64,000 bases of DNA, taken from the NCBI RefSeq assembly GCF_000523235.1, contig NZ_CP006850.1:7440001-7504000 (forward strand), read 5' to 3'. A program made the translations under genes and the position numbers. This stretch comes from Nocardia nova SH22a (GTDB lineage: Bacteria > Actinomycetota > Actinomycetes > Mycobacteriales > Mycobacteriaceae). The notes beneath the pieces were generated by a model, which had not been told where the DNA came from, did not search any database, and worked only from the letters and a program-made list of their open reading frames with translations. Numbering within the stretch: the stretch's first letter is position 1; every line of letters begins with the position of its first letter. This document shows positions 1 to 64,000 of this stretch, piece by piece.

Positions 1-424
1 AACCGGTCATATTCAGCCCGCCCAGGATCTTGGTCGGCCGGACGCGAACCACCAGTTCGCCCGGAACCGCGTTGCGGCGGCCGAACTCCTCGCCCTGTTC
101 CGGGCCCATATAGCGAACGGCGATCGCGGTGGCGGTGCGCAGTAGCTCGGCCGGATCCTCGGAAACGGTGGCGATGCCCTGGACCTGGAAGTAGGCATAG
201 GGCGGCTGCTGCAGATCCACACAGATCGACACCCGCGGATCCCGCGCGATCGCCTTACCTTTGGCAGTGGCCTTACCGGTATTGAAGACCAGCTCGTCCC
301 CGTCGACGATGAACCACACCGGATTCACCACCGGCCGCCCATCGGAGGCCACGACAGCGAGCTTGCCGGTACGGGTACCGGCGGAAAGAAATTCACGCAC
401 TTCGGGATCGGTAATGGAAGGCAT
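1..424 (-). CDS. PPOX-class split-barrel oxidoreductase, 3' end cut by window edge
   Basis: The reverse strand reads from an ATG at 424 through the left edge without a stop, giving 141 residues. The protein begins MPSITDPEVREFLSAG and contains GKLAVVASDGRPVVNPVWF, followed by a beta-rich stretch with a Gly-Lys-Ala-Thr-Ala-Lys-Gly-Lys cofactor-phosphate-type segment. This is the pattern of the pyridoxamine-5'-phosphate-oxidase-like split-barrel family, most like the actinobacterial F420-dependent members. Such proteins bind F420 or FMN and reduce small or unknown substrates in the cytosol. The length so far fits the family's usual 130-150 residues, so only a few C-terminal residues should be missing. 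It lies 81 bp beyond the end of the response-regulator gene on the same strand. The substrate cannot be told from sequence. Confidence 0.85.
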   Translation of the reverse strand, partial: MPSITDPEVREFLSAGTRTGKLAVVASDGRPVVNPVWFIVDGDELVFNTGKATAKGKAIARDPRVSICVDLQQPPYAYFQVQGIATVSEDPAELLRTATAIAVRYMGPEQGEEFGRRNAVPGELVVRVRPTKILGGLNMTG

Positions 425-505
425 ACACCCACCCTAGAAGTCCGAACCCCGGAATCACCGCTACGACTTGACCTGCCACCGGGTGGAAGGTGCACACCGC
501 TGACC

Positions 506-1123
506 TCAGATCGCTCCGCGTTCGCGGGCCCGTGCCACGGCGGAGGTCCGGGATTTCACGCCGAGTTTCGAATAGATGTGCACCAGGTGGGATTTGACCG
601 TTGTCTCGCTGAGGAACAGTTGTCTGCCGATCTCGCGGTTGGAATGGCCGTCGGCTACCAGGCGGAGTACCTCGATCTCGCGGGCGCTCAGGGTGGTGTC
701 CGGTTTGCGGACGCGGGTCATCAGGCGCGAGGCCACCGAGGGGGACAGGACGCTGTCGCCGGCCGCGGCGCCGCGCACCGCCGCGAGCAGTTCCGCGGGC
801 GGGGTGTCCTTGAGGATGTAGCCGCAGGCGCCGGCCTCGATGGCGCCGAGGATATCGGCGTCGGTGTCGTAGTTGGTGACCACCAGGACATTCGGCGGAT
901 CGGGTAGGGCGCGCAGGGCCAGCGTCGCGTCCACTCCGGATTTTCCGGGGCCGAAGCGCAGATCCATCAGCACCAGGTCGACGGTCGTCGTACTGCAGAA
1001 GGCGACGGCCTCCTCCGCGGTCGCCGCCTCTCCCACCACCGTGATGTCCTCGCCGGAGTCCAGCAGTGCCCGCAGGCCCGCGCGGACGATCGCGTGGTCG
1101 TCGGCGAGCAGTAGCCGGATCAC
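506..1123 (-). CDS. NarL/LuxR-family response regulator
   Basis: This 205-residue protein is a two-domain response regulator. The receiver domain (about 1-120) has the acidic pair D8-D9, the probable phospho-acceptor D54 in LVLMDLRFG, a T83 switch residue and K105 in GYILKD. The C-terminal LuxR-type helix-turn-helix (about 143-203) reads LSAREIEVLRLVADGHSN and ETTVKSHLVHIYSKLGV, the normal DNA-recognition pattern. The start codon overlaps the last 4 bp of the kinase gene (1120-1123), so the two are translationally coupled and should be a cognate pair. The divergent ABC transporter operon at 2581-6853 is a plausible target, because kinases of this class often control nearby exporters, but nothing in the sequence proves it. 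Confidence 0.95.
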   Translation of the reverse strand: MIRLLLADDHAIVRAGLRALLDSGEDITVVGEAATAEEAVAFCSTTTVDLVLMDLRFGPGKSGVDATLALRALPDPPNVLVVTNYDTDADILGAIEAGACGYILKDTPPAELLAAVRGAAAGDSVLSPSVASRLMTRVRKPDTTLSAREIEVLRLVADGHSNREIGRQLFLSETTVKSHLVHIYSKLGVKSRTSAVARARERGAI

Positions 1124-2385
1124 GAACGCTCCTCGCGTGCGGCCCGTTCGGCGGCAACGGGTTCGGGCGCTCCCGGATGCGCGTCACCGAAGCGCCGCTC
1201 GGGGATCTCCGGGGCGGCGTTCTCCTCGCCCGCCTCCGCCAGCGGAAACGACACGGTCACCGCCGTATGCCCCGGTTCGGATTCGACGTCCATCGTGCCG
1301 CCCTGCTGTTCCACCCGGCTGCGCATGGCATTGAGCCCGAAGGTGCCGCGTCCGAAGACCGACGGATCGATCCCGACACCGTCGTCGACCACATCCAGAT
1401 GCACGGCGTCGTCACCGTAGGTCAGCGTGATCCGCATCCGGTCCGCGCGCGCGTGCCGGACCACATTCGACACCGCACCCTGCGTCACCCGCACGAGCGC
1501 CGCCTCGACGGGCATGGGCAGCCGCATCGGCTCACCCTCGACCACGGTCCGAGCGCTCAGACCGGGCCCCTCGGCGCCGCGGGCGATCCGCTCGAGCGCC
1601 TGGCTGAGCGATTGTCCTTCCAGCACCGCGGGGGTGAGATCGCCGATCAGCTGCCGGGTCTCGGCCAGATTGTCGGCGGCGGTTTCCCGGGCCAGCCGAA
1701 TCTGTTGCAGCGCTGGATGATCCGGCGCATCACGTTCGGCGGCATGTAGCAGCATCTGAATACTGGACAACCCCTGGGCCACGGTGTCGTGGATCTCCTG
1801 CGCCAGCCGCTCCCGCTCGGCGAGCCGACCGGCGGTGCGCTCCTGTTCGGCGAGAGTGGCTCGGGTGGAGAGCAATTCGTCGATCAGCCGCTGCCGGTCG
1901 GCGGCCTCCCGGTACAGCGCCTGATATCCGAGACCGATCGCCACGGCGACCATCGCACCCAGCACCGGCCCGGCGACGATCGCCACGGACCAGCCCTGAT
2001 GCAACCCGAACCCCAGCACCGACACGGCCGTGGCCGCGACCACCGCGGCCAGCCCCCACCATCGCGGCAACAGATGCAGGTACAGGATGAACAGCCCGAA
2101 TACGAGATATCCCGCATCCGGCACCAGCACGACCAGGGCCAGCCACAAAGCGGTGAGCCCCGCCAGCCAGATCCGAGCCGCCACCGGCCGCCCGCGCAGC
2201 AGCCCGCCCGCGAAATAGAGGATCAGGAACAGCACCACCAGCGCGACCACCGGCACGGGATGATCCGCGCCCTCGTCGCCGGGCACCACCGCCCGCACCA
2301 CCACCACGATCGCCAGCGCTGTCATCAGCACATGCAGGCCCACCTGCAGTGCGGCGAAGACGGGGGTGAGTGGAGAGCGGTGCAC
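1120..2385 (-). CDS. NarL-type sensor histidine kinase
   Basis: This 421-residue membrane kinase has about five hydrophobic segments in residues 8-155 with no large extracellular domain, so it probably senses through the membrane. A coiled linker follows, then a HisKA_3 dimerisation domain with ERERLAQEIHDTVAQG, where H199 is the predicted phosphorylated histidine. The C-terminal HATPase domain has a SNVVRHARA N-box and a VVDDGVGIDP G1 box. The gene overlaps its response regulator by 4 bp. It is transcribed away from the NAD(P)-binding-protein operon across a 195-bp AT-rich intergenic region. The DesK/LiaS-like layout fits cell-envelope or antibiotic-stress sensing, but the signal is unknown. 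The start ATG at 2385 is directly followed by the first hydrophobic segment. Confidence 0.93.
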   Translation of the reverse strand: MHRSPLTPVFAALQVGLHVLMTALAIVVVVRAVVPGDEGADHPVPVVALVVLFLILYFAGGLLRGRPVAARIWLAGLTALWLALVVLVPDAGYLVFGLFILYLHLLPRWWGLAAVVAATAVSVLGFGLHQGWSVAIVAGPVLGAMVAVAIGLGYQALYREAADRQRLIDELLSTRATLAEQERTAGRLAERERLAQEIHDTVAQGLSSIQMLLHAAERDAPDHPALQQIRLARETAADNLAETRQLIGDLTPAVLEGQSLSQALERIARGAEGPGLSARTVVEGEPMRLPMPVEAALVRVTQGAVSNVVRHARADRMRITLTYGDDAVHLDVVDDGVGIDPSVFGRGTFGLNAMRSRVEQQGGTMDVESEPGHTAVTVSFPLAEAGEENAAPEIPERRFGDAHPGAPEPVAAERAAREERS

Positions 2386-2492
2386 GCTGCCAGCTTATGC
2401 GCGGGTCTCGGCGCGACATCCATCGAAAGAAGGAATGGCGCTCGGACGATCGGGCCCAGGTGACGACTCCCGTGACGGACACCACGAATTTG

Positions 2493-2543
2493 ATATGAGA
2501 TTCATATATTCTCAATCCGATAGAAGTTATATGCTTCTCATAT
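2493..2543. promoter_or_regulatory. AT-rich divergent control region with nested inverted repeats
   Basis: The 195-bp gap between two divergent transcription units holds an unusually AT-rich core. Visible inverted repeats are ATATGA (2493-2498) with TCATAT (2502-2507), TGAGA (2496-2500) with TCTCA (2510-2514), ATATGAGA (2493-2500) with TCTCATAT (2536-2543), and AGAAG (2522-2526) with CTTCT (2534-2538). TATATT at 2505-2510 could be a -10 element. Several half-sites of the form TGAGA/TCTCA suggest binding of a dimeric repressor or of the neighbouring response regulator. Which protein binds is not shown by the sequence. Confidence 0.55.
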
Positions 2544-2580
2544 CTTCCGAAATGGATACGAACACGAAGAAGGAGTCGAC

Positions 2581-3420
2581 ATGATCGTCGTCATCGGCGC
2601 GACCGGCACCGTCGGCCGCGAGGTCACCGGCCTGCTCACCGAAGCCGGAGCCGAAGTCACCGCCCTCACCCGGCAACCGGCCACGGCCGTCCTGCCCGCG
2701 GGCGCACGAGTGGTCGCCGGCGATCCCAGCACCCTGTCGATCCCCGAGAATGCCTGGCGTGGAGCGGATTCCGTACTGCTGAGTTCCCGGGCCATCGTGG
2801 CGACGGCGGGCGATCTACTCGCGGCCGCCGCCGCGCACGGCGCCCGCCGGGTCGTGGTGATCTCCGCGTCATCGGTCGAATATCCGGTCGGGGAACCACG
2901 ATTCGCGGAGGAGTTCCGCCGGGTCGAGAAGGCGGCGCGGAACTCCGGGCTGGCATGGACGCTGCTGCGCTGCGCCGACTTCGCCGCGAACGCACTGAGC
3001 TGGGCACCGCAGATCCGAGCCGGAGATATCGTGCGCGGCGCGTACGGCGACGCCGCCGCCTCACCGATTCATCAGCGCGACATCGCCGAGGTGGCGGTGC
3101 GAGCGCTGACCGGAGACGACCACGCGGGCCACAGCTATCTGCTCACCGGTCCCCGATCGCTCACCCAGCGAGACCGGGTCGGGCTCATCGGCGAAGCGAT
3201 CGGCCGCGAACTGTCATTCCTCGAACTGTCCCCGGACCAGGTGCGGGCGGCGATGACGGCACAGGGACTCACCGAGGAGATCGTGGCGCGATCGCTCGGC
3301 TCCCTGGCCGGCTACGCCGAAACCCCCGGCCCCACCACCGACACCGTCGAACGTCTCCTGGGCAGACCCGCACTCGACTTCGGCGAGTGGGCCGCGACGT
3401 ACGCATCCGCATTCGAATAA
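2581..3420 (+). CDS. NmrA-like NAD(P)-binding atypical short-chain dehydrogenase
   Basis: This 279-residue protein opens with the Rossmann motif VVIGATGTVGREV (glycines around residues 6-13), typical of NmrA/YtfG-type atypical short-chain dehydrogenases. The catalytic YxxxK of classical dehydrogenases is not clear, although SASSVEYPVG lies near the expected place. Members bind NAD(P)H and act either as quinone or aldehyde reductases or as redox sensors. A strong ribosome binding site AAGGAG (2570-2575) stands 5 nt before the ATG, which fixes the start. It is the first gene of a run that continues with the hemerythrin protein 13 bp downstream. The palindromes upstream make it the most likely directly regulated gene of the run. 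Confidence 0.85.
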   Translation: MIVVIGATGTVGREVTGLLTEAGAEVTALTRQPATAVLPAGARVVAGDPSTLSIPENAWRGADSVLLSSRAIVATAGDLLAAAAAHGARRVVVISASSVEYPVGEPRFAEEFRRVEKAARNSGLAWTLLRCADFAANALSWAPQIRAGDIVRGAYGDAAASPIHQRDIAEVAVRALTGDDHAGHSYLLTGPRSLTQRDRVGLIGEAIGRELSFLELSPDQVRAAMTAQGLTEEIVARSLGSLAGYAETPGPTTDTVERLLGRPALDFGEWAATYASAFE

Positions 3421-3433
3421 CGAAAGGCGCATC

Positions 3434-4039
3434 ATGTCAATAGATTTCGCTGTCATGTACGCAACACACGACGCGTTCCGCCGTGATCTGGACCGGCTCG
3501 CCGCGGCAGTGCGCGCGGGTGCCGCCGACCGGCCCGGCGTACGGGCGGGCTGGGCGAACTTCACTCGCCAGCTGGACGTACACCACACCGTGGAAGACGC
3601 CGTGCTGTGGCCGCGGGTATCGGCGGCACTCGGCGACCGGCCGGACGATCGCGCCCTGATGGCGGAGATGGAGGCCGAGCATGCGGCGCTGCATCCGGCG
3701 CTGGCCGCCGTCGAGGACGGATTCCGCAGGCAGGACGCAGATCTGCCCGACCGCATCGACACCCTGGCCCGCATACTCGGCGACCATATGACGCACGAGG
3801 AGAACAGCGCACTGCCCCTCATCCAGGAGGTACTGACACCCAAGGACTGGGACGCCTTCCGCGGGGCGATGGCACGAAAACAAGGTCCGTCCGGCGCCGC
3901 CGTCTATGTGCCGTGGATCCTCGACGACACCACACCACAGCAGCGGAAATCCTTCCTGGCGGCCATGCCCGCACCCGTCGCGGTCATCAACTCCGTGCTG
4001 TGGGAGCGTCGCTATCGCAGCCGGGCCTGGTGGAGCTGA
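3434..4039 (+). CDS. hemerythrin HHE-domain protein
   Basis: This 201-residue cytosolic protein has the histidine and acidic residues expected of a di-iron hemerythrin four-helix bundle: H12, H50-H51 in DVHHTVEDAVLWP, EAEHAALHP, and HMTHEENSALP. Hemerythrin-like domains bind O2, NO or iron. In actinomycetes they are often linked to nitrosative or oxidative stress. The last 60 residues lie outside the HHE core and contain VPWILDDTTP, as in a common actinobacterial subgroup. The gene starts 13 bp after the NAD(P)-binding protein and precedes the alpha/beta hydrolase, so the three probably share one transcript. A general stress role is inference from context. Confidence 0.88.
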   Translation: MSIDFAVMYATHDAFRRDLDRLAAAVRAGAADRPGVRAGWANFTRQLDVHHTVEDAVLWPRVSAALGDRPDDRALMAEMEAEHAALHPALAAVEDGFRRQDADLPDRIDTLARILGDHMTHEENSALPLIQEVLTPKDWDAFRGAMARKQGPSGAAVYVPWILDDTTPQQRKSFLAAMPAPVAVINSVLWERRYRSRAWWS

Positions 4040-4070
4040 ACCGTCCGCGCATCCGATGAAAGGTCCTCGA

Positions 4071-4973
4071 ATGTCCACCGAACGGCAGAAAGTCACCTTC
4101 GCCAGCGGCGACGAAGTATGCGCCGCCTGGCACTATCCCGGCCGCAACGGCGCCTGCGTGATCATGGCGGGAGCGATCGCGACCACCAAGGAACCCGGCA
4201 CCGACCCGTTCGCCACCCGATTCCACGACGCCGGATTCACGGTGCTCGCCTTCGACTACCGCCACCTCGGCGAGAGCGGCGGACAGCCCCGGCAGGTGGT
4301 GCGGATCGGGGAGCAGCTGGCGGACTGGCACGCCGCGATCGACTTCGCGGCCGGGCTGCCGGAGGTCGATCCCGCCCGCATCGCGATCTGGGGCCATTCC
4401 CTGTCCGGCGGCCATGTCCTGAATCTGGCCGCGCACCGGACCGATCTCGCCGCCGCCATCGCGCAATCGCCCCATGCCGACGGACAGGCCATCTCGCGCA
4501 ACGCTTCTCGCCATCAGCGACCGCTCGCCCTGCTGCGCTTCACCGGCCGAGCCCTGCTCGACGCGATCGGCGCGCTGTTCGGCCGGGCGCCCCTGCTGGT
4601 GCCGCTCGTGGGTGAGCCAGGGACGGTCGCCGCGCTCACCACTCCCGATGGCGCCGATATGCCGCGCGCCCTGTCTCCGGACGACAGGTATCCGGACTGG
4701 CAGCAAGCCGTGGCCGCCCGCTCGGCCCTGCGCACCGGGTTCTACCGGCCGGGCCGGTACGCCAACCGGATTCGCTGTCCACTGCTGGTCATCGCCTGCG
4801 ATCAGGACCACTCCGCCCTCACCGAACCAGCCCTCCGAGTAGCGGAACGAGCGCCCGACGCGGAACTGGTTCGCCTGTCCGGCGGGCACTACTCGACCTA
4901 TCTGGCCGGGTACGAACCGGCGGTCGCCGCCGAACTGTCGTTCCTGCGGCGACGCGTCCTCCGAAAGAAGTAG
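4071..4973 (+). CDS. alpha/beta hydrolase
   Basis: The frame is open further upstream, but ATG 4071 is the right start: it is preceded by AAAGG and lies 31 bp after the hemerythrin gene, whereas the longer version would overlap that gene by 134 bp. The 300-residue product has the nucleophile elbow GHSLSGG inside AIWGHSLSGGHVLN (catalytic Ser about 108). A late acid is probable in VIACDQDHSAL and the histidine in LSGGHYSTYL. This is the X-Pro-peptidase/S15-like or dienelactone-hydrolase-like fold common in actinomycetes. The substrate is unknown; hydrolysis of an ester or amide is expected. Confidence 0.85.
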   Translation: MSTERQKVTFASGDEVCAAWHYPGRNGACVIMAGAIATTKEPGTDPFATRFHDAGFTVLAFDYRHLGESGGQPRQVVRIGEQLADWHAAIDFAAGLPEVDPARIAIWGHSLSGGHVLNLAAHRTDLAAAIAQSPHADGQAISRNASRHQRPLALLRFTGRALLDAIGALFGRAPLLVPLVGEPGTVAALTTPDGADMPRALSPDDRYPDWQQAVAARSALRTGFYRPGRYANRIRCPLLVIACDQDHSALTEPALRVAERAPDAELVRLSGGHYSTYLAGYEPAVAAELSFLRRRVLRKK

Positions 4974-5051
4974 ACCGGGCCGTCCGTCGGCATGCCCGAC
5001 GAGGCCCGCGATGACGATGCCCACCGGCGCCTCGGCGGCGACTGTGGAGAT

Positions 5052-6101
5052 ATGTTCGTTGCACTGCGAGATCTGCGGGCCGCGCGCGGCCGGTTTCTGC
5101 TCATCACCCTGGTCGTCACCATGGTGGCGCTACTGGTGAGCTTCCTGAGCGGGCTCACGGCCGGACTCGCACATCAGAACATTTCCGCGCTGCAGAAGTT
5201 GTCGGGCGGGTCGGTGGTGTTCGCGGATTCCGGCGCCGACCCGTCCTTCGATTCCTCAGCCCTGTCCGATGCGCAGGTGCGGACCTGGCGGCAAACCATG
5301 GGCACGGTCGATCCGGTCGGCATCGGCCGCGGCCAGGCGACCAAGGACGGTTCGGCTCCGGCCCAGGTAGCGATGTTCGGCATCGACGGTGCGGCGTTCG
5401 GCGATCACGTCGCCACCGAGCCCGGCACGGTCGTGTTGAGCAAGGCCGCCGCCGATCGGCTCTCGGCGACGCCCGGCGAGCGGATCACCATCGGCACACA
5501 GGGTTTCACCGTCGCGGCGATCGGCGACGACGACTGGTACGCGCACACCCCGGTGGTGTGGACGACGCTGGCGGACTGGCAACAGCTAGCTCCGCGCGGC
5601 GGTGCGGCCACCGTCCTGATCGCCTCCGGCGTGCCCGACATCGACGCGCTGAACCGGACGGCACACACCGCCACCACCAGTGTCGACGGCTCCTTCCAGG
5701 CAATCGGCTCCTACCAGGCCGAGAACGGTTCGCTGACGCTCATGACGGTGATGCTGTTCGTCATCTCCGCCTTGGTCATCGGCGCGTTCTTCACCGTGTG
5801 GACCATTCAGCGCACGCCCGATATCGCGACGCTGAAAGCGTTGGGCGCCACCACCGGATCGCTGATCCGCGATGCGCTGGGACAGGCGCTGATCGTGCTG
5901 CTGCTCGGCGTCGGCATCGGCGTGGGTGCGACGGCGCTGGCGGGCACGCTGATCGGCGGCAGCGTCCCGTTCGTCCTGAGCGCCGCGACCACTGTCCTGC
6001 CCGCCCTCGCCCTCATCGGACTCGGCCTGCTCGGCGCGGTGTTCGCCCTGCGCTTCCTCGTCACCGCCGATCCCCTCACCGCCCTCAACCAGTCCCGCTG
6101 A
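5052..6101 (+). CDS. FtsX-type ABC transporter permease
   Basis: The ATG at 5052 gives 349 residues beginning MFVALRDLRAARGRFLL, the typical amphipathic start and first membrane helix of DevC/MacB-like permeases. An in-frame ATG at 4992 would add 20 polar residues that do not fit the family. After the first helix comes a long extracytoplasmic domain (about residues 45-235), then three C-terminal helices with the FtsX signature around RTPDIATLKALGATTGSLIRD. The ATPase gene follows after 26 bp, so the two form one exporter. Such systems move lipids, peptides or hydrophobic drugs outward, or act as mechanotransducers. The nearby two-component system would be a usual regulator. Confidence 0.88.
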   Translation: MFVALRDLRAARGRFLLITLVVTMVALLVSFLSGLTAGLAHQNISALQKLSGGSVVFADSGADPSFDSSALSDAQVRTWRQTMGTVDPVGIGRGQATKDGSAPAQVAMFGIDGAAFGDHVATEPGTVVLSKAAADRLSATPGERITIGTQGFTVAAIGDDDWYAHTPVVWTTLADWQQLAPRGGAATVLIASGVPDIDALNRTAHTATTSVDGSFQAIGSYQAENGSLTLMTVMLFVISALVIGAFFTVWTIQRTPDIATLKALGATTGSLIRDALGQALIVLLLGVGIGVGATALAGTLIGGSVPFVLSAATTVLPALALIGLGLLGAVFALRFLVTADPLTALNQSR

Positions 6102-6127
6102 TTCCGGTTACCGCACAGGAGCTTTCG

Positions 6128-6853
6128 ATGTCCACAACTTTGACCGTCACCGACCTCACCCTCACCTATCCGGACGGCGACGGCCGCATCACCGCCCTCG
6201 ACCGAGTCGGCCTGACCGTTCGCGGCGGGGAGATCGCCGCCATCACCGGCCCCTCCGGATCGGGCAAATCCAGTCTGCTGGCGACGGTTTCGACCCTGGT
6301 ACGTCCCGACTCCGGCCGCATCCTCCTCGACAACGACAGCGGCAGTGTCGATCTCGCCGCAGCGAGCCGCCGGGAGGCCACCGCCCTGCGCCGCGAACGG
6401 ATCGGCATCGTCTTCCAGCAGCCGAATCTGATCCCCGCCCTCACCGCACTCGAACAACTCGAGGTCATGCGCCATCTGGGCGGCCACACCCCGTCCCCTC
6501 GCCTGCGTCACCGAACCCGTTCGCGGGCAAGGGATCTACTCGCCGCCGTCGGCCTGCGAGACCACGAGAACAAACGCCCCGCCCAACTCTCCGGCGGCCA
6601 GCGCCAACGCGTGAACATCGCCCGAGCCCTCATGCACTCCCCCGACCTCCTGGTGGTCGACGAACCCACCAGCGCCCTGGACACCGAACGCGGCGCCGCC
6701 ATCATCGACCTGATCCTCGACGTAACCCAAGCCCACACCACCGCCACCCTCCTGGTAACCCACGACCGCTCCCACCTCCACCGAATGAACGCCGTGTACC
6801 GCATGATCGACGGCCACCTATCGATCGACCACTCCACACAAATGGCCGCATGA
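6128..6853 (+). CDS. ABC transporter ATP-binding protein (LolD/MacB type)
   Basis: This 241-residue ATPase has all nucleotide-binding motifs: Walker A GPSGSGKSS, Q-loop IVFQQPNL, signature LSGGQRQR, Walker B LLVVDEPTSALD, and H-loop VTHD. The start ATG 6128 follows AGGAG at 6117-6121; a longer open frame runs back into the permease gene but lacks family similarity there. It pairs with the FtsX-type permease just upstream and supplies ATP hydrolysis for an outward-facing transporter or mechanotransmission complex. The operon appears to end here, because the next segment up to 7012 has no start codon of its own. Confidence 0.93.
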   Translation: MSTTLTVTDLTLTYPDGDGRITALDRVGLTVRGGEIAAITGPSGSGKSSLLATVSTLVRPDSGRILLDNDSGSVDLAAASRREATALRRERIGIVFQQPNLIPALTALEQLEVMRHLGGHTPSPRLRHRTRSRARDLLAAVGLRDHENKRPAQLSGGQRQRVNIARALMHSPDLLVVDEPTSALDTERGAAIIDLILDVTQAHTTATLLVTHDRSHLHRMNAVYRMIDGHLSIDHSTQMAA

Positions 6854-7012
6854 CCCCACCGCAACCGCCCCGACTACGACGCCATCCTGACCACATTCGT
6901 CGAGAACGTGGTCGCCGTTCCGAACCACGAAATGTACATTGATCTGGTATTGGCCGCGTCCACCAAAGTGGTCCGACGCGTTGTGAAGTCGATTCGAGAC
7001 ATCGGGGGCTGA
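6854..7012 (+). pseudogene. possible gene remnant without start, in the ATPase frame
   Basis: Directly after the ATPase stop, the same frame stays open for 52 codons to a TGA at 7010-7012. Its composition is protein-like: PDYDAILTTFVENVVAVP and then LVLAASTKVVRRVVKSIRD. There is no upstream start codon or ribosome binding site, and the only internal ATG leaves 24 residues. It may be the tail of a decayed gene whose front was lost, or chance coding potential. I cannot name a family. Confidence 0.3.
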
Positions 7013-7032
7013 GTGCGCATCTTCGGGGAACG

Positions 7033-7803
7033 ATGAGCGACGGGATCGGCGGACCACGCGATGCGGTGCATCCGGTCACGGACGGCTTCCTTCGCGATGT
7101 CCGGATGGCGCCCGGCCCCTATCCCACCGACTATCCGTTCTCCCTGCCCGCAGTGACCCACCTTGCGCAGACCGGCAGCCTGCCGTTGTCGGGCGGCGTG
7201 ACATTCCTGGTCGGGGAGAACGGAAGCGGGAAATCGACGCTGCTCGAGGCGATCGCCGTCGCCACCGGCATGAACCCGGAAGGCGGCAGTCAGAACTACC
7301 GCTTCGCCACCCGATCCAGCGAATCGTCACTGGGTGATCATCTGCTGCTCAGATGGGGTGTCGCCAAACCGCGGACCCGGTTCTTCCTGCGGGCCGAGAC
7401 GTACTACAACGTCGCCACCGAAACCGAACGCCTCGGCCCCGAGCAGGTGGCCGCCCTCGGCGGAGTGTCGGCGCATCACCGATCGCACGGAGAATCGTTC
7501 GTCGACCTGATGATGCACCGCTTCCACCCCAACGGCCTGTACCTACTCGACGAGCCCGAAGCCGCACTGTCCCCACAGGCATGCATGGCTGCCCTGACCC
7601 GACTGGCCGAACTGGTCGACCAGCGCTGCCAGATCGTGATAGCCACCCATTCCCCGATCCTGCTCGCACTACCCGGCGCCACCATCTACGAGATCGCCGA
7701 AGACGGCGCGATCAACGTCGTCTCCTACGACAACGCCCTCCCGGTCCGGCTGACCAGAGACTTCCTCGCAAACCCGGACCGCTACCTACGCCACCTGCTC
7801 TGA
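7033..7803 (+). CDS. small AAA/ABC-like predicted ATPase (COG3910-type)
   Basis: This 256-residue protein carries a Walker A LVGENGSGKST near residue 60, a Walker B GLYLLDEPEAALSP near residue 170 and a final IATHSPILLALPG motif. This is the arrangement of stand-alone SMC/ABC-like ATPases often annotated as predicted ATPases. The N-terminal lead PGPYPTDYPFSLPAV matches the usual start of this group; an alternative ATG at 7105 would begin near it. No membrane partner or nuclease is adjacent, which differs from OLD-type or defence ATPases with toprim partners. Its cellular role is unknown; family members are cytosolic and probably act on nucleic acid or protein complexes. Confidence 0.82.
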   Translation: MSDGIGGPRDAVHPVTDGFLRDVRMAPGPYPTDYPFSLPAVTHLAQTGSLPLSGGVTFLVGENGSGKSTLLEAIAVATGMNPEGGSQNYRFATRSSESSLGDHLLLRWGVAKPRTRFFLRAETYYNVATETERLGPEQVAALGGVSAHHRSHGESFVDLMMHRFHPNGLYLLDEPEAALSPQACMAALTRLAELVDQRCQIVIATHSPILLALPGATIYEIAEDGAINVVSYDNALPVRLTRDFLANPDRYLRHLL

Positions 7804-7865
7804 TCGACGGCTCCCGATCCGGCGACCGGCACCGGCTCCACACGGCGTCCCGGGCCCGCAGGCGC

Positions 7866-8177
7866 CTAGCCCGGTTCGACGGCAGTCAGGTGGAACGGTT
7901 CCGAGTTCAGGGCGCCGTTGCGGGCGGTGACGTGGACGGTTCGATCATCGCCGACCTGGATCTCGTGATCGAGCACGCCCAGAAGCCAGGGTGTGCCCCG
8001 ATATCGGATTCCCGCAGCCAGAGTGTGCGTCCCTGCCTCGACGGGCAGTGTCGTCGCCCGGTCCCAGCGGGCCGGATGCTCGTGCCCGTCGACGAGCAGC
8101 ACCGGACGTGCCGCAAGCCGCAGGAACCACGCATTGACCCAATGCCCACGCACTGTCGCCGAGATCCGCCCGCTCAC
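7866..8177 (-). CDS. small beta-rich protein of unknown function
   Basis: The gene begins with GTG at 8177 and encodes 103 residues. It reads as alternating beta strands with WVNAWFLRLAARPVLLVDG and AGTHTLAAGIRYRGTPWLLG, similar in feel to small PEGA- or immunoglobulin-like actinobacterial proteins with a positively charged hydrophobic surface. There is no signal peptide or transmembrane helix. A perfect 9-bp hairpin (8177-8197) sits exactly over the start and its probable ribosome binding site AGGA lies in and beside the loop. It follows the leucine operon on the same strand 157 bp away. No function can be assigned. Confidence 0.6.
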   Translation of the reverse strand: MSGRISATVRGHWVNAWFLRLAARPVLLVDGHEHPARWDRATTLPVEAGTHTLAAGIRYRGTPWLLGVLDHEIQVGDDRTVHVTARNGALNSEPFHLTAVEPG

Positions 8178-8269
8178 GCCGCGATCCTATCGCGGCGCAC
8201 CTGACCGGCCCACGCGAATTTCCTGCCATCGAGCAGCATCACCGCGTATTCGGGGGCGTCGGAACCCAC
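8174..8269 (-). other. doubtful 31-codon ORF coupled to the 103-residue gene
   Basis: A frame from GTG 8269 ends in a TGA whose bases overlap the GTG start of the downstream gene (GTGA overlap). The text EYAVMLLDGRKFAWAGQ looks protein-like, and the frame stays open further upstream into the acetoacetyl-CoA synthetase gene, so it could also be a remnant or a shadow. No ribosome binding site is visible. Confidence 0.2.
8177..8197 (-). other. perfect stem-loop at start of 103-residue gene
   Basis: Arms CGCCGCGAT (8177-8185) and ATCGCGGCG (8189-8197) pair perfectly around a 3-nt loop. On the minus-strand transcript the AGGA of the likely ribosome binding site falls at the loop and the first base of the GTG start is in the stem. 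It may act as a terminator for the leucine operon, as a translational gate for the small gene, or both. No T-run follows. Confidence 0.5.
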
Positions 8270-8334
8270 CGGCCGACGAACATGGTTGCAGTCAAGGAGA
8301 ACTCGTTGCCGTAGTGCGGCCGGGTCCGCGCGGA

Positions 8335-10281
8335 CTAATTCTCTGCTGTCGGAACCTGCACCGCCGCATACCAACTCAGCAGATCCGGGTTGTCCACAGC
8401 CGAGCGCTCCACCACTCGATCCACATCCGCGCCCTGGAAAAGCCTCTTGATCGGGACCTCGAGTTTCTTGCCCGTCCGGGTGTGGGGAATGCCTGGGGCG
8501 GCGATGATTTCGTCGGGAACGTGGCGGGGGGACACATCGTTGCGGATGGTGTCCTTGATGCGTTGTCTCACCTCGTCGGTGAGGTCGTATCCGGGGGCCA
8601 GGGTGACGAACAGGGGCATCCAGTAGCCGCCGTCGGGTTGTTCGGCGCCGATGACCAGGGCCTCGGCTATTTCGGGGAGTTGTTCCACTGCCTGGTAGAT
8701 GTCGGCGGAGCCCATCCGGATGCCGTGGCGGTTCAGGGTGGAATCGGAGCGGCCGTGGACGACGATGCTGCCGTGGCCGGTGATGGTGATCCAGTCCCCG
8801 TGCCGCCACACGCCGGGGAACATGTCGAAATAGGCTGCGCGGTAGCGGGATCCGTCGGGGTCGTTCCAGAACGCGACCGGCATGGAGGGCATCGGCGCGG
8901 TGATCACCAGTTCGCCCACCTGGTCGCGGACGGGGCGACCGGACTCGTCCCAGGAATCCACAGCCGTCCCCAGGAAGGGTGCGGACAACTCGCCCGGCCA
9001 GACCGGGACGGTGCGCACTCCGCCGATGAAGGCCGACACCACATCGGTGCCGCCGCTGATCGAATTGACCTGGACGCGCTCACCGACATTGTCGCGCAAC
9101 CACAGTGCCGACGACGGCGGCAGCGAGGAGCCGGTGATCCCGACCGACCGCAGGGCCGACAGATCGTGATCGCGGCGCGGCACCGCACCGGCCTTGATGC
9201 AGGCCAGGACATATCCGGGGCTGGTGCCGAGCACAGTGGTGTGCGTGCGGGCGGCGAGGTCGAACAGCAAATCCGGTTGCGGGTAGGTAGGACTGCCGTC
9301 GTAGCAGACGATGGTGGCGCCGACGAGCAGTCCGGCGACCTGGAAATTCCACATCATCCAGCTGGGGCTGGTGTACCAGAAGAACACATCGTCGGAGCCG
9401 ATATCCGATTGCAGCGCAGCGGCTTTGAGATGTTCGAGCAGTACGCCGCCGTGGCCGTGCACGATACCCTTCGGCAGGCCCGTGGTTCCGGAGGAGAACA
9501 GGATCCACAGCGGATGGGCGAAATCCACCTGTTCCGTGCGCAATTCGGCACCGGTGGCAGCCGCGGCGGACTCCCAATCCAACGCGTCCGGCACGGCGAT
9601 CCCCAGTTGCGACACCACCACCGTCGTGCGGGCCGTCGGCAGCCCGGCGCGCACGGCCGCGATATCGGCGGTCTTGTCGTGCGTTTTCCCACCGAACCGG
9701 TATCCGTCGGCGGTCACCAGCACGACCGGCTCCAACTGTCCGAGCCGATCCAGTGCCGCCTTGGCCGAGTAGTCCTGCCCGCAGGCACTCCACACCGCGC
9801 CCAGGGCGGCGGTGCCGAGGAACGCGATCACGGCCTCGGCGATATTCGGCAGATATCCGATCACCCGATCCCCGGGCCGCACCCCCAGCTCACGCAGGGT
9901 CGCGGCGAACGAGGCGGTCCGCCCCAGCAGTTCCGGCCAGGAGATCTCGGTGAGCCCGCCGTTCTCGTCGGCGTACACGATCGCGGGCCGATCGGTGCGC
10001 GCCTGCCGGGCGACACGGTCCACATAGTTGAGCGTGATTCCCGGAAACCACTGCGCACCGGGCATATCGGTGTCCGAGAGCACGGTCTCGGGCACCTCAC
10101 CGAGTTCGAAGTACTCCCAGACCGCACCCCAGAAACCGGCGAGATCGTCCACCGACCACTGCCACAGCTCCTGATAATCGCCGAACTCCCGGCCCGCCCG
10201 AGCACCGGCGAAACGCGCGAAATCGGTGATCCGAGCCGCGGCCACATCCTGCGCGCTGGGCTCCCACTGCGGTTGCGCCAT
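8335..10281 (-). CDS. aacS: acetoacetyl-CoA synthetase
   Basis: This 648-residue enzyme belongs to the ANL adenylate-forming superfamily and matches acetoacetate-CoA ligase in length and motif order. It has the P-loop LFSSGTTGLPKGIVHGHGG, the adenylate motif SGGTDVVSAFIGG, VWRHGDWI and the C-terminal catalytic lysine region TRTGKKLEVPIKRL. It activates acetoacetate with ATP and CoA to acetoacetyl-CoA. The operon makes acetoacetate by HMG-CoA cleavage, so this enzyme would return it to central metabolism in place of a succinyl-CoA transferase. AGGAGA just before the ATG fixes the start. It is the last gene of the operon, with 128 bp before it that hold no convincing gene. Confidence 0.93.
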   Translation of the reverse strand: MAQPQWEPSAQDVAAARITDFARFAGARAGREFGDYQELWQWSVDDLAGFWGAVWEYFELGEVPETVLSDTDMPGAQWFPGITLNYVDRVARQARTDRPAIVYADENGGLTEISWPELLGRTASFAATLRELGVRPGDRVIGYLPNIAEAVIAFLGTAALGAVWSACGQDYSAKAALDRLGQLEPVVLVTADGYRFGGKTHDKTADIAAVRAGLPTARTTVVVSQLGIAVPDALDWESAAAATGAELRTEQVDFAHPLWILFSSGTTGLPKGIVHGHGGVLLEHLKAAALQSDIGSDDVFFWYTSPSWMMWNFQVAGLLVGATIVCYDGSPTYPQPDLLFDLAARTHTTVLGTSPGYVLACIKAGAVPRRDHDLSALRSVGITGSSLPPSSALWLRDNVGERVQVNSISGGTDVVSAFIGGVRTVPVWPGELSAPFLGTAVDSWDESGRPVRDQVGELVITAPMPSMPVAFWNDPDGSRYRAAYFDMFPGVWRHGDWITITGHGSIVVHGRSDSTLNRHGIRMGSADIYQAVEQLPEIAEALVIGAEQPDGGYWMPLFVTLAPGYDLTDEVRQRIKDTIRNDVSPRHVPDEIIAAPGIPHTRTGKKLEVPIKRLFQGADVDRVVERSAVDNPDLLSWYAAVQVPTAEN

Positions 10282-10409
10282 TACTCTCCTACCACCGTTC
10301 GAAGGGGCTCCGGCCGGTCGCGATGCCGGATGAGCTGCACATTCGGATGGTAGAGGCCGGTCGTCCGCGCGTCCACGGCGGTCGCCCCGGCGGGCCCGGC
10401 GAGTACCTC

Positions 10410-11222
10410 CTACCCGGCCTCGGCTCGCTGCAGAATCCGCTCCGCGTGCCGCAGCACCGGACCGTCCACCATCCGTCCCTCGAAGCTGAACACGCCGCGA
10501 TTGTTCGGAACCTCGGCCAGAACCCGGCGCGCCCAGTCCAGTTCATCCTCGGTGGGCGCATAGGCCGCCCGGATCTCCGCGAGCTGTTTGGGATGGATCG
10601 CGACCTTGACGTCGTATCCGACCGCCACCGCCTCATCGGCTTCCGCCCGCACCCCGGCGAGATCGGCGATATCCAGGTACACCGAGTCGAGTGCGAGTTT
10701 CCCGTACGCCTTGGCCGCCAGCAGCGCGGTCGTCCGTAGCTGCCGCGCCACGTCGCGATAGGTCCCGTCGGCGCGGCGACTGGAATTGCCGCCCAGCCCG
10801 GCCACCAGATCCTCGGCCCCGGCCATGGACGCGATCACATTGCGCTCGGCCATGACCTCCTCGGTGCGCAGGGCGCCGAGCGGTGATTCGAACAGCGCGA
10901 CCACCTCGTAGTCCGACAGCAGCGACACCTGCTGTGCCGATTCACATTTCGGCAGCATGATGCGGCGATAGGAGGTGGAGGCCAAGGCGGTCAGATCGGC
11001 GTCGAAATCGTCGGTCCCGGCGGCGTTCGCCCGGACCACGGTGCGGGCGGGATCGAGCGGTTTCAGGGTCAGCGCCTCGCGAGCCGCCTCCTTGTCCCCC
11101 GCGCCGACGCCATCCTCCAGATCCAGGATCACCACATCGGCTGCGGCTGCGGCCTTTTCATAGCGCTCGGCCCGATCGGCCGGACAGAACAGCCACGCCG
11201 GTCCCGGAAGTTCCCAGCTCAT
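10410..11222 (-). CDS. CitE-like HpcH/HpaI-fold acyl-CoA lyase
   Basis: This 270-residue TIM-barrel protein has ILDLEDGVGAGDKEAAR, the LEDGV metal and acyl-CoA site of CitE-like lyases, then VVALFESPLG and AGAEDLVAGLGG. In size and neighbours it corresponds to M. tuberculosis Rv2498c, reported to cleave both citramalyl-CoA and HMG-CoA. Here it would split 3-hydroxy-3-methylglutaryl-CoA into acetoacetate and acetyl-CoA. It starts 2 bp after the MaoC gene stop, using the GGGGAGGAG inside the end of that gene as ribosome binding site, so expression is tightly coupled. Citrate lyase itself is unlikely because no CitD or CitF is present. Confidence 0.88.
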   Translation of the reverse strand: MSWELPGPAWLFCPADRAERYEKAAAAADVVILDLEDGVGAGDKEAAREALTLKPLDPARTVVRANAAGTDDFDADLTALASTSYRRIMLPKCESAQQVSLLSDYEVVALFESPLGALRTEEVMAERNVIASMAGAEDLVAGLGGNSSRRADGTYRDVARQLRTTALLAAKAYGKLALDSVYLDIADLAGVRAEADEAVAVGYDVKVAIHPKQLAEIRAAYAPTEDELDWARRVLAEVPNNRGVFSFEGRMVDGPVLRHAERILQRAEAG

Positions 11223-11224
11223 AT

Positions 11225-11725
11225 CTACTCCTCCCCGTCCGGTCGCATCCGGACCAGAGTCTTGCGTACCGCGGTCGCCACCACATCACCGTGCTGATTG
11301 CGGCCGGTGTGGGCGAAGGTCGCAATGCCTTCGCCCGGACGGCTTTTCGATTCGCGCTTGTCCGTCACCAGGGTTTCGGCGTACAGGGTGTCACCGTGGA
11401 ACATCGGCTTCGGGAAGGCGACCTCGGAGAAGCCGAGATTGCCCACGATGGTGCCCTGGGTCAGCTGCGCCACCGACAGTCCAACGAGGGTGGACAGGGT
11501 GAACATCGAGTTGACCAGCCGCTGGTTGAACGGCGGCAGCGCGTCGGCGAAGGCCGCGTCCAGGTGCAGTGCCTGGGTGTTCATGGTCTGGGTGGTGAAC
11601 AGGACGTTGTCCGCCTCGGTGATGGTCCGGCCGGGCCGGTGTTCGTACAGCACACCGACTTCCAGTTCCTCGAACCACAATCCGCGCTGCACCACCCGGC
11701 GCACGGGTTCGTTCGATTCGCTCAC
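11225..11725 (-). CDS. MaoC-like enoyl-CoA hydratase
   Basis: The gene begins with GTG at 11725, overlapping the acyl-CoA dehydrogenase stop by 4 bp, and encodes 166 residues. A single hot-dog fold is suggested, with TITEADNVLFTTQTMNTQ followed by ALHLD and later AFPKPMFHGDTLYAET, the usual MaoC dehydratase pattern. It matches Rv2499c in the same neighbourhood in M. tuberculosis. The expected reaction is hydration of an unsaturated branched acyl-CoA, such as 3-methylglutaconyl-CoA to HMG-CoA or itaconyl-CoA to citramalyl-CoA. It acts in the cytosol between the carboxylase and the CitE-like lyase. The precise substrate is inferred from the operon. Confidence 0.88.
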   Translation of the reverse strand: MSESNEPVRRVVQRGLWFEELEVGVLYEHRPGRTITEADNVLFTTQTMNTQALHLDAAFADALPPFNQRLVNSMFTLSTLVGLSVAQLTQGTIVGNLGFSEVAFPKPMFHGDTLYAETLVTDKRESKSRPGEGIATFAHTGRNQHGDVVATAVRKTLVRMRPDGEE

Positions 11726-12882
11726 AGTCCCAGCTCCCGTCCGATCAGCATCAGCTGCACCTCCGTGGTGCCCTCGCCGATTTCCAGGATCTTCGAGTCC
11801 CGGTAGTGGCGGGCGACGGCGTACTCGTTCATGAACCCGTAGCCGCCGAAGATCTGGGTGGCGTCGCGGGCATTGTCCATGGCGGCCTCGCTGGCGACGA
11901 GTTTCGCGATGGCGGCTTGTTTCTTGAACGGCTTGCCCGCCAGCATCAAGGCCGCGGCGTCGTAGTAGGCCGTGCGGGCGGCGTGCGCCCGCGCCTCCAT
12001 CCGGGCGATCTTGAACGCGACGGCCTGATTGCGGCCGATGGTGCGCCCGAACGCCTCGCGCTCACCGGCATACCGCACGCTCTCGTCGACACAGCCCTGC
12101 GCCGCGCCGACCGACAGTGCCGCGATCGCGATCCGCCCCTCGTCCAGGATCCGCAGGAAGTTGGCGTACCCGCGGCCGCGCTCGCCGAGCAGATTCTCCT
12201 GCGGCACACGGACATCGGTGAGGCTGAGCGGGTGGGTGTCCGAGGCGTGCCAGCCGACCTTGTTGTAGGCGGGTTCGGCGACGAATCCGGGAGTGTCGGT
12301 GGGCACCAGGATCGTGGAGATCTCCTTCTTGCCCTCGGTCTCACCGGTCACCGCGGTCACCGTCACCAGGCGGGTGATATCGGTGCCGGAATTGGTGATG
12401 AACTGCTTGCTGCCGTTGATGATCCACTCGTCACCATCGAGAACGGCCGTGGTGCGGGTACCACCGGCATCGCTGCCCGCGCCCGGTTCGGTGAGCCCGA
12501 ATCCGGCCAGTGCCCGCCCGGATGTCAACTGCGGCAGCCATTCCCGCTTCTGCTCCTCGTTGCCGAAGCGGTAGACGGGCATGGCGCCCAGCGACACTCC
12601 GGCCTCGAGGGTGATGGCCACGCTCTGGTCGATCTTGCCGAGTTCCTCGAGCGCCAGGCACAGGGCGAAGTAGTCGCCGCCCATGCCGCCGTACTCTTCC
12701 GGGAACGGCAGCCCGAACAGGCCCATATCCGCCATCCCGGCCACCACCTCGTAGGGGAAGGTGTGGGCGGCGTCGTGTTTCGCGGCGACCGGCGCGACCA
12801 CCTGGTTGGCGAAGTCGCGGACGGTCAGCGCCAGATCCCGGTAATCCTCCGGCAGGGTGCCGGTGGACAGGAAATCGGTCAC
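11722..12882 (-). CDS. acyl-CoA dehydrogenase, FadE19-like
   Basis: This 386-residue flavoprotein has the three acyl-CoA dehydrogenase regions, with [15 protein letters not shown] (FAD/substrate loop), [17 protein letters not shown] and [18 protein letters not shown]. Near the C-terminus E370 in [12 protein letters not shown] is where SCAD and SBCAD carry the catalytic base; classical isovaleryl-CoA dehydrogenases have a small residue there and use another glutamate. The gene sits where FadE19 lies in M. tuberculosis, next to the methylcrotonyl-CoA carboxylase. It most likely oxidises isovaleryl-CoA or another branched short acyl-CoA, passing electrons to ETF. The start GTG 12882 overlaps the carboxylase stop by 4 bp and follows a good AAAGAGG ribosome binding site. 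Confidence 0.93.
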
Positions 12883-14918
12883 GGGGTTACCTCTTTCTGC
12901 TCGGAGCCGGTCGCGTCATCCACGGTGGGTTCGGCGATGATCCGCGCCAGGACCTGTTCGACCTGCACCTGATCACCGGCCGTCACCAGCAGTTCCACCT
13001 TTCCGGCGACCGGCGCGGTCAGGGTGTGTTCCATCTTCATCGCCTCGACCACCACCACGGGGGTGCCCGCGGCCACCTCGGCGCCCGGCGCCACGTGCAC
13101 CGCGATCACCGAACCCGGCATGGGACTGAGGATTTCGGCGTCGGTGGCCTGTTCGTCGGCACCGCGCAGACTGGGTTCGGCGACCTCGCGCACGGCCGCG
13201 AGGCCGTCCGCTCCGGCGACCCAGATCGGGCCGCGGTCCTCGGCTACCCGGTAGCGGATGCGGAGGCCGTCGAGCGTCATGATCAGCACGGTGTCGTCGA
13301 GTACGGCACTCAGGGAACGGGCATCGCCCTGGTCCACGGTCACCAGCGCGTCATTCGGTGTGCCCGTAATCGCCACGTGCACAATGCGATCGCCGCCCTC
13401 GAGCCGATGCACGGTCGGCGCCGCGGTGCCGATCCGCCAGCCGTCCGGAATCTCCCAGGGCCCGCGCGGCGTGGTCGGCCATGTGCGCAGCCAGCGCGAG
13501 ACCGCCGCCGCCACGAATTGATCGTCGGTGACGGGTGCGGGCCGGAAATCCCCGGCGCGCCGGTCCAGCAGCCCGGTGTCGAGCCGACCCGCGATCACGT
13601 CCGGATCGGCCAGCAGGAAGCGCAGGAAGTCGGTGTTGGTCCGCACTCCCAGCACCTGGGTGTCGGCCAGTGCCTGATCGAGCCGGGCCAGTGCCACCGC
13701 CCGGTCGGGGCCGTAGGCGATCACCTTAGACAACATCGGGTCGTAATCGCTGCCGATCACGCTGCCGGTGTGCAGACCCGAATCCACCCGGACGCCAGTA
13801 CCTTCCGGCTCCGACAACGCCAGCACCGTGCCACCGGTGGGCAGGAAATCGCGACCGGGATCCTCCGCGTAGACGCGGGCCTCGATCGCGTGACCGGTGA
13901 GCCGGATATCGTCCTGTTCGGCGGAGATCTTCTGCCCCGCCGCCACTCGGACCTGACATTCCACCAGGTCCACCCCGGTGACCATCTCGGTCACGGGATG
14001 TTCCACCTGCAACCGGGTGTTCATCTCCATGAAGAAGAACTCGTCCGGCCGGTCGGCGGAGACGATGAATTCCACCGTGCCCGCGCCCACATAGTCGACG
14101 CTGCGCGCGGTATTGCACGCCGCCGCCCCGATCCGGGCCCGCGTCTGCGGGTCCAGCAGCGGTGAGGGCGCCTCCTCGATGACCTTCTGATGGCGGCGTT
14201 GCAGACTGCATTCCCGCTCGCCCAGATGCAGCACATTCCCGAAGCTGTCGGCGAGGATCTGCACCTCGATATGGCGCGGCGTCGCGACGAACCGTTCGAG
14301 GAACAAGGTGTCGTCACCGAACGCGGATGCGGCCTCGCGTCGCGCGCTGACCAGGGCGGCGGGCAGCTCCGCGGGATCGTCGACGCGGCGCATACCTTTA
14401 CCGCCACCACCGGCCGACGGTTTCACGAGCACCGGATAGCCGATATCGGTTGCGGCATCGATCAATTCGGCATCGGTGAGTCCGGGCCGGGCGATGCCGG
14501 GAACGACCGGAACACCGAAATCGGCGACCGCGGTCTTGGCGGCGATCTTGTCGCCCATCACCTCGATGGCGCGCACCGGCGGGCCGAGGAAGACGATTCC
14601 GGCCTTCTCGAGCGCGGCCGCGAAGGCCGAATTCTCCGACAGGAAGCCATAACCCGGATGTACGGCCTGCGCACCGGACCGGACGGCGGCGGCCACCACC
14701 GCCTCGATGTCGAGATAGCTCTGCCGGGCGGGGGCCGGTCCGAGTCGCACCGCGATATCGGCCTCGGCCACGTGCCGGGCGCCGGTATCGGCATCGCTGT
14801 AGACCGCCACCGAGCGAATACCCATGGCGCGCAACGTCCGGATGACCCGCACCGCGATCTCGCCGCGATTGGCGACGAGCACGGTGTCGAAGGGAACCGG
14901 GTGGGATTTGTTCAGCAT
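12879..14918 (-). CDS. accA1: biotin carboxylase/BCCP subunit of methylcrotonyl-CoA carboxylase
   Basis: The 679-residue protein from ATG 14918 begins [20 protein letters not shown]; an upstream in-frame start at 14972 would overlap accD1 by 50 bp and is unlikely. It has a biotin carboxylase (about 10-455) with [14 protein letters not shown] (ATP-grasp) and [16 protein letters not shown] linker of about 120 residues carrying the carboxyltransferase-interaction region follows, then a C-terminal biotinyl domain with the biotin lysine in [10 protein letters not shown]. It carboxylates its own biotin with bicarbonate and ATP and hands the carboxyl group to the AccD1 subunit 4 bp upstream. Length and partner fit 3-methylcrotonyl-CoA carboxylase alpha; a geranyl-CoA or propionyl-CoA role is less likely in this operon. 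Confidence 0.92.
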
Positions 14919-14922
14919 GTCA

Positions 14923-16500
14923 TCACATCCGGAATACGCCGTAGGAGACGGGTTCGACGGGAGCCTGCGCACATACCGACAGCGCCAGGCCCAGCACGGT
15001 TCTGGTATCGGCGGGATCGATCACACCGTCGTCCCACAGCCGCGCGGTGGAGTAGTACGGATTGCCCTGCTGCTCGTACTGATCCCGAATCGGCGCCTTG
15101 AACTCTTCTTCCTTCTCCGGAGTCCAGGCATCGCCGAGTTGATCACCGCGCACGGTCGCGAGCACCGAGGCGGCCTGCTCACCGCCCATGACCGAGATCC
15201 GCGCATTGGGCCACATCCACAGAAACCGCGGCGAATACGCACGCCCGCACATCGAATAGTTGCCCGCGCCATAGGATCCGCCGATCACGACGGTGAGTTT
15301 CGGCACCCGCGCGCAGGCCACCGCGGTGACCATCTTCGCGCCGTGTTTGGCGATGCCGCTCGCCTCGTAGTCGCGCCCGACCATGAATCCGGTGATGTTC
15401 TGCAGGAACACCAGCGGAATCACGCGCTTGTCGCACAGTTCGATGAAATGCGCGCCCTTCTGGGCGGATTCACCGAACAGCACGCCGTTGTTGGCGACGA
15501 TCCCCACCGGATGCCCGTGGATCCGCGCGAATCCGGTGACCAGCGTGCGGCCGTATTCGGCCTTGAATTCCTGGAATTCACCGCCGTCCACCACGCGCTC
15601 GATCACCTCGTGCACGTCGTAGGGCGTGCGCAGATCCACCGGGACCACGTCGTAGAGCTCCGACTGCGGCGCCACGGCCTCGACCGGCGGGGCGATCTCC
15701 CACGGGCTCGGGGTCTTCGGCGCGAAGGTGCCGACGATGCGGCGCACGATGCGCAGCGCGTCCTCGTCGCTCTCGGCCAGATGATCGGTGACACCGGATG
15801 TGCGCGAATGCAATTCGCCACCGCCGAGTTCCTCCGCGGTGACCACCTCACCGGTCGCGGCCTTCACCAGCGGCGGGCCGCCCAGGAAGATCGTGCCCTG
15901 ATTACGCACGATCACCGCCTCGTCGCTCATCGCGGGGACGTAGGCGCCACCGGCCGTGCACGAACCCAGCACCGCCGCGATCTGCGGAATGCCCTGCGCG
16001 CTCATGGTCGCCTGGTTGTAGAAGATGCGCCCGAAATGCTCGCGGTCGGGAAAGACCTCGTCCTGATGCGGTAGATGCGCGCCGCCGGAATCCACCAGGT
16101 AGATACAGGGCAGATGGTTCTGCAACGCCACTTCCTGCGCGCGCAGATGCTTCTTGACCGTCATCGGATAGTAGGTGCCGCCCTTGACCGTCGCATCGTT
16201 GGCGACGATCACGCATTCGCGTCCGGAGACCCGCCCGATACCGCCGATCACCCCCGCGCCCGGGCAGTCGCCGCCGTACATCCCGTCGGCCGCCAGCGGC
16301 GACAACTCCAGGAACGGACTGCCGGGGTCCAGCAGCCGGTCCACGCGCTGGCGCGGCAGCAGTTTGCCGCGCGCCACATGCCGTTCGCGGGCGCGCTCCG
16401 GCCCGCCCAGGGCACTCGCCGCCAGCTTCGCGCGCAGCTCGTCGAGCAGCGCCAGATGTGCGGCCCGGTTACCGGCCGACACGTCCTGCGTCAGGGTCAT
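14923..16500 (-). CDS. accD1: carboxyltransferase subunit of methylcrotonyl-CoA carboxylase
   Basis: This protein of about 525 residues has two crotonase-fold carboxyltransferase halves. The N-half contains [18 protein letters not shown] and [16 protein letters not shown]; the C-half contains [18 protein letters not shown] and [18 protein letters not shown]. These are the oxyanion-hole glycines and the motif set of methylcrotonyl-CoA carboxylase beta rather than of propionyl-CoA AccD5. A GTG at 16503 directly before ATG 16500 is an alternative start; AGGATGG lies suitably placed for either. As the first gene of the leucine operon it faces the divergent TetR gene across about 90 bp containing palindromes. 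Confidence 0.93.
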
Positions 16501-16520
16501 CACGCCATCCTGCCCATTCG

Positions 16521-16562
16521 GTTAGTGGCTAATAACTGGAATCCAAGATAATCTTGACTAAC
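16521..16562. promoter_or_regulatory. palindromic operator candidate between accD1 and the TetR gene
   Basis: The short divergent intergenic region is AT-rich and contains CAAGAT (16544-16549) and ATCTTG (16551-16556) around one base, a perfect palindrome. Flanking it are GTTAGT (16521-16526) with ACTAAC (16557-16562), and TTAG (16522-16525) with CTAA (16529-16532). This is the expected size and position for binding of the adjacent TetR protein, which would repress both directions until an acyl-CoA ligand is present. The ligand is inference. Confidence 0.55.
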
Positions 16563-16591
16563 TGAAATGTCCAGACCTGCCGATAGGAGGG

Positions 16592-17188
16592 GTGGTGGAG
16601 CAGAGCGAGGCGATCGCCCCCACGCGCCGTGAACAGCTCAAGGCGCTGCGTCGGCAACAGTTGCTCGAGGCCGGGGCGCGGCTCATCGCCGATCGCGGAT
16701 TTCCCGGTGTCCGGCTCGACGATCTGGGCGCCGCCGCCGGAATCAGCGGCCCGGCGGTCTATCGGCACTTCCCCAACAAGGAAGCGGTGCTGGTGGAGTT
16801 GCTGGTCGGCATCAGCACCCGGCTGTTCGAGGGCGGGCGCGATGTCGCGCAGCGGGCCGGTTCACCGCGCGAGGCACTGTCCGGGCTGATCGAATTCCAT
16901 CTCGACTTCGCCCTGGGCGAGCCGGAGCTGATCCGCATTCAGGATCGCGATCTCGAGAGCCTGCCCGAGGCGGCCCGGCGTCAGGTCCGGCGGCTGCAAC
17001 GCCAGTATGTGGAGATCTGGGTCGAGGTCCTGCGCGATCTGCGCCCCGACCTGCCCGAACCCACCGCCCGCGTGATGGCGCACGCCACCTTCGGCCTGAT
17101 CAACTCCACCCCGCACAGCGCCTCCCCCGCCCTGGCCGGGCGCGCGCGGCCGATCCTGCGCGAGATGGCGTGGGCCGCGCTGAGCTGA
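16592..17188 (+). CDS. TetR-family regulator of the leucine operon (probable)
   Basis: The 198-residue protein has an N-terminal TetR helix-turn-helix, LEAGARLIADRGFPGVRLDD and AAAGISGPAVYRHFPNKEAV (about residues 20-70), followed by a helical ligand domain. The start is GTG 16592 or the adjacent GTG 16595; AGGAGG at 16585-16590 is better spaced for 16595. It is transcribed divergently from accD1, and the intergenic palindromes are in the right place for it to control both. M. tuberculosis has a TetR gene (Rv2506) near its equivalent cluster. A repressor released by a branched-chain acyl-CoA intermediate is likely but unproven. Confidence 0.9.
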   Translation: MVEQSEAIAPTRREQLKALRRQQLLEAGARLIADRGFPGVRLDDLGAAAGISGPAVYRHFPNKEAVLVELLVGISTRLFEGGRDVAQRAGSPREALSGLIEFHLDFALGEPELIRIQDRDLESLPEAARRQVRRLQRQYVEIWVEVLRDLRPDLPEPTARVMAHATFGLINSTPHSASPALAGRARPILREMAWAALS

Positions 17189-17198
17189 GCCGTCCGCC

Positions 17199-17642
17199 TC
17201 AGTCCCGCCGCAGTTCCTTGTCGGCGGTGGCGAGCACATAGTGCAGGCCGAGATATACCGTGGGCAGCAGGGCGAGGGTCCATGCCTTCGCGAACAGCGG
17301 TGCGGCGACCTCGAATTGGGACTGCCAGCGCACCTTGGTCCCCTCGGGATGTTCGTCGAAGGTGACCGTCCCGTCCTGGCGCCGCAACGGCGGCAGCGAT
17401 TTCAGGACGCGATAGCGGAACAGCTTGGGCGGGTCGTAGTCGATGATCTCCTCGGTGAGCCGCAGCAGCGGCGTGACCAGCAGCCGGACCGCACCGACGC
17501 CGTGTTCGGACACATTGCCCGGACGCACCGGCGTGACCCGGCGGATCGAGGGAACGAGCTGGTAGTTGGTGGCGTCGGTGAGCCAGTCGAAGACATCGGC
17601 GCGGGGTGCCCGGATGATCCGTTCCAGGTCCAGCGTGCGCAT
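17199..17642 (-). CDS. SRPBCC/polyketide-cyclase-like lipid-binding protein
   Basis: This 147-residue protein has the START-like pattern: an N-terminal beta strand LDLERIIRAPRADVFDWLTD, then paired strands ending in FRYRVLKSLPPL and VTFDEHPEGTKVRWQSQFEV, and a C-terminal helix around ALLPTVYLGLHYVLATAD. Proteins of this fold hold hydrophobic ligands such as lipids or polyketides. The gene converges with the TetR gene, whose stop is only 10 bp away. Upstream of its start lies a 457-bp region shared with the divergent double-TetR gene. No ligand can be named. Confidence 0.8.
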   Translation of the reverse strand: MRTLDLERIIRAPRADVFDWLTDATNYQLVPSIRRVTPVRPGNVSEHGVGAVRLLVTPLLRLTEEIIDYDPPKLFRYRVLKSLPPLRRQDGTVTFDEHPEGTKVRWQSQFEVAAPLFAKAWTLALLPTVYLGLHYVLATADKELRRD

Positions 17643-18099
17643 CGATATTCCCTTCGCTGCCGAGTTCTCACCCGGCCGGCAGCGGTGCCGATCGGTGACG
17701 AGTCGCAGCGCAGCCTACGGTGCCGTGGGCCACCCGAACCAGCCACACGAGCCGAAACGATGCTGTTTCGATACGAGTCGGCAACCTGGTCATCCGCCCA
17801 GGCCAGAGCGGGCTCACGCCACCCCCGACGTCCGGAGGTATTCCGTTGTTGCATAGTATTTTTCAGCGTTCGCCCGGCAACGTCGGCGACCGTCCCGCCC
17901 GCACCGGGAAAACCCTCCCGAGCAACGGTTCGGCCATCCGATCCGCCGAGTGGAGCCGTCCGGTCACCCGCGAAGCCTCGTCCACCGGACCGACTCCCCG
18001 GAACCGGCGGTAACACCGGGCGACCGCAATTCATCCGATGGCTACCATGGCATTCATGAGTGCCGAGGAGTGCCGCCGCACCACAGACAGGCCGGAACC
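17643..18099. promoter_or_regulatory. 457-bp divergent intergenic region with an inverted repeat
   Basis: No conserved gene is visible. The clearest element is CGAAAC (17753-17758) with GTTTCG (17765-17770) around 6 nt, a TetR-style operator candidate between the SRPBCC gene and the double-TetR gene. TAGTAT at 17854-17859 is a possible -10 for rightward transcription. A 21-codon frame at 18038-18103 ends at the start of the regulator gene and is listed separately. Confidence 0.45.
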
Positions 18100-18103
18100 G
18101 TGA
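18038..18103 (+). other. possible 21-codon leader ORF overlapping regulator start
   Basis: ATG 18038 opens 21 codons (begins MATMAFMSAEECRR) ending in a TGA at 18101-18103 that overlaps the GTG start of the double-TetR gene in a GTGA arrangement. Such overlap suggests translational coupling. There is no obvious ribosome binding site, so this may be chance. Confidence 0.25.
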
Positions 18104-19353
18104 GCGTAGAGCGTGGCACCACACGCCCCGCAGAACAGCCGACAACAAAACCGCAGGAGCGGGTGATCCGCCGACGCCCGAAGAACCGGCGCGCCCAGAT
18201 CGCCGCGACCTCGGCGGCGGCCTTCGGCTCCCTGGGCTACCACGGAGTGAGTATGGAGGACATCGCCTCCAAACTCGGCATCTCCTCGGCCGCCCTCTAC
18301 CGGCACTACCCGAGCAAATACGCGCTGTTCCGTGAGGAATTACTACGGCTGGGCACCCTGACCGTGGCCTCGACGACCACGGCGCCCGAGGATGCCGAAC
18401 TCCCGGCCGAACAGCGGCTGGCGAAGGTTCTCGACGCCATGATCGCGGCGACGATCGCCAATCGCCCCACCGTCACCCTGGCGCGCTGGGAGGGCCGCTA
18501 CCTCGACGAGACCGACAACGCGACGCTGAACGGACAGTTCACCACCTCCATCCGCGCGCTCACGACCCTCATCGGCGAACTCCGTCCGGAACTGGCCCGC
18601 CCGGATCGCCAGGTGCGCGCGGTGTCGTTGCTCAGCATCGTGAGCAGCATCGGTGACCACCACGCCACACTGCCGGTGAAAGCCCTTACCGCAGTGCTGA
18701 ATTCGGCGGCATGGGCCGTCATCCGGGCCGATCTTCCGAAGGCCGCGGCGGCGACCCGCGAGGCGCGGGCGGTGGAGATTCCGCAGTCGTTCAAACACGA
18801 ACTGCTGCTCAAGAAATCGGTGGAACTGTTCCACGAACGCGGATATCCCAATGTGAGCGTCGAGGACATCGCGACGGCCGCGGATCTGTCGGCCGCGTCC
18901 GCGGTCTACCGGTACTACCGCAGCAAGAGCGATCTGCTGGCCGCGGCGTTCCGGCGGGCGGCCGACCGGGTGTCCGGCGCCATCGGGCCCGCCACCACCT
19001 CGTCGAAGACCCCCGCCGAGGCACTGTCGAAGCTGATCGACCTCTATGTGGCCGGTTCCTTCGCCGAACGGGAACTGACCTTCGTGTACTACGCGGAGTT
19101 CAGCCACGTGCCCGCCGAGGAGCGCACCGTACTGCGCAACATCCAGCGGCTGATCGTGGCCGAATGGGTGACCCTGCTGGTGGCGGTGCGCCCGGAACTG
19201 AGCGAGGCGCAGGCGCGCATTCTGGTGCAGGCGAGCTTCGGGCTGGTGGTCGATCTGGGCCGCGTCTTCGGTGACGACGAGGGGATCTGCCCGCCCGACC
19301 GGGTGGTGGCGCTGATGGAGGTCGTCCTGTTCGGACACCCGCGCGGGGAGTAG
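18100..19353 (+). CDS. TetR-type regulator with two tandem DNA-binding heads
   Basis: The 417-residue protein from GTG 18100 holds two complete TetR units. The first helix-turn-helix is at about residues 29-75 (AATSAAAFGSLGYHGVSMED, GISSAALYRHYPSKYALF) and the second at about 232-280 (LLLKKSVELFHERGYPNVSV, DLSAASAVYRYYRSKSDLLA). Each is followed by its own helical domain. Ordinary TetR proteins are about 200 residues, so this is a fused tandem form that occurs in actinobacteria; one chain could mimic the usual dimer. No in-frame ATG lies close upstream; the first available start with good family alignment is this GTG. The target is unknown, with self-control through 17753-17770 possible. Confidence 0.88.
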   Translation: MSVERGTTRPAEQPTTKPQERVIRRRPKNRRAQIAATSAAAFGSLGYHGVSMEDIASKLGISSAALYRHYPSKYALFREELLRLGTLTVASTTTAPEDAELPAEQRLAKVLDAMIAATIANRPTVTLARWEGRYLDETDNATLNGQFTTSIRALTTLIGELRPELARPDRQVRAVSLLSIVSSIGDHHATLPVKALTAVLNSAAWAVIRADLPKAAAATREARAVEIPQSFKHELLLKKSVELFHERGYPNVSVEDIATAADLSAASAVYRYYRSKSDLLAAAFRRAADRVSGAIGPATTSSKTPAEALSKLIDLYVAGSFAERELTFVYYAEFSHVPAEERTVLRNIQRLIVAEWVTLLVAVRPELSEAQARILVQASFGLVVDLGRVFGDDEGICPPDRVVALMEVVLFGHPRGE

Positions 19354-19382
19354 CTCAGCCGTTCATCCGGAACCGGGCGGAC

Positions 19383-20093
19383 TCAGGCCGGTCGCATCAG
19401 CGGCGGATGCAGGACCTTGGCGGGCCCGGCCCGATAGAGTTTGGCGGGCCGGCCGCCGTCGCGGGTGCTCGTGGCGCCGGTGGCGACGACGAATCCCGGT
19501 GTGGTGGTGACCTTGCGGTGGAAATTGCGCGGGTCGATCGCGGTGCCCCAGACGACTTCGTAGACCCGTCGTAATTCGGCGACCGTGAAATTCGGCCCGC
19601 AGAATGCGGTGGCCAGCGGTGTGTATTCCAATTTCGCACGGGCCCGCTCGACGCCGTCGGTGAGAATGCGCCGATGATCGAATGCCAGCCGCCCCCGCTC
19701 GGCGAGCAACTGCTCCACCGACCATATCCCCGCGGCTGTGGCCTCCGAACCCGCCTGCGGTGGCGGCAGATTCGGCACCAGCGCCAGATAGGCGGTGCTG
19801 ATCACCCGCCCCCGCGGATCACGTCCGGGTTCACCGTAGGTCGCCAGCTGCTCCAGATGCATGCGATCCCCGCGAAGTCCGGTCTCCTCTTTCAATTCCC
19901 GCACCGCCGCCGCCGACAAACTCTCCTCCGGCCGCACGAAACCCCCGGGCAACGCCCATCTTCCGCGATACGGCGCATACAACCGCTGCACCAGCAACCC
20001 ACACAGAGTGTCGTTGGCAGTGTGCCGAGCGCCCAGGGTCAGAACCACCAAATCGACCGCGACCGCTGCATTGAGGCGAAAACCACTGCCCAT
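19383..20093 (-). CDS. nrtR: NrtR-type Nudix transcriptional regulator
   Basis: The 236-residue protein has an N-terminal Nudix domain with a full Nudix box GFVRPEESLSAAAVREL then KEETGL, and a C-terminal winged-helix part containing YTPLATAFCGPNFTVAELRR and DPRNFHRKV, the layout of NrtR regulators of NAD metabolism. NrtR proteins bind ADP-ribose-related ligands and repress NAD-synthesis or salvage genes. Because the Nudix box looks intact, this copy could also be an active hydrolase, whereas some NrtR proteins have lost activity. A matching palindrome lies 11 bp upstream of the ATG, suggesting autoregulation. No nad gene is in the window. The MbtH gene upstream on the same strand appears separated by a terminator. 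Confidence 0.88.
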   Translation of the reverse strand: MGSGFRLNAAVAVDLVVLTLGARHTANDTLCGLLVQRLYAPYRGRWALPGGFVRPEESLSAAAVRELKEETGLRGDRMHLEQLATYGEPGRDPRGRVISTAYLALVPNLPPPQAGSEATAAGIWSVEQLLAERGRLAFDHRRILTDGVERARAKLEYTPLATAFCGPNFTVAELRRVYEVVWGTAIDPRNFHRKVTTTPGFVVATGATSTRDGGRPAKLYRAGPAKVLHPPLMRPA

Positions 20094-20103
20094 AACGGCA
20101 TTG

Positions 20104-20124
20104 TAATCGTCAGGGTGACGATAA
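20104..20124 (-). promoter_or_regulatory. probable NrtR operator
   Basis: Arms TAATCGTCA (20104-20112) and TGACGATAA (20116-20124) form a 9-bp inverted repeat with one mismatch around GGG. The GTCA-N3-TGAC core resembles known NrtR boxes. It ends 11 bp from the start codon of the NrtR-type gene, so bound regulator would block its own initiation. Confidence 0.6.
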
Positions 20125-20187
20125 AAATCACCCCGGCACAGCCGCCCGAATATCTGTCGATGCCGCGGGTGCGGTTCGGTGGGGGTG

Positions 20188-20237
20188 CGCGCCGCGACGG
20201 CCGGTGCAGGGGAGGTTCGGTGGGACGTCGCGGCGCG
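20188..20237 (-). terminator. long-arm hairpin after the MbtH-like gene
   Basis: A perfect 11-bp inverted repeat, CGCGCCGCGAC (20188-20198) with GTCGCGGCGCG (20227-20237), begins 7 nt after the stop codon of the MbtH-like gene. The 28-nt spacer is long and no T-run follows, as is common for actinobacterial terminators. It probably ends the NRPS transcript before the NrtR gene. Confidence 0.5.
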
Positions 20238-20243
20238 AGGTAT

Positions 20244-20462
20244 TCACCCGGCGCGCCGGCGCATGGCCTCGATCAGCGATGTGGGACGCATGTCGGTCCA
20301 ATGCGATTCGACATAGTCGAGACAGAGCCCACGCGGACCCGGGCCGTGCGCGATCGTCCATCCGGTCGGGACGGCCGCGAATACCGGCCACAGTGAATGC
20401 TCACCTTCGGAATTGGTCAGGACGTAGAACTCGGCATCGTCATCGTCGAATGGGTTGCTCAT
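20244..20462 (-). CDS. MbtH-like protein
   Basis: The 72-residue protein from ATG 20462 shows the whole MbtH signature: NPFDDDDAEFYVLTNSEGEH with SLWPVFAAVPTGW, then LDYVESHWTDMRP. The conserved Ser-Leu-Trp-Pro and Thr-Asp-x-Arg-Pro residues that bind adenylation domains are intact. MbtH-like proteins act as chaperone-activators of NRPS adenylation domains, so this is the expected partner of NRPS-A and NRPS-B upstream. A longer in-frame start exists at 20510, but ATG 20462 has GAAAGG eight bases before it and fits the family length. It is the last gene of the locus. Confidence 0.96.
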   Translation of the reverse strand: MSNPFDDDDAEFYVLTNSEGEHSLWPVFAAVPTGWTIAHGPGPRGLCLDYVESHWTDMRPTSLIEAMRRRAG

Positions 20463-20523
20463 GCGAATACCTTTCGTGCGGAACTGTTTACGGCCGCCGC
20501 CACGAATCACGGCAGCCGAGGGC

Positions 20524-20548
20524 GCGGGCCCGCGAATTCCGGGCCCGC
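20524..20548 (-). other. GC-rich stem-loop between micro-ORF 2 and the MbtH gene
   Basis: Arms GCGGGCCC (20524-20531) and GGGCCCGC (20541-20548) pair perfectly around a 9-nt loop. The hairpin starts 8 nt after the stop of the 31-codon ORF and about 60 nt before the MbtH start. It may attenuate or end transcription, or stabilise the upstream message so that NRPS and MbtH levels differ. Confidence 0.5.
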
Positions 20549-20555
20549 ACCGTGA

Positions 20556-20651
20556 TCAACGGCCCGGTGTCACCGACACCGCCGATCCGGTGGCGAGCAG
20601 GGTGGCAAGGGCGGTGAAGATGTCGCTGAGGCCGGAGCTTCCGGTATCCAT
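20556..20651 (-). CDS. micro-ORF 2, 31-residue hydrophobic peptide
   Basis: ATG 20651 opens 31 codons: a short polar start MDTGSSGLSD, then a hydrophobic core IFTALATLLATGSAVSVTPG and a terminal Arg. Its C-terminal 19-20 residues align without gaps to micro-ORF 1 (shared L-x-TGS-x-x-x-x-TP, 8 identities of 19). A GAAAGG stands 11 nt upstream, the same ribosome-binding sequence seen before the MbtH gene and NRPS-B. The 29-nt spacing from micro-ORF 1 supports co-translation. The product could be a membrane-active or membrane-anchored peptide, or the region may act as RNA. I know of no named family. Confidence 0.45.
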   Translation of the reverse strand: MDTGSSGLSDIFTALATLLATGSAVSVTPGR

Positions 20652-20680
20652 GGTCGATAGTGCCTTTCGGTGGAGAGGGA

Positions 20681-20758
20681 TTACTTGGGGGTGTAGGCGA
20701 TGCTCGATCCGGTGCTGAGGAAATTCAGCACCGCGGCGATGATCGTGGCGTAGTCCAT
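20681..20758 (-). CDS. micro-ORF 1, 25-residue hydrophobic peptide
   Basis: ATG 20758 opens 25 codons reading MDYATIIAAVLNF followed by LSTGSSIAYTPK, then TAA. AAAGGA lies 8 nt upstream, a good ribosome binding site. It begins 110 bp after the NRPS-B stop and is transcribed in the same direction. The hydrophobic body with a TGS turn and a TPK end is repeated in micro-ORF 2, which argues that both are translated and related by duplication. A perfect hairpin (arms GGTGCTGA 20711-20718 and TCAGCACC 20725-20732) falls inside the gene. A peptide partner of the NRPS, a regulatory leader or an RNA element are all possible. Confidence 0.45.
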   Translation of the reverse strand: MDYATIIAAVLNFLSTGSSIAYTPK

Positions 20759-20793
20759 TCGATATTCCTTTCTCATTCACGGGTTGCGGACCG

Positions 20794-20841
20794 CCGGCGC
20801 GCTACGGCGCCGGGTGACCGCGCGGAATCGCTGTCGATTCC
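20794..20841 (-). terminator. pair of stem-loops after NRPS-B
   Basis: Two perfect hairpins lie between the NRPS-B stop and micro-ORF 1: GGAATCG (20824-20830) with CGATTCC (20835-20841), and CCGGCGC (20794-20800) with GCGCCGG (20807-20813). They could terminate or slow the 25-kb NRPS transcript, or protect its 3' end while downstream genes are read. No T-run is present. Confidence 0.4.
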
Positions 20842-20868
20842 GGGCTCTGGGACGAATTCCGCTGTCGG

Positions 20869-21630
20869 TCAGTCGGATTCGTCGGATTCTGGTATCGGGA
20901 CGGCGCCCAGTACCGCGCCGATTCGCCGCAGCGCCGGTGCGGAGGTCATCCGCCAGTGGGTCGCGGGGACCTCGTGCGAGCGGATCACGCCGGTGACGGC
21001 AGCCGACCAGGTAGCCGCACCGGATGCGCTCGATTCGTCCTCGGCGGCGACGAAATACGTCAGGTCGCCGTGGAACGGGCGGGGCCGGTACGCGGCGGCC
21101 AGTTCGAGGGATCGTCCGGCCGCGGCCACAACCACGTCGATCCGCTCCCGGCCGAGTGCCGCCAACGGCTCGGGCAGCCGTTCGGCGAGCGTTTCCAGGC
21201 TCTCGAACGCACCGGCTTCGGCGTCCACCAGACCGCCGAGCAGTTCGGAGAGTTCGACCGGACGGGCCCCGTCCACCTCCACCGCGCCGAGTCTGCTGTC
21301 CAGTACCGCCAGCAGTGCGACCCGCTCCCCCTCGTCCTGCAGGTGCACCGCGACGGCGTGGGCCAATACACCGCCCAGTGACCAGCCCAGCAGGTGGTAG
21401 GGCCCCTGTGGTTGTACGGACCGGATGGCCTCGGCATAGCGCCGGGCCCACTGTTCCACGGATTCCGGCAGCGACTCCCCGCGCAGGACGGGCGATTGGA
21501 GTCCGTAGAGCGGGCGGTCGGTGGCGGCCGCCAGTCCGGCGAAGGACCACGCGATACCGCCGACCGGGTGGACACAGAACAACGGTTCGCCGACACCGTT
21601 GGGGCGCAACGGGATCAGCATCTCGAGGGC
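20869..21630 (-). other. NRPS-B thioesterase domain
   Basis: The last ~250 residues form a type I thioesterase: [14 protein letters not shown] at the front, nucleophile Ser in [14 protein letters not shown], Asp in [10 protein letters not shown], and a probable catalytic His in VPATHWRM. It releases the finished chain by hydrolysis or by cyclisation. With several Ser and Thr side chains predicted, a lactone is chemically possible, but sequence alone cannot decide. Confidence 0.92.
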
Positions 21631-24600
21631 CGCCTCCTGATCGACGCCATCGGCACCGAGCTCGGCGGCCAGTGCGGCGGGCGTGGTCGCGGTGAACAGG
21701 GCGAGGACCGGAATCTGCCGTCCGAGCGCCTTACCCAGCCGCACCGCGAGGGTGGTCGCCGTCAACGAGGTGCCGCCGCGTTCGAAGAAGTTGTCGTCGG
21801 CGCCGACCCGCTCCAGCCCCAGGACCTCGGCGTAGATCCGCGTGATCATCTCCTCCAGCGCGGTGGCGGGAGCACGATAGGCGGTGGCCGCGAATTCCGG
21901 ATGCGGCAGCGCGGCCCGGTCGAGTTTGCCGTTCACGGTGAGCGGCAGCGCCGGGAGGACCACACAGGCGTCCGGAACCATATAGGACGGCAGTGACTGC
22001 GCCACAGCCGCTTTCGCCGCCGCCACGTCGATGTCGCCGTCGGCCGGAACGAGGTAGGCCACCAGCCGCTCCCCGGCCCGCGGATCGGTCACGGCCAGCA
22101 CCGCGGCCTGCGCGATCGCAGGCAGGGCCCGCAGCGCCGCCTCGATCTCCCCGAGTTCGATGCGGAATCCGCGCACCTTCACCTGGAAGTCGGTGCGGCC
22201 CAGGTATTCCAGTTCCCCGTCGGTGTTCCAGCAGACCAGATCGCCGGTGCGGTACATGCGGGCTCCCGCAGGGCCCTCGGGAGCGCCCCCATCAGACACA
22301 GCGAACGGGTCGGCGACGAACCGTTCCGCGGTCAGGTCGCGGCGCTCGTGATAGCCGCGGGCCAGCTGGACACCGGACAGATACAACTCGCCCGGTACGC
22401 CCGCCGGAACCGGCAGCAGCCGCGAATCCAGCACGTACACACGGCTGTTCGCTTCCGGACGGCCGATGGGCACGGTGCCGGTGTCGGCATCGCCCACGGT
22501 GTGCGCGGTGATCGAGACGGCCGCCTCGGTCGGGCCGTAGAGGTTGACCAGGCGGGCGGTGCTGCCCCGCCGCATCTGCTGTGCCGTGGCCGCCGGGAGG
22601 GCCTCGCCGATGGCCAGCACCCGCCGCAGCGATCCGGGCAGACGACCGTCGGCGGCGGTGAGCAGCGCGTCGAGCATGGACGGGACCACGTGCAACGTGG
22701 TGACGCCGGTGCGCGCCATGAGATCGCAGAGATAGGCCGGATCGCGGTGTCCGTCGGGCGCCGCGATGACGAGACGACCCCCGGTGACGGCGGCGGACCA
22801 GAATTCCCACACCGAAAGGTCGAAGGTCGCGGCCGTCTTCAACAGCACCGCGTCGTCGGCACCCATGCCGAATTCCGCTGTATTCCACAGCAATTGGTTC
22901 GTGATCGCAGCATGCGACACCGCGACGCCCTTGGGGCGGCCGGTGGAGCCGGAGGTGAAGATGACATAGGCGGTGTGCTGCGGGAGCAAAGGCACACGCC
23001 GCTCGGCCTCGGCGAGAGGCCCGCTGGGCACATCGGACAGGTCGAGTTCGTCGATACGGACGATGCTGTCCCGGCCGACCCCGGCGACGGCAGCCGGTGC
23101 GTGTCCGAACCGATCGCGGCCCACCGCATCCGTTTCCGGCCATGCACCAGAAACGGGCAGGTCCGGAGTATCGGCGGTGGTCAGGATGCAGACCGGTCCC
23201 GCGGCATCGAGGATGTAGCGCACCCGCTCGGCGGGCTGATCCGGATCGACCGGCACGTATGCCCCACCCGCCAGACTCACCGCGTACATGGCGGCGACCA
23301 GTTCCCGGGAGCGACGGATGGCGAGCACCACCCGGCTCTCCGGGCCGACGCCGAGCGAAATCAGATATCGCGCAAGTCGATTCACCTGGTCGGCGAGTTC
23401 GGCATAGGTCACGACGGCACCGTCCACGACGAGTGCGGGTGCGGTCCCCGACCGGTGCGCGGTGGAGTTCCACAGCTCGGCCAGTGTGGTCGGCCGGATC
23501 GTGGAATCGCCGGTGTCGTTCCAGGTTTCGAGTATCCGGGTCCGCTCGTCGGAGGCGAGCAGATCTATGGAGCCGACGGGCCCGGCCGGATCGACGCAGA
23601 TCGCGTCGAACAGGCGCAGCAGCCGCCCGGCGAACCCGTCCACGGTCGGGCCGTCGAACAGTGCGGTGGCGTAGGTCAGCGAGGCGGCGATACCGAGCGG
23701 ATTCCCGTCGTCGTCGTACCGGTCGGTGACCACCAGATGCAGATCGAACTGGGAGATACCGGTCTCGAAATCGGCTGCGCCGACGGTCAATCCGTCCAGT
23801 TCGAAGGTCGCCGCGTCCTGGTTGTGGAAGGAGAACCCGACCTGGAACAGCGGATGCCGGGCGGTGGAGCGCACCGGGTTGAGGACCTCCACCAGCCGTT
23901 CGAACGGGACATCGGAATGGGAGAACGCCGCCAGGTCGCCGTCGCGGACGGTGGTGAGCAGTTCGTCGAATCCGGCGGCCGGATCCACCTCGGTCCGCAG
24001 CACCAGGGTGTTGACGAACATGCCGACCAGATCGTCGAGAGCCTTGTCACCGCGGCCCGCGATCGGGGTGCCGATGGCGATGTCGGCGGTGGCCGACAGC
24101 CGTGCCAGCAGGGCCGCGAAGGCGGCGTGCACCACCATGAACAGGGTCGCGCCCCGGTCGCGGGCGATCTCGGCGAGGCGGGCGTGGACCGCCGCGTCGA
24201 CGGTGAAGTCCACGGCGGCACCGGCGGTGGAGACGGTCGCCGGGCGGGGCCGGTCGGTGGGCAGGGCCAGCTGATCGGGCAGCCCGGCCAGCGTCCGTGA
24301 CCAGTAGTCGAGCTGCCGGGCCGACAGCGAGGCGGGATCGTTCTCGTCGCCGAGCAGATCGCGTTGCCACACCGCGAAATCGGCGTACTGCACCGGCAGC
24401 GGCGTCCAGCCGGGTGCGGAACCGGCGCGGCGGGCGGTGTAGGCGGCCATCACATCGCGGGCCAGCGGCACGAGTGAGGAACCGTCGGCTGCGATGTGAT
24501 GGACGGCCACGACCAGCACGTGTTCGGTGCCGGGCGTGCCGGTGAGGGCGAACAGCCGCGCCCGCAGCGGCACCTCGGCCGTCACATCGAACGAGGTGGT

Positions 24601-27600
24601 GACGAACTCCGAGACCGCGGCCGGTACCTCACCGGGCGCCAGCGGTACCGGATCGAGCCGCGGCACCGGCGCCTCCCCGACCGGGAGCACCACCTGCACC
24701 GGACCGTTCTCGGTGCGCGGGTACACGGTGCGCAGCACCTCGTGCCGCGCGATCACATCGGCCACGGCGGCCGACAGCGCGGCCACATCGAGTTCACCGG
24801 TGAGCCGCATGGCCAGCGGGATCGTGTAGGCGGCGGAATCCTGGTCCATCCGGTTCAGCAGCCACATGCGCTGCTGGGCCGGAGACAGCGGCGCCGGACC
24901 GGCCGTGGCGCGGGGTGCGGGCGCCGGGCGGACGGGCGCCGCGTCCGCACCGGCGACGGCGGCGGCCAGGGCGGCGACGGTGGGATATTCGAAGATCGTC
25001 CGCACCGGAACGGCCACCTCGAAGGCCGCGCCCAGCCGGGCCGCCAATCGTGTTGCGGTGAGCGAATTTCCGCCGAGTCCGAAGAAATCGTCGTCCACAC
25101 CGGCCGGGCGGGTCAGACCCAGAACGGCGGCCACGATATCGGCGACGGTCTGTTCGGCCGCCGTGCGCGGAGCCCGGAACTCGGTGGCCCGGAAGACCGG
25201 TTCGGGCAGGGCCTTCCGGTCGAGTTTGCCGGTCGGCGTCAGCGGGATCCGATCGATCACCATGATCGCGGCCGGGACCATGTAGGCGGTCAGGCTGCGG
25301 GCGGCGTACGCCGCCAGATCCTCCACGTCCACGGAATGGCCGGGCGCGGCAACCACATACGCGACCAGCGCCGTCTCGCCGGTGCCGTCGCGATGTCCGA
25401 TGGTGGTGGCGAAGGACACCGATTCGTGCGAGGTGAGTACCGCGTCGATCTCGCCCAGCTCGATGCGCAGACCACGCACCTTCACCTGATGATCGGAGCG
25501 GCCCGCATATTCGAGGACGTAATCGTCGTCGCGCAGGACCCAGCGCACCAGATCGCCGGTGCGGTACAGCCTTTCGCCGGAGCCGTGCGGGTCGGCGACG
25601 AACCGCCCGGCCGACAGTGCCGGGCGGGCGTGATATCCCCGCGCCAGGCCGGGCCCGCGCAGATACAGCTCACCGGTGACACCGAGCGGAACCGGATGCA
25701 GGCGGCCGTCCAGCACCACCGCGGATGTCCCGTCGATCGTGGTGCCCATGTCCAGGGGATCGCCGGGACGCTTGGCCGCGCTGACCGTGACGATGACGGT
25801 GGTCTCGGTGGGGCCGTAGGTGTTGTGGAATTCGAGGTTCCCGGCCCAGCGGTCCATGAGGTCGGCGCCGAACGCCTCGCCACCGACCGCGAGGTACCGC
25901 AGCAGCGGTAGCCGTGCCGGTTCGAGCGTCTGCAGCACCGCCGGGGTGATGAAGGCATGCGTAACCCGTTGGGCACGAATCAATTCGGTCAGTTCCGTAC
26001 CACCGTAGACGCCCGCCGGTGCGATCACCGTGGTGGCCGAGCCCGCGACCGCCATCAGCAGCTCCCACATCGACACGTCGAAACTCGGTGAGGATGCGTG
26101 CAGGACGATCGACTCCGGGTCGATGCGATAGTGGCGCCGATGCGAGGCCACCAGCGGACCCACACCGACGTGGGTCACGACGACACCCTTCGGCTTCCCG
26201 GTGGTTCCCGAGGTATAGATCATCCACATCGGATGCTGCGGCCGGACCGGGCGGACCAGCTCGTCCGCGTCGATCGGCCCGGCCGCGGTGGCAGCCAGCC
26301 GCGCGACGGTTTCCGGCTCGTCGAGTACGAGGGTGCGGACCGTGCCGGGAAGTGCGGCGGCATCGGCCGCCGTTGTGATGCCCACGGCCGCATCGGAATC
26401 CGACAGCATGTGCGCGATGCGGTCGGCCGGATAGGCGGGGTCGACGGGCACGAAGGCGGCACCGGATTTCACCACCGCCCACCACGCGACGATCCAGGAG
26501 ATCGAGCGGGTGACCGCGATGGCCACGAAATCCTCTGCGCCGACGCCGGATTCGATCAGAACCCGCGCCAGGCGATTCGATTCGGCATCCAGTTCTGCAT
26601 AGGTCAGCTCGCGCGCACCGGACGCGAGGGCGATACCGCCGGGGTTGCGGCGCACCGCCTCGGCGAGGATCGCACCGAGGGTGCGGATCGGCTCGCCCGC
26701 CGTACCGCGTTCGAGCAGTGCGGTGCGTTCGGCCGGGGAGAGCAGGTCGATGTCGCCGACGCGGCGGTGCGGTTCCGTGACGGCCGCGCCGATCACCCGG
26801 CCCAGTCGCCGCAGCAGTCCGGCGGCGGTGGCGGGATCGAAAAGATCCGTGGCGTAGGTCAATTCGAGTGGGAGATGACCGTCCGGGTCGAGCTGGTCGG
26901 AGACGGTGAACTGCAGATCGAATTTCGCCACCGGACGGTCGACATCGACCGGTTCGAGGATCAGGCCGGGAACCGCGTGCGTGCGACCGCCGAGGTTCAG
27001 ATAGCTCAGCGAGACCGTGAACAGCGGATTGCGGTCGGCCGTGCGGGGCACGCCGAGGGCATCGACGACACGGTCGAACGGCACATCCGCGTGCGCGAAC
27101 GCGGCCAGGTCCACGTCCCGCACGTGATCGAGCAGATCACCGAAACTCCGGTCGGCACGCGGACGCGCGCGCAGGGTCAGGGTGTTGACGAACATTCCGA
27201 CCAGATCGTCCAGGGCGCGAGCGCCCCGTCCGGCGACCGGTGTGCCGATCGCGATGTCGGCGTCCTCGGCGGAACTACCCGACAGCCGGGCCAGCAACAC
27301 CGCCAGCGCGGTGTGCCACACCATGAACGGGGTCGCGTTGTGGACGGTGGCGAGGCGCTGGACCGCGGCGGCGACGCCACCGTCGATCCGGCCGCGCACC
27401 ACGGCACCCGCACGCGAGGCCACCGGAGGCCGCGGGCGATCGGTGGGCACGGCGGATTCCGGCAGATCCGCCAGCGCCGCGGTCCAGAAATCCAGCTGCC
27501 CGGATTCGGCGGCGGCGAGCGATTGCCGTTGCCACAGTGCGTAATCCGCGTACTGCACGCTCAGTTCGGGCCAGACGGGGGGTGTCTGGGTGCGGCGGGC

Positions 27601-30600
27601 CAGATAGGCCGCGATCAGATCCCGCAGCAGCGGATCGAGGGAGTATCCGTCGGCGGCGATGTGGTGCACCACCATGGCGAACACGTGGCTGGTTCCCGAT
27701 TCGCGCAGCAGTGCGGCGCGCACGGGCGGTGCGATCGTCACATCGAAGCCGGTGGCGGCGAAGGCCGCGAGCGCGCCGGCATCGGCGCCGGTGCGCGTCT
27801 CGAAGTGGATCCGGGCCTGTTCCGGGTTCAGGACCAGCTGGCAGGCCGACCCGTCGGTATCGAGCGGGTAGTAGGTGCGCAGCACCTCGTGCCGGGCCAC
27901 CACATCGGCGAACGCGTCGCGCATGATCGCGGCGTCGAGATCCCCGAGGATGCGGACCGCCACCACGATATTGTCGGCGGCCGAATCCGGGTCCAGGCGG
28001 TTGAGGAACCACATGCCCTGCTGGACGGGCGCCAGCGGGATGGTGGCGGGGCGCGGCCCGGCGACCGGTCCGAGCAGTTCCGTTGCCGCGGTGTCGATTT
28101 CCTCGATGGCACGGGCCAGGTCCGCGACGACCGGATATTCGAACAGCGTCCGCACCGGCAGACGGCGCCCGCAGCGCTCTCCCAGCCGGGCCAGCACGCG
28201 GGTGGCCACCAGCGAGTTGCCGCCGAGGGCGAAGAAGTCGTCATCGGCGCCGACGCGGGAGATGTCGAGAACCTCCGCGAAGGTCTGCGCGACCAGTCGT
28301 TCACCGGCCGTGCCGGGGGCGCGGAACTCGCCGCCGCCGAAGACCGCCGCCACCCGCGGATCGGCGGCGTCCGGCAGCGCGTTGCGATCCAGCTTGCCGG
28401 AGGCGTTGAGCGGGAATTCCTCCAGCACGACGACGGCCGAGGGAACCATGTAGCCCGGCAGTTCCGCGACCGCCGCCGCGCGGACCCGCTGGGCGGCTTC
28501 CGGATCGGTGGCGGTGACGAATCCGATGAGATGGTCACCGCCGGGCCCGGTCAGCAGCCGCACGGCCGCCGCCGTCACATCCGGCGCCGCGGCCAGCACC
28601 GCCTCGATATCGCCGAGTTCGATGCGCTGACCACGGAACTTCACCTGGAAATCGGTGCGGCCCAGGTACACCAGCTCGGCCGTGATCCCACTGGTGTCCC
28701 AGCGAACCAGATCACCGGTGCGGTACATGCGTGATCCGTACGGATCCCCGGGCGCACCGGAGGCGAACGGATTGGCCACGAAGCGATCGGCGGTGAGATC
28801 GGCCCGGCCGTGATATCCGCGGGCCAGCTGGGTACCGGCCAGGTACAGCTCTCCCGCCACGCCGGGCGGGGTCGGCCGCAGCCGCGAATCCAGCACGTAC
28901 ACACGGCTGTTCCATTCGGGCAGCCCGATCGGCACGGCCGCCCGGTCCACCATCCCGGTCACCTCGCGGTGGGTGATCGACACCGCGGCCTCGGTGGGCC
29001 CGTACAGATTGTGCAGCCGGGCCTCGCTGATCGCGCCGAACGCGCGCACGGTCTCGGCGGGCAGCGCCTCACCGATCACGAACACCAGCCGTAGCGAGCG
29101 CACCTGAACGGTGCGGGCCTGGGCGGCGAACACGCTCAGCATCGAAGGAACGAAATCGGTGACCGTCACGCCGTTTCCGGCGATGACATCCGCCAGATAT
29201 CCGGGATCGCGATGTCCGTCCGGCGTGGCGAGCACGAGGGTGGCGCCGACCCGCAGCGGCAGGAAGTAGCCCCACAGCGAGACGTCGAAGGTGGTGGCGG
29301 TCTTCTGCAGGTACACATCGGCGGCGGTCAGCTGGTATTCGGCCTGCATCCAGGTGGTCTGGTTGACGATCGCGGCATGGGAGACGCTGACACCCTTGGG
29401 TTTTCCGGTGGAGCCGGAGGTGAAGATCACGTAGGCCGGATGGGCGGCGAGTACGGGAGCGCGACGCTCGGCCGGCGCGATCGGCTCATCGGAGTAGGCG
29501 TCCGGGTCCAGCGCGTCGATCAGGACCGTCGGACCGTCGAAGGCGACGGCCGCGCCGGTGGCGGTGAGCAGCACCGCGGGCCGCGCGGAGTCGAGGATGT
29601 GGGCGATGCGCTGGGCCGGGTGGTCCGGATCGATCGGCACATAGGCGCCACCGGCCTTGAGTACCGCGTACATCGCCACGACGAGCTCGGGTGAGCGTCG
29701 AATCGACAGGGCCACCAGTGATTCCGGTCCCACGCCCAGATCGATGAGGTGGCGGGCGAGACGGTTGCTGCGGCTGTCGAGTTGCCCATAGGTGAGCTCG
29801 ACGGGCGCGGATCCGTCATCGGGGATGTAGCGCACGGCCGGTAGGCGCGGTGCGACCGCAGCCTGCGCCTCGAACTCGTCGAGCAGTAACTCCTCGCCGA
29901 ATCCCTTGTGCGTAGAGGCATTCCATTCGGTGAGCACACGGTCGCGCTCGCCGGGGGCGAACAGATCGATATCGCCGACGACGCGCTCGGGGTCGGCGAT
30001 GACGGCGTGCAACACCGCCAGCAGCCGTCCGGCGAGCCCCGTCACCGTCGATTCATCGAAAAGGTCGGTGGCGTAGGTGAATCCGATTTCCCGGTCGGTC
30101 ACGGTGACCTGGAGGTCGAAGGCGTTCACCGCCGTGTCGAGCCGGACCTCTCCGACACCGAGTTCACCGGTCTCGAACTCCACCGGCGCCAGATTCTGGA
30201 AGAACAGGGCCACCTGGAACAGCGGGTGGTGCGCCTGTGAGCGCGGCGGGTCCAGGACCTCCACCAGCCGTTCGAACGGGATGTCGGCATGAGCGAATGC
30301 GGCGAGGTCACTTTCGCGGGTGCGTCGCAGCAGATCCGAGAAGCGCTGCGCTCCGGTGACTTCGGTGCGCAGGACCAGCGTGTTGACGAACATGCCGATC
30401 AGATCGTCCAGGACCGCCGCGCCGCGTCCGGCGACCGGTGCGCCGATGGCGATATCGCCGGTTCCCGACATCCGGGCGAGCAGGACCGCGAGGGCCGCAT
30501 GCATCACCATGAACGGGGTGCTGTCGTGGCGTCCCGCGAGGGTGTGCAGGTCGGCGCGCAGACGCTCGTCGAAGGCGACGGTGGTGGTGGCCGCGATATG

Positions 30601-33600
30601 GCTCGCGACCGCGGGCCGCGGCCGATCGACCGGCAGCTCGAGCCGCGAGGGCAGTCCGCGCAGCTGTTCGCGCCAGAAATCCAGCTGGCGGGCGGCGATG
30701 GATTCGGGATCGGATTCGGCGCCCAGTACCTCGCGCTGCCACAGCGCGTAGTCGGCGTACTGGACCGGCAGGTCGTGCCAGCGCGGGGCCGCATCCGCGC
30801 TGCGGGCCAGGTAGGCGGTGGCGATATCGCGGGCCAGCGGGCCCATCGAGAAGCCGTCGGCGGCGATGTGATGGACGACCAGGACGAGAATGTGCTCGTC
30901 GGCGTCGGTGGTCAGTAGTCCCGCCCGCAGCGGTACGGCGGTGGTCACATCGAAGGGTTCGGCCACGAATTCACCGATGGCCGTGGCGATATCGTCACCG
31001 CACAGCCGGGACAGCACCGGTGCGTGGTCGGCGGGCTGGATCTGCTGATAGCCGACGCCGCCGATATCCGGGTAGACGGTGCGCAGGGATTCGTGGCGGG
31101 CCACCAGATCGGCGAGCGCGGCCTCGAGCGCGGCGGTGTCGAGTGCGCCGCGCAGGCGCAGGGCGACCGGAATATTGTGCACGCTCTGCCCAGGATCGAA
31201 CCGGTTCAGGAACCACATGCGCTGCTGGGCGGGCGAGAGCGGGATCAGATCGGGGCGCGGGCGCGCGACGAGCGGTACGGCGGCGCCGCGACCGGCGAAT
31301 TCCGCGGCCTGCCCGGCGAGACCGGCAACCGTCGGGGTGTCGAAGATCAGGCGGACCGGCAGGTCGGCGTCGAGTTCGGCGCCGACCCGGGCCGCGACCC
31401 GGGTGGCGGTGAGCGAGTTGCCGCCCAGTGCGAAGAAGTCGTCGTCGAGTCCCACCCGGTCGAGGCCGAGCAGTTCGGCGTACACCGCGGCGACGGCTCG
31501 TTCGGCACGGGTCGCGGGCGCCCGATAGGTTCCGGACCGGAATTCCGGCTCCGGCAGCGCGCTGCGGTCGAGTTTGCCGGAGGCGTTGAGCGGCAACGCG
31601 TCCAGCGTCACCACGATCGCCGGGACCATGTATTCGGGTAGGCTGCGAGCGCAGGCCGTCCGCAGCGCTTCGGGATCGAGATCGTGTCCGGTCGCGGCGA
31701 CCACGTACCCGACGATCCGATCCCCGGCGCCGTGATCGTCGCGGACCACGGCCACCGCCGCGGCCACCCCGTCGGCCTCGCGCAGGGCGTTCTCGATCTC
31801 GCCGAGTTCGATGCGCAGACCACGCACCTTCACCTGGAAGTCGGTGCGGCCGATGTATTCCAGTTCGCCGGAGGCACGGCGGCGGACCAGATCGCCGGTG
31901 CGGTACATCCGGGTTCCGGCGCGGAACGGGTCGGCGACGAAGCGGTCGGCGGTCAGATCCGGGCGGGCGAGGTAACCGATCGCCAATTGTCTTCCGGCCA
32001 AATACAACTCGCCGGTGACTCCGACGGGCACCGGGCGCAGGTACGAATCCAGGACGTAGGCGCGAGTGTTGAACACCGGGTGGCCGATCGGCACCGTCAC
32101 GGTGTCGGCGGGGGTGACCTGGTGGTAGGTGACGTCCACCGCGGCCTCGGTCGGGCCGTACAGATTGTGCAGCGAGGATCCGCCGAGCTCACGCCAGCGG
32201 GCGGCGGTGCGCACGTCGAGTGCCTCGCCGGAGGCGAAGACCCGGCGCAGGGCCGCCGGGGCCGGGGCGTCGGCATCGGCCAGCGCCGCCACGAACACCG
32301 CGAGCATCGAGGGGACGAAATGCGCCGTGGTGACCCGCTCGGACTCGATCAACTCCGCCAGATACCCCGGATCACGATGACCGTCCGGCCGAGCCACGAC
32401 CAACCGCGCACCCACCTGCAACGCCCAGAACAACTCCCACACCGACACATCGAACGTCACCGGAGTCTTCTGCAGCACAACATCTTCGGGTCTCAGGCCG
32501 TACTGCGACTGCATCCACACGAGACGGTTGACAATCGCCCCGTGCGACACCGCCACACCCTTCGGACGCCCCGTCGAACCCGATGTGAAGATCACATACG
32601 CCGTGTGCTCGACCCGCAACGGACGTGACCGGTCCAGATCCGTCAACGGTCTCGGGTCGAATTCCGACACGTTCAGCCGATCGAGATCCACCACCGGCGC
32701 CGTGCCCGCATCCAGCGGTGAATCCGCGTCGACCAGAACACGATCCGGCCGCGCCGTGTCGAGGATGTAGCGCACACGCTCGGCCGGGTGGTCCGGATCC
32801 AGTGGCACATATCCCGCGCCCGCGGCCAGTACCGCGTGGATGCCGACGACCAGGTCGAGGGACCGGTGCAGATGGACGGCGACCAGCGATCCGGGGCCGA
32901 CGCCCTGGGTGATCAGATACCGGGCGAGCCGGTTGACCCGCGCGGCGAACTCACCGTAGGACAGGGTGGTTCCCGCGAAGGTGAGCGCGGGTGCGCCCGG
33001 CGTGCGCGCGGCCTGCGCGTCGAAGAGGACGGGCAGGGTAGCGGTGCGGTCGATCGCGGCTTCGGTGGAGTTCCAGATCTCGAGGACCCGCAGGCGCTCG
33101 GACACCTCCAGCAGGTCGATATCGCCGATGCGGATCTCGGGATCGGCGGTGACCGTGGTCAGCAGACGCAGCAGCCGCTCGCCGAAGACCGACACCGTCG
33201 CGCGGTCGAAAAGGTCGGTGGCATAACGCATCACGGCGAGATATTCACGACCGTCCACACCGTCGATCTCCGACAGCGACAGCGCCAGATCGAACTGGGC
33301 GACCGGATTGGCGAGCGGATGATCGGCGATCTCCAGGCTCGGCAGCAGTAGTTCGGTATCGGCCCGCTGCTCGAACGACAGCAGGACCTGCACGATCGGC
33401 GCGTAGGCCGGAGAGCGTTGCGGAGAGAGTTCTTCCACCAGCCGGTCGAAGGGCAGGTCCGCGTGTGCGAAGGCGCGCACGTCACCGGCGCGGACCTCGG
33501 CGAGGAGTTCGTCGAATCGCGCGCGGTTGTCGATCCGGGTGCGCAGCGGCACGGTGTTGACGAACATGCCGATCAGATCGTCGAGTGCCGCGTCGGCGCG

Positions 33601-36600
33601 CCCGGCGATGGGGGTGCCGATGGCGAGGTCGGCCGCACCGGACAGCTTCGCCAGCAGGGTGGCATAGGCGGCGTGCAGCACCATGAACACCGACACTCCG
33701 GTACGGCGTGCCAGCGCTTCCACGGCCGCGGTCGAGGTCGCCGGGATCCGGAATTCCACGGCCGCACCGGCTCCCGAGGCCGTCGGCGGCCGGGGCCGGT
33801 CACCGGGCAGATCGAGGACGGCGGGCAGATCGGCCAATTCGTCGCGCCAGAACTCGATCTGGCGGGCGAGCCGGGAGCTCGGATCGTCGGCCGGGCCGAG
33901 CACCGCGTGCTGCCAGAGCGTGAAGTCGGCGTACTGCACGGGCAACTGTGACCAGTCCGGCGAGGTTCCGGCACGGCGGGCGGCGTAGGCGGTCAGCAGG
34001 TCGCGGGCCAGCAGTCCGGTGGAGATGCCGTCGCCCGCGATGTGATGGACCACCACGAGCAGCACATGCTCCTCCGGAGCGACCTGGAATACGGTGAGAC
34101 GCAACGGAATATCGTGGCGCAGATCGAATCCGGACGCCGCGGCGGCGGCCAGTTCGCCGTCCACCTCGGTCGAATCGGCGGTGCGCAGGGACAGCACCGC
34201 GCACTCCTCGGCGGCGCGGATCGATTGGCGCGGGCCCTCGGCGTCCTCGGGGAAGACGGTGCGCAGGGATTCGTGACGGGTGAGCAGATCGGTGACGGCC
34301 TCCGACAGCGCGATCTCGTCGAGTGCGCCGCGCAGTCGCAGGGCGACCGGAATGTTGTACATCGCCGAGCCGGGGTCGATCCGGTTCAGCAGCCAGATCC
34401 GAGTCTGTGCCGGTGCCAATGGGATTCGATCGGGTCGCGGCGCGGCGATCAAGGGCAGGGCGCCGGTGTCGGCCGCCTGGGCGGCACGGGCCAGCAGGGC
34501 CGGGGTGGGCGCACCGAAGATCTCGGCGATATTCAGATCGCGGCCGAGTGCGGTGTTGACCCGGGCGACGACGCGCATGGCGAGCAGCGAGTTGCCGCCC
34601 GCGGCGAAGAAGTCCTCGTCCGCGCCCATGCGGTCGCGGTCCAGCAGTCCGGCCATGACGGCGGCCACGACCGATTCGGCGCCCTCGGCCGGAGCGCGAT
34701 AGGCGGAGTCGTCCCCTGCCTCGACGGCGGGCAAGGCCTTCCGGTCGAGTTTTCCCGAGGCGTTCACGGGCAGTTCGGGCAGGACGGTGAGTGCCGCGGG
34801 GACCATATAGGCGGGTAGCGCCCGGCCCGCGGCGGTCAGCACGGCCGCAGTGTCGACGGTGGTATTCGCGGCCGCGACCACGTAGCCGTGCAGGCGGGCG
34901 TTCTCGCCGTCCCCGGCCACCACCACGGCCGCTTGCGCCAGCTGGTCGTGCGCGGTGAGCGCGGCCTCGATCTCACCGAGTTCGATGCGCAGGCCGCGCA
35001 GCTTGACCTGGAAGTCGTTGCGGCCCAGATATTCCAGTTCACCGGCGCGATTCCAGCGGACGAGGTCGCCGGTGCGGTACATCCGCGCGCCGGGGTGGAA
35101 GGGGTCGGCCACGAAGCGGTCGGCGGTCAGGTCCGCGCGGCCGACATAGCCGCGAGCGAGCTGATCACCGGCCAGATACAGTTCGCCGGGGACGCCGACG
35201 GGAACGGGGTGCAGCGAGGTGCTCAGCACGTACACCCGGGTGTTGGCGACCGGACGCCCGATCGGCACGGTCACGGCGTCGGCGGCGGTCACCTCGTGGA
35301 ATGTGACGTCCACCGCGGCCTCGGTCGGACCGTACAGATTGTGCACGGCGGCGCCGCCCAGCTCGCGCCACCGGGCCGCGGTCGCCGCGCCCAGGGCCTC
35401 ACCGGAGGTGAACACGCGCCGCAGCGAGGCGGGGGGTGCGGTGATCGCGCCGAGGAAGACCGCGAACATGGACGGCACGAAATGCACCGTCGTCACGGAT
35501 TCCTCGTCCATCAGCCGCGCGAGGTAGGCGGGGTCGCGGTGGCCGTCCGGCCGAGCGACCACCAACCGCGCACCCACCTGCAATGCCCAGAACAACTCCC
35601 ACACCGACACGTCGAAAGTGACCGGAGTCTTCTGCAGCACAACATCATCGGGGCTCAGGCCGTACTCCGCCTGCATCCACACGAGACGGTTCACAATCGC
35701 CCCGTGCGACACCGCCACGCCCTTCGGAACACCCGTCGAACCCGACGTGAAAATCACGTAAGCCGTGTGCTCCGCACGCAACGGACGCAACCGGTCCGCA
35801 TCGGTCACCGGCCCTTCCTCGAAGCCCGACACGTCCAGCCGGTCGAGATCCACCACCGCGACACCGGCCGGGAGGTTTCCCGCATCCGATACCGCCAGTA
35901 CACACAGCGGCCGGGCCGTCTCGATCACCGCACGCATCCGCTCGGCGGGATGATCGGGGTCCAGCGGGACATACGCCGCACCGGCGGCGACGATCGCGTG
36001 GATCGCGACCACCAGCTCCAGCGATCGCGGAATACACACCGCCACGGCGGTTTCCGGTCCGGCGCCGCGGCCGATCAGATAGCGGGCGAGCCGCTGGACG
36101 CGCCGGTCGAACTCCCGGTAGGACAGGGTGACCCCGTCGAAGGTCACCGCGGGCGCGGACGGCAGATGCCGGGTGCCGAGGAGTTCGGGCAGGGTGCGGG
36201 GTTCGACGGGGCGATCGGTGGCGTTGGGTTCGGTCAGGAGCCGGTCGCGCTCGGCAGCCGACATCACCTCGACATCGGCCACCTGGACATCGCCGTCGGC
36301 GGTGAGCGCGGTGAGGATGCGGTCGAACCCGTCCAGCAGCGCGTCGATCGTCTCGGTGTCGAACAGATCCGCGGCATAGTGCACGTGCAGGTCGATGCCG
36401 TCGAGAGTGCCGTCGCCGGTGCGGACCTCACTCGCCGTCCAGTGCTGATCGACCTGGATCGGCGCGGCGCCCGGTTCCACGGCCGCGATCCGCAGCCCGT
36501 CGAGCGCCAGTTCGGCACCGGCCTGGTTCTGCAGGGTCAGCGACACCTGGTAGAGCGGTGAATGCGCCTGCGAACGAACCGGATTCACGGTGTCGACGAG

Positions 36601-39600
36601 CTGTTCGAACGGCACCGCCGCATGATCGAAGGCCGCCAGATCGATATCGCGGACTCGCGCCAGATGATCGGCGAGACGGTCGCCGCTCCCGACCGGGGTG
36701 CGCAGTACCAGCGTGTTGACGAACATGCCGACCAGGCCGTCGAGCGACTGCGCCCCACGCCCCGCCACCGGCGCACCCACGACGATGTCGTCACCGCCGC
36801 CGAAGCGGGCGAGCAGTACCGACAGCGCGGTGTGCAGCACCATGAACGGTGTCATGCGATGGGTGGCGGCCAGATTGTGAATCCGCTGGTGCAGTGCGGG
36901 ACTCAGGCGAGCCGTCCGCGCACCGCCACGCTGGGAGGCGACCGCCGGGCGCGGCCGATCGGTGGGCAGGGCCGACAGTTCCGCGACGCCCGCCAGTTCG
37001 GCACGCCAGAACTCCAGTTGCCGAGCGGATTCCGAATCCGGATCGGTGACCGAGCCGAGGGCGCGCTGCTGCCACAGCGCGTAATCGGCGTACTGAATCG
37101 GCAGCGGTGCGAAGTCGGGCGCCGATCCCGCGGTGCGGGCCCGGTAGGCAGTGGCGAGGTCCGCGGTGAGCGGTGCGAAGGACCAGCCGTCCGCGGCGAT
37201 GTGGTGGACGACGAACAGCAGAATGTGGGTCTGGTCGTCCCGGGCGGCCTCGGGCGCGCGCCGCACTCGCAGAAGACGTATCCGCACCGGCACTTCGGTG
37301 GTCACGTCGAAGCGGGTGTGCGCCGATTGTTCCGCAATAGTGGCGATTTCGGCGGGATCGGCATCGGTCACCTCGAGGGCGGGCACCGCCGCCGCCAGGA
37401 TGATCTGCCGTGCAGGACAGGCGGGAGCCGAGCCGATGCGGGACGCCGACAGGTCCGGAGTGCGCGCATTGCCGTCATCGGGCCCGACGCCCCGCTGCGG
37501 CTCGACACCGGGCAGACGGACGGCACCGTCGACACCACCGATGCTCTCGACACTGCCGGTGCCGCGGCTGACCTCGACACCGTCGAGGCCGGGATAGTAG
37601 GTGCGCAGCGTTTCGTGCCGTTCGATCACATCGCCGATCGCGGCGCGCAAGGCCGAGACATTCAGATTGCCGGTCAGCCGCAGCGCGAACGCGATGTTGT
37701 AGCTACCACCCCGGGTGTCGAGGCGGTTCAGCATCCACATGCGCTGCTGGGCGATCGACAGCGGCACGATGTCCGGTCGCGGCGACACGACGGTCGGTCC
37801 GGTATCGGATACCTTGTCCGACAGGGTGATCCGCGCCGCCAGAGCGCGCACAGTCGGTGCGTCGAACACGGTGCGCACCGGAACCGGTTGTGCCGTCGCC
37901 TGATTCAGCCGCGCGGCGAGCTGGGTCGCGATCAGGGAGTTGCCGCCGAGTGCGAAGAAGTCGTCGTCGGCGCCCACCTGTCCGGCGCCGAGCAGGGTTT
38001 CGAAGATGTTCGCCACCAGCACCTCGGCCGGTCCGATGGGCGCGCGGTAACGCACCGGCGCGAGCACCGGTTCCGGCAGCGCCTTGCGATCCACCTTGCC
38101 GACCGGTGTGAGCGGGATCTTGTCCAAGACGACAAGGGCGGCCGGAACCATGTGCGACGGCAACCGGTGGGCGGCGAATTCGGTCAGATCGGTCGGGTCC
38201 ACCGTGCGGCCCGGTTTCGGCAGCACATACGACACCAGCATGGTGCCGCGGGTGTCGTGGTCGCGGCCCATCGTGGTCGCGAAATCGACATCGGGATGGG
38301 CGCCGAGGACCGCATCGATCTCACCGAGTTCGACCCGGAATCCGCGGATCTTGACCTGGAAATCGGAGCGGCCGACATACTCCAGCTCCCACGTGCCCTC
38401 CGACACCGCACGCCGCCGCACCACGTCACCGGTGCGGTACATCCGGCTGCCGGGCGCACCCCACGGATTCGGCAGGAACCGTTCCGCGGTCGCACCGGAG
38501 CGATTGCGGTAACCACGCGCCAGCCCGCCACCGGCCAGATACAGTTCCCCCGCCACACCGGGCGGCACCGGCCGCAGTCGCCGGTCGAGTACCAGCGCCG
38601 ACATGCCGGGCACCGGGGTGCCGATGGTGATCGGCCGACCGGCCCGCAGCCGGGCGTAGCTGGAGATGATGGTGGTCTCGGTGGGCCCGTACCCGTTGTG
38701 ATAGCTGCGGCCGGGTTCCCAGTTCGCCAGCAGATCACCGGTGGTCACGTCGCCACCCACCGAAAGCACCCGCAGCTCGGGCAGTTCGGCGGGATCGACG
38801 GTGCCCAGTACCGCCGGGGTGATGATCGCGTGGGTGACCCGTTCGGCTCGCAGCAGCGCCGTCAGTTCCGGTCCGCCGAACACCCGCGCGGGCACGATCA
38901 CCAGCGTGGCTCCGGTCGCGAAGGCGCAGATCCATTCCAGCACCGACGGATCGAAGCTCGGCGAGCAGATGTGCAGCATGCGGTCCCCGGCGGCGAGCCC
39001 GTACCGCGTGACCGCGTGCCGGGCCAGACCACCGAGTCCGGCGTGGGTCACGGTGACGCCCTTGGGCATTCCGGTGGAGCCGGAGGTGTAGATGACATAG
39101 GCGGGATGCGACATCAGCAGCGGCGCGCGCCGTTCGTCCGCGCGCACCGGGCCCGCGGGCAGCGCATCGAGTTCCGCTGTCTCCGAGGGCGAGTCGAGTA
39201 CCAGCCAGCGTACGTCCGCGGGCAGCGCCTCGGCGTAGGCGGAGGTCGTGATGCCGATCCGCGCGGCGGAATCGGTGACCATGTATCGCACCCGGTCCGC
39301 CGGATAGGTGGGGTCCACCGGAACGTGCGCGGCGCCTGCCTGTGCGACGGCGAGCACGGCGGCCACCATGTCGTAGGACCGTGGAAGTGCCACGGCCACC
39401 AGATCTTCCGGGCCGATGCCGAGGGCGATCAACCGACGGGCCAGGCGGGTGGAGTGGTCGGCGAGTTCGCCGTAACGGATCGACCGGCCGTCGTGGCGGA
39501 TCGCGATGTCGTCGCGTCCGGCGTCGCTTGCGGTGAGCAGGTCCGCGAGGGTCGCCGTCGCCATCACCGCATCGGGCTGAACCTCGGTCAGGCGGGTGTA

Positions 39601-42600
39601 TTCCGCGGCTCGCAACAGCGACAGGTCACCCACGGCGGTATCCGGCGTGACAACCAGCTGCCGCAGCAGATCCACGAACCTGCGGGCGAAGTCCTCGATC
39701 GTGGCGTGGTCGAAAAGGTCACGGGCATAGGCGAATTCCGCGTCCATCCCGGCGTCGGTCTCGCGCACGGTCAGCGCCAGATCGAATTTCGCCGTCCCCG
39801 CGTCGATGTCGACGGTTCCGGCACGCAGACCCGGCAGGCACAGCTCCGCCGTCGGCAGATTCTCGTAGGCCAGGGCGACCTGGAACAGCGGATGCCGGGC
39901 GGTGGAGCGCTCCGGTTCGAGCAGTTCCACCAAGCGCTCGAAGGGGATGTCGGCGTGCGCGAAGGCCCGCAGATCGGTTTCCCGGGTGGCGTCGAGGAGC
40001 GCTTCGAAGCTCGCGCCGCCCGCGACGGTGGTGCGCAGGACCACGGTGTTGACGAACATGCCGATCAGATCATCGAGTTCGGCCTCACCGCGTCCGGCGA
40101 TCGGCGAGCCGATCGCGATGTCCTCGGCTCCGGTCATCCGGGCCAGGAAGATCGCCCACGCGGTGTGCACGGCCATGAACGGTGTCGCCTGCCGCGACTG
40201 GGCCAGGGCGCGCAGGCCGTCGCGAATCTCGCCGTCGACGCCGACACGCACCCGTCCACCCCGATAGGACGGCCGCATCGGACGCGGCCGATCGGCGGGC
40301 AGATTCAGCTCATCGGCCAGGCCGTGCAGTTCGGTACGCCAGAACGCCGCCTGCGCGCTGACGATGCTGTCCGGATCGGTTTCGGCACCGAGGACCGTGC
40401 GCTGCCAGATGCTGAAATCGGCGTACTGCACCGGCATCGGCGCCCACTGCGGTGCGGCCCCGGCCGCACGAGATCCGTAGGCGGACATCAGGTCCCGGGT
40501 CAGCGGTGCGATCGACCAGCCGTCGGCGGCGATGTGATGGGCGACGAACACCAGGATGTGTTCGGGCTCGGCGGATTCGACGCGCAACAGGGCGATGCGC
40601 AGCGGCGGCTCGGCCGTCACATCGAATCCCGCGCCGGTCAGCGCGGCCATCCGGTCGGCGATCGCGGTGCGGGTGACGGTTTCCGGTGTGAGGTCGAACC
40701 GCACGTCGGCGGCGGGAACGATCTGCTGATACGGGCCGTCCGCGTGTTCGGGATAGCGGGTGCGCAGGGTTTCGTGCCGTTCGATCAGATCGGCGAGCGC
40801 CGCGGTCAGGGCGGCGATATCCAGATCGCCGGTCAGCCGCACCGCGACGGGGATGTTGTGCACGCCCGTATCCGGATCGAAGCGGTTGAGGAACCACATC
40901 CGCTGCTGTGCCATCGACAGCGGAATGTGCTGCGGCCGTGCCTGTTCCACCAGCGCCGGGCGAGCCGCGCCCACCTCGCTGCCCAGCGCCGCGGCGAATC
41001 CCGCCACGGTGGACGCCTCGAACAGCGTGCGCACCGGCACCCGCGCCTCGACGATCCGGCCGATTCGCGCGCTGACCTGGGTGGCGTCGAGTGAACTGCC
41101 GCCGAGGGCGAAGAAGTCGTCGTCTCGTCCCAGCCGCTGCAGGCCGAGCACCTCGGCGAACACCTCCGCCACCCGATGCTCCAGCGGTGTGCGCGGCGCA
41201 TCGAATTCCGCCACGGCGGGCACCGGCAGCGGCAACGCCTTGCGGTCGAGTTTCCCGCTGCTGTTGAGCGGGAACTCGGCGAGTTCCACGACGGCGGCCG
41301 GGATCATATAGGCGGGCAGTACCGCGCCCAGCCCGCCGCGCACCCGCTCGACATCGAGTTCGGCGCCCGGTGCGGCGACCACATATCCGGCCAGGTAATC
41401 GCCGTTCGCACCGCTGATCAGCCGGACCGCGGCCTGCCCGACTCCCGGTGCGGCCAGTAGTGCGGTCTCGATCTCGGGAAGTTCGATGCGCTGGCCACGG
41501 AACTTCACCTGGAAGTCGATGCGGCCCAGATAGTCGAGTTCACCGTCCGGGGTCCAGCGCACCAGATCGCCGGTGCGGTACATCCGTTCCCCGTTGAAGG
41601 TGAACGGGTTGGCGACGAAGCGGTCGGCGGTCAGATCGGCGCGTCCGTGATAACCGCGAGCCAACTGCACTCCGGCGAGATACAACTCACCGGGCACCCC
41701 TACGGGCACCGGGTGCAGCCGCGAATCCAGCACGAAGACCTGCGAATTCCACTCCGGCTCGCCGATGGGCACACTGCGCACATCGTCGGCGGTGGCCTCG
41801 TGACAGGTGATCGACACCGCCGCTTCGGTGGGACCGTACATATTGTGCAGTGCGCCATCGCATTTCGTGGCGAACAGGGCGGCGGTCTCGGCGGGAAGCG
41901 CCTCGCCGACCACGAAAGCGGCACGCAGGGTGGACAATTCGTCCGGCTCTGCGTGATTGAGGAACACGGTGAGCATCGACGGCACGAAATCGGTGAGCGT
42001 CACCCGCCGGGCCGCGACGGTTTCGGCGAGATAGCGTGCGTCCCGATGCCCGTCCGCGGTGGCCAGGATCAGGGTCGCGCCCGCGCGCAGCGGCAGGAAG
42101 TAGCCCCACAGCGACACGTCGAAGGTGGCGGCGGTCTTCTGCAGGTAGATGTCGTCGGCCCGCACGCCGTACTCGGTGTGCATCCATTCGAGCTGATTGG
42201 CGATCGCGCGGTGGGCGACCGTCACACCCTTGGGCCGCCCGGTCGAGCCGGAGGTGAACAGCACATACGCCGGATGGTCCGGATGCAGCGCGGCACGGCG
42301 TTCGGTGTCGCGGATGGCGGCGGCCGAGTAGCCGGTCAGGTCGAGGGTGTCGATGTGATGGACGGGGACATCGGTCGGCGACTCGAAAGCCGCAGCATGC
42401 GTGGTGAGTACGGTGTGCGGGCGCGCGGTGGCGAAGAGGTGGCCGATCCGCTCGGCCGGATGCGCCGGATCGACCGGCACGTAGGCGCCGCCCGCGCGCA
42501 GCACCGCGTACATGCCGACGACGAGTTCGATCGAGCGCGGCATCGCCAGGACCACGAGCGTCTCGGGCCCGACACCCGTGTCGATCAGCAGGCGGGCCAG

Positions 42601-45600
42601 CCGGTTCACCCGCTCCGACAGCTCCCGGTAGGTGAGTTCGGCCTCGCCGGACACCAGCGCGATCTTGTCCGGTGTGCGCCGGGACCGGGCATCGAATCCC
42701 TCGTGCAGGAAGCGGTCGATCACCTTGTGCCCGCTGGCATTCCAGCTGGAGGTCACATAGTCCAGTTCACCCGCGTCCAGCAGTTCGAGATCGCCGACCG
42801 GGCATTCCGGCGCGGCCGTCGCACCCGACAGCAGGCGCAGGAATTTGGTGGCGAATTCGGCGACGGTGGGTTCGTCGAACAGGTCGGTGGCGTAGGTGAA
42901 TTCGGCGCGATAGCCTCCGGCAGCACCGGCCGGATCCGAAAGGGTCAGTTGCAGATCGAATTTCGCGAATCCCGGATCGAATTCCACGAGTTCGGTGCGC
43001 AGACCGGGTAGTTCCGGTGCGCCGATGCCCATGTTCTGCATGAACAGGCCCACCTGGAACAGCGGGTGCCGGGACTGGGACCGCGCCGGATTCAGCACCT
43101 CGACCAGGCGCTCGAAGGGGATGTCGGCGTGGGCGAAGGCGTCCAGGTCGCGTTCACGAGTGCGCCGGACCAGATCGGCGAAGGCGGCGCCGCCGTCGAC
43201 GTGGCTGCGCAGCACCAGCGTGTTGACGAACATGCCGACCAGATCGTCGAGGGCACGCTCACCGCGCCCGGCGACGGGGGTGCCGATGGCGATATCGCCG
43301 GTTCCGGACAGGCGGGCGAGCAGCAGGGCCAGGGCCGCGTGCACCACCATGAACGGTGTCGCGCGGGTTTGCTCGGCCAGCGTCTCGATCGCCGAGCGCA
43401 ATTCCGCGTCGACCGTGAAGGCGACGGTCGCGCCCCGATAGGAGGCCACCGCGGGCCGGGGGCGATCAGCGGGCAGATCCAATTGCGCCGGGAGATCGGC
43501 CAGTTCGCGCTGCCAGAAGCCGAGTTGCCGGGCCGCCTCACTGTCCGGGTCGGCGTCGGAACCCAGCATCCGGTGCTGCCAGAGGGTGTAATCGGCGTAC
43601 TGCAGCGGCAGCGGCGGGCGCTGCGGGGCGGCGCCTCGGCAGCGGGCGGTGTAGCCCTCGACCAGGTCGCGCAGCAGCGGGCCCATCGACACCCCGTCGG
43701 CGGCGATGTGATGCACCACCAGCACCAGGGTGTGGTCCTGGAGATCGGTGCGCAGCAGCCGCACCCGCACGGGAATCTCGGCCGACACGTCGAATCCGGT
43801 CGCGGCCGTGGCACATACCTCGGCGACCAGGTCCTCCGCGGCGGTCGGCACGGGCGCCAGCTCCGGTGCGGACACCGGCCGGATCACCTGGACCGCGCCC
43901 TCGGCGGTCTGCGGATAGACCGTGCGCAGGATTTCGTGCCGGGCGATCACATCCCCGACCGCGGCCCGCAGTGCCGGAATGTCGAGACGGCCACGCAGCC
44001 GCAGTGCCACCGGAATGTTGTCCACCGCGGCGGCGGCAATGCCGCTGGACTCGGTCACGGCCAGCCGGTTGAGGAACCACATCCGGCGCTGCGCGGCAGC
44101 CAGCGGCACGGTCGCCGGACGCGGCTGGGCGATCAGCGGTGGCCGGACGCGGTCGGTGCCGGTCAGGGCCGCGAGCGCGGCCGGGGTGGGCCGGTCGAAG
44201 AAGTCCCGGACGTCGATCGTGGTCCCGAGGGCGGCCGAGATTCGGGCAAGGGCCCGGGTGGCGAGCAGGGAGTTGCCGCCGCGGGCGAAGAAGTCGTCGG
44301 TGGCACCGACCGGATCGCCGCCGAGCAGATCGGCGAAGATGTCGGCGACGGCTCGCTCCCCCGGTGTCGCCGGTTCACGGAATTCCGCCGCGTCACCGAT
44401 GAATTCGGGTTCCGGCAGCGCCTTGCGGTCGAGTTTGCCGTTGGCGTTGACCGGCATGGCGTCGAGCCCGATCAGCAGGCTGGGCACCATGTACTCCGGC
44501 AGCCGTCGCCCCGCCTCCGCGAGGATCGAGCCCGCATCGAGTTCGACCCCACCGGCCGCCACCGCATAGCCGATCAGGTGGTCACCGGTGTCGCCGTGAT
44601 GCAGGACCACCGCGGCCTGCGCCACCGATTCGCAGGACAGCAGCGCCGCCTCGACCTCACCCAGTTCGATCCGCAGGCCGCGCAACTTCACCTGGAAATC
44701 GCTGCGGCCCAGATATTCCAGTTCGCGCGGACCACCGTCGGCCCCGCCGGACCAGCGCACCAGATCGCCGGTGCGGTACATCCGGTCGCCGGGCGCACCG
44801 TGCGGATTGGCGACGAACCGTTCCGCCGTCAGCGCCGAGCGTCCCAGATAGCCGCGGGCCAGCTGCACACCCGACAGATACAGCTCGCCCACCACGCCGT
44901 CGGGCAGGGGCTCCAGGTTGTCGCCCAGTACCAGCAGATCGGTGTCGTCGGCGGCGGTGCCGATGGGCACGCTGTGCACGTCCGCGCCGGTGACCTCGTG
45001 CGCGCTGACGTCCACCGCGGCCTCGGTGGGGCCGTACAGATTGTGCAGGCTCGCACCGCTCACATCGCGCAGTGCCGCACCGGTCGCGGCGGGCAGCGCC
45101 TCGCCGGAGACGAATATCGCACGCAGCGAATCGATTTCGTCCTCCGCGCCGCGCTCCGCGACTTCCGCGGCGAAGACCGCCAGCATCGAGGGAACGAAGT
45201 GGGCGATGGTGACTCGCGCGGCCGCCACCGTCCGGATCAGATAGGCCGGATCGCGATGCCCGTCCGGCGCGGCCAGCACGAGCCGCGCGCCGACCTGCAA
45301 GGGCCAGAAGAACTCCCACACCGACACATCGAAGGTGAACGGGGTCTTCTGCAACACCACATCGGTGTCCCGCATCCGGTAGCGGCGCTGGCGCCAGCGC
45401 AGATTGGCCACGATGGCGCGATGCGAGACCGCGACACCCTTGGGTCGTCCGGTCGAACCCGAGGTGAAGATGATGTAGGCGACATTGTCCGGAAGGGCGT
45501 GCGGTGTCTCCTCCGATTCGAGAACCGACCCGTCTTCGGCTGTGTCCCAGTCGAATTCATCCACGCGAAGCACGGGCACCGTGCCGAAGGACGGCGCACC

Positions 45601-46284
45601 GGCGGTGGTGAGAACGACGACGGGCGCGGCGACCTCGAGGACGTAGGCGATCCGGTCGGCCGGATGTTCCGGATCGATCGGCACATAGGCGCCACCGGCC
45701 TTGTGGATCGCGTACATGCCGATCACCAGTTCCAGCGAACGCCGCATCGACAGTCCGACCCGGGCATCGGGCCCGACGCCGAGCCGGATCAGCTTCCGTG
45801 CCAGCGTATTCGCGCGAGCATCGAGTTCGGCGTAGGTGAGCGTCCGGTTCTCGAATTCCACCGCCACCGCATCCGGCGTACGGGCCGCCTGTTCGGCGAA
45901 CAGCGTCGCCAGGGTGTCGGCGGGAGCGAGGCCGGGGGACAGCACATGTGCGGCGGCGGTGAGGGCATCATCGAGCAGTTCGGACACCGCGGCCGACAGC
46001 GCGCCCTCTCCGGCATCCAGCAGACCCGGCAGTCGGCCCGAGATCACCACCTGCACAAGGGCATCGGGTGTGAGCGCCGATCCCATGGTGGCGTCCAGCG
46101 CGCCGACCTCGGCGCCCAGTTCGGCGTAGGTGATCGTGTCCGCCTCGTGCCGGACGGCGACACGGCCAGGTTCGAGATCGGCCACGACCTCGATCAGAAA
46201 GGGCAGATCCGCGATTCCGTAGGCGCCGCGCAGCGCCGGGGGCACGGTGGACCGGAGGGGTGTGACCGACTCTGCGTGTGTCAT
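20869..46284 (-). CDS. NRPS-B: eight-module nonribosomal peptide synthetase with terminal thioesterase
   Basis: This 8471-residue protein reads, in order: degenerate adenylation fragment (1-118), A6-T6, then seven complete C-A-T modules (7-13) and a type I thioesterase. Carrier-domain serines fall at residues 672, 1731, 2783, 3899, 4957, 6024, 7074 and 8173, all in GGxSL. Each C domain has HHIAADG (HHIAGDG in module 10), and no epimerisation domain follows any carrier. The thioesterase nucleophile is S8302 in GWSLGG. The usual spacing between carriers is about 1050-1067 residues; modules 9 and 13 are longer by about 60 and 43 because of linker insertions. The start ATG 46284 follows GAAAGG, 69 bp after NRPS-A. 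It starts with half a module, so it must dock to NRPS-A. The product is unknown. Confidence 0.97.
21631..24900 (-). other. NRPS module 13 (C-A-T), unassigned specificity
   Basis: C13 has HHIAADG. The adenylation pocket, aligned by eye to GrsA positions 235-517, reads DLWHLILVSK, close to module 5 (DLWFLILVSK) but matching no code I can name. An insertion of about 32 residues with a repeated VGRD lies between motifs A2 and A3 (23059-23155). The carrier Ser is in [12 protein letters not shown]. The thioesterase follows directly. Confidence 0.88.
24901..28045 (-). other. NRPS module 12 (C-A-T), unassigned specificity
   Basis: C12 has HHIAADG. The pocket reads DVWFLVTVIK. Its A domain differs from most others here, with [17 protein letters not shown] and VGGEAF, and groups by eye with module 8. 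Bulky aliphatic or aromatic substrates are possible from the hydrophobic pocket; this is inference only. Confidence 0.87.
28046..31248 (-). other. NRPS module 11 (C-A-T), unassigned, acidic pocket residue
   Basis: C11 has HHIAADG. The pocket reads DVWDFILVSK. The aspartate at position 278 is unusual and is shared with module 7 (DVWDFVMVSK); it could contact a positively charged side chain such as ornithine, diaminobutyrate or lysine. The A-domain front half has [14 protein letters not shown], also shared with module 7. Confidence 0.87.
31249..34430 (-). other. NRPS module 10 (C-A-T), serine predicted
   Basis: C10 has HHIAGDG, a minor variant. The pocket reads DVWHFSLVDK, a recognised serine code. 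Part of the A domain (32303-32484) is almost identical at DNA level to module 3. The carrier Ser is in [11 protein letters not shown]. Confidence 0.9.
32303..32484 (-). repeat. 182-bp near-identical tract, copy in module 10
   Basis: This stretch matches 55442-55623 with 180 of 182 bases identical by direct reading. It covers the pocket part of the A domain from before FDVSVWE to FVPSM. Its codons favour GTG, TTG, GGT and CGT more than its surroundings. Confidence 0.85.
34431..37770 (-). other. NRPS module 9 (C-A-T), serine predicted, insertion in C domain
   Basis: The pocket reads DVWHFSLVDK, serine. C9 has HHIAADG but carries an extra stretch of about 55 residues (37413-37577) after YYPGLDG and before the QIILAAA strand, rich in Gly, Ser and Pro. 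The carrier Ser lies in [12 protein letters not shown]. Confidence 0.9.
37771..40930 (-). other. NRPS module 8 (C-A-T), unassigned specificity
   Basis: The pocket reads DPLILVGIIK; the usual Trp at position 239 is Leu and position 236 is Pro, so this pocket differs strongly from the others. The A domain contains [16 protein letters not shown] and VGGDVTT, related to module 12. C8 has HHIAADG. No substrate assigned. Confidence 0.87.
40931..44115 (-). other. NRPS module 7 (C-A-T), unassigned, acidic pocket residue
   Basis: C7 has HHIAADG. The pocket reads DVWDFVMVSK, closely related to module 11. The A8 core reads [11 protein letters not shown], with Pro for the usual Gly. The carrier is GGSSLDATQ. 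Modules 7 and 11 probably use the same or a similar amino acid. Confidence 0.87.
44116..45930 (-). other. NRPS module 6, A-T half, serine predicted
   Basis: This half-module begins NRPS-B after the degenerate fragment. The pocket reads DVWHFSLVDK, serine. Its condensation domain is the last complete domain of NRPS-A, so module 6 is assembled from two proteins. The carrier Ser is in [11 protein letters not shown]. Confidence 0.9.
45931..46284 (-). other. NRPS-B N-terminal degenerate adenylation fragment (docking candidate)
   Basis: Residues 1-118 precede the true A6 domain. Residues about 26-100 resemble the first 80 residues of an A domain ([10 protein letters not shown], then [14 protein letters not shown] and [14 protein letters not shown]) but stop before motif A3. 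The same kind of fragment ends NRPS-A, with 26 identities over 72 ungapped positions by direct reading. It has no catalytic motif and most likely holds the two proteins together. Confidence 0.75.
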
Positions 46285-46353
46285 CGGTGGGCCCTACCTT
46301 TCTGGGGCGGATGATTCGGCGATGTTGCTGTGGCCCGGCGGAATACCTTGAAT

Positions 46354-46668
46354 TCAGTCGCTGTGCAGGGCAATGTCGGCTCCTTCCACCCCGATGCCAT
46401 CCGTGGTGAGCACGCCCCACGCCCGCGCCTGCAGCATCTCGAGCATGGTGGTGAGACCGCCCGCACCCGCGGTGAGAACGCCCGGCAGCAATCCCGCGAG
46501 TGCGACATTGATCAGCGCGTCCGTCCTCGCATTCGCACCCATGGCCCGCCCGACGGCGACGAGTTTGCGGTGCAGCTCGGCGAATCCGACTTCGCGACCG
46601 CCGAATTCGACGGCGAGCGCGTCCGGCGCCGATCCGGCGGCGGCGCCGACCAGGCCGACCAGATCATC
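46354..46668 (-). other. NRPS-A C-terminal degenerate adenylation fragment (docking candidate)
   Basis: The last 104 residues after C6 begin [20 protein letters not shown] and continue with [18 protein letters not shown] and [16 protein letters not shown]. This resembles the first 80 residues of an adenylation domain, cut off before the ATP motif. It is the mirror partner of the N-terminus of NRPS-B and ends in a short unrelated tail. Confidence 0.75.
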
Positions 46669-49600
46669 GGGCAGCGGTACCGGCCCGGACCGGACGAGTC
46701 GTCGATTCCGCTCGTCGTCGGTGCGAATGTCGATGGCACGCACCGCGATCGACGGGTCCGCCGCCACCGTCGCGAGGACCAGTTCGAGCCGCCGGGCGAA
46801 CATCGCGACGGTGCGCTCGTCGAAGATGTCGGTGGGATAGCAGAACTGCATCCGCAGATCCCGAGCACCGTCGTCGCCGAACTCCTCCAGCGCGGTGAGC
46901 TGCAGGTCGAATTTCGCCTCGGGCAGTCCGGGTTCGAGAGTCGCGACCCGCAGGCCGGGCAGGTCCACCGCATCCTGCGGCATATTCTGGAAGGTGAACA
47001 GCACCTGGAAGATCGGCGCGTACGCGCTGGTCCGGGTGCGTCCCAGCGATTCCACGACTCGTTCGAACGGCACCTCGGCCCGGCCGAGTGCGGCCAGATC
47101 GTCCGCCCGGACACCGTCGAGCAGTTCGGCGAACGGCAGTCGGCTGTCGACCAGGGTGCGCAGGGCCACCGTATTGACGAACATGCCGACCAGATCGTCC
47201 AGTTCGCGCTCACCGCGTCCGGCGACCGGCGCCCCGATGACGATGTCGGACTGTCCGGACAGCTTCGCCAGCAGCACCGCGAAGGCGGTGTGCACGGTGC
47301 TGAACAGGGTGGTCCCGTGTTCCCGTGCCACCGTCGCGAGCCGTTCCACCAGTTCGGCGCCGAGCGCGAAATCGACTGTCGCACCGCGCATGTCCCGGCG
47401 CGCGGGGCGCGGGCGATCGGTCGGCAGGGCCAGCAGTTCGGGCGCGTCGGCGAGCCGGTCGTGCCAGTAGCCGAGTTGTCCGGCGGCGAGGCTCGCGGGA
47501 TCGGTGTCGTCACCCAGGAGTGTGCGCAACCACTCGCTGTAGTCGGCGTACTGGATCGGCAGCGCAGACCACTGCGGCGCGGTCCCGGCCCGGCGGCTCG
47601 TGTAGGCGGCGATGAGATCGCGGGTCAGCGGCGCCATCGAATAGCCGTCGGCACTGATGTGATGCACCACCACGACCAGAACATGGGCGTCCGCCGCGGT
47701 CCGGAGCAGTCGCACCCGGATCGGCGGTGCGGCGGTGATATCGAATCCCTCGGCGACGATCTCGCCGATTCGCTCCTCTATTTCGGTGTCTCGCACGGTG
47801 ATCGGATCGATGTCCAGAGCCAGCGCGGCCACCGGCACGATCTCCTGCACCGGTCCGTGCTCGGTTTCCGGATAGCAGGTCCGCAGCACCTCGTGCCGGG
47901 CGGCCAGATCCGCGAGTGCCGCCCGCAGCGCATCGAGATCCAGTTCCCCGCTCAGCCGCAGTGCGACCGGAACGTGGTAGGCGGCCGAGTCGGGGGTGAG
48001 CCGATGCAACACCCACATCCGCTGCTGGGCGGGTGACAAGGCCACCGGCCCCGGGGTGGTGCGGGGCCGCAGCACCGGACGGTCCGTCCGGTCGGCGGTC
48101 TCCAGCCATCGGGCGAGTGCGGCCACCGTGGGCGATTCGAAGACCGCGGCGACCGGCACCCGCACACCCGCGGCCGTTCCGAGCCGCGCGGCCAGCCTGG
48201 CGGCCGACAGCGAATTGCCGCCGAGTTCGAAGAAATCGGTCTCGGCGCCGACCGGCACGTCGGCAGCCCCGACGACCCCGGCGAATTCCGCCGCGACCAG
48301 AAGTTCGGCGTCCGTCTCCGGCGCCCGGAACTCACCGCGCGGCAGCACCGGGGCGGGCAGCCGGTCGCGGTCGATTTTGCCGTTGGCATTGAGCGGCAAG
48401 GCATCCAGCACCACGACGACGGCCGGAACCATGTACTTCGGCAGCTCGCCGAGCAGGGCCTCCCGCAGTCCGGCGCCGTCGATGCCGTGCCCGGGAACCG
48501 CCGCGTACGCGATGAGCCGGGAGCCGCCCGCGACCTGGTCCGTCGCGACCGCGACCGCCGCCTCGACTCCCGCCTGCCGCCGCAGCGCCGTTTCCACCTC
48601 ACCGAGTTCGATGCGGAATCCACCGATCTTGACCTGGAAATCCGCGCGCTCGAGGTATTCGAGCAGACCGTCCGCGCGGCGGCGCACGATATCGCCGGTG
48701 CGATACATGCGGCCGCCGCCGAACGGGTCGGCCACGAACCGCGCCGCGGTCGCCCCGGGCTGTCCCTGATAGCCCCGGGCGAGCTGGTCACCGGCCACAT
48801 ACAGCTCGCCCAGCACGCCCGGCGGCACCGGCCGCAGGCGCCGATCGAGGACGTGGGCGCGGGTGTTCCAGACCGGTGCGCCGATCGGCACCACCAGCCC
48901 CGGCACACCGTCCACCCGATGGGAGGTCACCGACACCGCGGTCTCGGTCGGTCCGTACAGGTTGAACAGCGTTGTGCCGCTGAGCCTTTCGATCTGCTTC
49001 GCCAGCGTGCTCGGCAGGGTCTCGCCGATGGCCAGCACCGCTCGCAGCTCACGCGGCAGGCCCTCCTCCGAGGCCAGCAACATGCCCAGCAGCGACGGGA
49101 CGGTGAACAGCAGGCTGATCCGGTGTCGCCGCACCAGTGCGCGCAACCGGTCGGGATCGCGTTCGGCGCCCGGTTCGGTCACCACGAGCGTCCCGCCGCT
49201 GATCGCCGTGGACCAGAACTCCCACACCGACAGATCGAAGGTGGCGGGGGTCTTCAGCAGCGTCCGATCGGTGGCGTCGATACCGAATTCGGTGCGCAGC
49301 CAGAACAATTGGTTGACGATCGCACCGTGTGACACCGCGACGCCCTTGGGCACCCCGGTGGAGCCGGAGGTGAAGATCACGTACGCGGTGTGCGCCGCCC
49401 GCAGCGGACGCACCCGCTCCCCGGGCTCGATCGGCACGGCCGGATACCGCGACAGATCCATTCCCGGATCCACCACCGGCACCTCCGGCCGCAGCCCCGG
49501 CAGCGCGCCGGTGCCCAGGACACAGATCGGGGCCGCGGTCGCCACGATCCGCTCGATGCGCTCGGCCGGATGGTCGAGATCCACCGGGACGTAGGCGCCG

Positions 49601-52600
49601 CCCGCCTTGGTCACCGCGTACATGGCGATCACGAGTTCGACCGAGCGCCGCAGCGCCAGCACCACCGTGGTGTCCGGGCCGACGCCGAGTCCGATCAGGT
49701 GCCGGGCCAGCCGGTTCACCCGGTCGTCGATATCGCGGTAGTCGAGTTCGATCGCCTCGGAGGCGGTGTCGTCGATGACGGCGATCGCGTTCGGGGTCGT
49801 GGCGACCTGGATGTCGAGCAGATCCGCCAGCGTCGCCTCGGCGACGTAGTGATGCGTCCGGTTGCCGTCCTCGACGACGAAGCGGTACTCCTGCTCCCCC
49901 ATCAGCCCGAGATCGCGGATCCGGGTCTCCGGCGCGCCGGCGACGGCGGTCAGCACCCGGGTCAGCTGGGCGGCGAGCCGTTCCCCGGTCGCAGCGGTGA
50001 ACAGGTCGGTGGCGCAGCCGAGCGCCAGATCCATCCCGGCGGGGACACCGGTTTCGCTGTAGTGGTCGACCGCGAACAGATGCAGGTCGAATTGTGCTGT
50101 CTCACCGTCGGATTCGATCTGGGTGACGGTGAGCCCGGGCAATTCGAGGCGCGCGCGGTCGTGGTTCTGGAACGACAGGCCGACCTGGACCAGTGGATGC
50201 CTGGCGGTCGAGCGGCGCGGGTTCAGCACCTCGACCAGCCGCTCGAACGGCACCTCGGTGTGAGACAGCGCGGCGATATCGGCCGTGCGAACTCCCCGGA
50301 GCAGGGTGTCGAAGGAGTCGTCCACATCGACCGCGGCCCGCAGCACCACGGTGTTGACGAACATCCCGATGACCTCGTCCACCGCGGCGTCGTTACGACC
50401 CGCGACCGGTGTGCCCACCGCGATGTCGGAGGTGTCGCACAGCCGCGCGAGCAGCGCCGCGAAGGCGGCGTGCACCACCATGAACAGTGTCGCGCCGTGT
50501 GCGCGGGCCAGCTCCGTCAGCCGGAGGTGCACATCGGCGTCGAGTGCGAATTCCACCCGGCGGCCGCGCAGGCTCTGCTTCGCCGGACGGGGGTGGTCGG
50601 TCGGCAGATCCAGTTGATCGGGCAGTCCGGCCAGGGCGCCGGACCAGAAGGCCAGCTGCCGGGAGACGAGTGAGTCGGCGTCGGACTCGTCTCCCAGCAG
50701 CCGGTGCTGCCACAGCGCGTAGTCGGCGTACTGCACCGGCAGCGGCGACCAGCCGGGGCGGTCTCCCCGCACCCGGGCCTGGTAGGCACCCATCAGATCG
50801 GCGACGAACGGCACGATCGAGGACCCGTCGGCGGCGATGTGGTGCAGCACCACGGCCAGCACGTGTTCGTCGGCCGCGAGTTCGAAGATCCGCGCCCGCA
50901 CCGGAATCTCGGCGGTCACGTCGAATCCGGCGGCGGTCAGCGCCCGGAGCTGTTGCGGCAGTTCGACTTCCGTCATCGGAATCGGTTCCGCGTCGATCCG
51001 GGCCCGCTCGGCGGGCAGGATCACCTGGGTGGCCGCACCGTCGACCTCGGGATACACCGTCCGCAGCGATTCGTGCCGTCCCAGCACATCCCGCAGCGCC
51101 CGGGCCAGCGCCGGTAGATCGGCATCGCCGGACAGCCGCAGCACCAGCGGAATGTTGTAGGCCGCCGAGGCCGGATCGAACCGGTTGAGGAACCACATGC
51201 GCTGCTGTGCGGGCGAGAGCGGCAGCCGGTCCGGCCGGGCGTCGGCCGTCAGGGCCGGGCGGTCGGCGCCCGCGACCGCCACCGCCGCGAGGTCGTGGAC
51301 GCGGGGGTGTTCGAACAGGGCGCGCACCGGGACGGTCACACCGAGCGCGGCGCCGATACGGGCGACCGCCTTGGCCGCCGCTAGCGAGCCACCGCCCAGG
51401 GCGAAGAAATCGTCGTCGGCGCCGATCATCCGGCCGGGCTCGAGATCGCTCAGCACCTCGGCGAAGGCGTCGGCGACGAACTGTTCGGCCGCGGTCCGCG
51501 GCCGCCGGAAAACCGCGGTCTCGAACACCGGCGCCGGTAGCGCCCGCACATCCCGTTTCCCGTTGACGGTCAACGGAATTCGATCGACCGCCAGCACGGC
51601 GGCCGGAACCATGTGCTCGGGCAGCCGCCCGGCCACGGCCTGACGTACCCGTCGGGTGTCGAGGTCACCGACCACATAGCCGACGAGGCGTTCCTCACCG
51701 CCGTCGGCGCGCACGACCACCGCGGCCTCGCGCACGCCGTCCACCGCCAGCAGCGCCGCCTCGATCTCACCGAGTTCCACTCGGAACCCGCGCATATTCA
51801 CCTGCTGATCGGCGCGGCCCAGATATTCCAGTTCGCCGGAAGCGGTCCACCGGGCCAGATCGCCCGAGCGATAGGTCAGCGCTCCGGGCGCACCGTAGGG
51901 ATCGGCGACGAAACGCCCGGCCGTCAGCCCCGGCCGGTGCAGATAGCCACGCGCGAGTTGTCCACCGGAGACATATATTTCGCCCGGCACGCCCACCGGA
52001 ACGGGCCGCAGCCGCGAATCCAGCAGACGTACCGCGAGTCCCGGCAGCGCGGCGCCGATCACACCGGCGCTTCCGGTGTCGGCGCCGAGCTCCCGGAACG
52101 ACACGTGCACCGTGGTCTCGGTGATGCCGTACATGTTGATCAGCCGCGGCGTGTGCGGATGACGCGCGAACCAGTCCCGCAGCCGGGCCGGTTCCAGCGC
52201 CTCACCGCCGAAGACCACACAGCGCAGTCGCAGTCCGGTGGCAGGTTGCGCCGCGTCCGCGCTCATCAGCTGGTAGAACGCCGAAGGGGTCTGGTTGAGC
52301 ACGGTGACGCCCTCGTCGCCCAGCAGTTCCAGGAACTGCTGCGGCGACCGGGAGGTGAAGTAGTCGACCACGACGATCCGGCCACCGTGCAGCAGCGCTC
52401 CCCACAGCTCCCACACCGAGAAGTCGAAGGCGTAGGAGTGGAACAGCGTCCACACGTCGTCACTGCCGAAATCGAACCGCTCGCGCGTATTGTCCAGCAG
52501 CCGAATCACATTGGCGTGCGGAATCTGAACGCCCTTGGGTTTTCCGGTGGATCCGGAGGTGTAGATGACGTAGGCGGTGTTGTCCGGCCGCAGTGGTGCA

Positions 52601-55600
52601 CGGCGGTCGGCGTCGGTGATCGGCGCCGAGGAGAACTCGTCCGCCGAGCCGATGCCGATCACCGGCCCGGTGCCCCCTCCGGCGACCGCGCCTTCGGTGA
52701 TCACGCAGACCGGCCGGGAGTCGGCGAGTACATAGTCGATGCGGTCGGCCGGGTAGTCGGGGTCGACGGGCAGATAGCCCGCACCGGACTTGACGACCGC
52801 CAGCAGCGCCACGACCAGCTCAGCGGTGCGCGGAAGTGCCACGGCCACCAGGGTTTCCGGTCCGGCACCCGCGGCGATCAGGCGGCGCGCGAGCCGGTTC
52901 GACCGGGCGTCGAGTTCGCCGTAGGTGAGGGTGGTGGCGCCCGCGCGCACCGCGATCGCGTCCCGGTCCCGGGCGGCGGCCTCGAAACGCGCGGCGAGCG
53001 TGGTGGTCTCGGCGCTGTCCGTTCCCGTAGTCGACCATTCGCGCAGCGTGCGGTGCTGCTCCTCGGCGCTGAGCAGCTGGATGTCGCCGACGACGACGGT
53101 GTGGTCGTGGCTGACCGCGGCCAATACCTGTTCGAATCGGCGGGCCAGTTCGTGAATGGTTACCGGGTCGAAAAGGTCGGTGGCATAACCGATATCGACG
53201 GTCATGCCTCCGGCGCGCCCGTCGGCGTCGATGGATTCGAGCACGGTGAACTGCAGATCGAATTCGGTCGACACCGCCTCGGCCGCCTCGGGCGTGACCT
53301 GGAGGTCGGGCAGTTCGATCGCCGGGAGCGCGAAGTTCTGGAAGGTCAGCACCACCTGGAACAGCGGATGCCGGTTCGCGGCACGCGCGGGCGCCAGCAT
53401 TTCCACGACCTGTTCGAAGGGCACCTCGGCCTGCGACAGTGCCGAGATGTCCTGCGCCCGGACGAGATCGAGGACGGCGTCGAAGTGGTCGCGGCTGTCG
53501 ATCTGGGTGCGGAGCACGAGAGTGTTGACGAACATGCCGACCATCGGGTCCAGCGCGGGTTCCCCGCGTCCCGCCACCGGTGTGCCGATCGCGATGTCCG
53601 AGGTGCCCGACATCCGCGCCAGCAGCACCGCCAGCGCGGCGTGCACGGTGCTGAACAGCGTGGTCTCGTGTTTGCGGGCCAGCTCGCCGAGTTCGCTGTG
53701 CAGATCGGAGTCGATACGGAAGCGGTGGTTGCCGGCCCGGTGCGAGGGCGTGATCGGGCGCGGCCGGTCGGACGGCAACTCGAGCTGATCCGGTAGTCCG
53801 TCCAGCCGGGCGCGCCAGAACTCCCGCTGCCGGGCCAGCTCCGATCCGGGATCGGCGAGGTCGCCGAGCACGTCGGCCTGCCACAGCGTGTAGTCCCGGT
53901 ACGTCACCCGCAGTTCCGGCAGATCCGGCTCCCGGCCGCCGCGGCGCGCCGTGTACGCGGTCATCACGTCACCGGCCAGCGGGCCCAGCGAGAAGCCGTC
54001 GGCGCAGATGTGATGCAACGCCAGCAGCAGCACATGATGATCGGGTGCGAGCTCGAAAAGTGCCGCGCGGAAGCCGGTTTCGACGGTCAGATCGAAGGGC
54101 TCGGCGCAGAGGTCGGCGATTCGGGCGGTCGATGCCTGCTCGTCGACGGCCTCGACAGGTAGCCGAAGATCGCGGATCGAATCGACCACCTGGACCGGCC
54201 CGTCCGCGGTGTCCGGGTAACGGGTGCGCAAGGTCTCGTGCCGTGCCGTCACATCGGCGAGGGCGGCGCGCAGGGCATCGACCCGCAGGTCCCCGCGCAG
54301 CCGCAGGACCAGCGGAATCAGATCGAGCGAGGCGGCGCTACCGGCATCGGCGCGATACCGGTTGAGGAACCAGATCCGCCGCTGTGCCGCCGACAGCGGC
54401 ACGGGCTCGGTGTGGGTCCGCGCGGTCAGCGGCGGCCGCGCTCCCGTGCCTGTCTCGCGCCGCACCCGCAGCGCCAGCGAGGACACCGTGGTGGCCTCGA
54501 ACAGCAGGCGCACCGGCAGATGTGCGTCGAGTGCCGCGCCGATCCGGGCGAGAACCTGGGTGGCCAGCAGCGAGTTGCCGCCGAGTTCGAAGAAGTCGTC
54601 GTCGCGCCCGACCCGTTCGGCACCGAGCAGTTCGGCGAAGACCGAGGCCACGAGCTGTTCGGTGGTCGTCTCCGGCGCCCGGTACTCGCGCACCTGCCGC
54701 ACCGGGTCCGGCAGCGCCGCCCGATCGATCTTGCCGGAGCCGTTGAGCGGCAGCTCGTCGAGAACGACATAGTCCGACGGCATCATGTAGGCCGGTAGTC
54801 GCTGCGCTAGCGCGGCTTTCACCGCGCCCAGGTCGAGTGCGACGCCCGCGACGGGCACCGGATAGGCGACCAGGCGATCACCGGTGTGCGGATCGCTGTG
54901 CACAACCACCACCGCGCGGTCGATCTCGGACCGATCGACGAGTGCGGATTCGATCTCGCCGAGTTCGATGCGCAGGCCGCGCACCTTCACCTGGAAGTCG
55001 GTGCGGCCGTGATATTCCAGTTCACCGGCCGTATTCCAGGCGACGAGATCGCCGGTGCGGTAGAGCCGGGAGCCGGAGCCGAACGGATCGGCGACGAATC
55101 GGGCGGCGGTCAGGTCGGACCGCCGCACATATCCCTCGGCCAATTGCGTTCCGGCCAAGTACAACTCGCCGGCGACACCCACCGGCACGGGGCGCAACCA
55201 GGTGTCGAGGACGTAGACGCGGGTGTTGTGGACCGGGCGGCCGATCGGCACGGTCGCGGTGTCGGCGTCGGTCACCTCGTGGTAGGTCACATCCACGGCG
55301 GCTTCGGTGGGGCCGTACAGATTGTGCAGGCGGGCGCCGGTCGCCGCGCGCATCCGCTGCGCCACGTCCACCGGCAATGCCTCACCGGAGGTGAACACCG
55401 TCCGCAGCGAGCCAGGGCGGGCGTGGGCGATGAACAGCGCCAGCATCGAGGGGACGAAATGCGCCGTGGTGACCCGCTCGGACTCGATCAACTCCGCCAG
55501 ATACCCCGGATCACGATGACCGTCCGGCCGAGCCACAACCAACCGCGCACCCACCTGCAACGCCCAGAACAACTCCCACACCGACACATCGAACGTCACC

Positions 55601-58600
55601 GGAGTCTTCTGCAACACAACATCATCGGCGCTCAGACCGTATTCGGACTGCATCCACACCAGGCGGTTGACGATCGCGCGATGCGAGACCGCCACACCCT
55701 TCGGAACACCCGTCGAACCGGACGTGAAAATCACATACGCCGTGTGCTCCGCACGCAACGGACGCAACCGATCGGCATCCGTGATCGATGCAGACGAATA
55801 GTCCGAGGTGTCGAACCGGTCGATATCGAGGAGTGCGCCGAATTCACCCGTCCCGAGTTCGAGACCGTCGTCCGTGCGGGTCAGTACGCAGACCGGTCGC
55901 ACGGCGTCGAGCACCGCGCGGGTGCGCTGCCGCGGATGTTCGGGATCCACCGGAACGTAGGCCGCGCCGGAGGCGAGAACGGCATGCACCGCGATCACCA
56001 GGTCGGCGCTGCGCCGCATGCCGATCGCGACCGTGCGCCCGGGTCCGGCGCCGATCGAAATCAGCAACCGGGCAAGCCTGTTCACCTGCGCGGACAGCTC
56101 GTCGTAGGCCCACTCCGCACCCTCGAAACGCAGGGCGGGCGCGGCGGGGCAGCGCTCGGCTCGGTCGGCGAACAGCTCCGGCAGCGTCGTCTCCGGCAGC
56201 GCGCGGCCGGTGTGATTCCAGGCCACCAGGATCTGCTCGCGCTCCCGATCCGAGAGCAGATCGACGGTGCCGATCGGCCGCTCCGGATCGGCGACGACGG
56301 TGTCCAGCAGGGTGCCGAGCCGTCGCGCGAAACTCGCGATCGTCGCCGCGTCGAACAGATCCGTCGCATATTCGAAGACGGCCGCCGCACTGCCGTCCGG
56401 ATTCTCCTCGACCGTCAGTTGCAGATCGAATTTCGCGGTACCGGAATCCAATTCGAGCAGGTCGGCCCGCAGGCCGGGCAGCTCCGGCACTGCGGCGGCG
56501 GCCTGCCGTAGATCCAGCATGACCTGGAACAGCGGGTGCCGAGCCGCCGAACGCAGCGGATTCAGCACCTCGACGAGGCGTTCGAAGGGGACATCGCGAT
56601 GGGCGAAGGCCCGCAGATCACCGTCGCGGACGGCCGCGAGCAGTTCCGCGAAGGTCTGCTCGGGCGCCACCTCGGCCCGCAGCACCAGGGTGTTGACGAA
56701 CATGCCGACCAGCTCGTCCAACGCCGCCTCACCACGCCCGGCCATCGGTGTGCCGATCGCGATATCGCGCTGTCCGGAGAGTTTGGCCAGCAGTACGGCC
56801 GTGGCCGCGTGCAGCGCCATGAAGAAGGTGCTCCCCTGCCGTTCGGCCAGCGCGCGCAGTCCGGCGAGCGACTCGGCGGCGAGGGTGAACCGGTGCCGGG
56901 CACCCCGGCCCGAGGCCACCGCGGGCCGGGGCCGATCGCCCGGCAGAGCCAATACGTCGGGGAGCCCGGCCAATTCGTCCCGCCAGAACAGGAGCTGCGC
57001 GGCGAACACCGACCGGGAATCGTCCTCCGCTCCCAGCACCTCGCGCTGCCACAGCGCGTAATCCGCGTACTGCACCGGCAGCGGCCGCCAGCGGGGCGCA
57101 TCGGCGGCGGCGCGCGCGGTGTAGGCGATCATGAGATCCCGGGTCAGCGGTGCGATCGACCAGCCGTCCGCGGCGATGTGGTGGATCGAGACCACGAGCA
57201 CGTGCTCCTCGGGGGCGCGGCGCAGCAGCGTCGCGCGCACCGGTACCGCCTCCCGCACCGAGAACCCGTCGCTCGCGAGTTCTCGTAGCCGCCCGGCCAA
57301 TTCGGCCTCGGTGACGAGCTGGGGCGTGAGGTCGATCGGCACCTCGTCGGCTGCCACGATCTGCTGGTACGGCACCCCGTCGAGGTCCGGATACCGGGTC
57401 CGCAGCGCTTCGTGGCGATCCAGCACATCGCGCAGCGCGGCCGTCAGCGCCGCATCGTCCAGCACGCCGGACAGTCGGACCGCGGTGGTCAGATTGTCGA
57501 CCGCCGAGGCGGAGTCGAATCGGTTGCGGAACCACATCCGTCGCTGGGCATAGGACAGCGGCACCACCTCGGGCCGCGGCCCCGCGATCAGCGCCGGACC
57601 GCGCCGGAACGCCGAATCCCGCAGTCGCCGGGCCAGACCCGCCACATCCGGGTGCTCGAACAGCGCGCGCACCGCGACCTCGCGGTCCAGCGCGTCGGCC
57701 AGCCGCGCCGAAACCTGGGTGGCGATCAGGGAATTGCCGCCCAGGGCGAAGAAGTCGTCATCGAGCCCGACCCGCTCCACGCCGAGAACCTGCTCGAATA
57801 CCGTTGCCACCGCGCGCTGTTCGGCCGTCTCCGGCGCCCGGAATCGCGCGGCCGTCAGTACCGGATCGGGCAGGGCGGCGCGATCGAGTTTGCCGGACGG
57901 GGTCTGGGGCAGAGCGGGCAGCGCGACGTAGGCGCTGGGCACCATATAGGAGGGCAGCAGTTCGGCCAGCCGGTCCGCCACCAGACTCCGGGGATCGTCG
58001 ACATCGCTGACGACATAGGCCACCAGCAGATCACCGGTGTCATGCCGATACACCCGCACCGCCGCGGCGTCCACACCGGGGACGTCCAGCAGAACCGCCT
58101 CGATCTCACCGAGTTCGAGCCGCTGGCCGCGCAATTTCACCTGGAAATCGCTGCGGCCCAGATACTCCAGGGCACCACCGCGCAGGCGCCGCACCAGATC
58201 ACCGGTGCGGTACATCCGGGTTCCGGCCGGGCCGAACGGATCGGCGACGAAACGCCCCGCGGTGGCCGCGCCCTGCCGCAGATATCCGCGCGCCACCTGT
58301 GCACCGGCGAGATACAGCTCACCCACCACCAGATCCGGCACCGGACGCAGCCGCTCGTCGAGCACCAGCACACGGCTGTCGCGCACGGGCGTTCCGATCG
58401 GCGCCGGTCCGCGCCGCTCGGCATCGACGGGCGCGTGCGTGGCGTGCACGGTGAATTCGGTGGGCCCGTACAGATTGTGCACAGCGGCGTCGCTGACGGC
58501 CGCGAACTCGCGCGCGGTGATGCCGCCCAGCGCCTCACCGGCCGCGAAAACGGCTCGCAGCGTGCGGATGTCGCGCGCGTCCACACTCTGGACGAAGGTG

Positions 58601-61600
58601 GTGAGCTGCGATGGAACGAAGGAGGTCAGCGTCACCGCGTGCCGGGCGACGAGGGCGGCCAGATAGGCGGTGTCGCGGTGCCCGTCCGGTTCGGCGACCA
58701 CCAGCCGCGCACCCGCGCACAGCGGCGCGAACAGTTCCCACACCGAGACGTCGAAGGTCGGCGGGGTCTTGAACAGCACCACATCGCGCTCACCGATCCC
58801 GTACTCACCGACGATCCAGGCGATCTGGTTGTCCAGCGAACCCCGCTGCACGACCACACCTTTCGGCGTGCCGGTCGATCCGGAAGTGAAGATGAGGTAT
58901 GCGGTGTTCGCGGTATGCACCGGCACAGGACGATCGGCGTCGGTGAGCGGCCGAGACAAGTACGCGCCCGCACGATCTGCCTCGGTGCCACCAAACCCTT
59001 TGGCCTCTACGCCCGCCGGGTTCGCGCCCGCGAACTCCGCACCCGTGGAGTTCCTGGCCGCGGGGTTCGCGCCAGTCATTTTCACGCCAGCCGATGCGCT
59101 CACTTCGGTGTCAGCGCGCCCGCCGAATTCCGACCGGTCTACCGAAACGGTCGGCACCCCCAGCTCCGGCACATCGCCGGAGACCAGCACACAAACCGGT
59201 TGCGCTGTTTCGACAAGCTGCCGCAGACGGGCGGACGGCTGATCCGGGTCGATCGGCAGGTAGGCACCTCCCGCGGTGAGAACCGCGTAGGCGGCGATCA
59301 CCAGTTCAGCGGAACGCCGCATCCCCAGCGCGACCACCGATTCCGGTCGCACACCGGTGGCGATCAGGTGCCGGGCGAGGCGGTTGATCCGCGCGTCCAG
59401 CTCGGCATAGGTGAACTGCCGATCTCCGTCGACCACGGCAACGGCATCCGGACGCAGCCGCACCTGCCGGGCGAACTCGCCGAGGGCTCCGGGCGCGGGT
59501 TCGGTGACGTCGTGACGTCCGGAGGCGAGGCATCGCTGGGATTCCGCCGCATCCAGCAGGGACAACTCACCCACCGGCACGGCCGGATCATTCACGGCGT
59601 GGGTGAGCAGCTGCCGCCACCACCGCGCGTACCCGGCGACGGTTTCCGGGTCGAAAAGATCTGTCGCGTACGTGAACTCCGCCGCGATCCCCGCCGGTGC
59701 CGGACCTTCCCCGGGACCGGCACCGGCGAAGCTTTCGGTGACCGTGAGTTGCAGGTCGAACTTGGTCACTCCGGTGTCCAATGTACCCGTCCGCACGGAC
59801 AATCCGGGTAACTCGACCTCGATGTCCCGGGTGTCGGCGACACCCAGCATCACCTGGAACAACGGGTGCCGGGCCTGGGATCGCACCGGGTTCAGCGCCT
59901 CGACCAGCTGCTCGAACGGCAGCTCGGCGTGCGCGAAGGCGGCGAGGTCGGCGTCCCGAACCCGTTCCAGCGCAACGGCGAACGGTTCGTCGGCGGCGAT
60001 CGGGGTTCGCAGCACCAGCGTGTTGACGAACATGCCGATCAGATCGTCCAGTTCGCGGTGCCCGCGCCCGGCGACCGGGGTGCCGATCACGATGTCACCG
60101 GTCCCGGTCACCCGGGCCAGCAACGCGGCCAGACCGGCGTGCAGCACCATGAACGCCGAGACACCGTGGGCGCGAGCGAGTTCGGTGATCGCGGCGTGCA
60201 GTTGTGCGGGCAGTTCGAATCGGTGGACCGCGCCCCGGCCGCCGGCGACTGCGGGCCGCGGCCGGTCCGCGGGCAGATCCAGCTGTTCGGGAATGCCGTC
60301 CAGTGCCGCGGTCCAGTAGTCCAGCTGCCGGGCGGCCTCGGACTCGGGATCGGCGAGGTCACCGAGCCGGTCCCGTTGCCACAGCGCGTAATCGGCGTAC
60401 TGCACGGCCGGTGCGGCGTCGAAGGCCACCTCGCCAGCCAGCCGCGCGGAGTAGGCGGCGGCCACCTGCCGGGCCAGGACGGGCAGCGACAATCCGTCCG
60501 CGGCGATGTGGTGCAGCACCACGCCCAGCGCGTACTCGTCGGCAGCGATCGCGAACAGGGCGGCACGCAACGGGATCTCGCGGGTCAGATCGAATCCGGC
60601 GGCGGCGAATCGGGCGAGTTCATCGTCGAGTTGTTCGGCGGCAACGGGTTTCACCGGAAAGTTTTCCGCCCCCACCCGGGTGGCGGGGAGAATCTGCTGA
60701 CTCGCCACCCCGGCCTTGTCGGCGGGGAACAGTGTGCGCAGCACCTCGTGCCGGGCCACCACATCGGCGAGGGCGGCACGCAGTGCGGCGGTGTCGACCG
60801 GCCCGCTCATCCGGACCACGAAGGGCATGTTGTAGTCGGCGCTGCCGGTGTCGAAGCGGTGCAGGAACCAGATCCGCTGCTGCGCCGGTGACAGCGGCAG
60901 CACCGGCGGGCGCGGCCCGGCGACCGGTCCCGCCGCATCGCGCATGTCGTCGGTTTCGAAGGCCCGGTCGATCAACTCGGCCAGCGCCTCGACCGTGGTG
61001 GCCTCGAACAGCTCCCGCACCCCGACGGCGGATCCCAGATCGGCGTTCAACCGCGCGGCGACCCGGGTCGCGACCAGCGAGTTACCGCCTAGAGCGAAGA
61101 AATCGTCATCGAGTCCGATCCGTTCGCGGCCGAGCACCTCGCCGAAGATGGCGGCCACCGCCCGCTCCGACACCGATTGCGGCGCGCGGTAACCGGCGGC
61201 CGAACGCTGCGGTGCGGGCAGCGCGGCCCGGTCGAGTTTGCCGGAGGCGTTGACCGGCAACGCTTCGAGCAGCACATAGGCCGCCGGAGCCATATATCCG
61301 GGCAGTTCCCGCGCGGCCGCCGCGCGCACCCGCGCCGGATCGATCGCATCGGGCGCGGCCGGAACGAGGTAGGCCACCAGCTGCGCCCCGGTCCCGGCGT
61401 CGTCGCGCATCACGACCACGGCCCGGCCCACTCCGGGCACCTGACCGAGAACGGACTCGATCTCACCGAGTTCGATGCGCAGACCCCGCAGTTTCACCTG
61501 GAAGTCGGTGCGCCCCAGATATTCCACCTCGCCGTCGGCCGTCCAGCGGACCAGGTCACCGGTGCGATACATGCGCGCACCGGGCCCGGCGTCGGCTTCA

Positions 61601-64000
61601 CCGCCCGCGAACGGATCGGCGACGAACCGTTCCGCGGTCAGCTCCGACCGCCCGACGTAGCCACGGGCGAGCTGAACCCCCGACAGATACAGCTCACCCG
61701 GAACTCCGACGGGCACCGGCCGTAGCCGTGCGTCGAGCACGTACAGCCGGGTGTTGTACACCGGAGCGCCGATCGGCACCCCGATGGTGTCGAGCGGTCC
61801 CACCCGGTGCGCGGTGACATCGACCGCGGCTTCGGTGGGACCGTACAGATTGTGCAGCCCCGCACCGGGAGCGGCGGCCAGCAGTCGCTGCGCCAGCGGC
61901 CCGGGCAGTTCCTCACCGGAGGCGAAAACATTGCGCAGCGAGGACAACTCGTCCGGTCGCGGCGATCCGGCGAGGAACGCCGCCAGCATGGACGGTACGA
62001 AATGCGCGGTGGTGACGCCGTATTCGGCGATCACCGCGCGCAGATAGGCCGGATCCCGATGCCCGTCCGGCGCGGCGAGCACCACACTCGCGCCGATCTG
62101 CAAGGGCCAGCACAACTCCCACACCGACACGTCGAAAGTGGCGGGCGTCTTCTGCAGCACCACATCGTCGGCGCGCAGCCCGAAGGCGCACTGCATCCAC
62201 ACCAGCCGGTTGACGATCGCCGCGTGCGGTACCGCGACGCCCTTGGGCCGCCCGGTCGATCCGGAGGTGAACAGGACATAGGCCGGATGCCCCGGGCGCA
62301 GCGGCGCCCGGCGCTCGGCGTCGGCGATCGGTTCGGCCGAGTGTTCCCGCAGGTCCAGATCCTCGAGAGCGATCCAGTCCCCGGCACCGCCGTCACCGCG
62401 GGTGGTCAGTACGGCGACCGGTTTCGCGGTCTCGAGTACGTACCCGGTGCGTTCGGCGGGATGATCGGGGTCCAGCGGAACATAGGCCGCCCCCGCCGCC
62501 AGCACCGCGTACATCGCCACCATCAGCTCGGTGGAACGCCGAATATGCAGAGCGACAGTGGTTTCCGGACCGGCGCCGCGGGCGATCAGCTCCCGCGCCA
62601 GCCGGTTCACCCGCCCCGCGAATTCGGCGTAGGTGAGAGTCTGCGAACCCCGCAGCGCGATCGCGTCGGGTGTGCGGGCGGCCTGCCGGGCGAATATCGA
62701 GGCCAGCGTCGCATCCGGACCGGCGAGCTCGTCGATGTCCCGCTCGGTGGCGTTCCAGATCCGCAGGCTCACCTCCCGCTCCAGCTCGGTGGTGACCTCG
62801 ACCGAGGACAGCGGCCGGTCCGGATCGAGGTCCACCAGTCGCTCGAGGAAGCGGACGAAGCGCCCGTGGTGCCGGGCGATGTCGTCGGCGCGATAGAGAT
62901 TCGGATTCGCCTCGAAATCCACATGCACCCGGTCGCTGTCGCCGTAGTACACGTTCAGGCTCATGTCCTCGACCGGTCCGGTGGACAGCACGTGGTAGCG
63001 GCCGACGGTATCGCCCAGGGTCAGATCGCTGCGGAACAGCATGATGTTGGCCAGCGGCCCGAACAACGCCCGCCGGGTGGCCAGTCCCTCCATCCCCGCG
63101 TCACGGCGGATGTCCTCGTGCCGGTAGCGCTGGTGCCGCAGCGCCCCCGCGACCTCCACCCGGGTCCGGCGCAGCAGCTCGGCCCAGGTGGCGTCCTCGA
63201 TCCGCATCCGCAGCGGGACGATATTGGACAGCATTCCGGCCGAACGCCGCATGACCGCCGTGGTCCGGGCGGTGACGGGCAGGCTCAGCACCGCCTCGTC
63301 TCGGCCGGTCGACCGGGCCAGATAGGCCGCGAAGGCCGCCAGCAGCACCACCGCCGCCGTCGAATCATGCGCGGCGGCAAGGTCGTTCATCCGGGTGACG
63401 ACCTTGTCGGGCAGTTGCCTGCCGTAGACCAGATTGCCCGCCGCCCGCGGTGCGCCGCGGCCGTTCAGCGTGGTCGTCCCGTCCAGGTCGCGAACCCGCT
63501 CGGCCCAGTACTGCCGATCGGAGTCGAACCGGCTGCTGCCGACGTACTTCTGTTCCCCCGCGACCAGCGATTCGAGGGTTCCGGCCGCCGCGGGCTCCGG
63601 CTCGATTCCACGCACGGCGGCGGTGTAGCGCTCGGCGACCCGCATGGTGTTGGTGAGCGCCCCGAATCCGTCGAGCACGATGTGATGCGCCCGCAGGTAC
63701 CAGAACCAGCGCCGATCCCCGACTCGCAGCACCGCACCCGCGAACAGCCGGTCGGCGACCAGATCGATCGGTGCGGTGTATTCGGCACGCATCCACTCGT
63801 GCGCGGCGGCGATCGGATCCTCGGCCTCCCGCAGATCCACCGGCACGATCTCGACCGGCAGCCCCGGATCGACGACCTGGTACGGATCGCCGCCGGACTC
63901 GCCGAGCCGCGCCACCGTGGACCCGAATTCACGGGCCGCGTCGACGGACACCCGCTGGAGCACCTCGACATCGAGGTCACCGTGCACGTCGACGTACTGG
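46354..64000 (-). CDS. NRPS-A: starter-C, five complete modules and a terminal C domain; 5' end outside window
   Basis: The frame is open from the right edge to the stop at 46354; at least 5881 residues are visible and probably about 40-60 N-terminal residues are missing, because the window opens inside the first C domain. I number from the GTG at 63987, an internal codon. The order is C1-A1-T1, C2-A2-T2, C3-A3-T3, C4-A4-T4, C5-A5-T5, C6, then a degenerate A fragment. Carrier serines are at 970, 2086, 3139, 4201 and 5259. Condensation motifs are HHIVLDG, HHIAADG, HHIAADG, HHICADG, HHIAADG and HHISADG. C1 is of the EntF-like starter type. No epimerisation or methylation domain is present. NRPS-B follows 69 bp downstream and completes module 6. 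Confidence 0.97.
46669..48045 (-). other. NRPS module 6 condensation domain
   Basis: A complete C domain beginning [15 protein letters not shown] with HHISADG and the usual [15 protein letters not shown] and NTVALRT motifs. It has no adenylation domain of its own; the acceptor carrier is T6 on NRPS-B. It would join the module-5 residue to serine 6. Confidence 0.92.
48046..51231 (-). other. NRPS module 5 (C-A-T), unassigned, altered A8 motif
   Basis: C5 has HHIAADG. The pocket reads DLWFLILVSK, related to module 13. The A8 core normally reads GRxDxQVKIRG; here it is [11 protein letters not shown], so both the first Gly and the Arg of the hinge region are changed. The catalytic lysine motif NGKIDR is intact. 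Activity may be reduced or may depend on the MbtH-like protein. Confidence 0.87.
51232..54411 (-). other. NRPS module 4 (C-A-T), threonine predicted
   Basis: C4 has HHICADG. The pocket reads DFWNVGMVHK, matching the threonine code DFWNIGMVHK in all but one position. The surrounding [18 protein letters not shown] and YGITETTVH text is typical of Thr-activating domains. The carrier is [11 protein letters not shown] with the phosphopantetheine Ser present. Confidence 0.9.
54412..57574 (-). other. NRPS module 3 (C-A-T), serine predicted
   Basis: C3 has HHIAADG. The pocket reads DVWHFSLVDK, serine. The pocket region (55442-55623) is nearly identical at DNA level to module 10. The carrier Ser is in [11 protein letters not shown]. 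Confidence 0.9.
55442..55623 (-). repeat. 182-bp near-identical tract, copy in module 3
   Basis: Partner of 32303-32484; two base differences seen. The similarity continues more weakly on the downstream-coding side and is partly shared with module 9 around 35540-35800. Confidence 0.85.
57575..60905 (-). other. NRPS module 2 (C-A-T), unassigned, with pentapeptide insertion
   Basis: C2 has HHIAADG. The pocket reads DVWSFALVHK, for which I can name no substrate. Between core motifs A2 and A3 the A domain carries an insertion of about 56 residues with nine tandem pentapeptides (58957-59091). All core motifs, including [10 protein letters not shown] and SGKLDR, are otherwise intact, so the domain is probably active. 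The carrier is [11 protein letters not shown]. Confidence 0.88.
58957..59091 (-). repeat. nine tandem 15-bp/pentapeptide repeats inside adenylation domain 2
   Basis: Read on the minus strand, the units are [45 protein letters not shown], a consensus of (A/T)-G-A-(N/E)-x. Shifted in phase they resemble the A(D/N)LxG pentapeptide repeat, but the central Leu/Phe is mostly missing. The DNA unit is about 15 bp with recurring GGGTTCGCGCC on the plus strand. Slippage expansion of a linker is the simplest origin. Confidence 0.85.
60906..64000 (-). other. NRPS module 1 (starter C-A-T), serine predicted
   Basis: The first C domain (64000 to about 62750, N-terminus outside) has [18 protein letters not shown] and [12 protein letters not shown], features of EntF-like and lipo-initiating starter C domains that take an acyl group from another protein. 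A1 (about 62710-61200) has pocket DVWHFSLVDK, serine. The carrier Ser is at 61078-61080 in [11 protein letters not shown]. The product should therefore be N-acylated serine first. Confidence 0.9.

What the first reader, a model, noticed from the sequence alone, without database searches (positions are those of the whole stretch)
45931..46668. Split NRPS module with mirrored degenerate A-domain fragments at the junction
NRPS-A ends C6 plus ~100 residues, and NRPS-B starts ~118 residues plus A6. Both extra pieces are the same type of sequence: the first ~80 residues of an adenylation domain, cut before any ATP motif. By direct reading they align without gaps with 26 identities in 72 positions (shared AEL, MG, DAL, LPG-x-L-x-AG). 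Known NRPS docking elements are short COM helices, beta-hairpin docking domains or SYNZIP-like coils; a homologous pair made from duplicated A-domain halves would be a different solution. One view is that an ancestral A domain was duplicated at the break point, leaving one remnant on each protein that can pack against each other like the N-lobe subdomains.
Basis: partly seen in the sequence, partly recalled or inferred. Interest (0 to 1): 0.85.

Follow-up and report, generated by a model that had tools for sequence, protein, structure and literature searches.

The report
Paired dead-enzyme caps on split synthetases
Two giant peptide-making enzymes of Nocardia, cut apart in the middle of one working unit, each carry at the cut a small, related, inactive copy of the start of an amino-acid-activating domain; the same matched pair recurs in related bacteria and probably holds the two halves together, a kind of molecular connector not found described in the papers searched.

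Summary
NRPS-A ends C6 + a ~90-aa domain ("tail f", 46408-46668, -); NRPS-B starts with a related one ("head f", 45961-46212, -) before A6; 27/78 identities, no gaps. Both descend from the first ~60 residues of an A domain, then diverge. They are under purifying selection (dN/dS 0.17, 0.29). Of 150 Nocardia genomes 96 have the tail; 95 of these have a head: 78 adjacent, 17 on another synthetase elsewhere (1.36-1.82 Mb away in the 3 with both on one contig), where the old neighbour, read in 6 of 17, is a headless wreck. Adjacent pairs recur in seven other genera, Rhodococcus included. f also occurs inside unsplit modules (C-f-A), as free-standing genes in Williamsia, and as several heads per tail. 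Best reading: an A-derived, paired docking domain for a split inside a module. Binding is not shown: AlphaFold2 pTM 0.48/0.57, and tail and head show no extra co-divergence. A cis cap is the main rival.

The parts
46354..63999 (-). NRPS-A, window part (start lies beyond the window): C-A-T x5 then a final C domain and tail f; no TE seen in this part
   Evidence: motifs; one T not matched; one search lists the full protein as 5934 aa
46708..48070 (-). last C domain (C6) of NRPS-A, the C half of the split module (upper bound approximate)
   Evidence: Pfam Condensation match ends near 46708; start estimated from motif spacing
46408..46668 (-). tail f: A-domain-derived ~87-aa domain, 17 codons before the stop
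   Evidence: profile match E 4.6e-34 (the profile contains this sequence); recurrence; fold
46354..46356 (-). stop codon (TGA) of NRPS-A
46285..46353 (-). 69-nt in-frame gap; relatives mostly have a 1-nt overlap TGATG
46282..46284 (-). start codon (ATG) of NRPS-B
45961..46212 (-). head f: the homologous ~84-aa domain at the N-terminus of NRPS-B
   Evidence: E 2.0e-16 with the tail profile; for relatives
45601..45900 (-). start of the first A domain of NRPS-B (A6), the A half of the split module (stretch tested)
   Evidence: Pfam AMP-binding E 9.4e-33 from residue 129
20869..46284 (-). NRPS-B: head f, then eight A domains with T and C domains, ending in a TE-like domain
   Evidence: motifs

Best explanation
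Tail f and head f are a matched pair of non-catalytic docking domains that join two NRPS subunits inside one module, between C and A. Each is the N-terminal ~60 residues of an A domain (helix, beta hairpin, helix) that lost the rest of the enzyme and has a helical hairpin instead. Proposed mechanism: NRPS-A (C-terminal f, no TE) and NRPS-B (N-terminal f, starts with A, ends with TE) meet through a tail f:head f heterodimer, so that the aminoacyl carrier loaded by A6 of NRPS-B can reach the acceptor side of C6 on NRPS-A. Some homologous positions carry opposite charge in the two classes, as expected for a pair that evolved from one duplicated domain. Shown here: anatomy, descent from A domains, purifying selection, recurrence, co-inheritance, persistence of both partners after relocation of one gene. 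Inferred: physical binding, the interface, and the need for it in synthesis.
For: Position: in 26 other-genus loci and 55 named Nocardia loci a tail within 60 aa of a stop codon is followed by a head on the next gene, before an A domain. Co-inheritance: 95 of 96 tail-bearing Nocardia genomes have a head; B heads and X heads were never seen in one genome (G048 and G050 have one unlisted extra match each). Relocation: in 17 genomes the head is on another synthetase X; in the 3 of 17 with tail and X on one contig they are 1.36, 1.49 and 1.82 Mb apart; the gene still next to NRPS-A, read in 6 of 17, has an A domain without the TSGSTG motif and no f. X was read at its start in 3 of 17 (f-A each) and to its end in 1 (TE); its first A domain has as top four hits the first A domains of B-type proteins (63-68%). 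Charge: column 44 is K/R in tails (net +0.96, 97 sequences) and E in heads (net -0.80, 64 sequences; heads lying more than 200 aa into an open frame were dropped); columns 13, 25, 29, 50, 58 also differ. Tree: 39 of 41 non-redundant tails in one clade (support 0.54), 34 of 37 heads plus X in another (0.87), each with Nocardia and other genera. dN/dS in nine N. nova-group loci, 36 pairs: tail 0.17, head 0.29, C 0.11, A 0.14. More heads than tails in G211 (4 and 2 at E 1e-15) and an extra head in G170, G175, G184, G203. AlphaFold2 folds each f, block means mostly above 80.
Against: No binding data. AlphaFold2 on the joined tail+head gave pTM 0.48 (tail-rich alignment) and 0.57 (head-rich); the tool gives no PAE and rows could not be paired, so no confident interface is shown. 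No special tail-head co-divergence: partial correlation 0.11 in Nocardia, below tail-A (0.46) and head-C (0.44); 0.26 in other genera, not above the rest. f also occurs singly between C and A in unsplit proteins, where joining two subunits is not needed. Five Nocardia genomes have a head without an intact tail, one the reverse. A basic residue at column 44 is also common in ordinary A domains (seen by eye), so only the head's E is clearly derived; the g22 pair (L198) has R on both sides. The tail clade has weak support (0.54).
Confidence: 0.68

Rival explanations
1. f is a C/A boundary domain that works in cis: it caps the exposed face of a C domain, or stabilises or spaces the A domain that follows, and does not join the two proteins. 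Splitting the gene simply left one cap on each side.
For: Single f between C and A in unsplit 11.3-11.8-kaa proteins of 10 of the 12 genomes (chosen for such hits); heads exist without tails; no confident tail:head interface; no extra tail-head co-divergence. Co-inheritance and the X case would also follow if both proteins merely serve one pathway. A second C|A split in the window's own genome has a different A remnant on the C side and no head on the other.
Against: Within the window no other C-A seam of NRPS-A or NRPS-B scored like f; tails and heads are two distinct classes, opposed in charge at some positions, kept apart across genera; free-standing f genes have no C or A to cap.
Confidence: 0.2
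2. f is a recruitment platform for a third partner (tailoring enzyme, MbtH-like or other trans factor), comparable in logic to the X domain of glycopeptide synthetases (recalled).
For: f occurs at the same kind of place in split and unsplit modules, and 8 of 8 Williamsia genomes carry two free-standing f genes beside a synthetase with two internal f.
Against: The regular tail/head pairing is not explained; the possible trans partner in Williamsia is itself an f. A conserved third gene was not searched for.
Confidence: 0.08
3. Neutral remnants of a broken or half-duplicated module.
For: No A-domain catalytic motif is left; Pfam finds no domain in either window fragment; NRPS-B copies beside relocated partners do decay.
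Against: dN/dS 0.17 and 0.29 over 36 pairs, invariant positions in 21 diverse tails and 21 heads, adjacent pairs at such sites in eight genera.
Confidence: 0.04

Closest known systems
beta-hairpin docking (bhD) domain with SLiM (review PMC9113145, one section read)
   Same: Small N-terminal domain with helix-beta hairpin-helices order; joins NRPS subunits; one donor can serve several acceptors
   Different: bhD sits at PCP/C or PCP/Cy and its partner is a disordered motif under 15 aa; here the site is C|A and the partner is a folded homologue. Sequence profiles of f hit A domains; no bhD entry is among the 39 and 46 PDB rows
COM domains and PAX docking domains (PMC9113145, one section read)
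   Same: Matched C- and N-terminal elements between NRPS subunits
   Different: COM is a helix plus a hand on a C domain at E/C; PAX is a three-helix bundle at PCP/C; neither is described there as A-derived or at a C|A split
TomB N-terminal PCP-like adaptor domain (PMC11186497, abstract and passages)
   Same: A dead copy of an NRPS domain reused for recognition between subunits
   Different: Carrier-protein copy that recruits a donor PCP; f is an A-domain copy and comes as a homologous pair
Type S NRPS with SYNZIPs in the C-A linker (PMC10443035, passages)
   Same: Two proteins joined at a C-A split
   Different: Man-made leucine zippers; here natural
NRPS adenylation domain, N-terminal part
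   Same: f aligns with its first ~60 residues; Foldseek rows overlay 41 residues at 1.1-1.4 A on 1amu, 6vhy, 7r27 (E 1.9-2.5, not significant)
   Different: No ATP or substrate motifs; the last ~35 residues form a helical hairpin

Membership tests
NRPS docking domain pairs (general) | small non-catalytic domains at the C end of one subunit and the N end of the next | tested here: met
NRPS docking domain pairs (general) | occur as complementary pairs | tested here: met
   95 of 96 tail-bearing Nocardia genomes have a head; two classes with opposed charge at some columns
NRPS docking domain pairs (general) | the two bind each other | tested here: inconclusive
   AlphaFold2 pTM 0.48 and 0.57 without PAE
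NRPS docking domain pairs (general) | needed for subunit communication or product | not testable with these tools
   needs biochemistry
beta-hairpin docking domain | partner is a short disordered motif | tested here: not met
   tail f is a folded domain in the model and homologous to the head
beta-hairpin docking domain | placed at PCP/C or PCP/Cy junctions | tested here: not met
   junction is C|A
COM domain | helix at an upstream end meeting a hand on a downstream C domain | tested here: not met
   upstream protein ends in C, downstream starts with A
Adenylation domain (AMP-binding) | sequence match to the A-domain N-terminus | tested here: met
   PDB profile hits, E 2.5e-7 (heads) and 1.9e-4 (tails); PF00501 matches 9 of 14 f at E up to 10, best 6.1e-6
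Adenylation domain (AMP-binding) | catalytic core motifs A3-A10 | tested here: not met
   each f is too short to hold them; Pfam finds no AMP-binding in either window fragment

The most novel reading that the evidence does not exclude
f is the founder of a self-contained docking code in this actinobacterial family: dead A-domain N-lobes that pair f:f. Tail:head pairs bridge naturally split modules, one tail can serve several alternative heads and so branch one synthetase into several products, and in Williamsia free-standing f proteins bind internal f domains of unsplit modules.
Probability: 0.33. Interest if true: 0.87.

Novelty: new variant of a known kind. Interest (0 to 1): 0.74.

Why it matters
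The NRPS docking elements in the review read sit at E/C, PCP/C or PCP/Cy junctions; a natural, conserved split inside a module, bridged by two copies of a dead A-domain lobe, would be another way to join NRPS subunits and a natural template for engineering at the C-A seam, where a man-made split with zippers fell to about 30% yield until the linker was put back (PMC10443035, passages). It also suggests how docking parts arise: by copying a piece of the catalytic machinery at the cut. The relocated partner genes and the loci with more heads than tails make specificity directly testable.

Tried and rejected
Ordinary explanation first: an unmodified A-domain start or random similarity. Rejected because head and tail are each other's best non-self match in the genome, ahead of the A domains listed, and share a derived C-terminal third.

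Co-divergence of tail and head: no excess, a result against a private co-evolving pair. Hits outside the family in the order-wide search were weak (best 2e-8, covering 2-73 of 89) and were taken, unread, as ordinary A domains. Literature: eight searches, and the outline, sections or passages of five papers, gave no description of an A-derived docking domain or of a natural C|A split with one; most subscription journals are not held. Searches in whole genomes score only part of the first-look candidates (for example 29 or 30 per genome), so absences there are not proof.

Full report
What is there. On the - strand of the window two giant NRPS genes follow each other. NRPS-A ends in a C domain and about 117 further codons; NRPS-B starts with about 118 residues before its first A domain. 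Motif scans give NRPS-A C-A-T x5 (one T unmatched) plus a final C and no TE, and NRPS-B eight A domains and a terminal TE, so the break lies inside one module, between C6 and A6. The two extra pieces align without gaps, 27 of 78 identical, and each is the other's best non-self match in the 8.35-Mb genome. I call the piece f.

What f is. Profiles of 21 tails and 21 heads hit NRPS A domains in the PDB over about their first 60 positions (best E 1.9e-4 and 2.5e-7); PF00501 matches 9 of 14 diverse f at E up to 10, best 6.1e-6. AlphaFold2 folds both copies (helix, beta hairpin, helix, then a helical hairpin). So f is an A-domain N-terminus with a new C-terminal third and none of the catalytic motifs.

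Recurrence in Nocardia. Named hits of the tail profile are 71 of 71 Nocardia. In 150 genomes of the genus the tail search matched 119 and the head search 102 at E 1e-4; weak rows are ordinary A domains or cross-hits. Counting strong rows only (tail E <= 2.6e-12, plus G019; head E <= 5.9e-21; X heads, plus G033 and G034), 96 have the tail, 83 the NRPS-B head and 17 an X head: 78 tail plus adjacent head, 17 tail plus X, 1 tail only (G019), 5 head only (G001, G010, G011, G089, G121). In G001 a 554-aa wreck of NRPS-A still precedes the head. In most loci parsed the genes overlap as TGATG; the window has 69 nt instead.

The relocation. In the 17 X genomes the head is on another synthetase (open frames up to 8.05 kaa; three, G079, G107 and G134, are 2.3-6.9 kaa, in assemblies of many contigs). 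Three of the 17 X genes were read at the start: each begins f-A; the one read in full, G074, ends in TE. Where both are on one contig (3 of 17) X is 1.36, 1.49 and 1.82 Mb from NRPS-A; in the other 14 it is on another contig. The gene next to NRPS-A was read in 6 of the 17: it starts MSHT.SVT, much like NRPS-B, but has no f and its first A domain lacks the TSGSTG motif; in the three read to the end it is about 0.7-1.04 kaa long. The tail on NRPS-A is kept. The first A domain of X has the first A domains of B-type proteins as its top four hits (63-68%).

Other genera. A family-wide search (301 genomes, 31 genera) found strong tails (E < 1e-18) in eight genera besides Nocardia; the order-wide search (397 genomes) gave only weak hits outside the family. 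Of 40 stretches fetched, 26 from seven genera hold an adjacent tail/head pair above 60 bits, 1 a weaker pair (L198), 1 only a tail (L214), 4 only a head (L199, L204, L220, L221), 5 internal f, and 3 are pieces of one gene with internal f. Names seen: Rhodococcus rhodochrous (head), Rhodococcus sp. ACT016, R. hoagii and Prescottella defluvii (tails). Tails and heads fall into two clades, each with Nocardia and other genera (tail clade weakly supported).

Wider uses of f. (i) Two internal f in one 11.3-11.8-kaa protein in 10 of 12 genomes (genomes chosen for earlier hits); eight such sites were read and lie between C and A (one of them Williamsia). (ii) One such site is split in G170 (genus g22, L198): the A domain is orthologous to that of the unsplit protein (66% vs 39% to the other), and both f copies are closest to its single f (48% and 50%). 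The same type of tail is followed by a head in G211 and G227 too, but before a different, ordinary A domain; in G211 the A-domain type of G170 follows on a second head-bearing gene (L287; by eye). (iii) Eight of eight Williamsia (g19) genomes carry two free-standing f genes near a synthetase with two internal f (the profile held the sequences of one of them); in G167 and G263 they were read within about 1.5 kb upstream. A protein search lists them as hypothetical proteins without Pfam domain, mostly Williamsia among the named. (iv) Williamsia has a further tail/head split at another synthetase (read in G225 and G263). (v) G211 has four heads and two tails at E 1e-15; two of the heads follow genes with a TE-like end (by eye). 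Extra heads without an own tail seen also occur in G170, G175, G184, G203.

Charge. Across 97 tails and 64 heads column 44 is basic in tails and acidic in heads, with smaller differences at 13, 25, 29, 50, 58. The rows are related, so this is a pattern, not a test.

How it most likely works. The acceptor carrier loaded by A6 on NRPS-B must reach C6 on NRPS-A. A tail f:head f pair at the C-A seam would tether the halves, the helical hairpins and the charged second helix being the likely contact. This is inference. Against it stand the modest pTM values, the lack of tail-head co-divergence and the single f in unsplit modules. A cis cap is the main rival.

Verdict. The finding is real and larger than first described; docking is the best-supported use but not shown. 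A new variant of a known kind (NRPS docking or adaptor domains).

Noticed in passing
window genome G000:C1:879246-892998 (locus L094): A second C|A split: a 2486-aa open frame ends with C plus ~200 aa of eroded A domain that seems to contain two A-starts in a row, and the next synthetase starts directly with A, no head.
   Followed up: partly
G167 and seven other Williamsia genomes, e.g. G263:C3:907565-908764: Two small genes (named proteins 103-146 aa) that consist mostly of an f domain sit near an 11.2-11.9-kaa synthetase with two internal f.
   Followed up: partly
G171:C1:200226 and 207030; ten genomes: Internal f between C and A, two per 11.3-11.8-kaa protein, about two modules apart; what they pair with is unexplained.
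   Followed up: partly
G211:C5:171201-198502 and C16:5343: One synthetase with tail f is followed by two synthetases that both start with head f, the first with a TE-like end, and another head lies elsewhere: a possible branch point.
   Followed up: partly
next to the window, G000:C1 up to 7438782, - strand (L257): An open frame of 16764 aa, a very large NRPS, has its 5' end about 1.2 kb before the window starts.
   Followed up: no
L252, G001:C145: NRPS-A reduced to a 554-aa frame joining its N-terminal part to the end of the tail, while the NRPS-B head beside it is intact; could be a real deletion or misassembly.
   Followed up: no
window 46285-46353: The window's gap between the two genes is 69 nt and in frame, unlike the TGATG overlap in most relatives.
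   Followed up: partly
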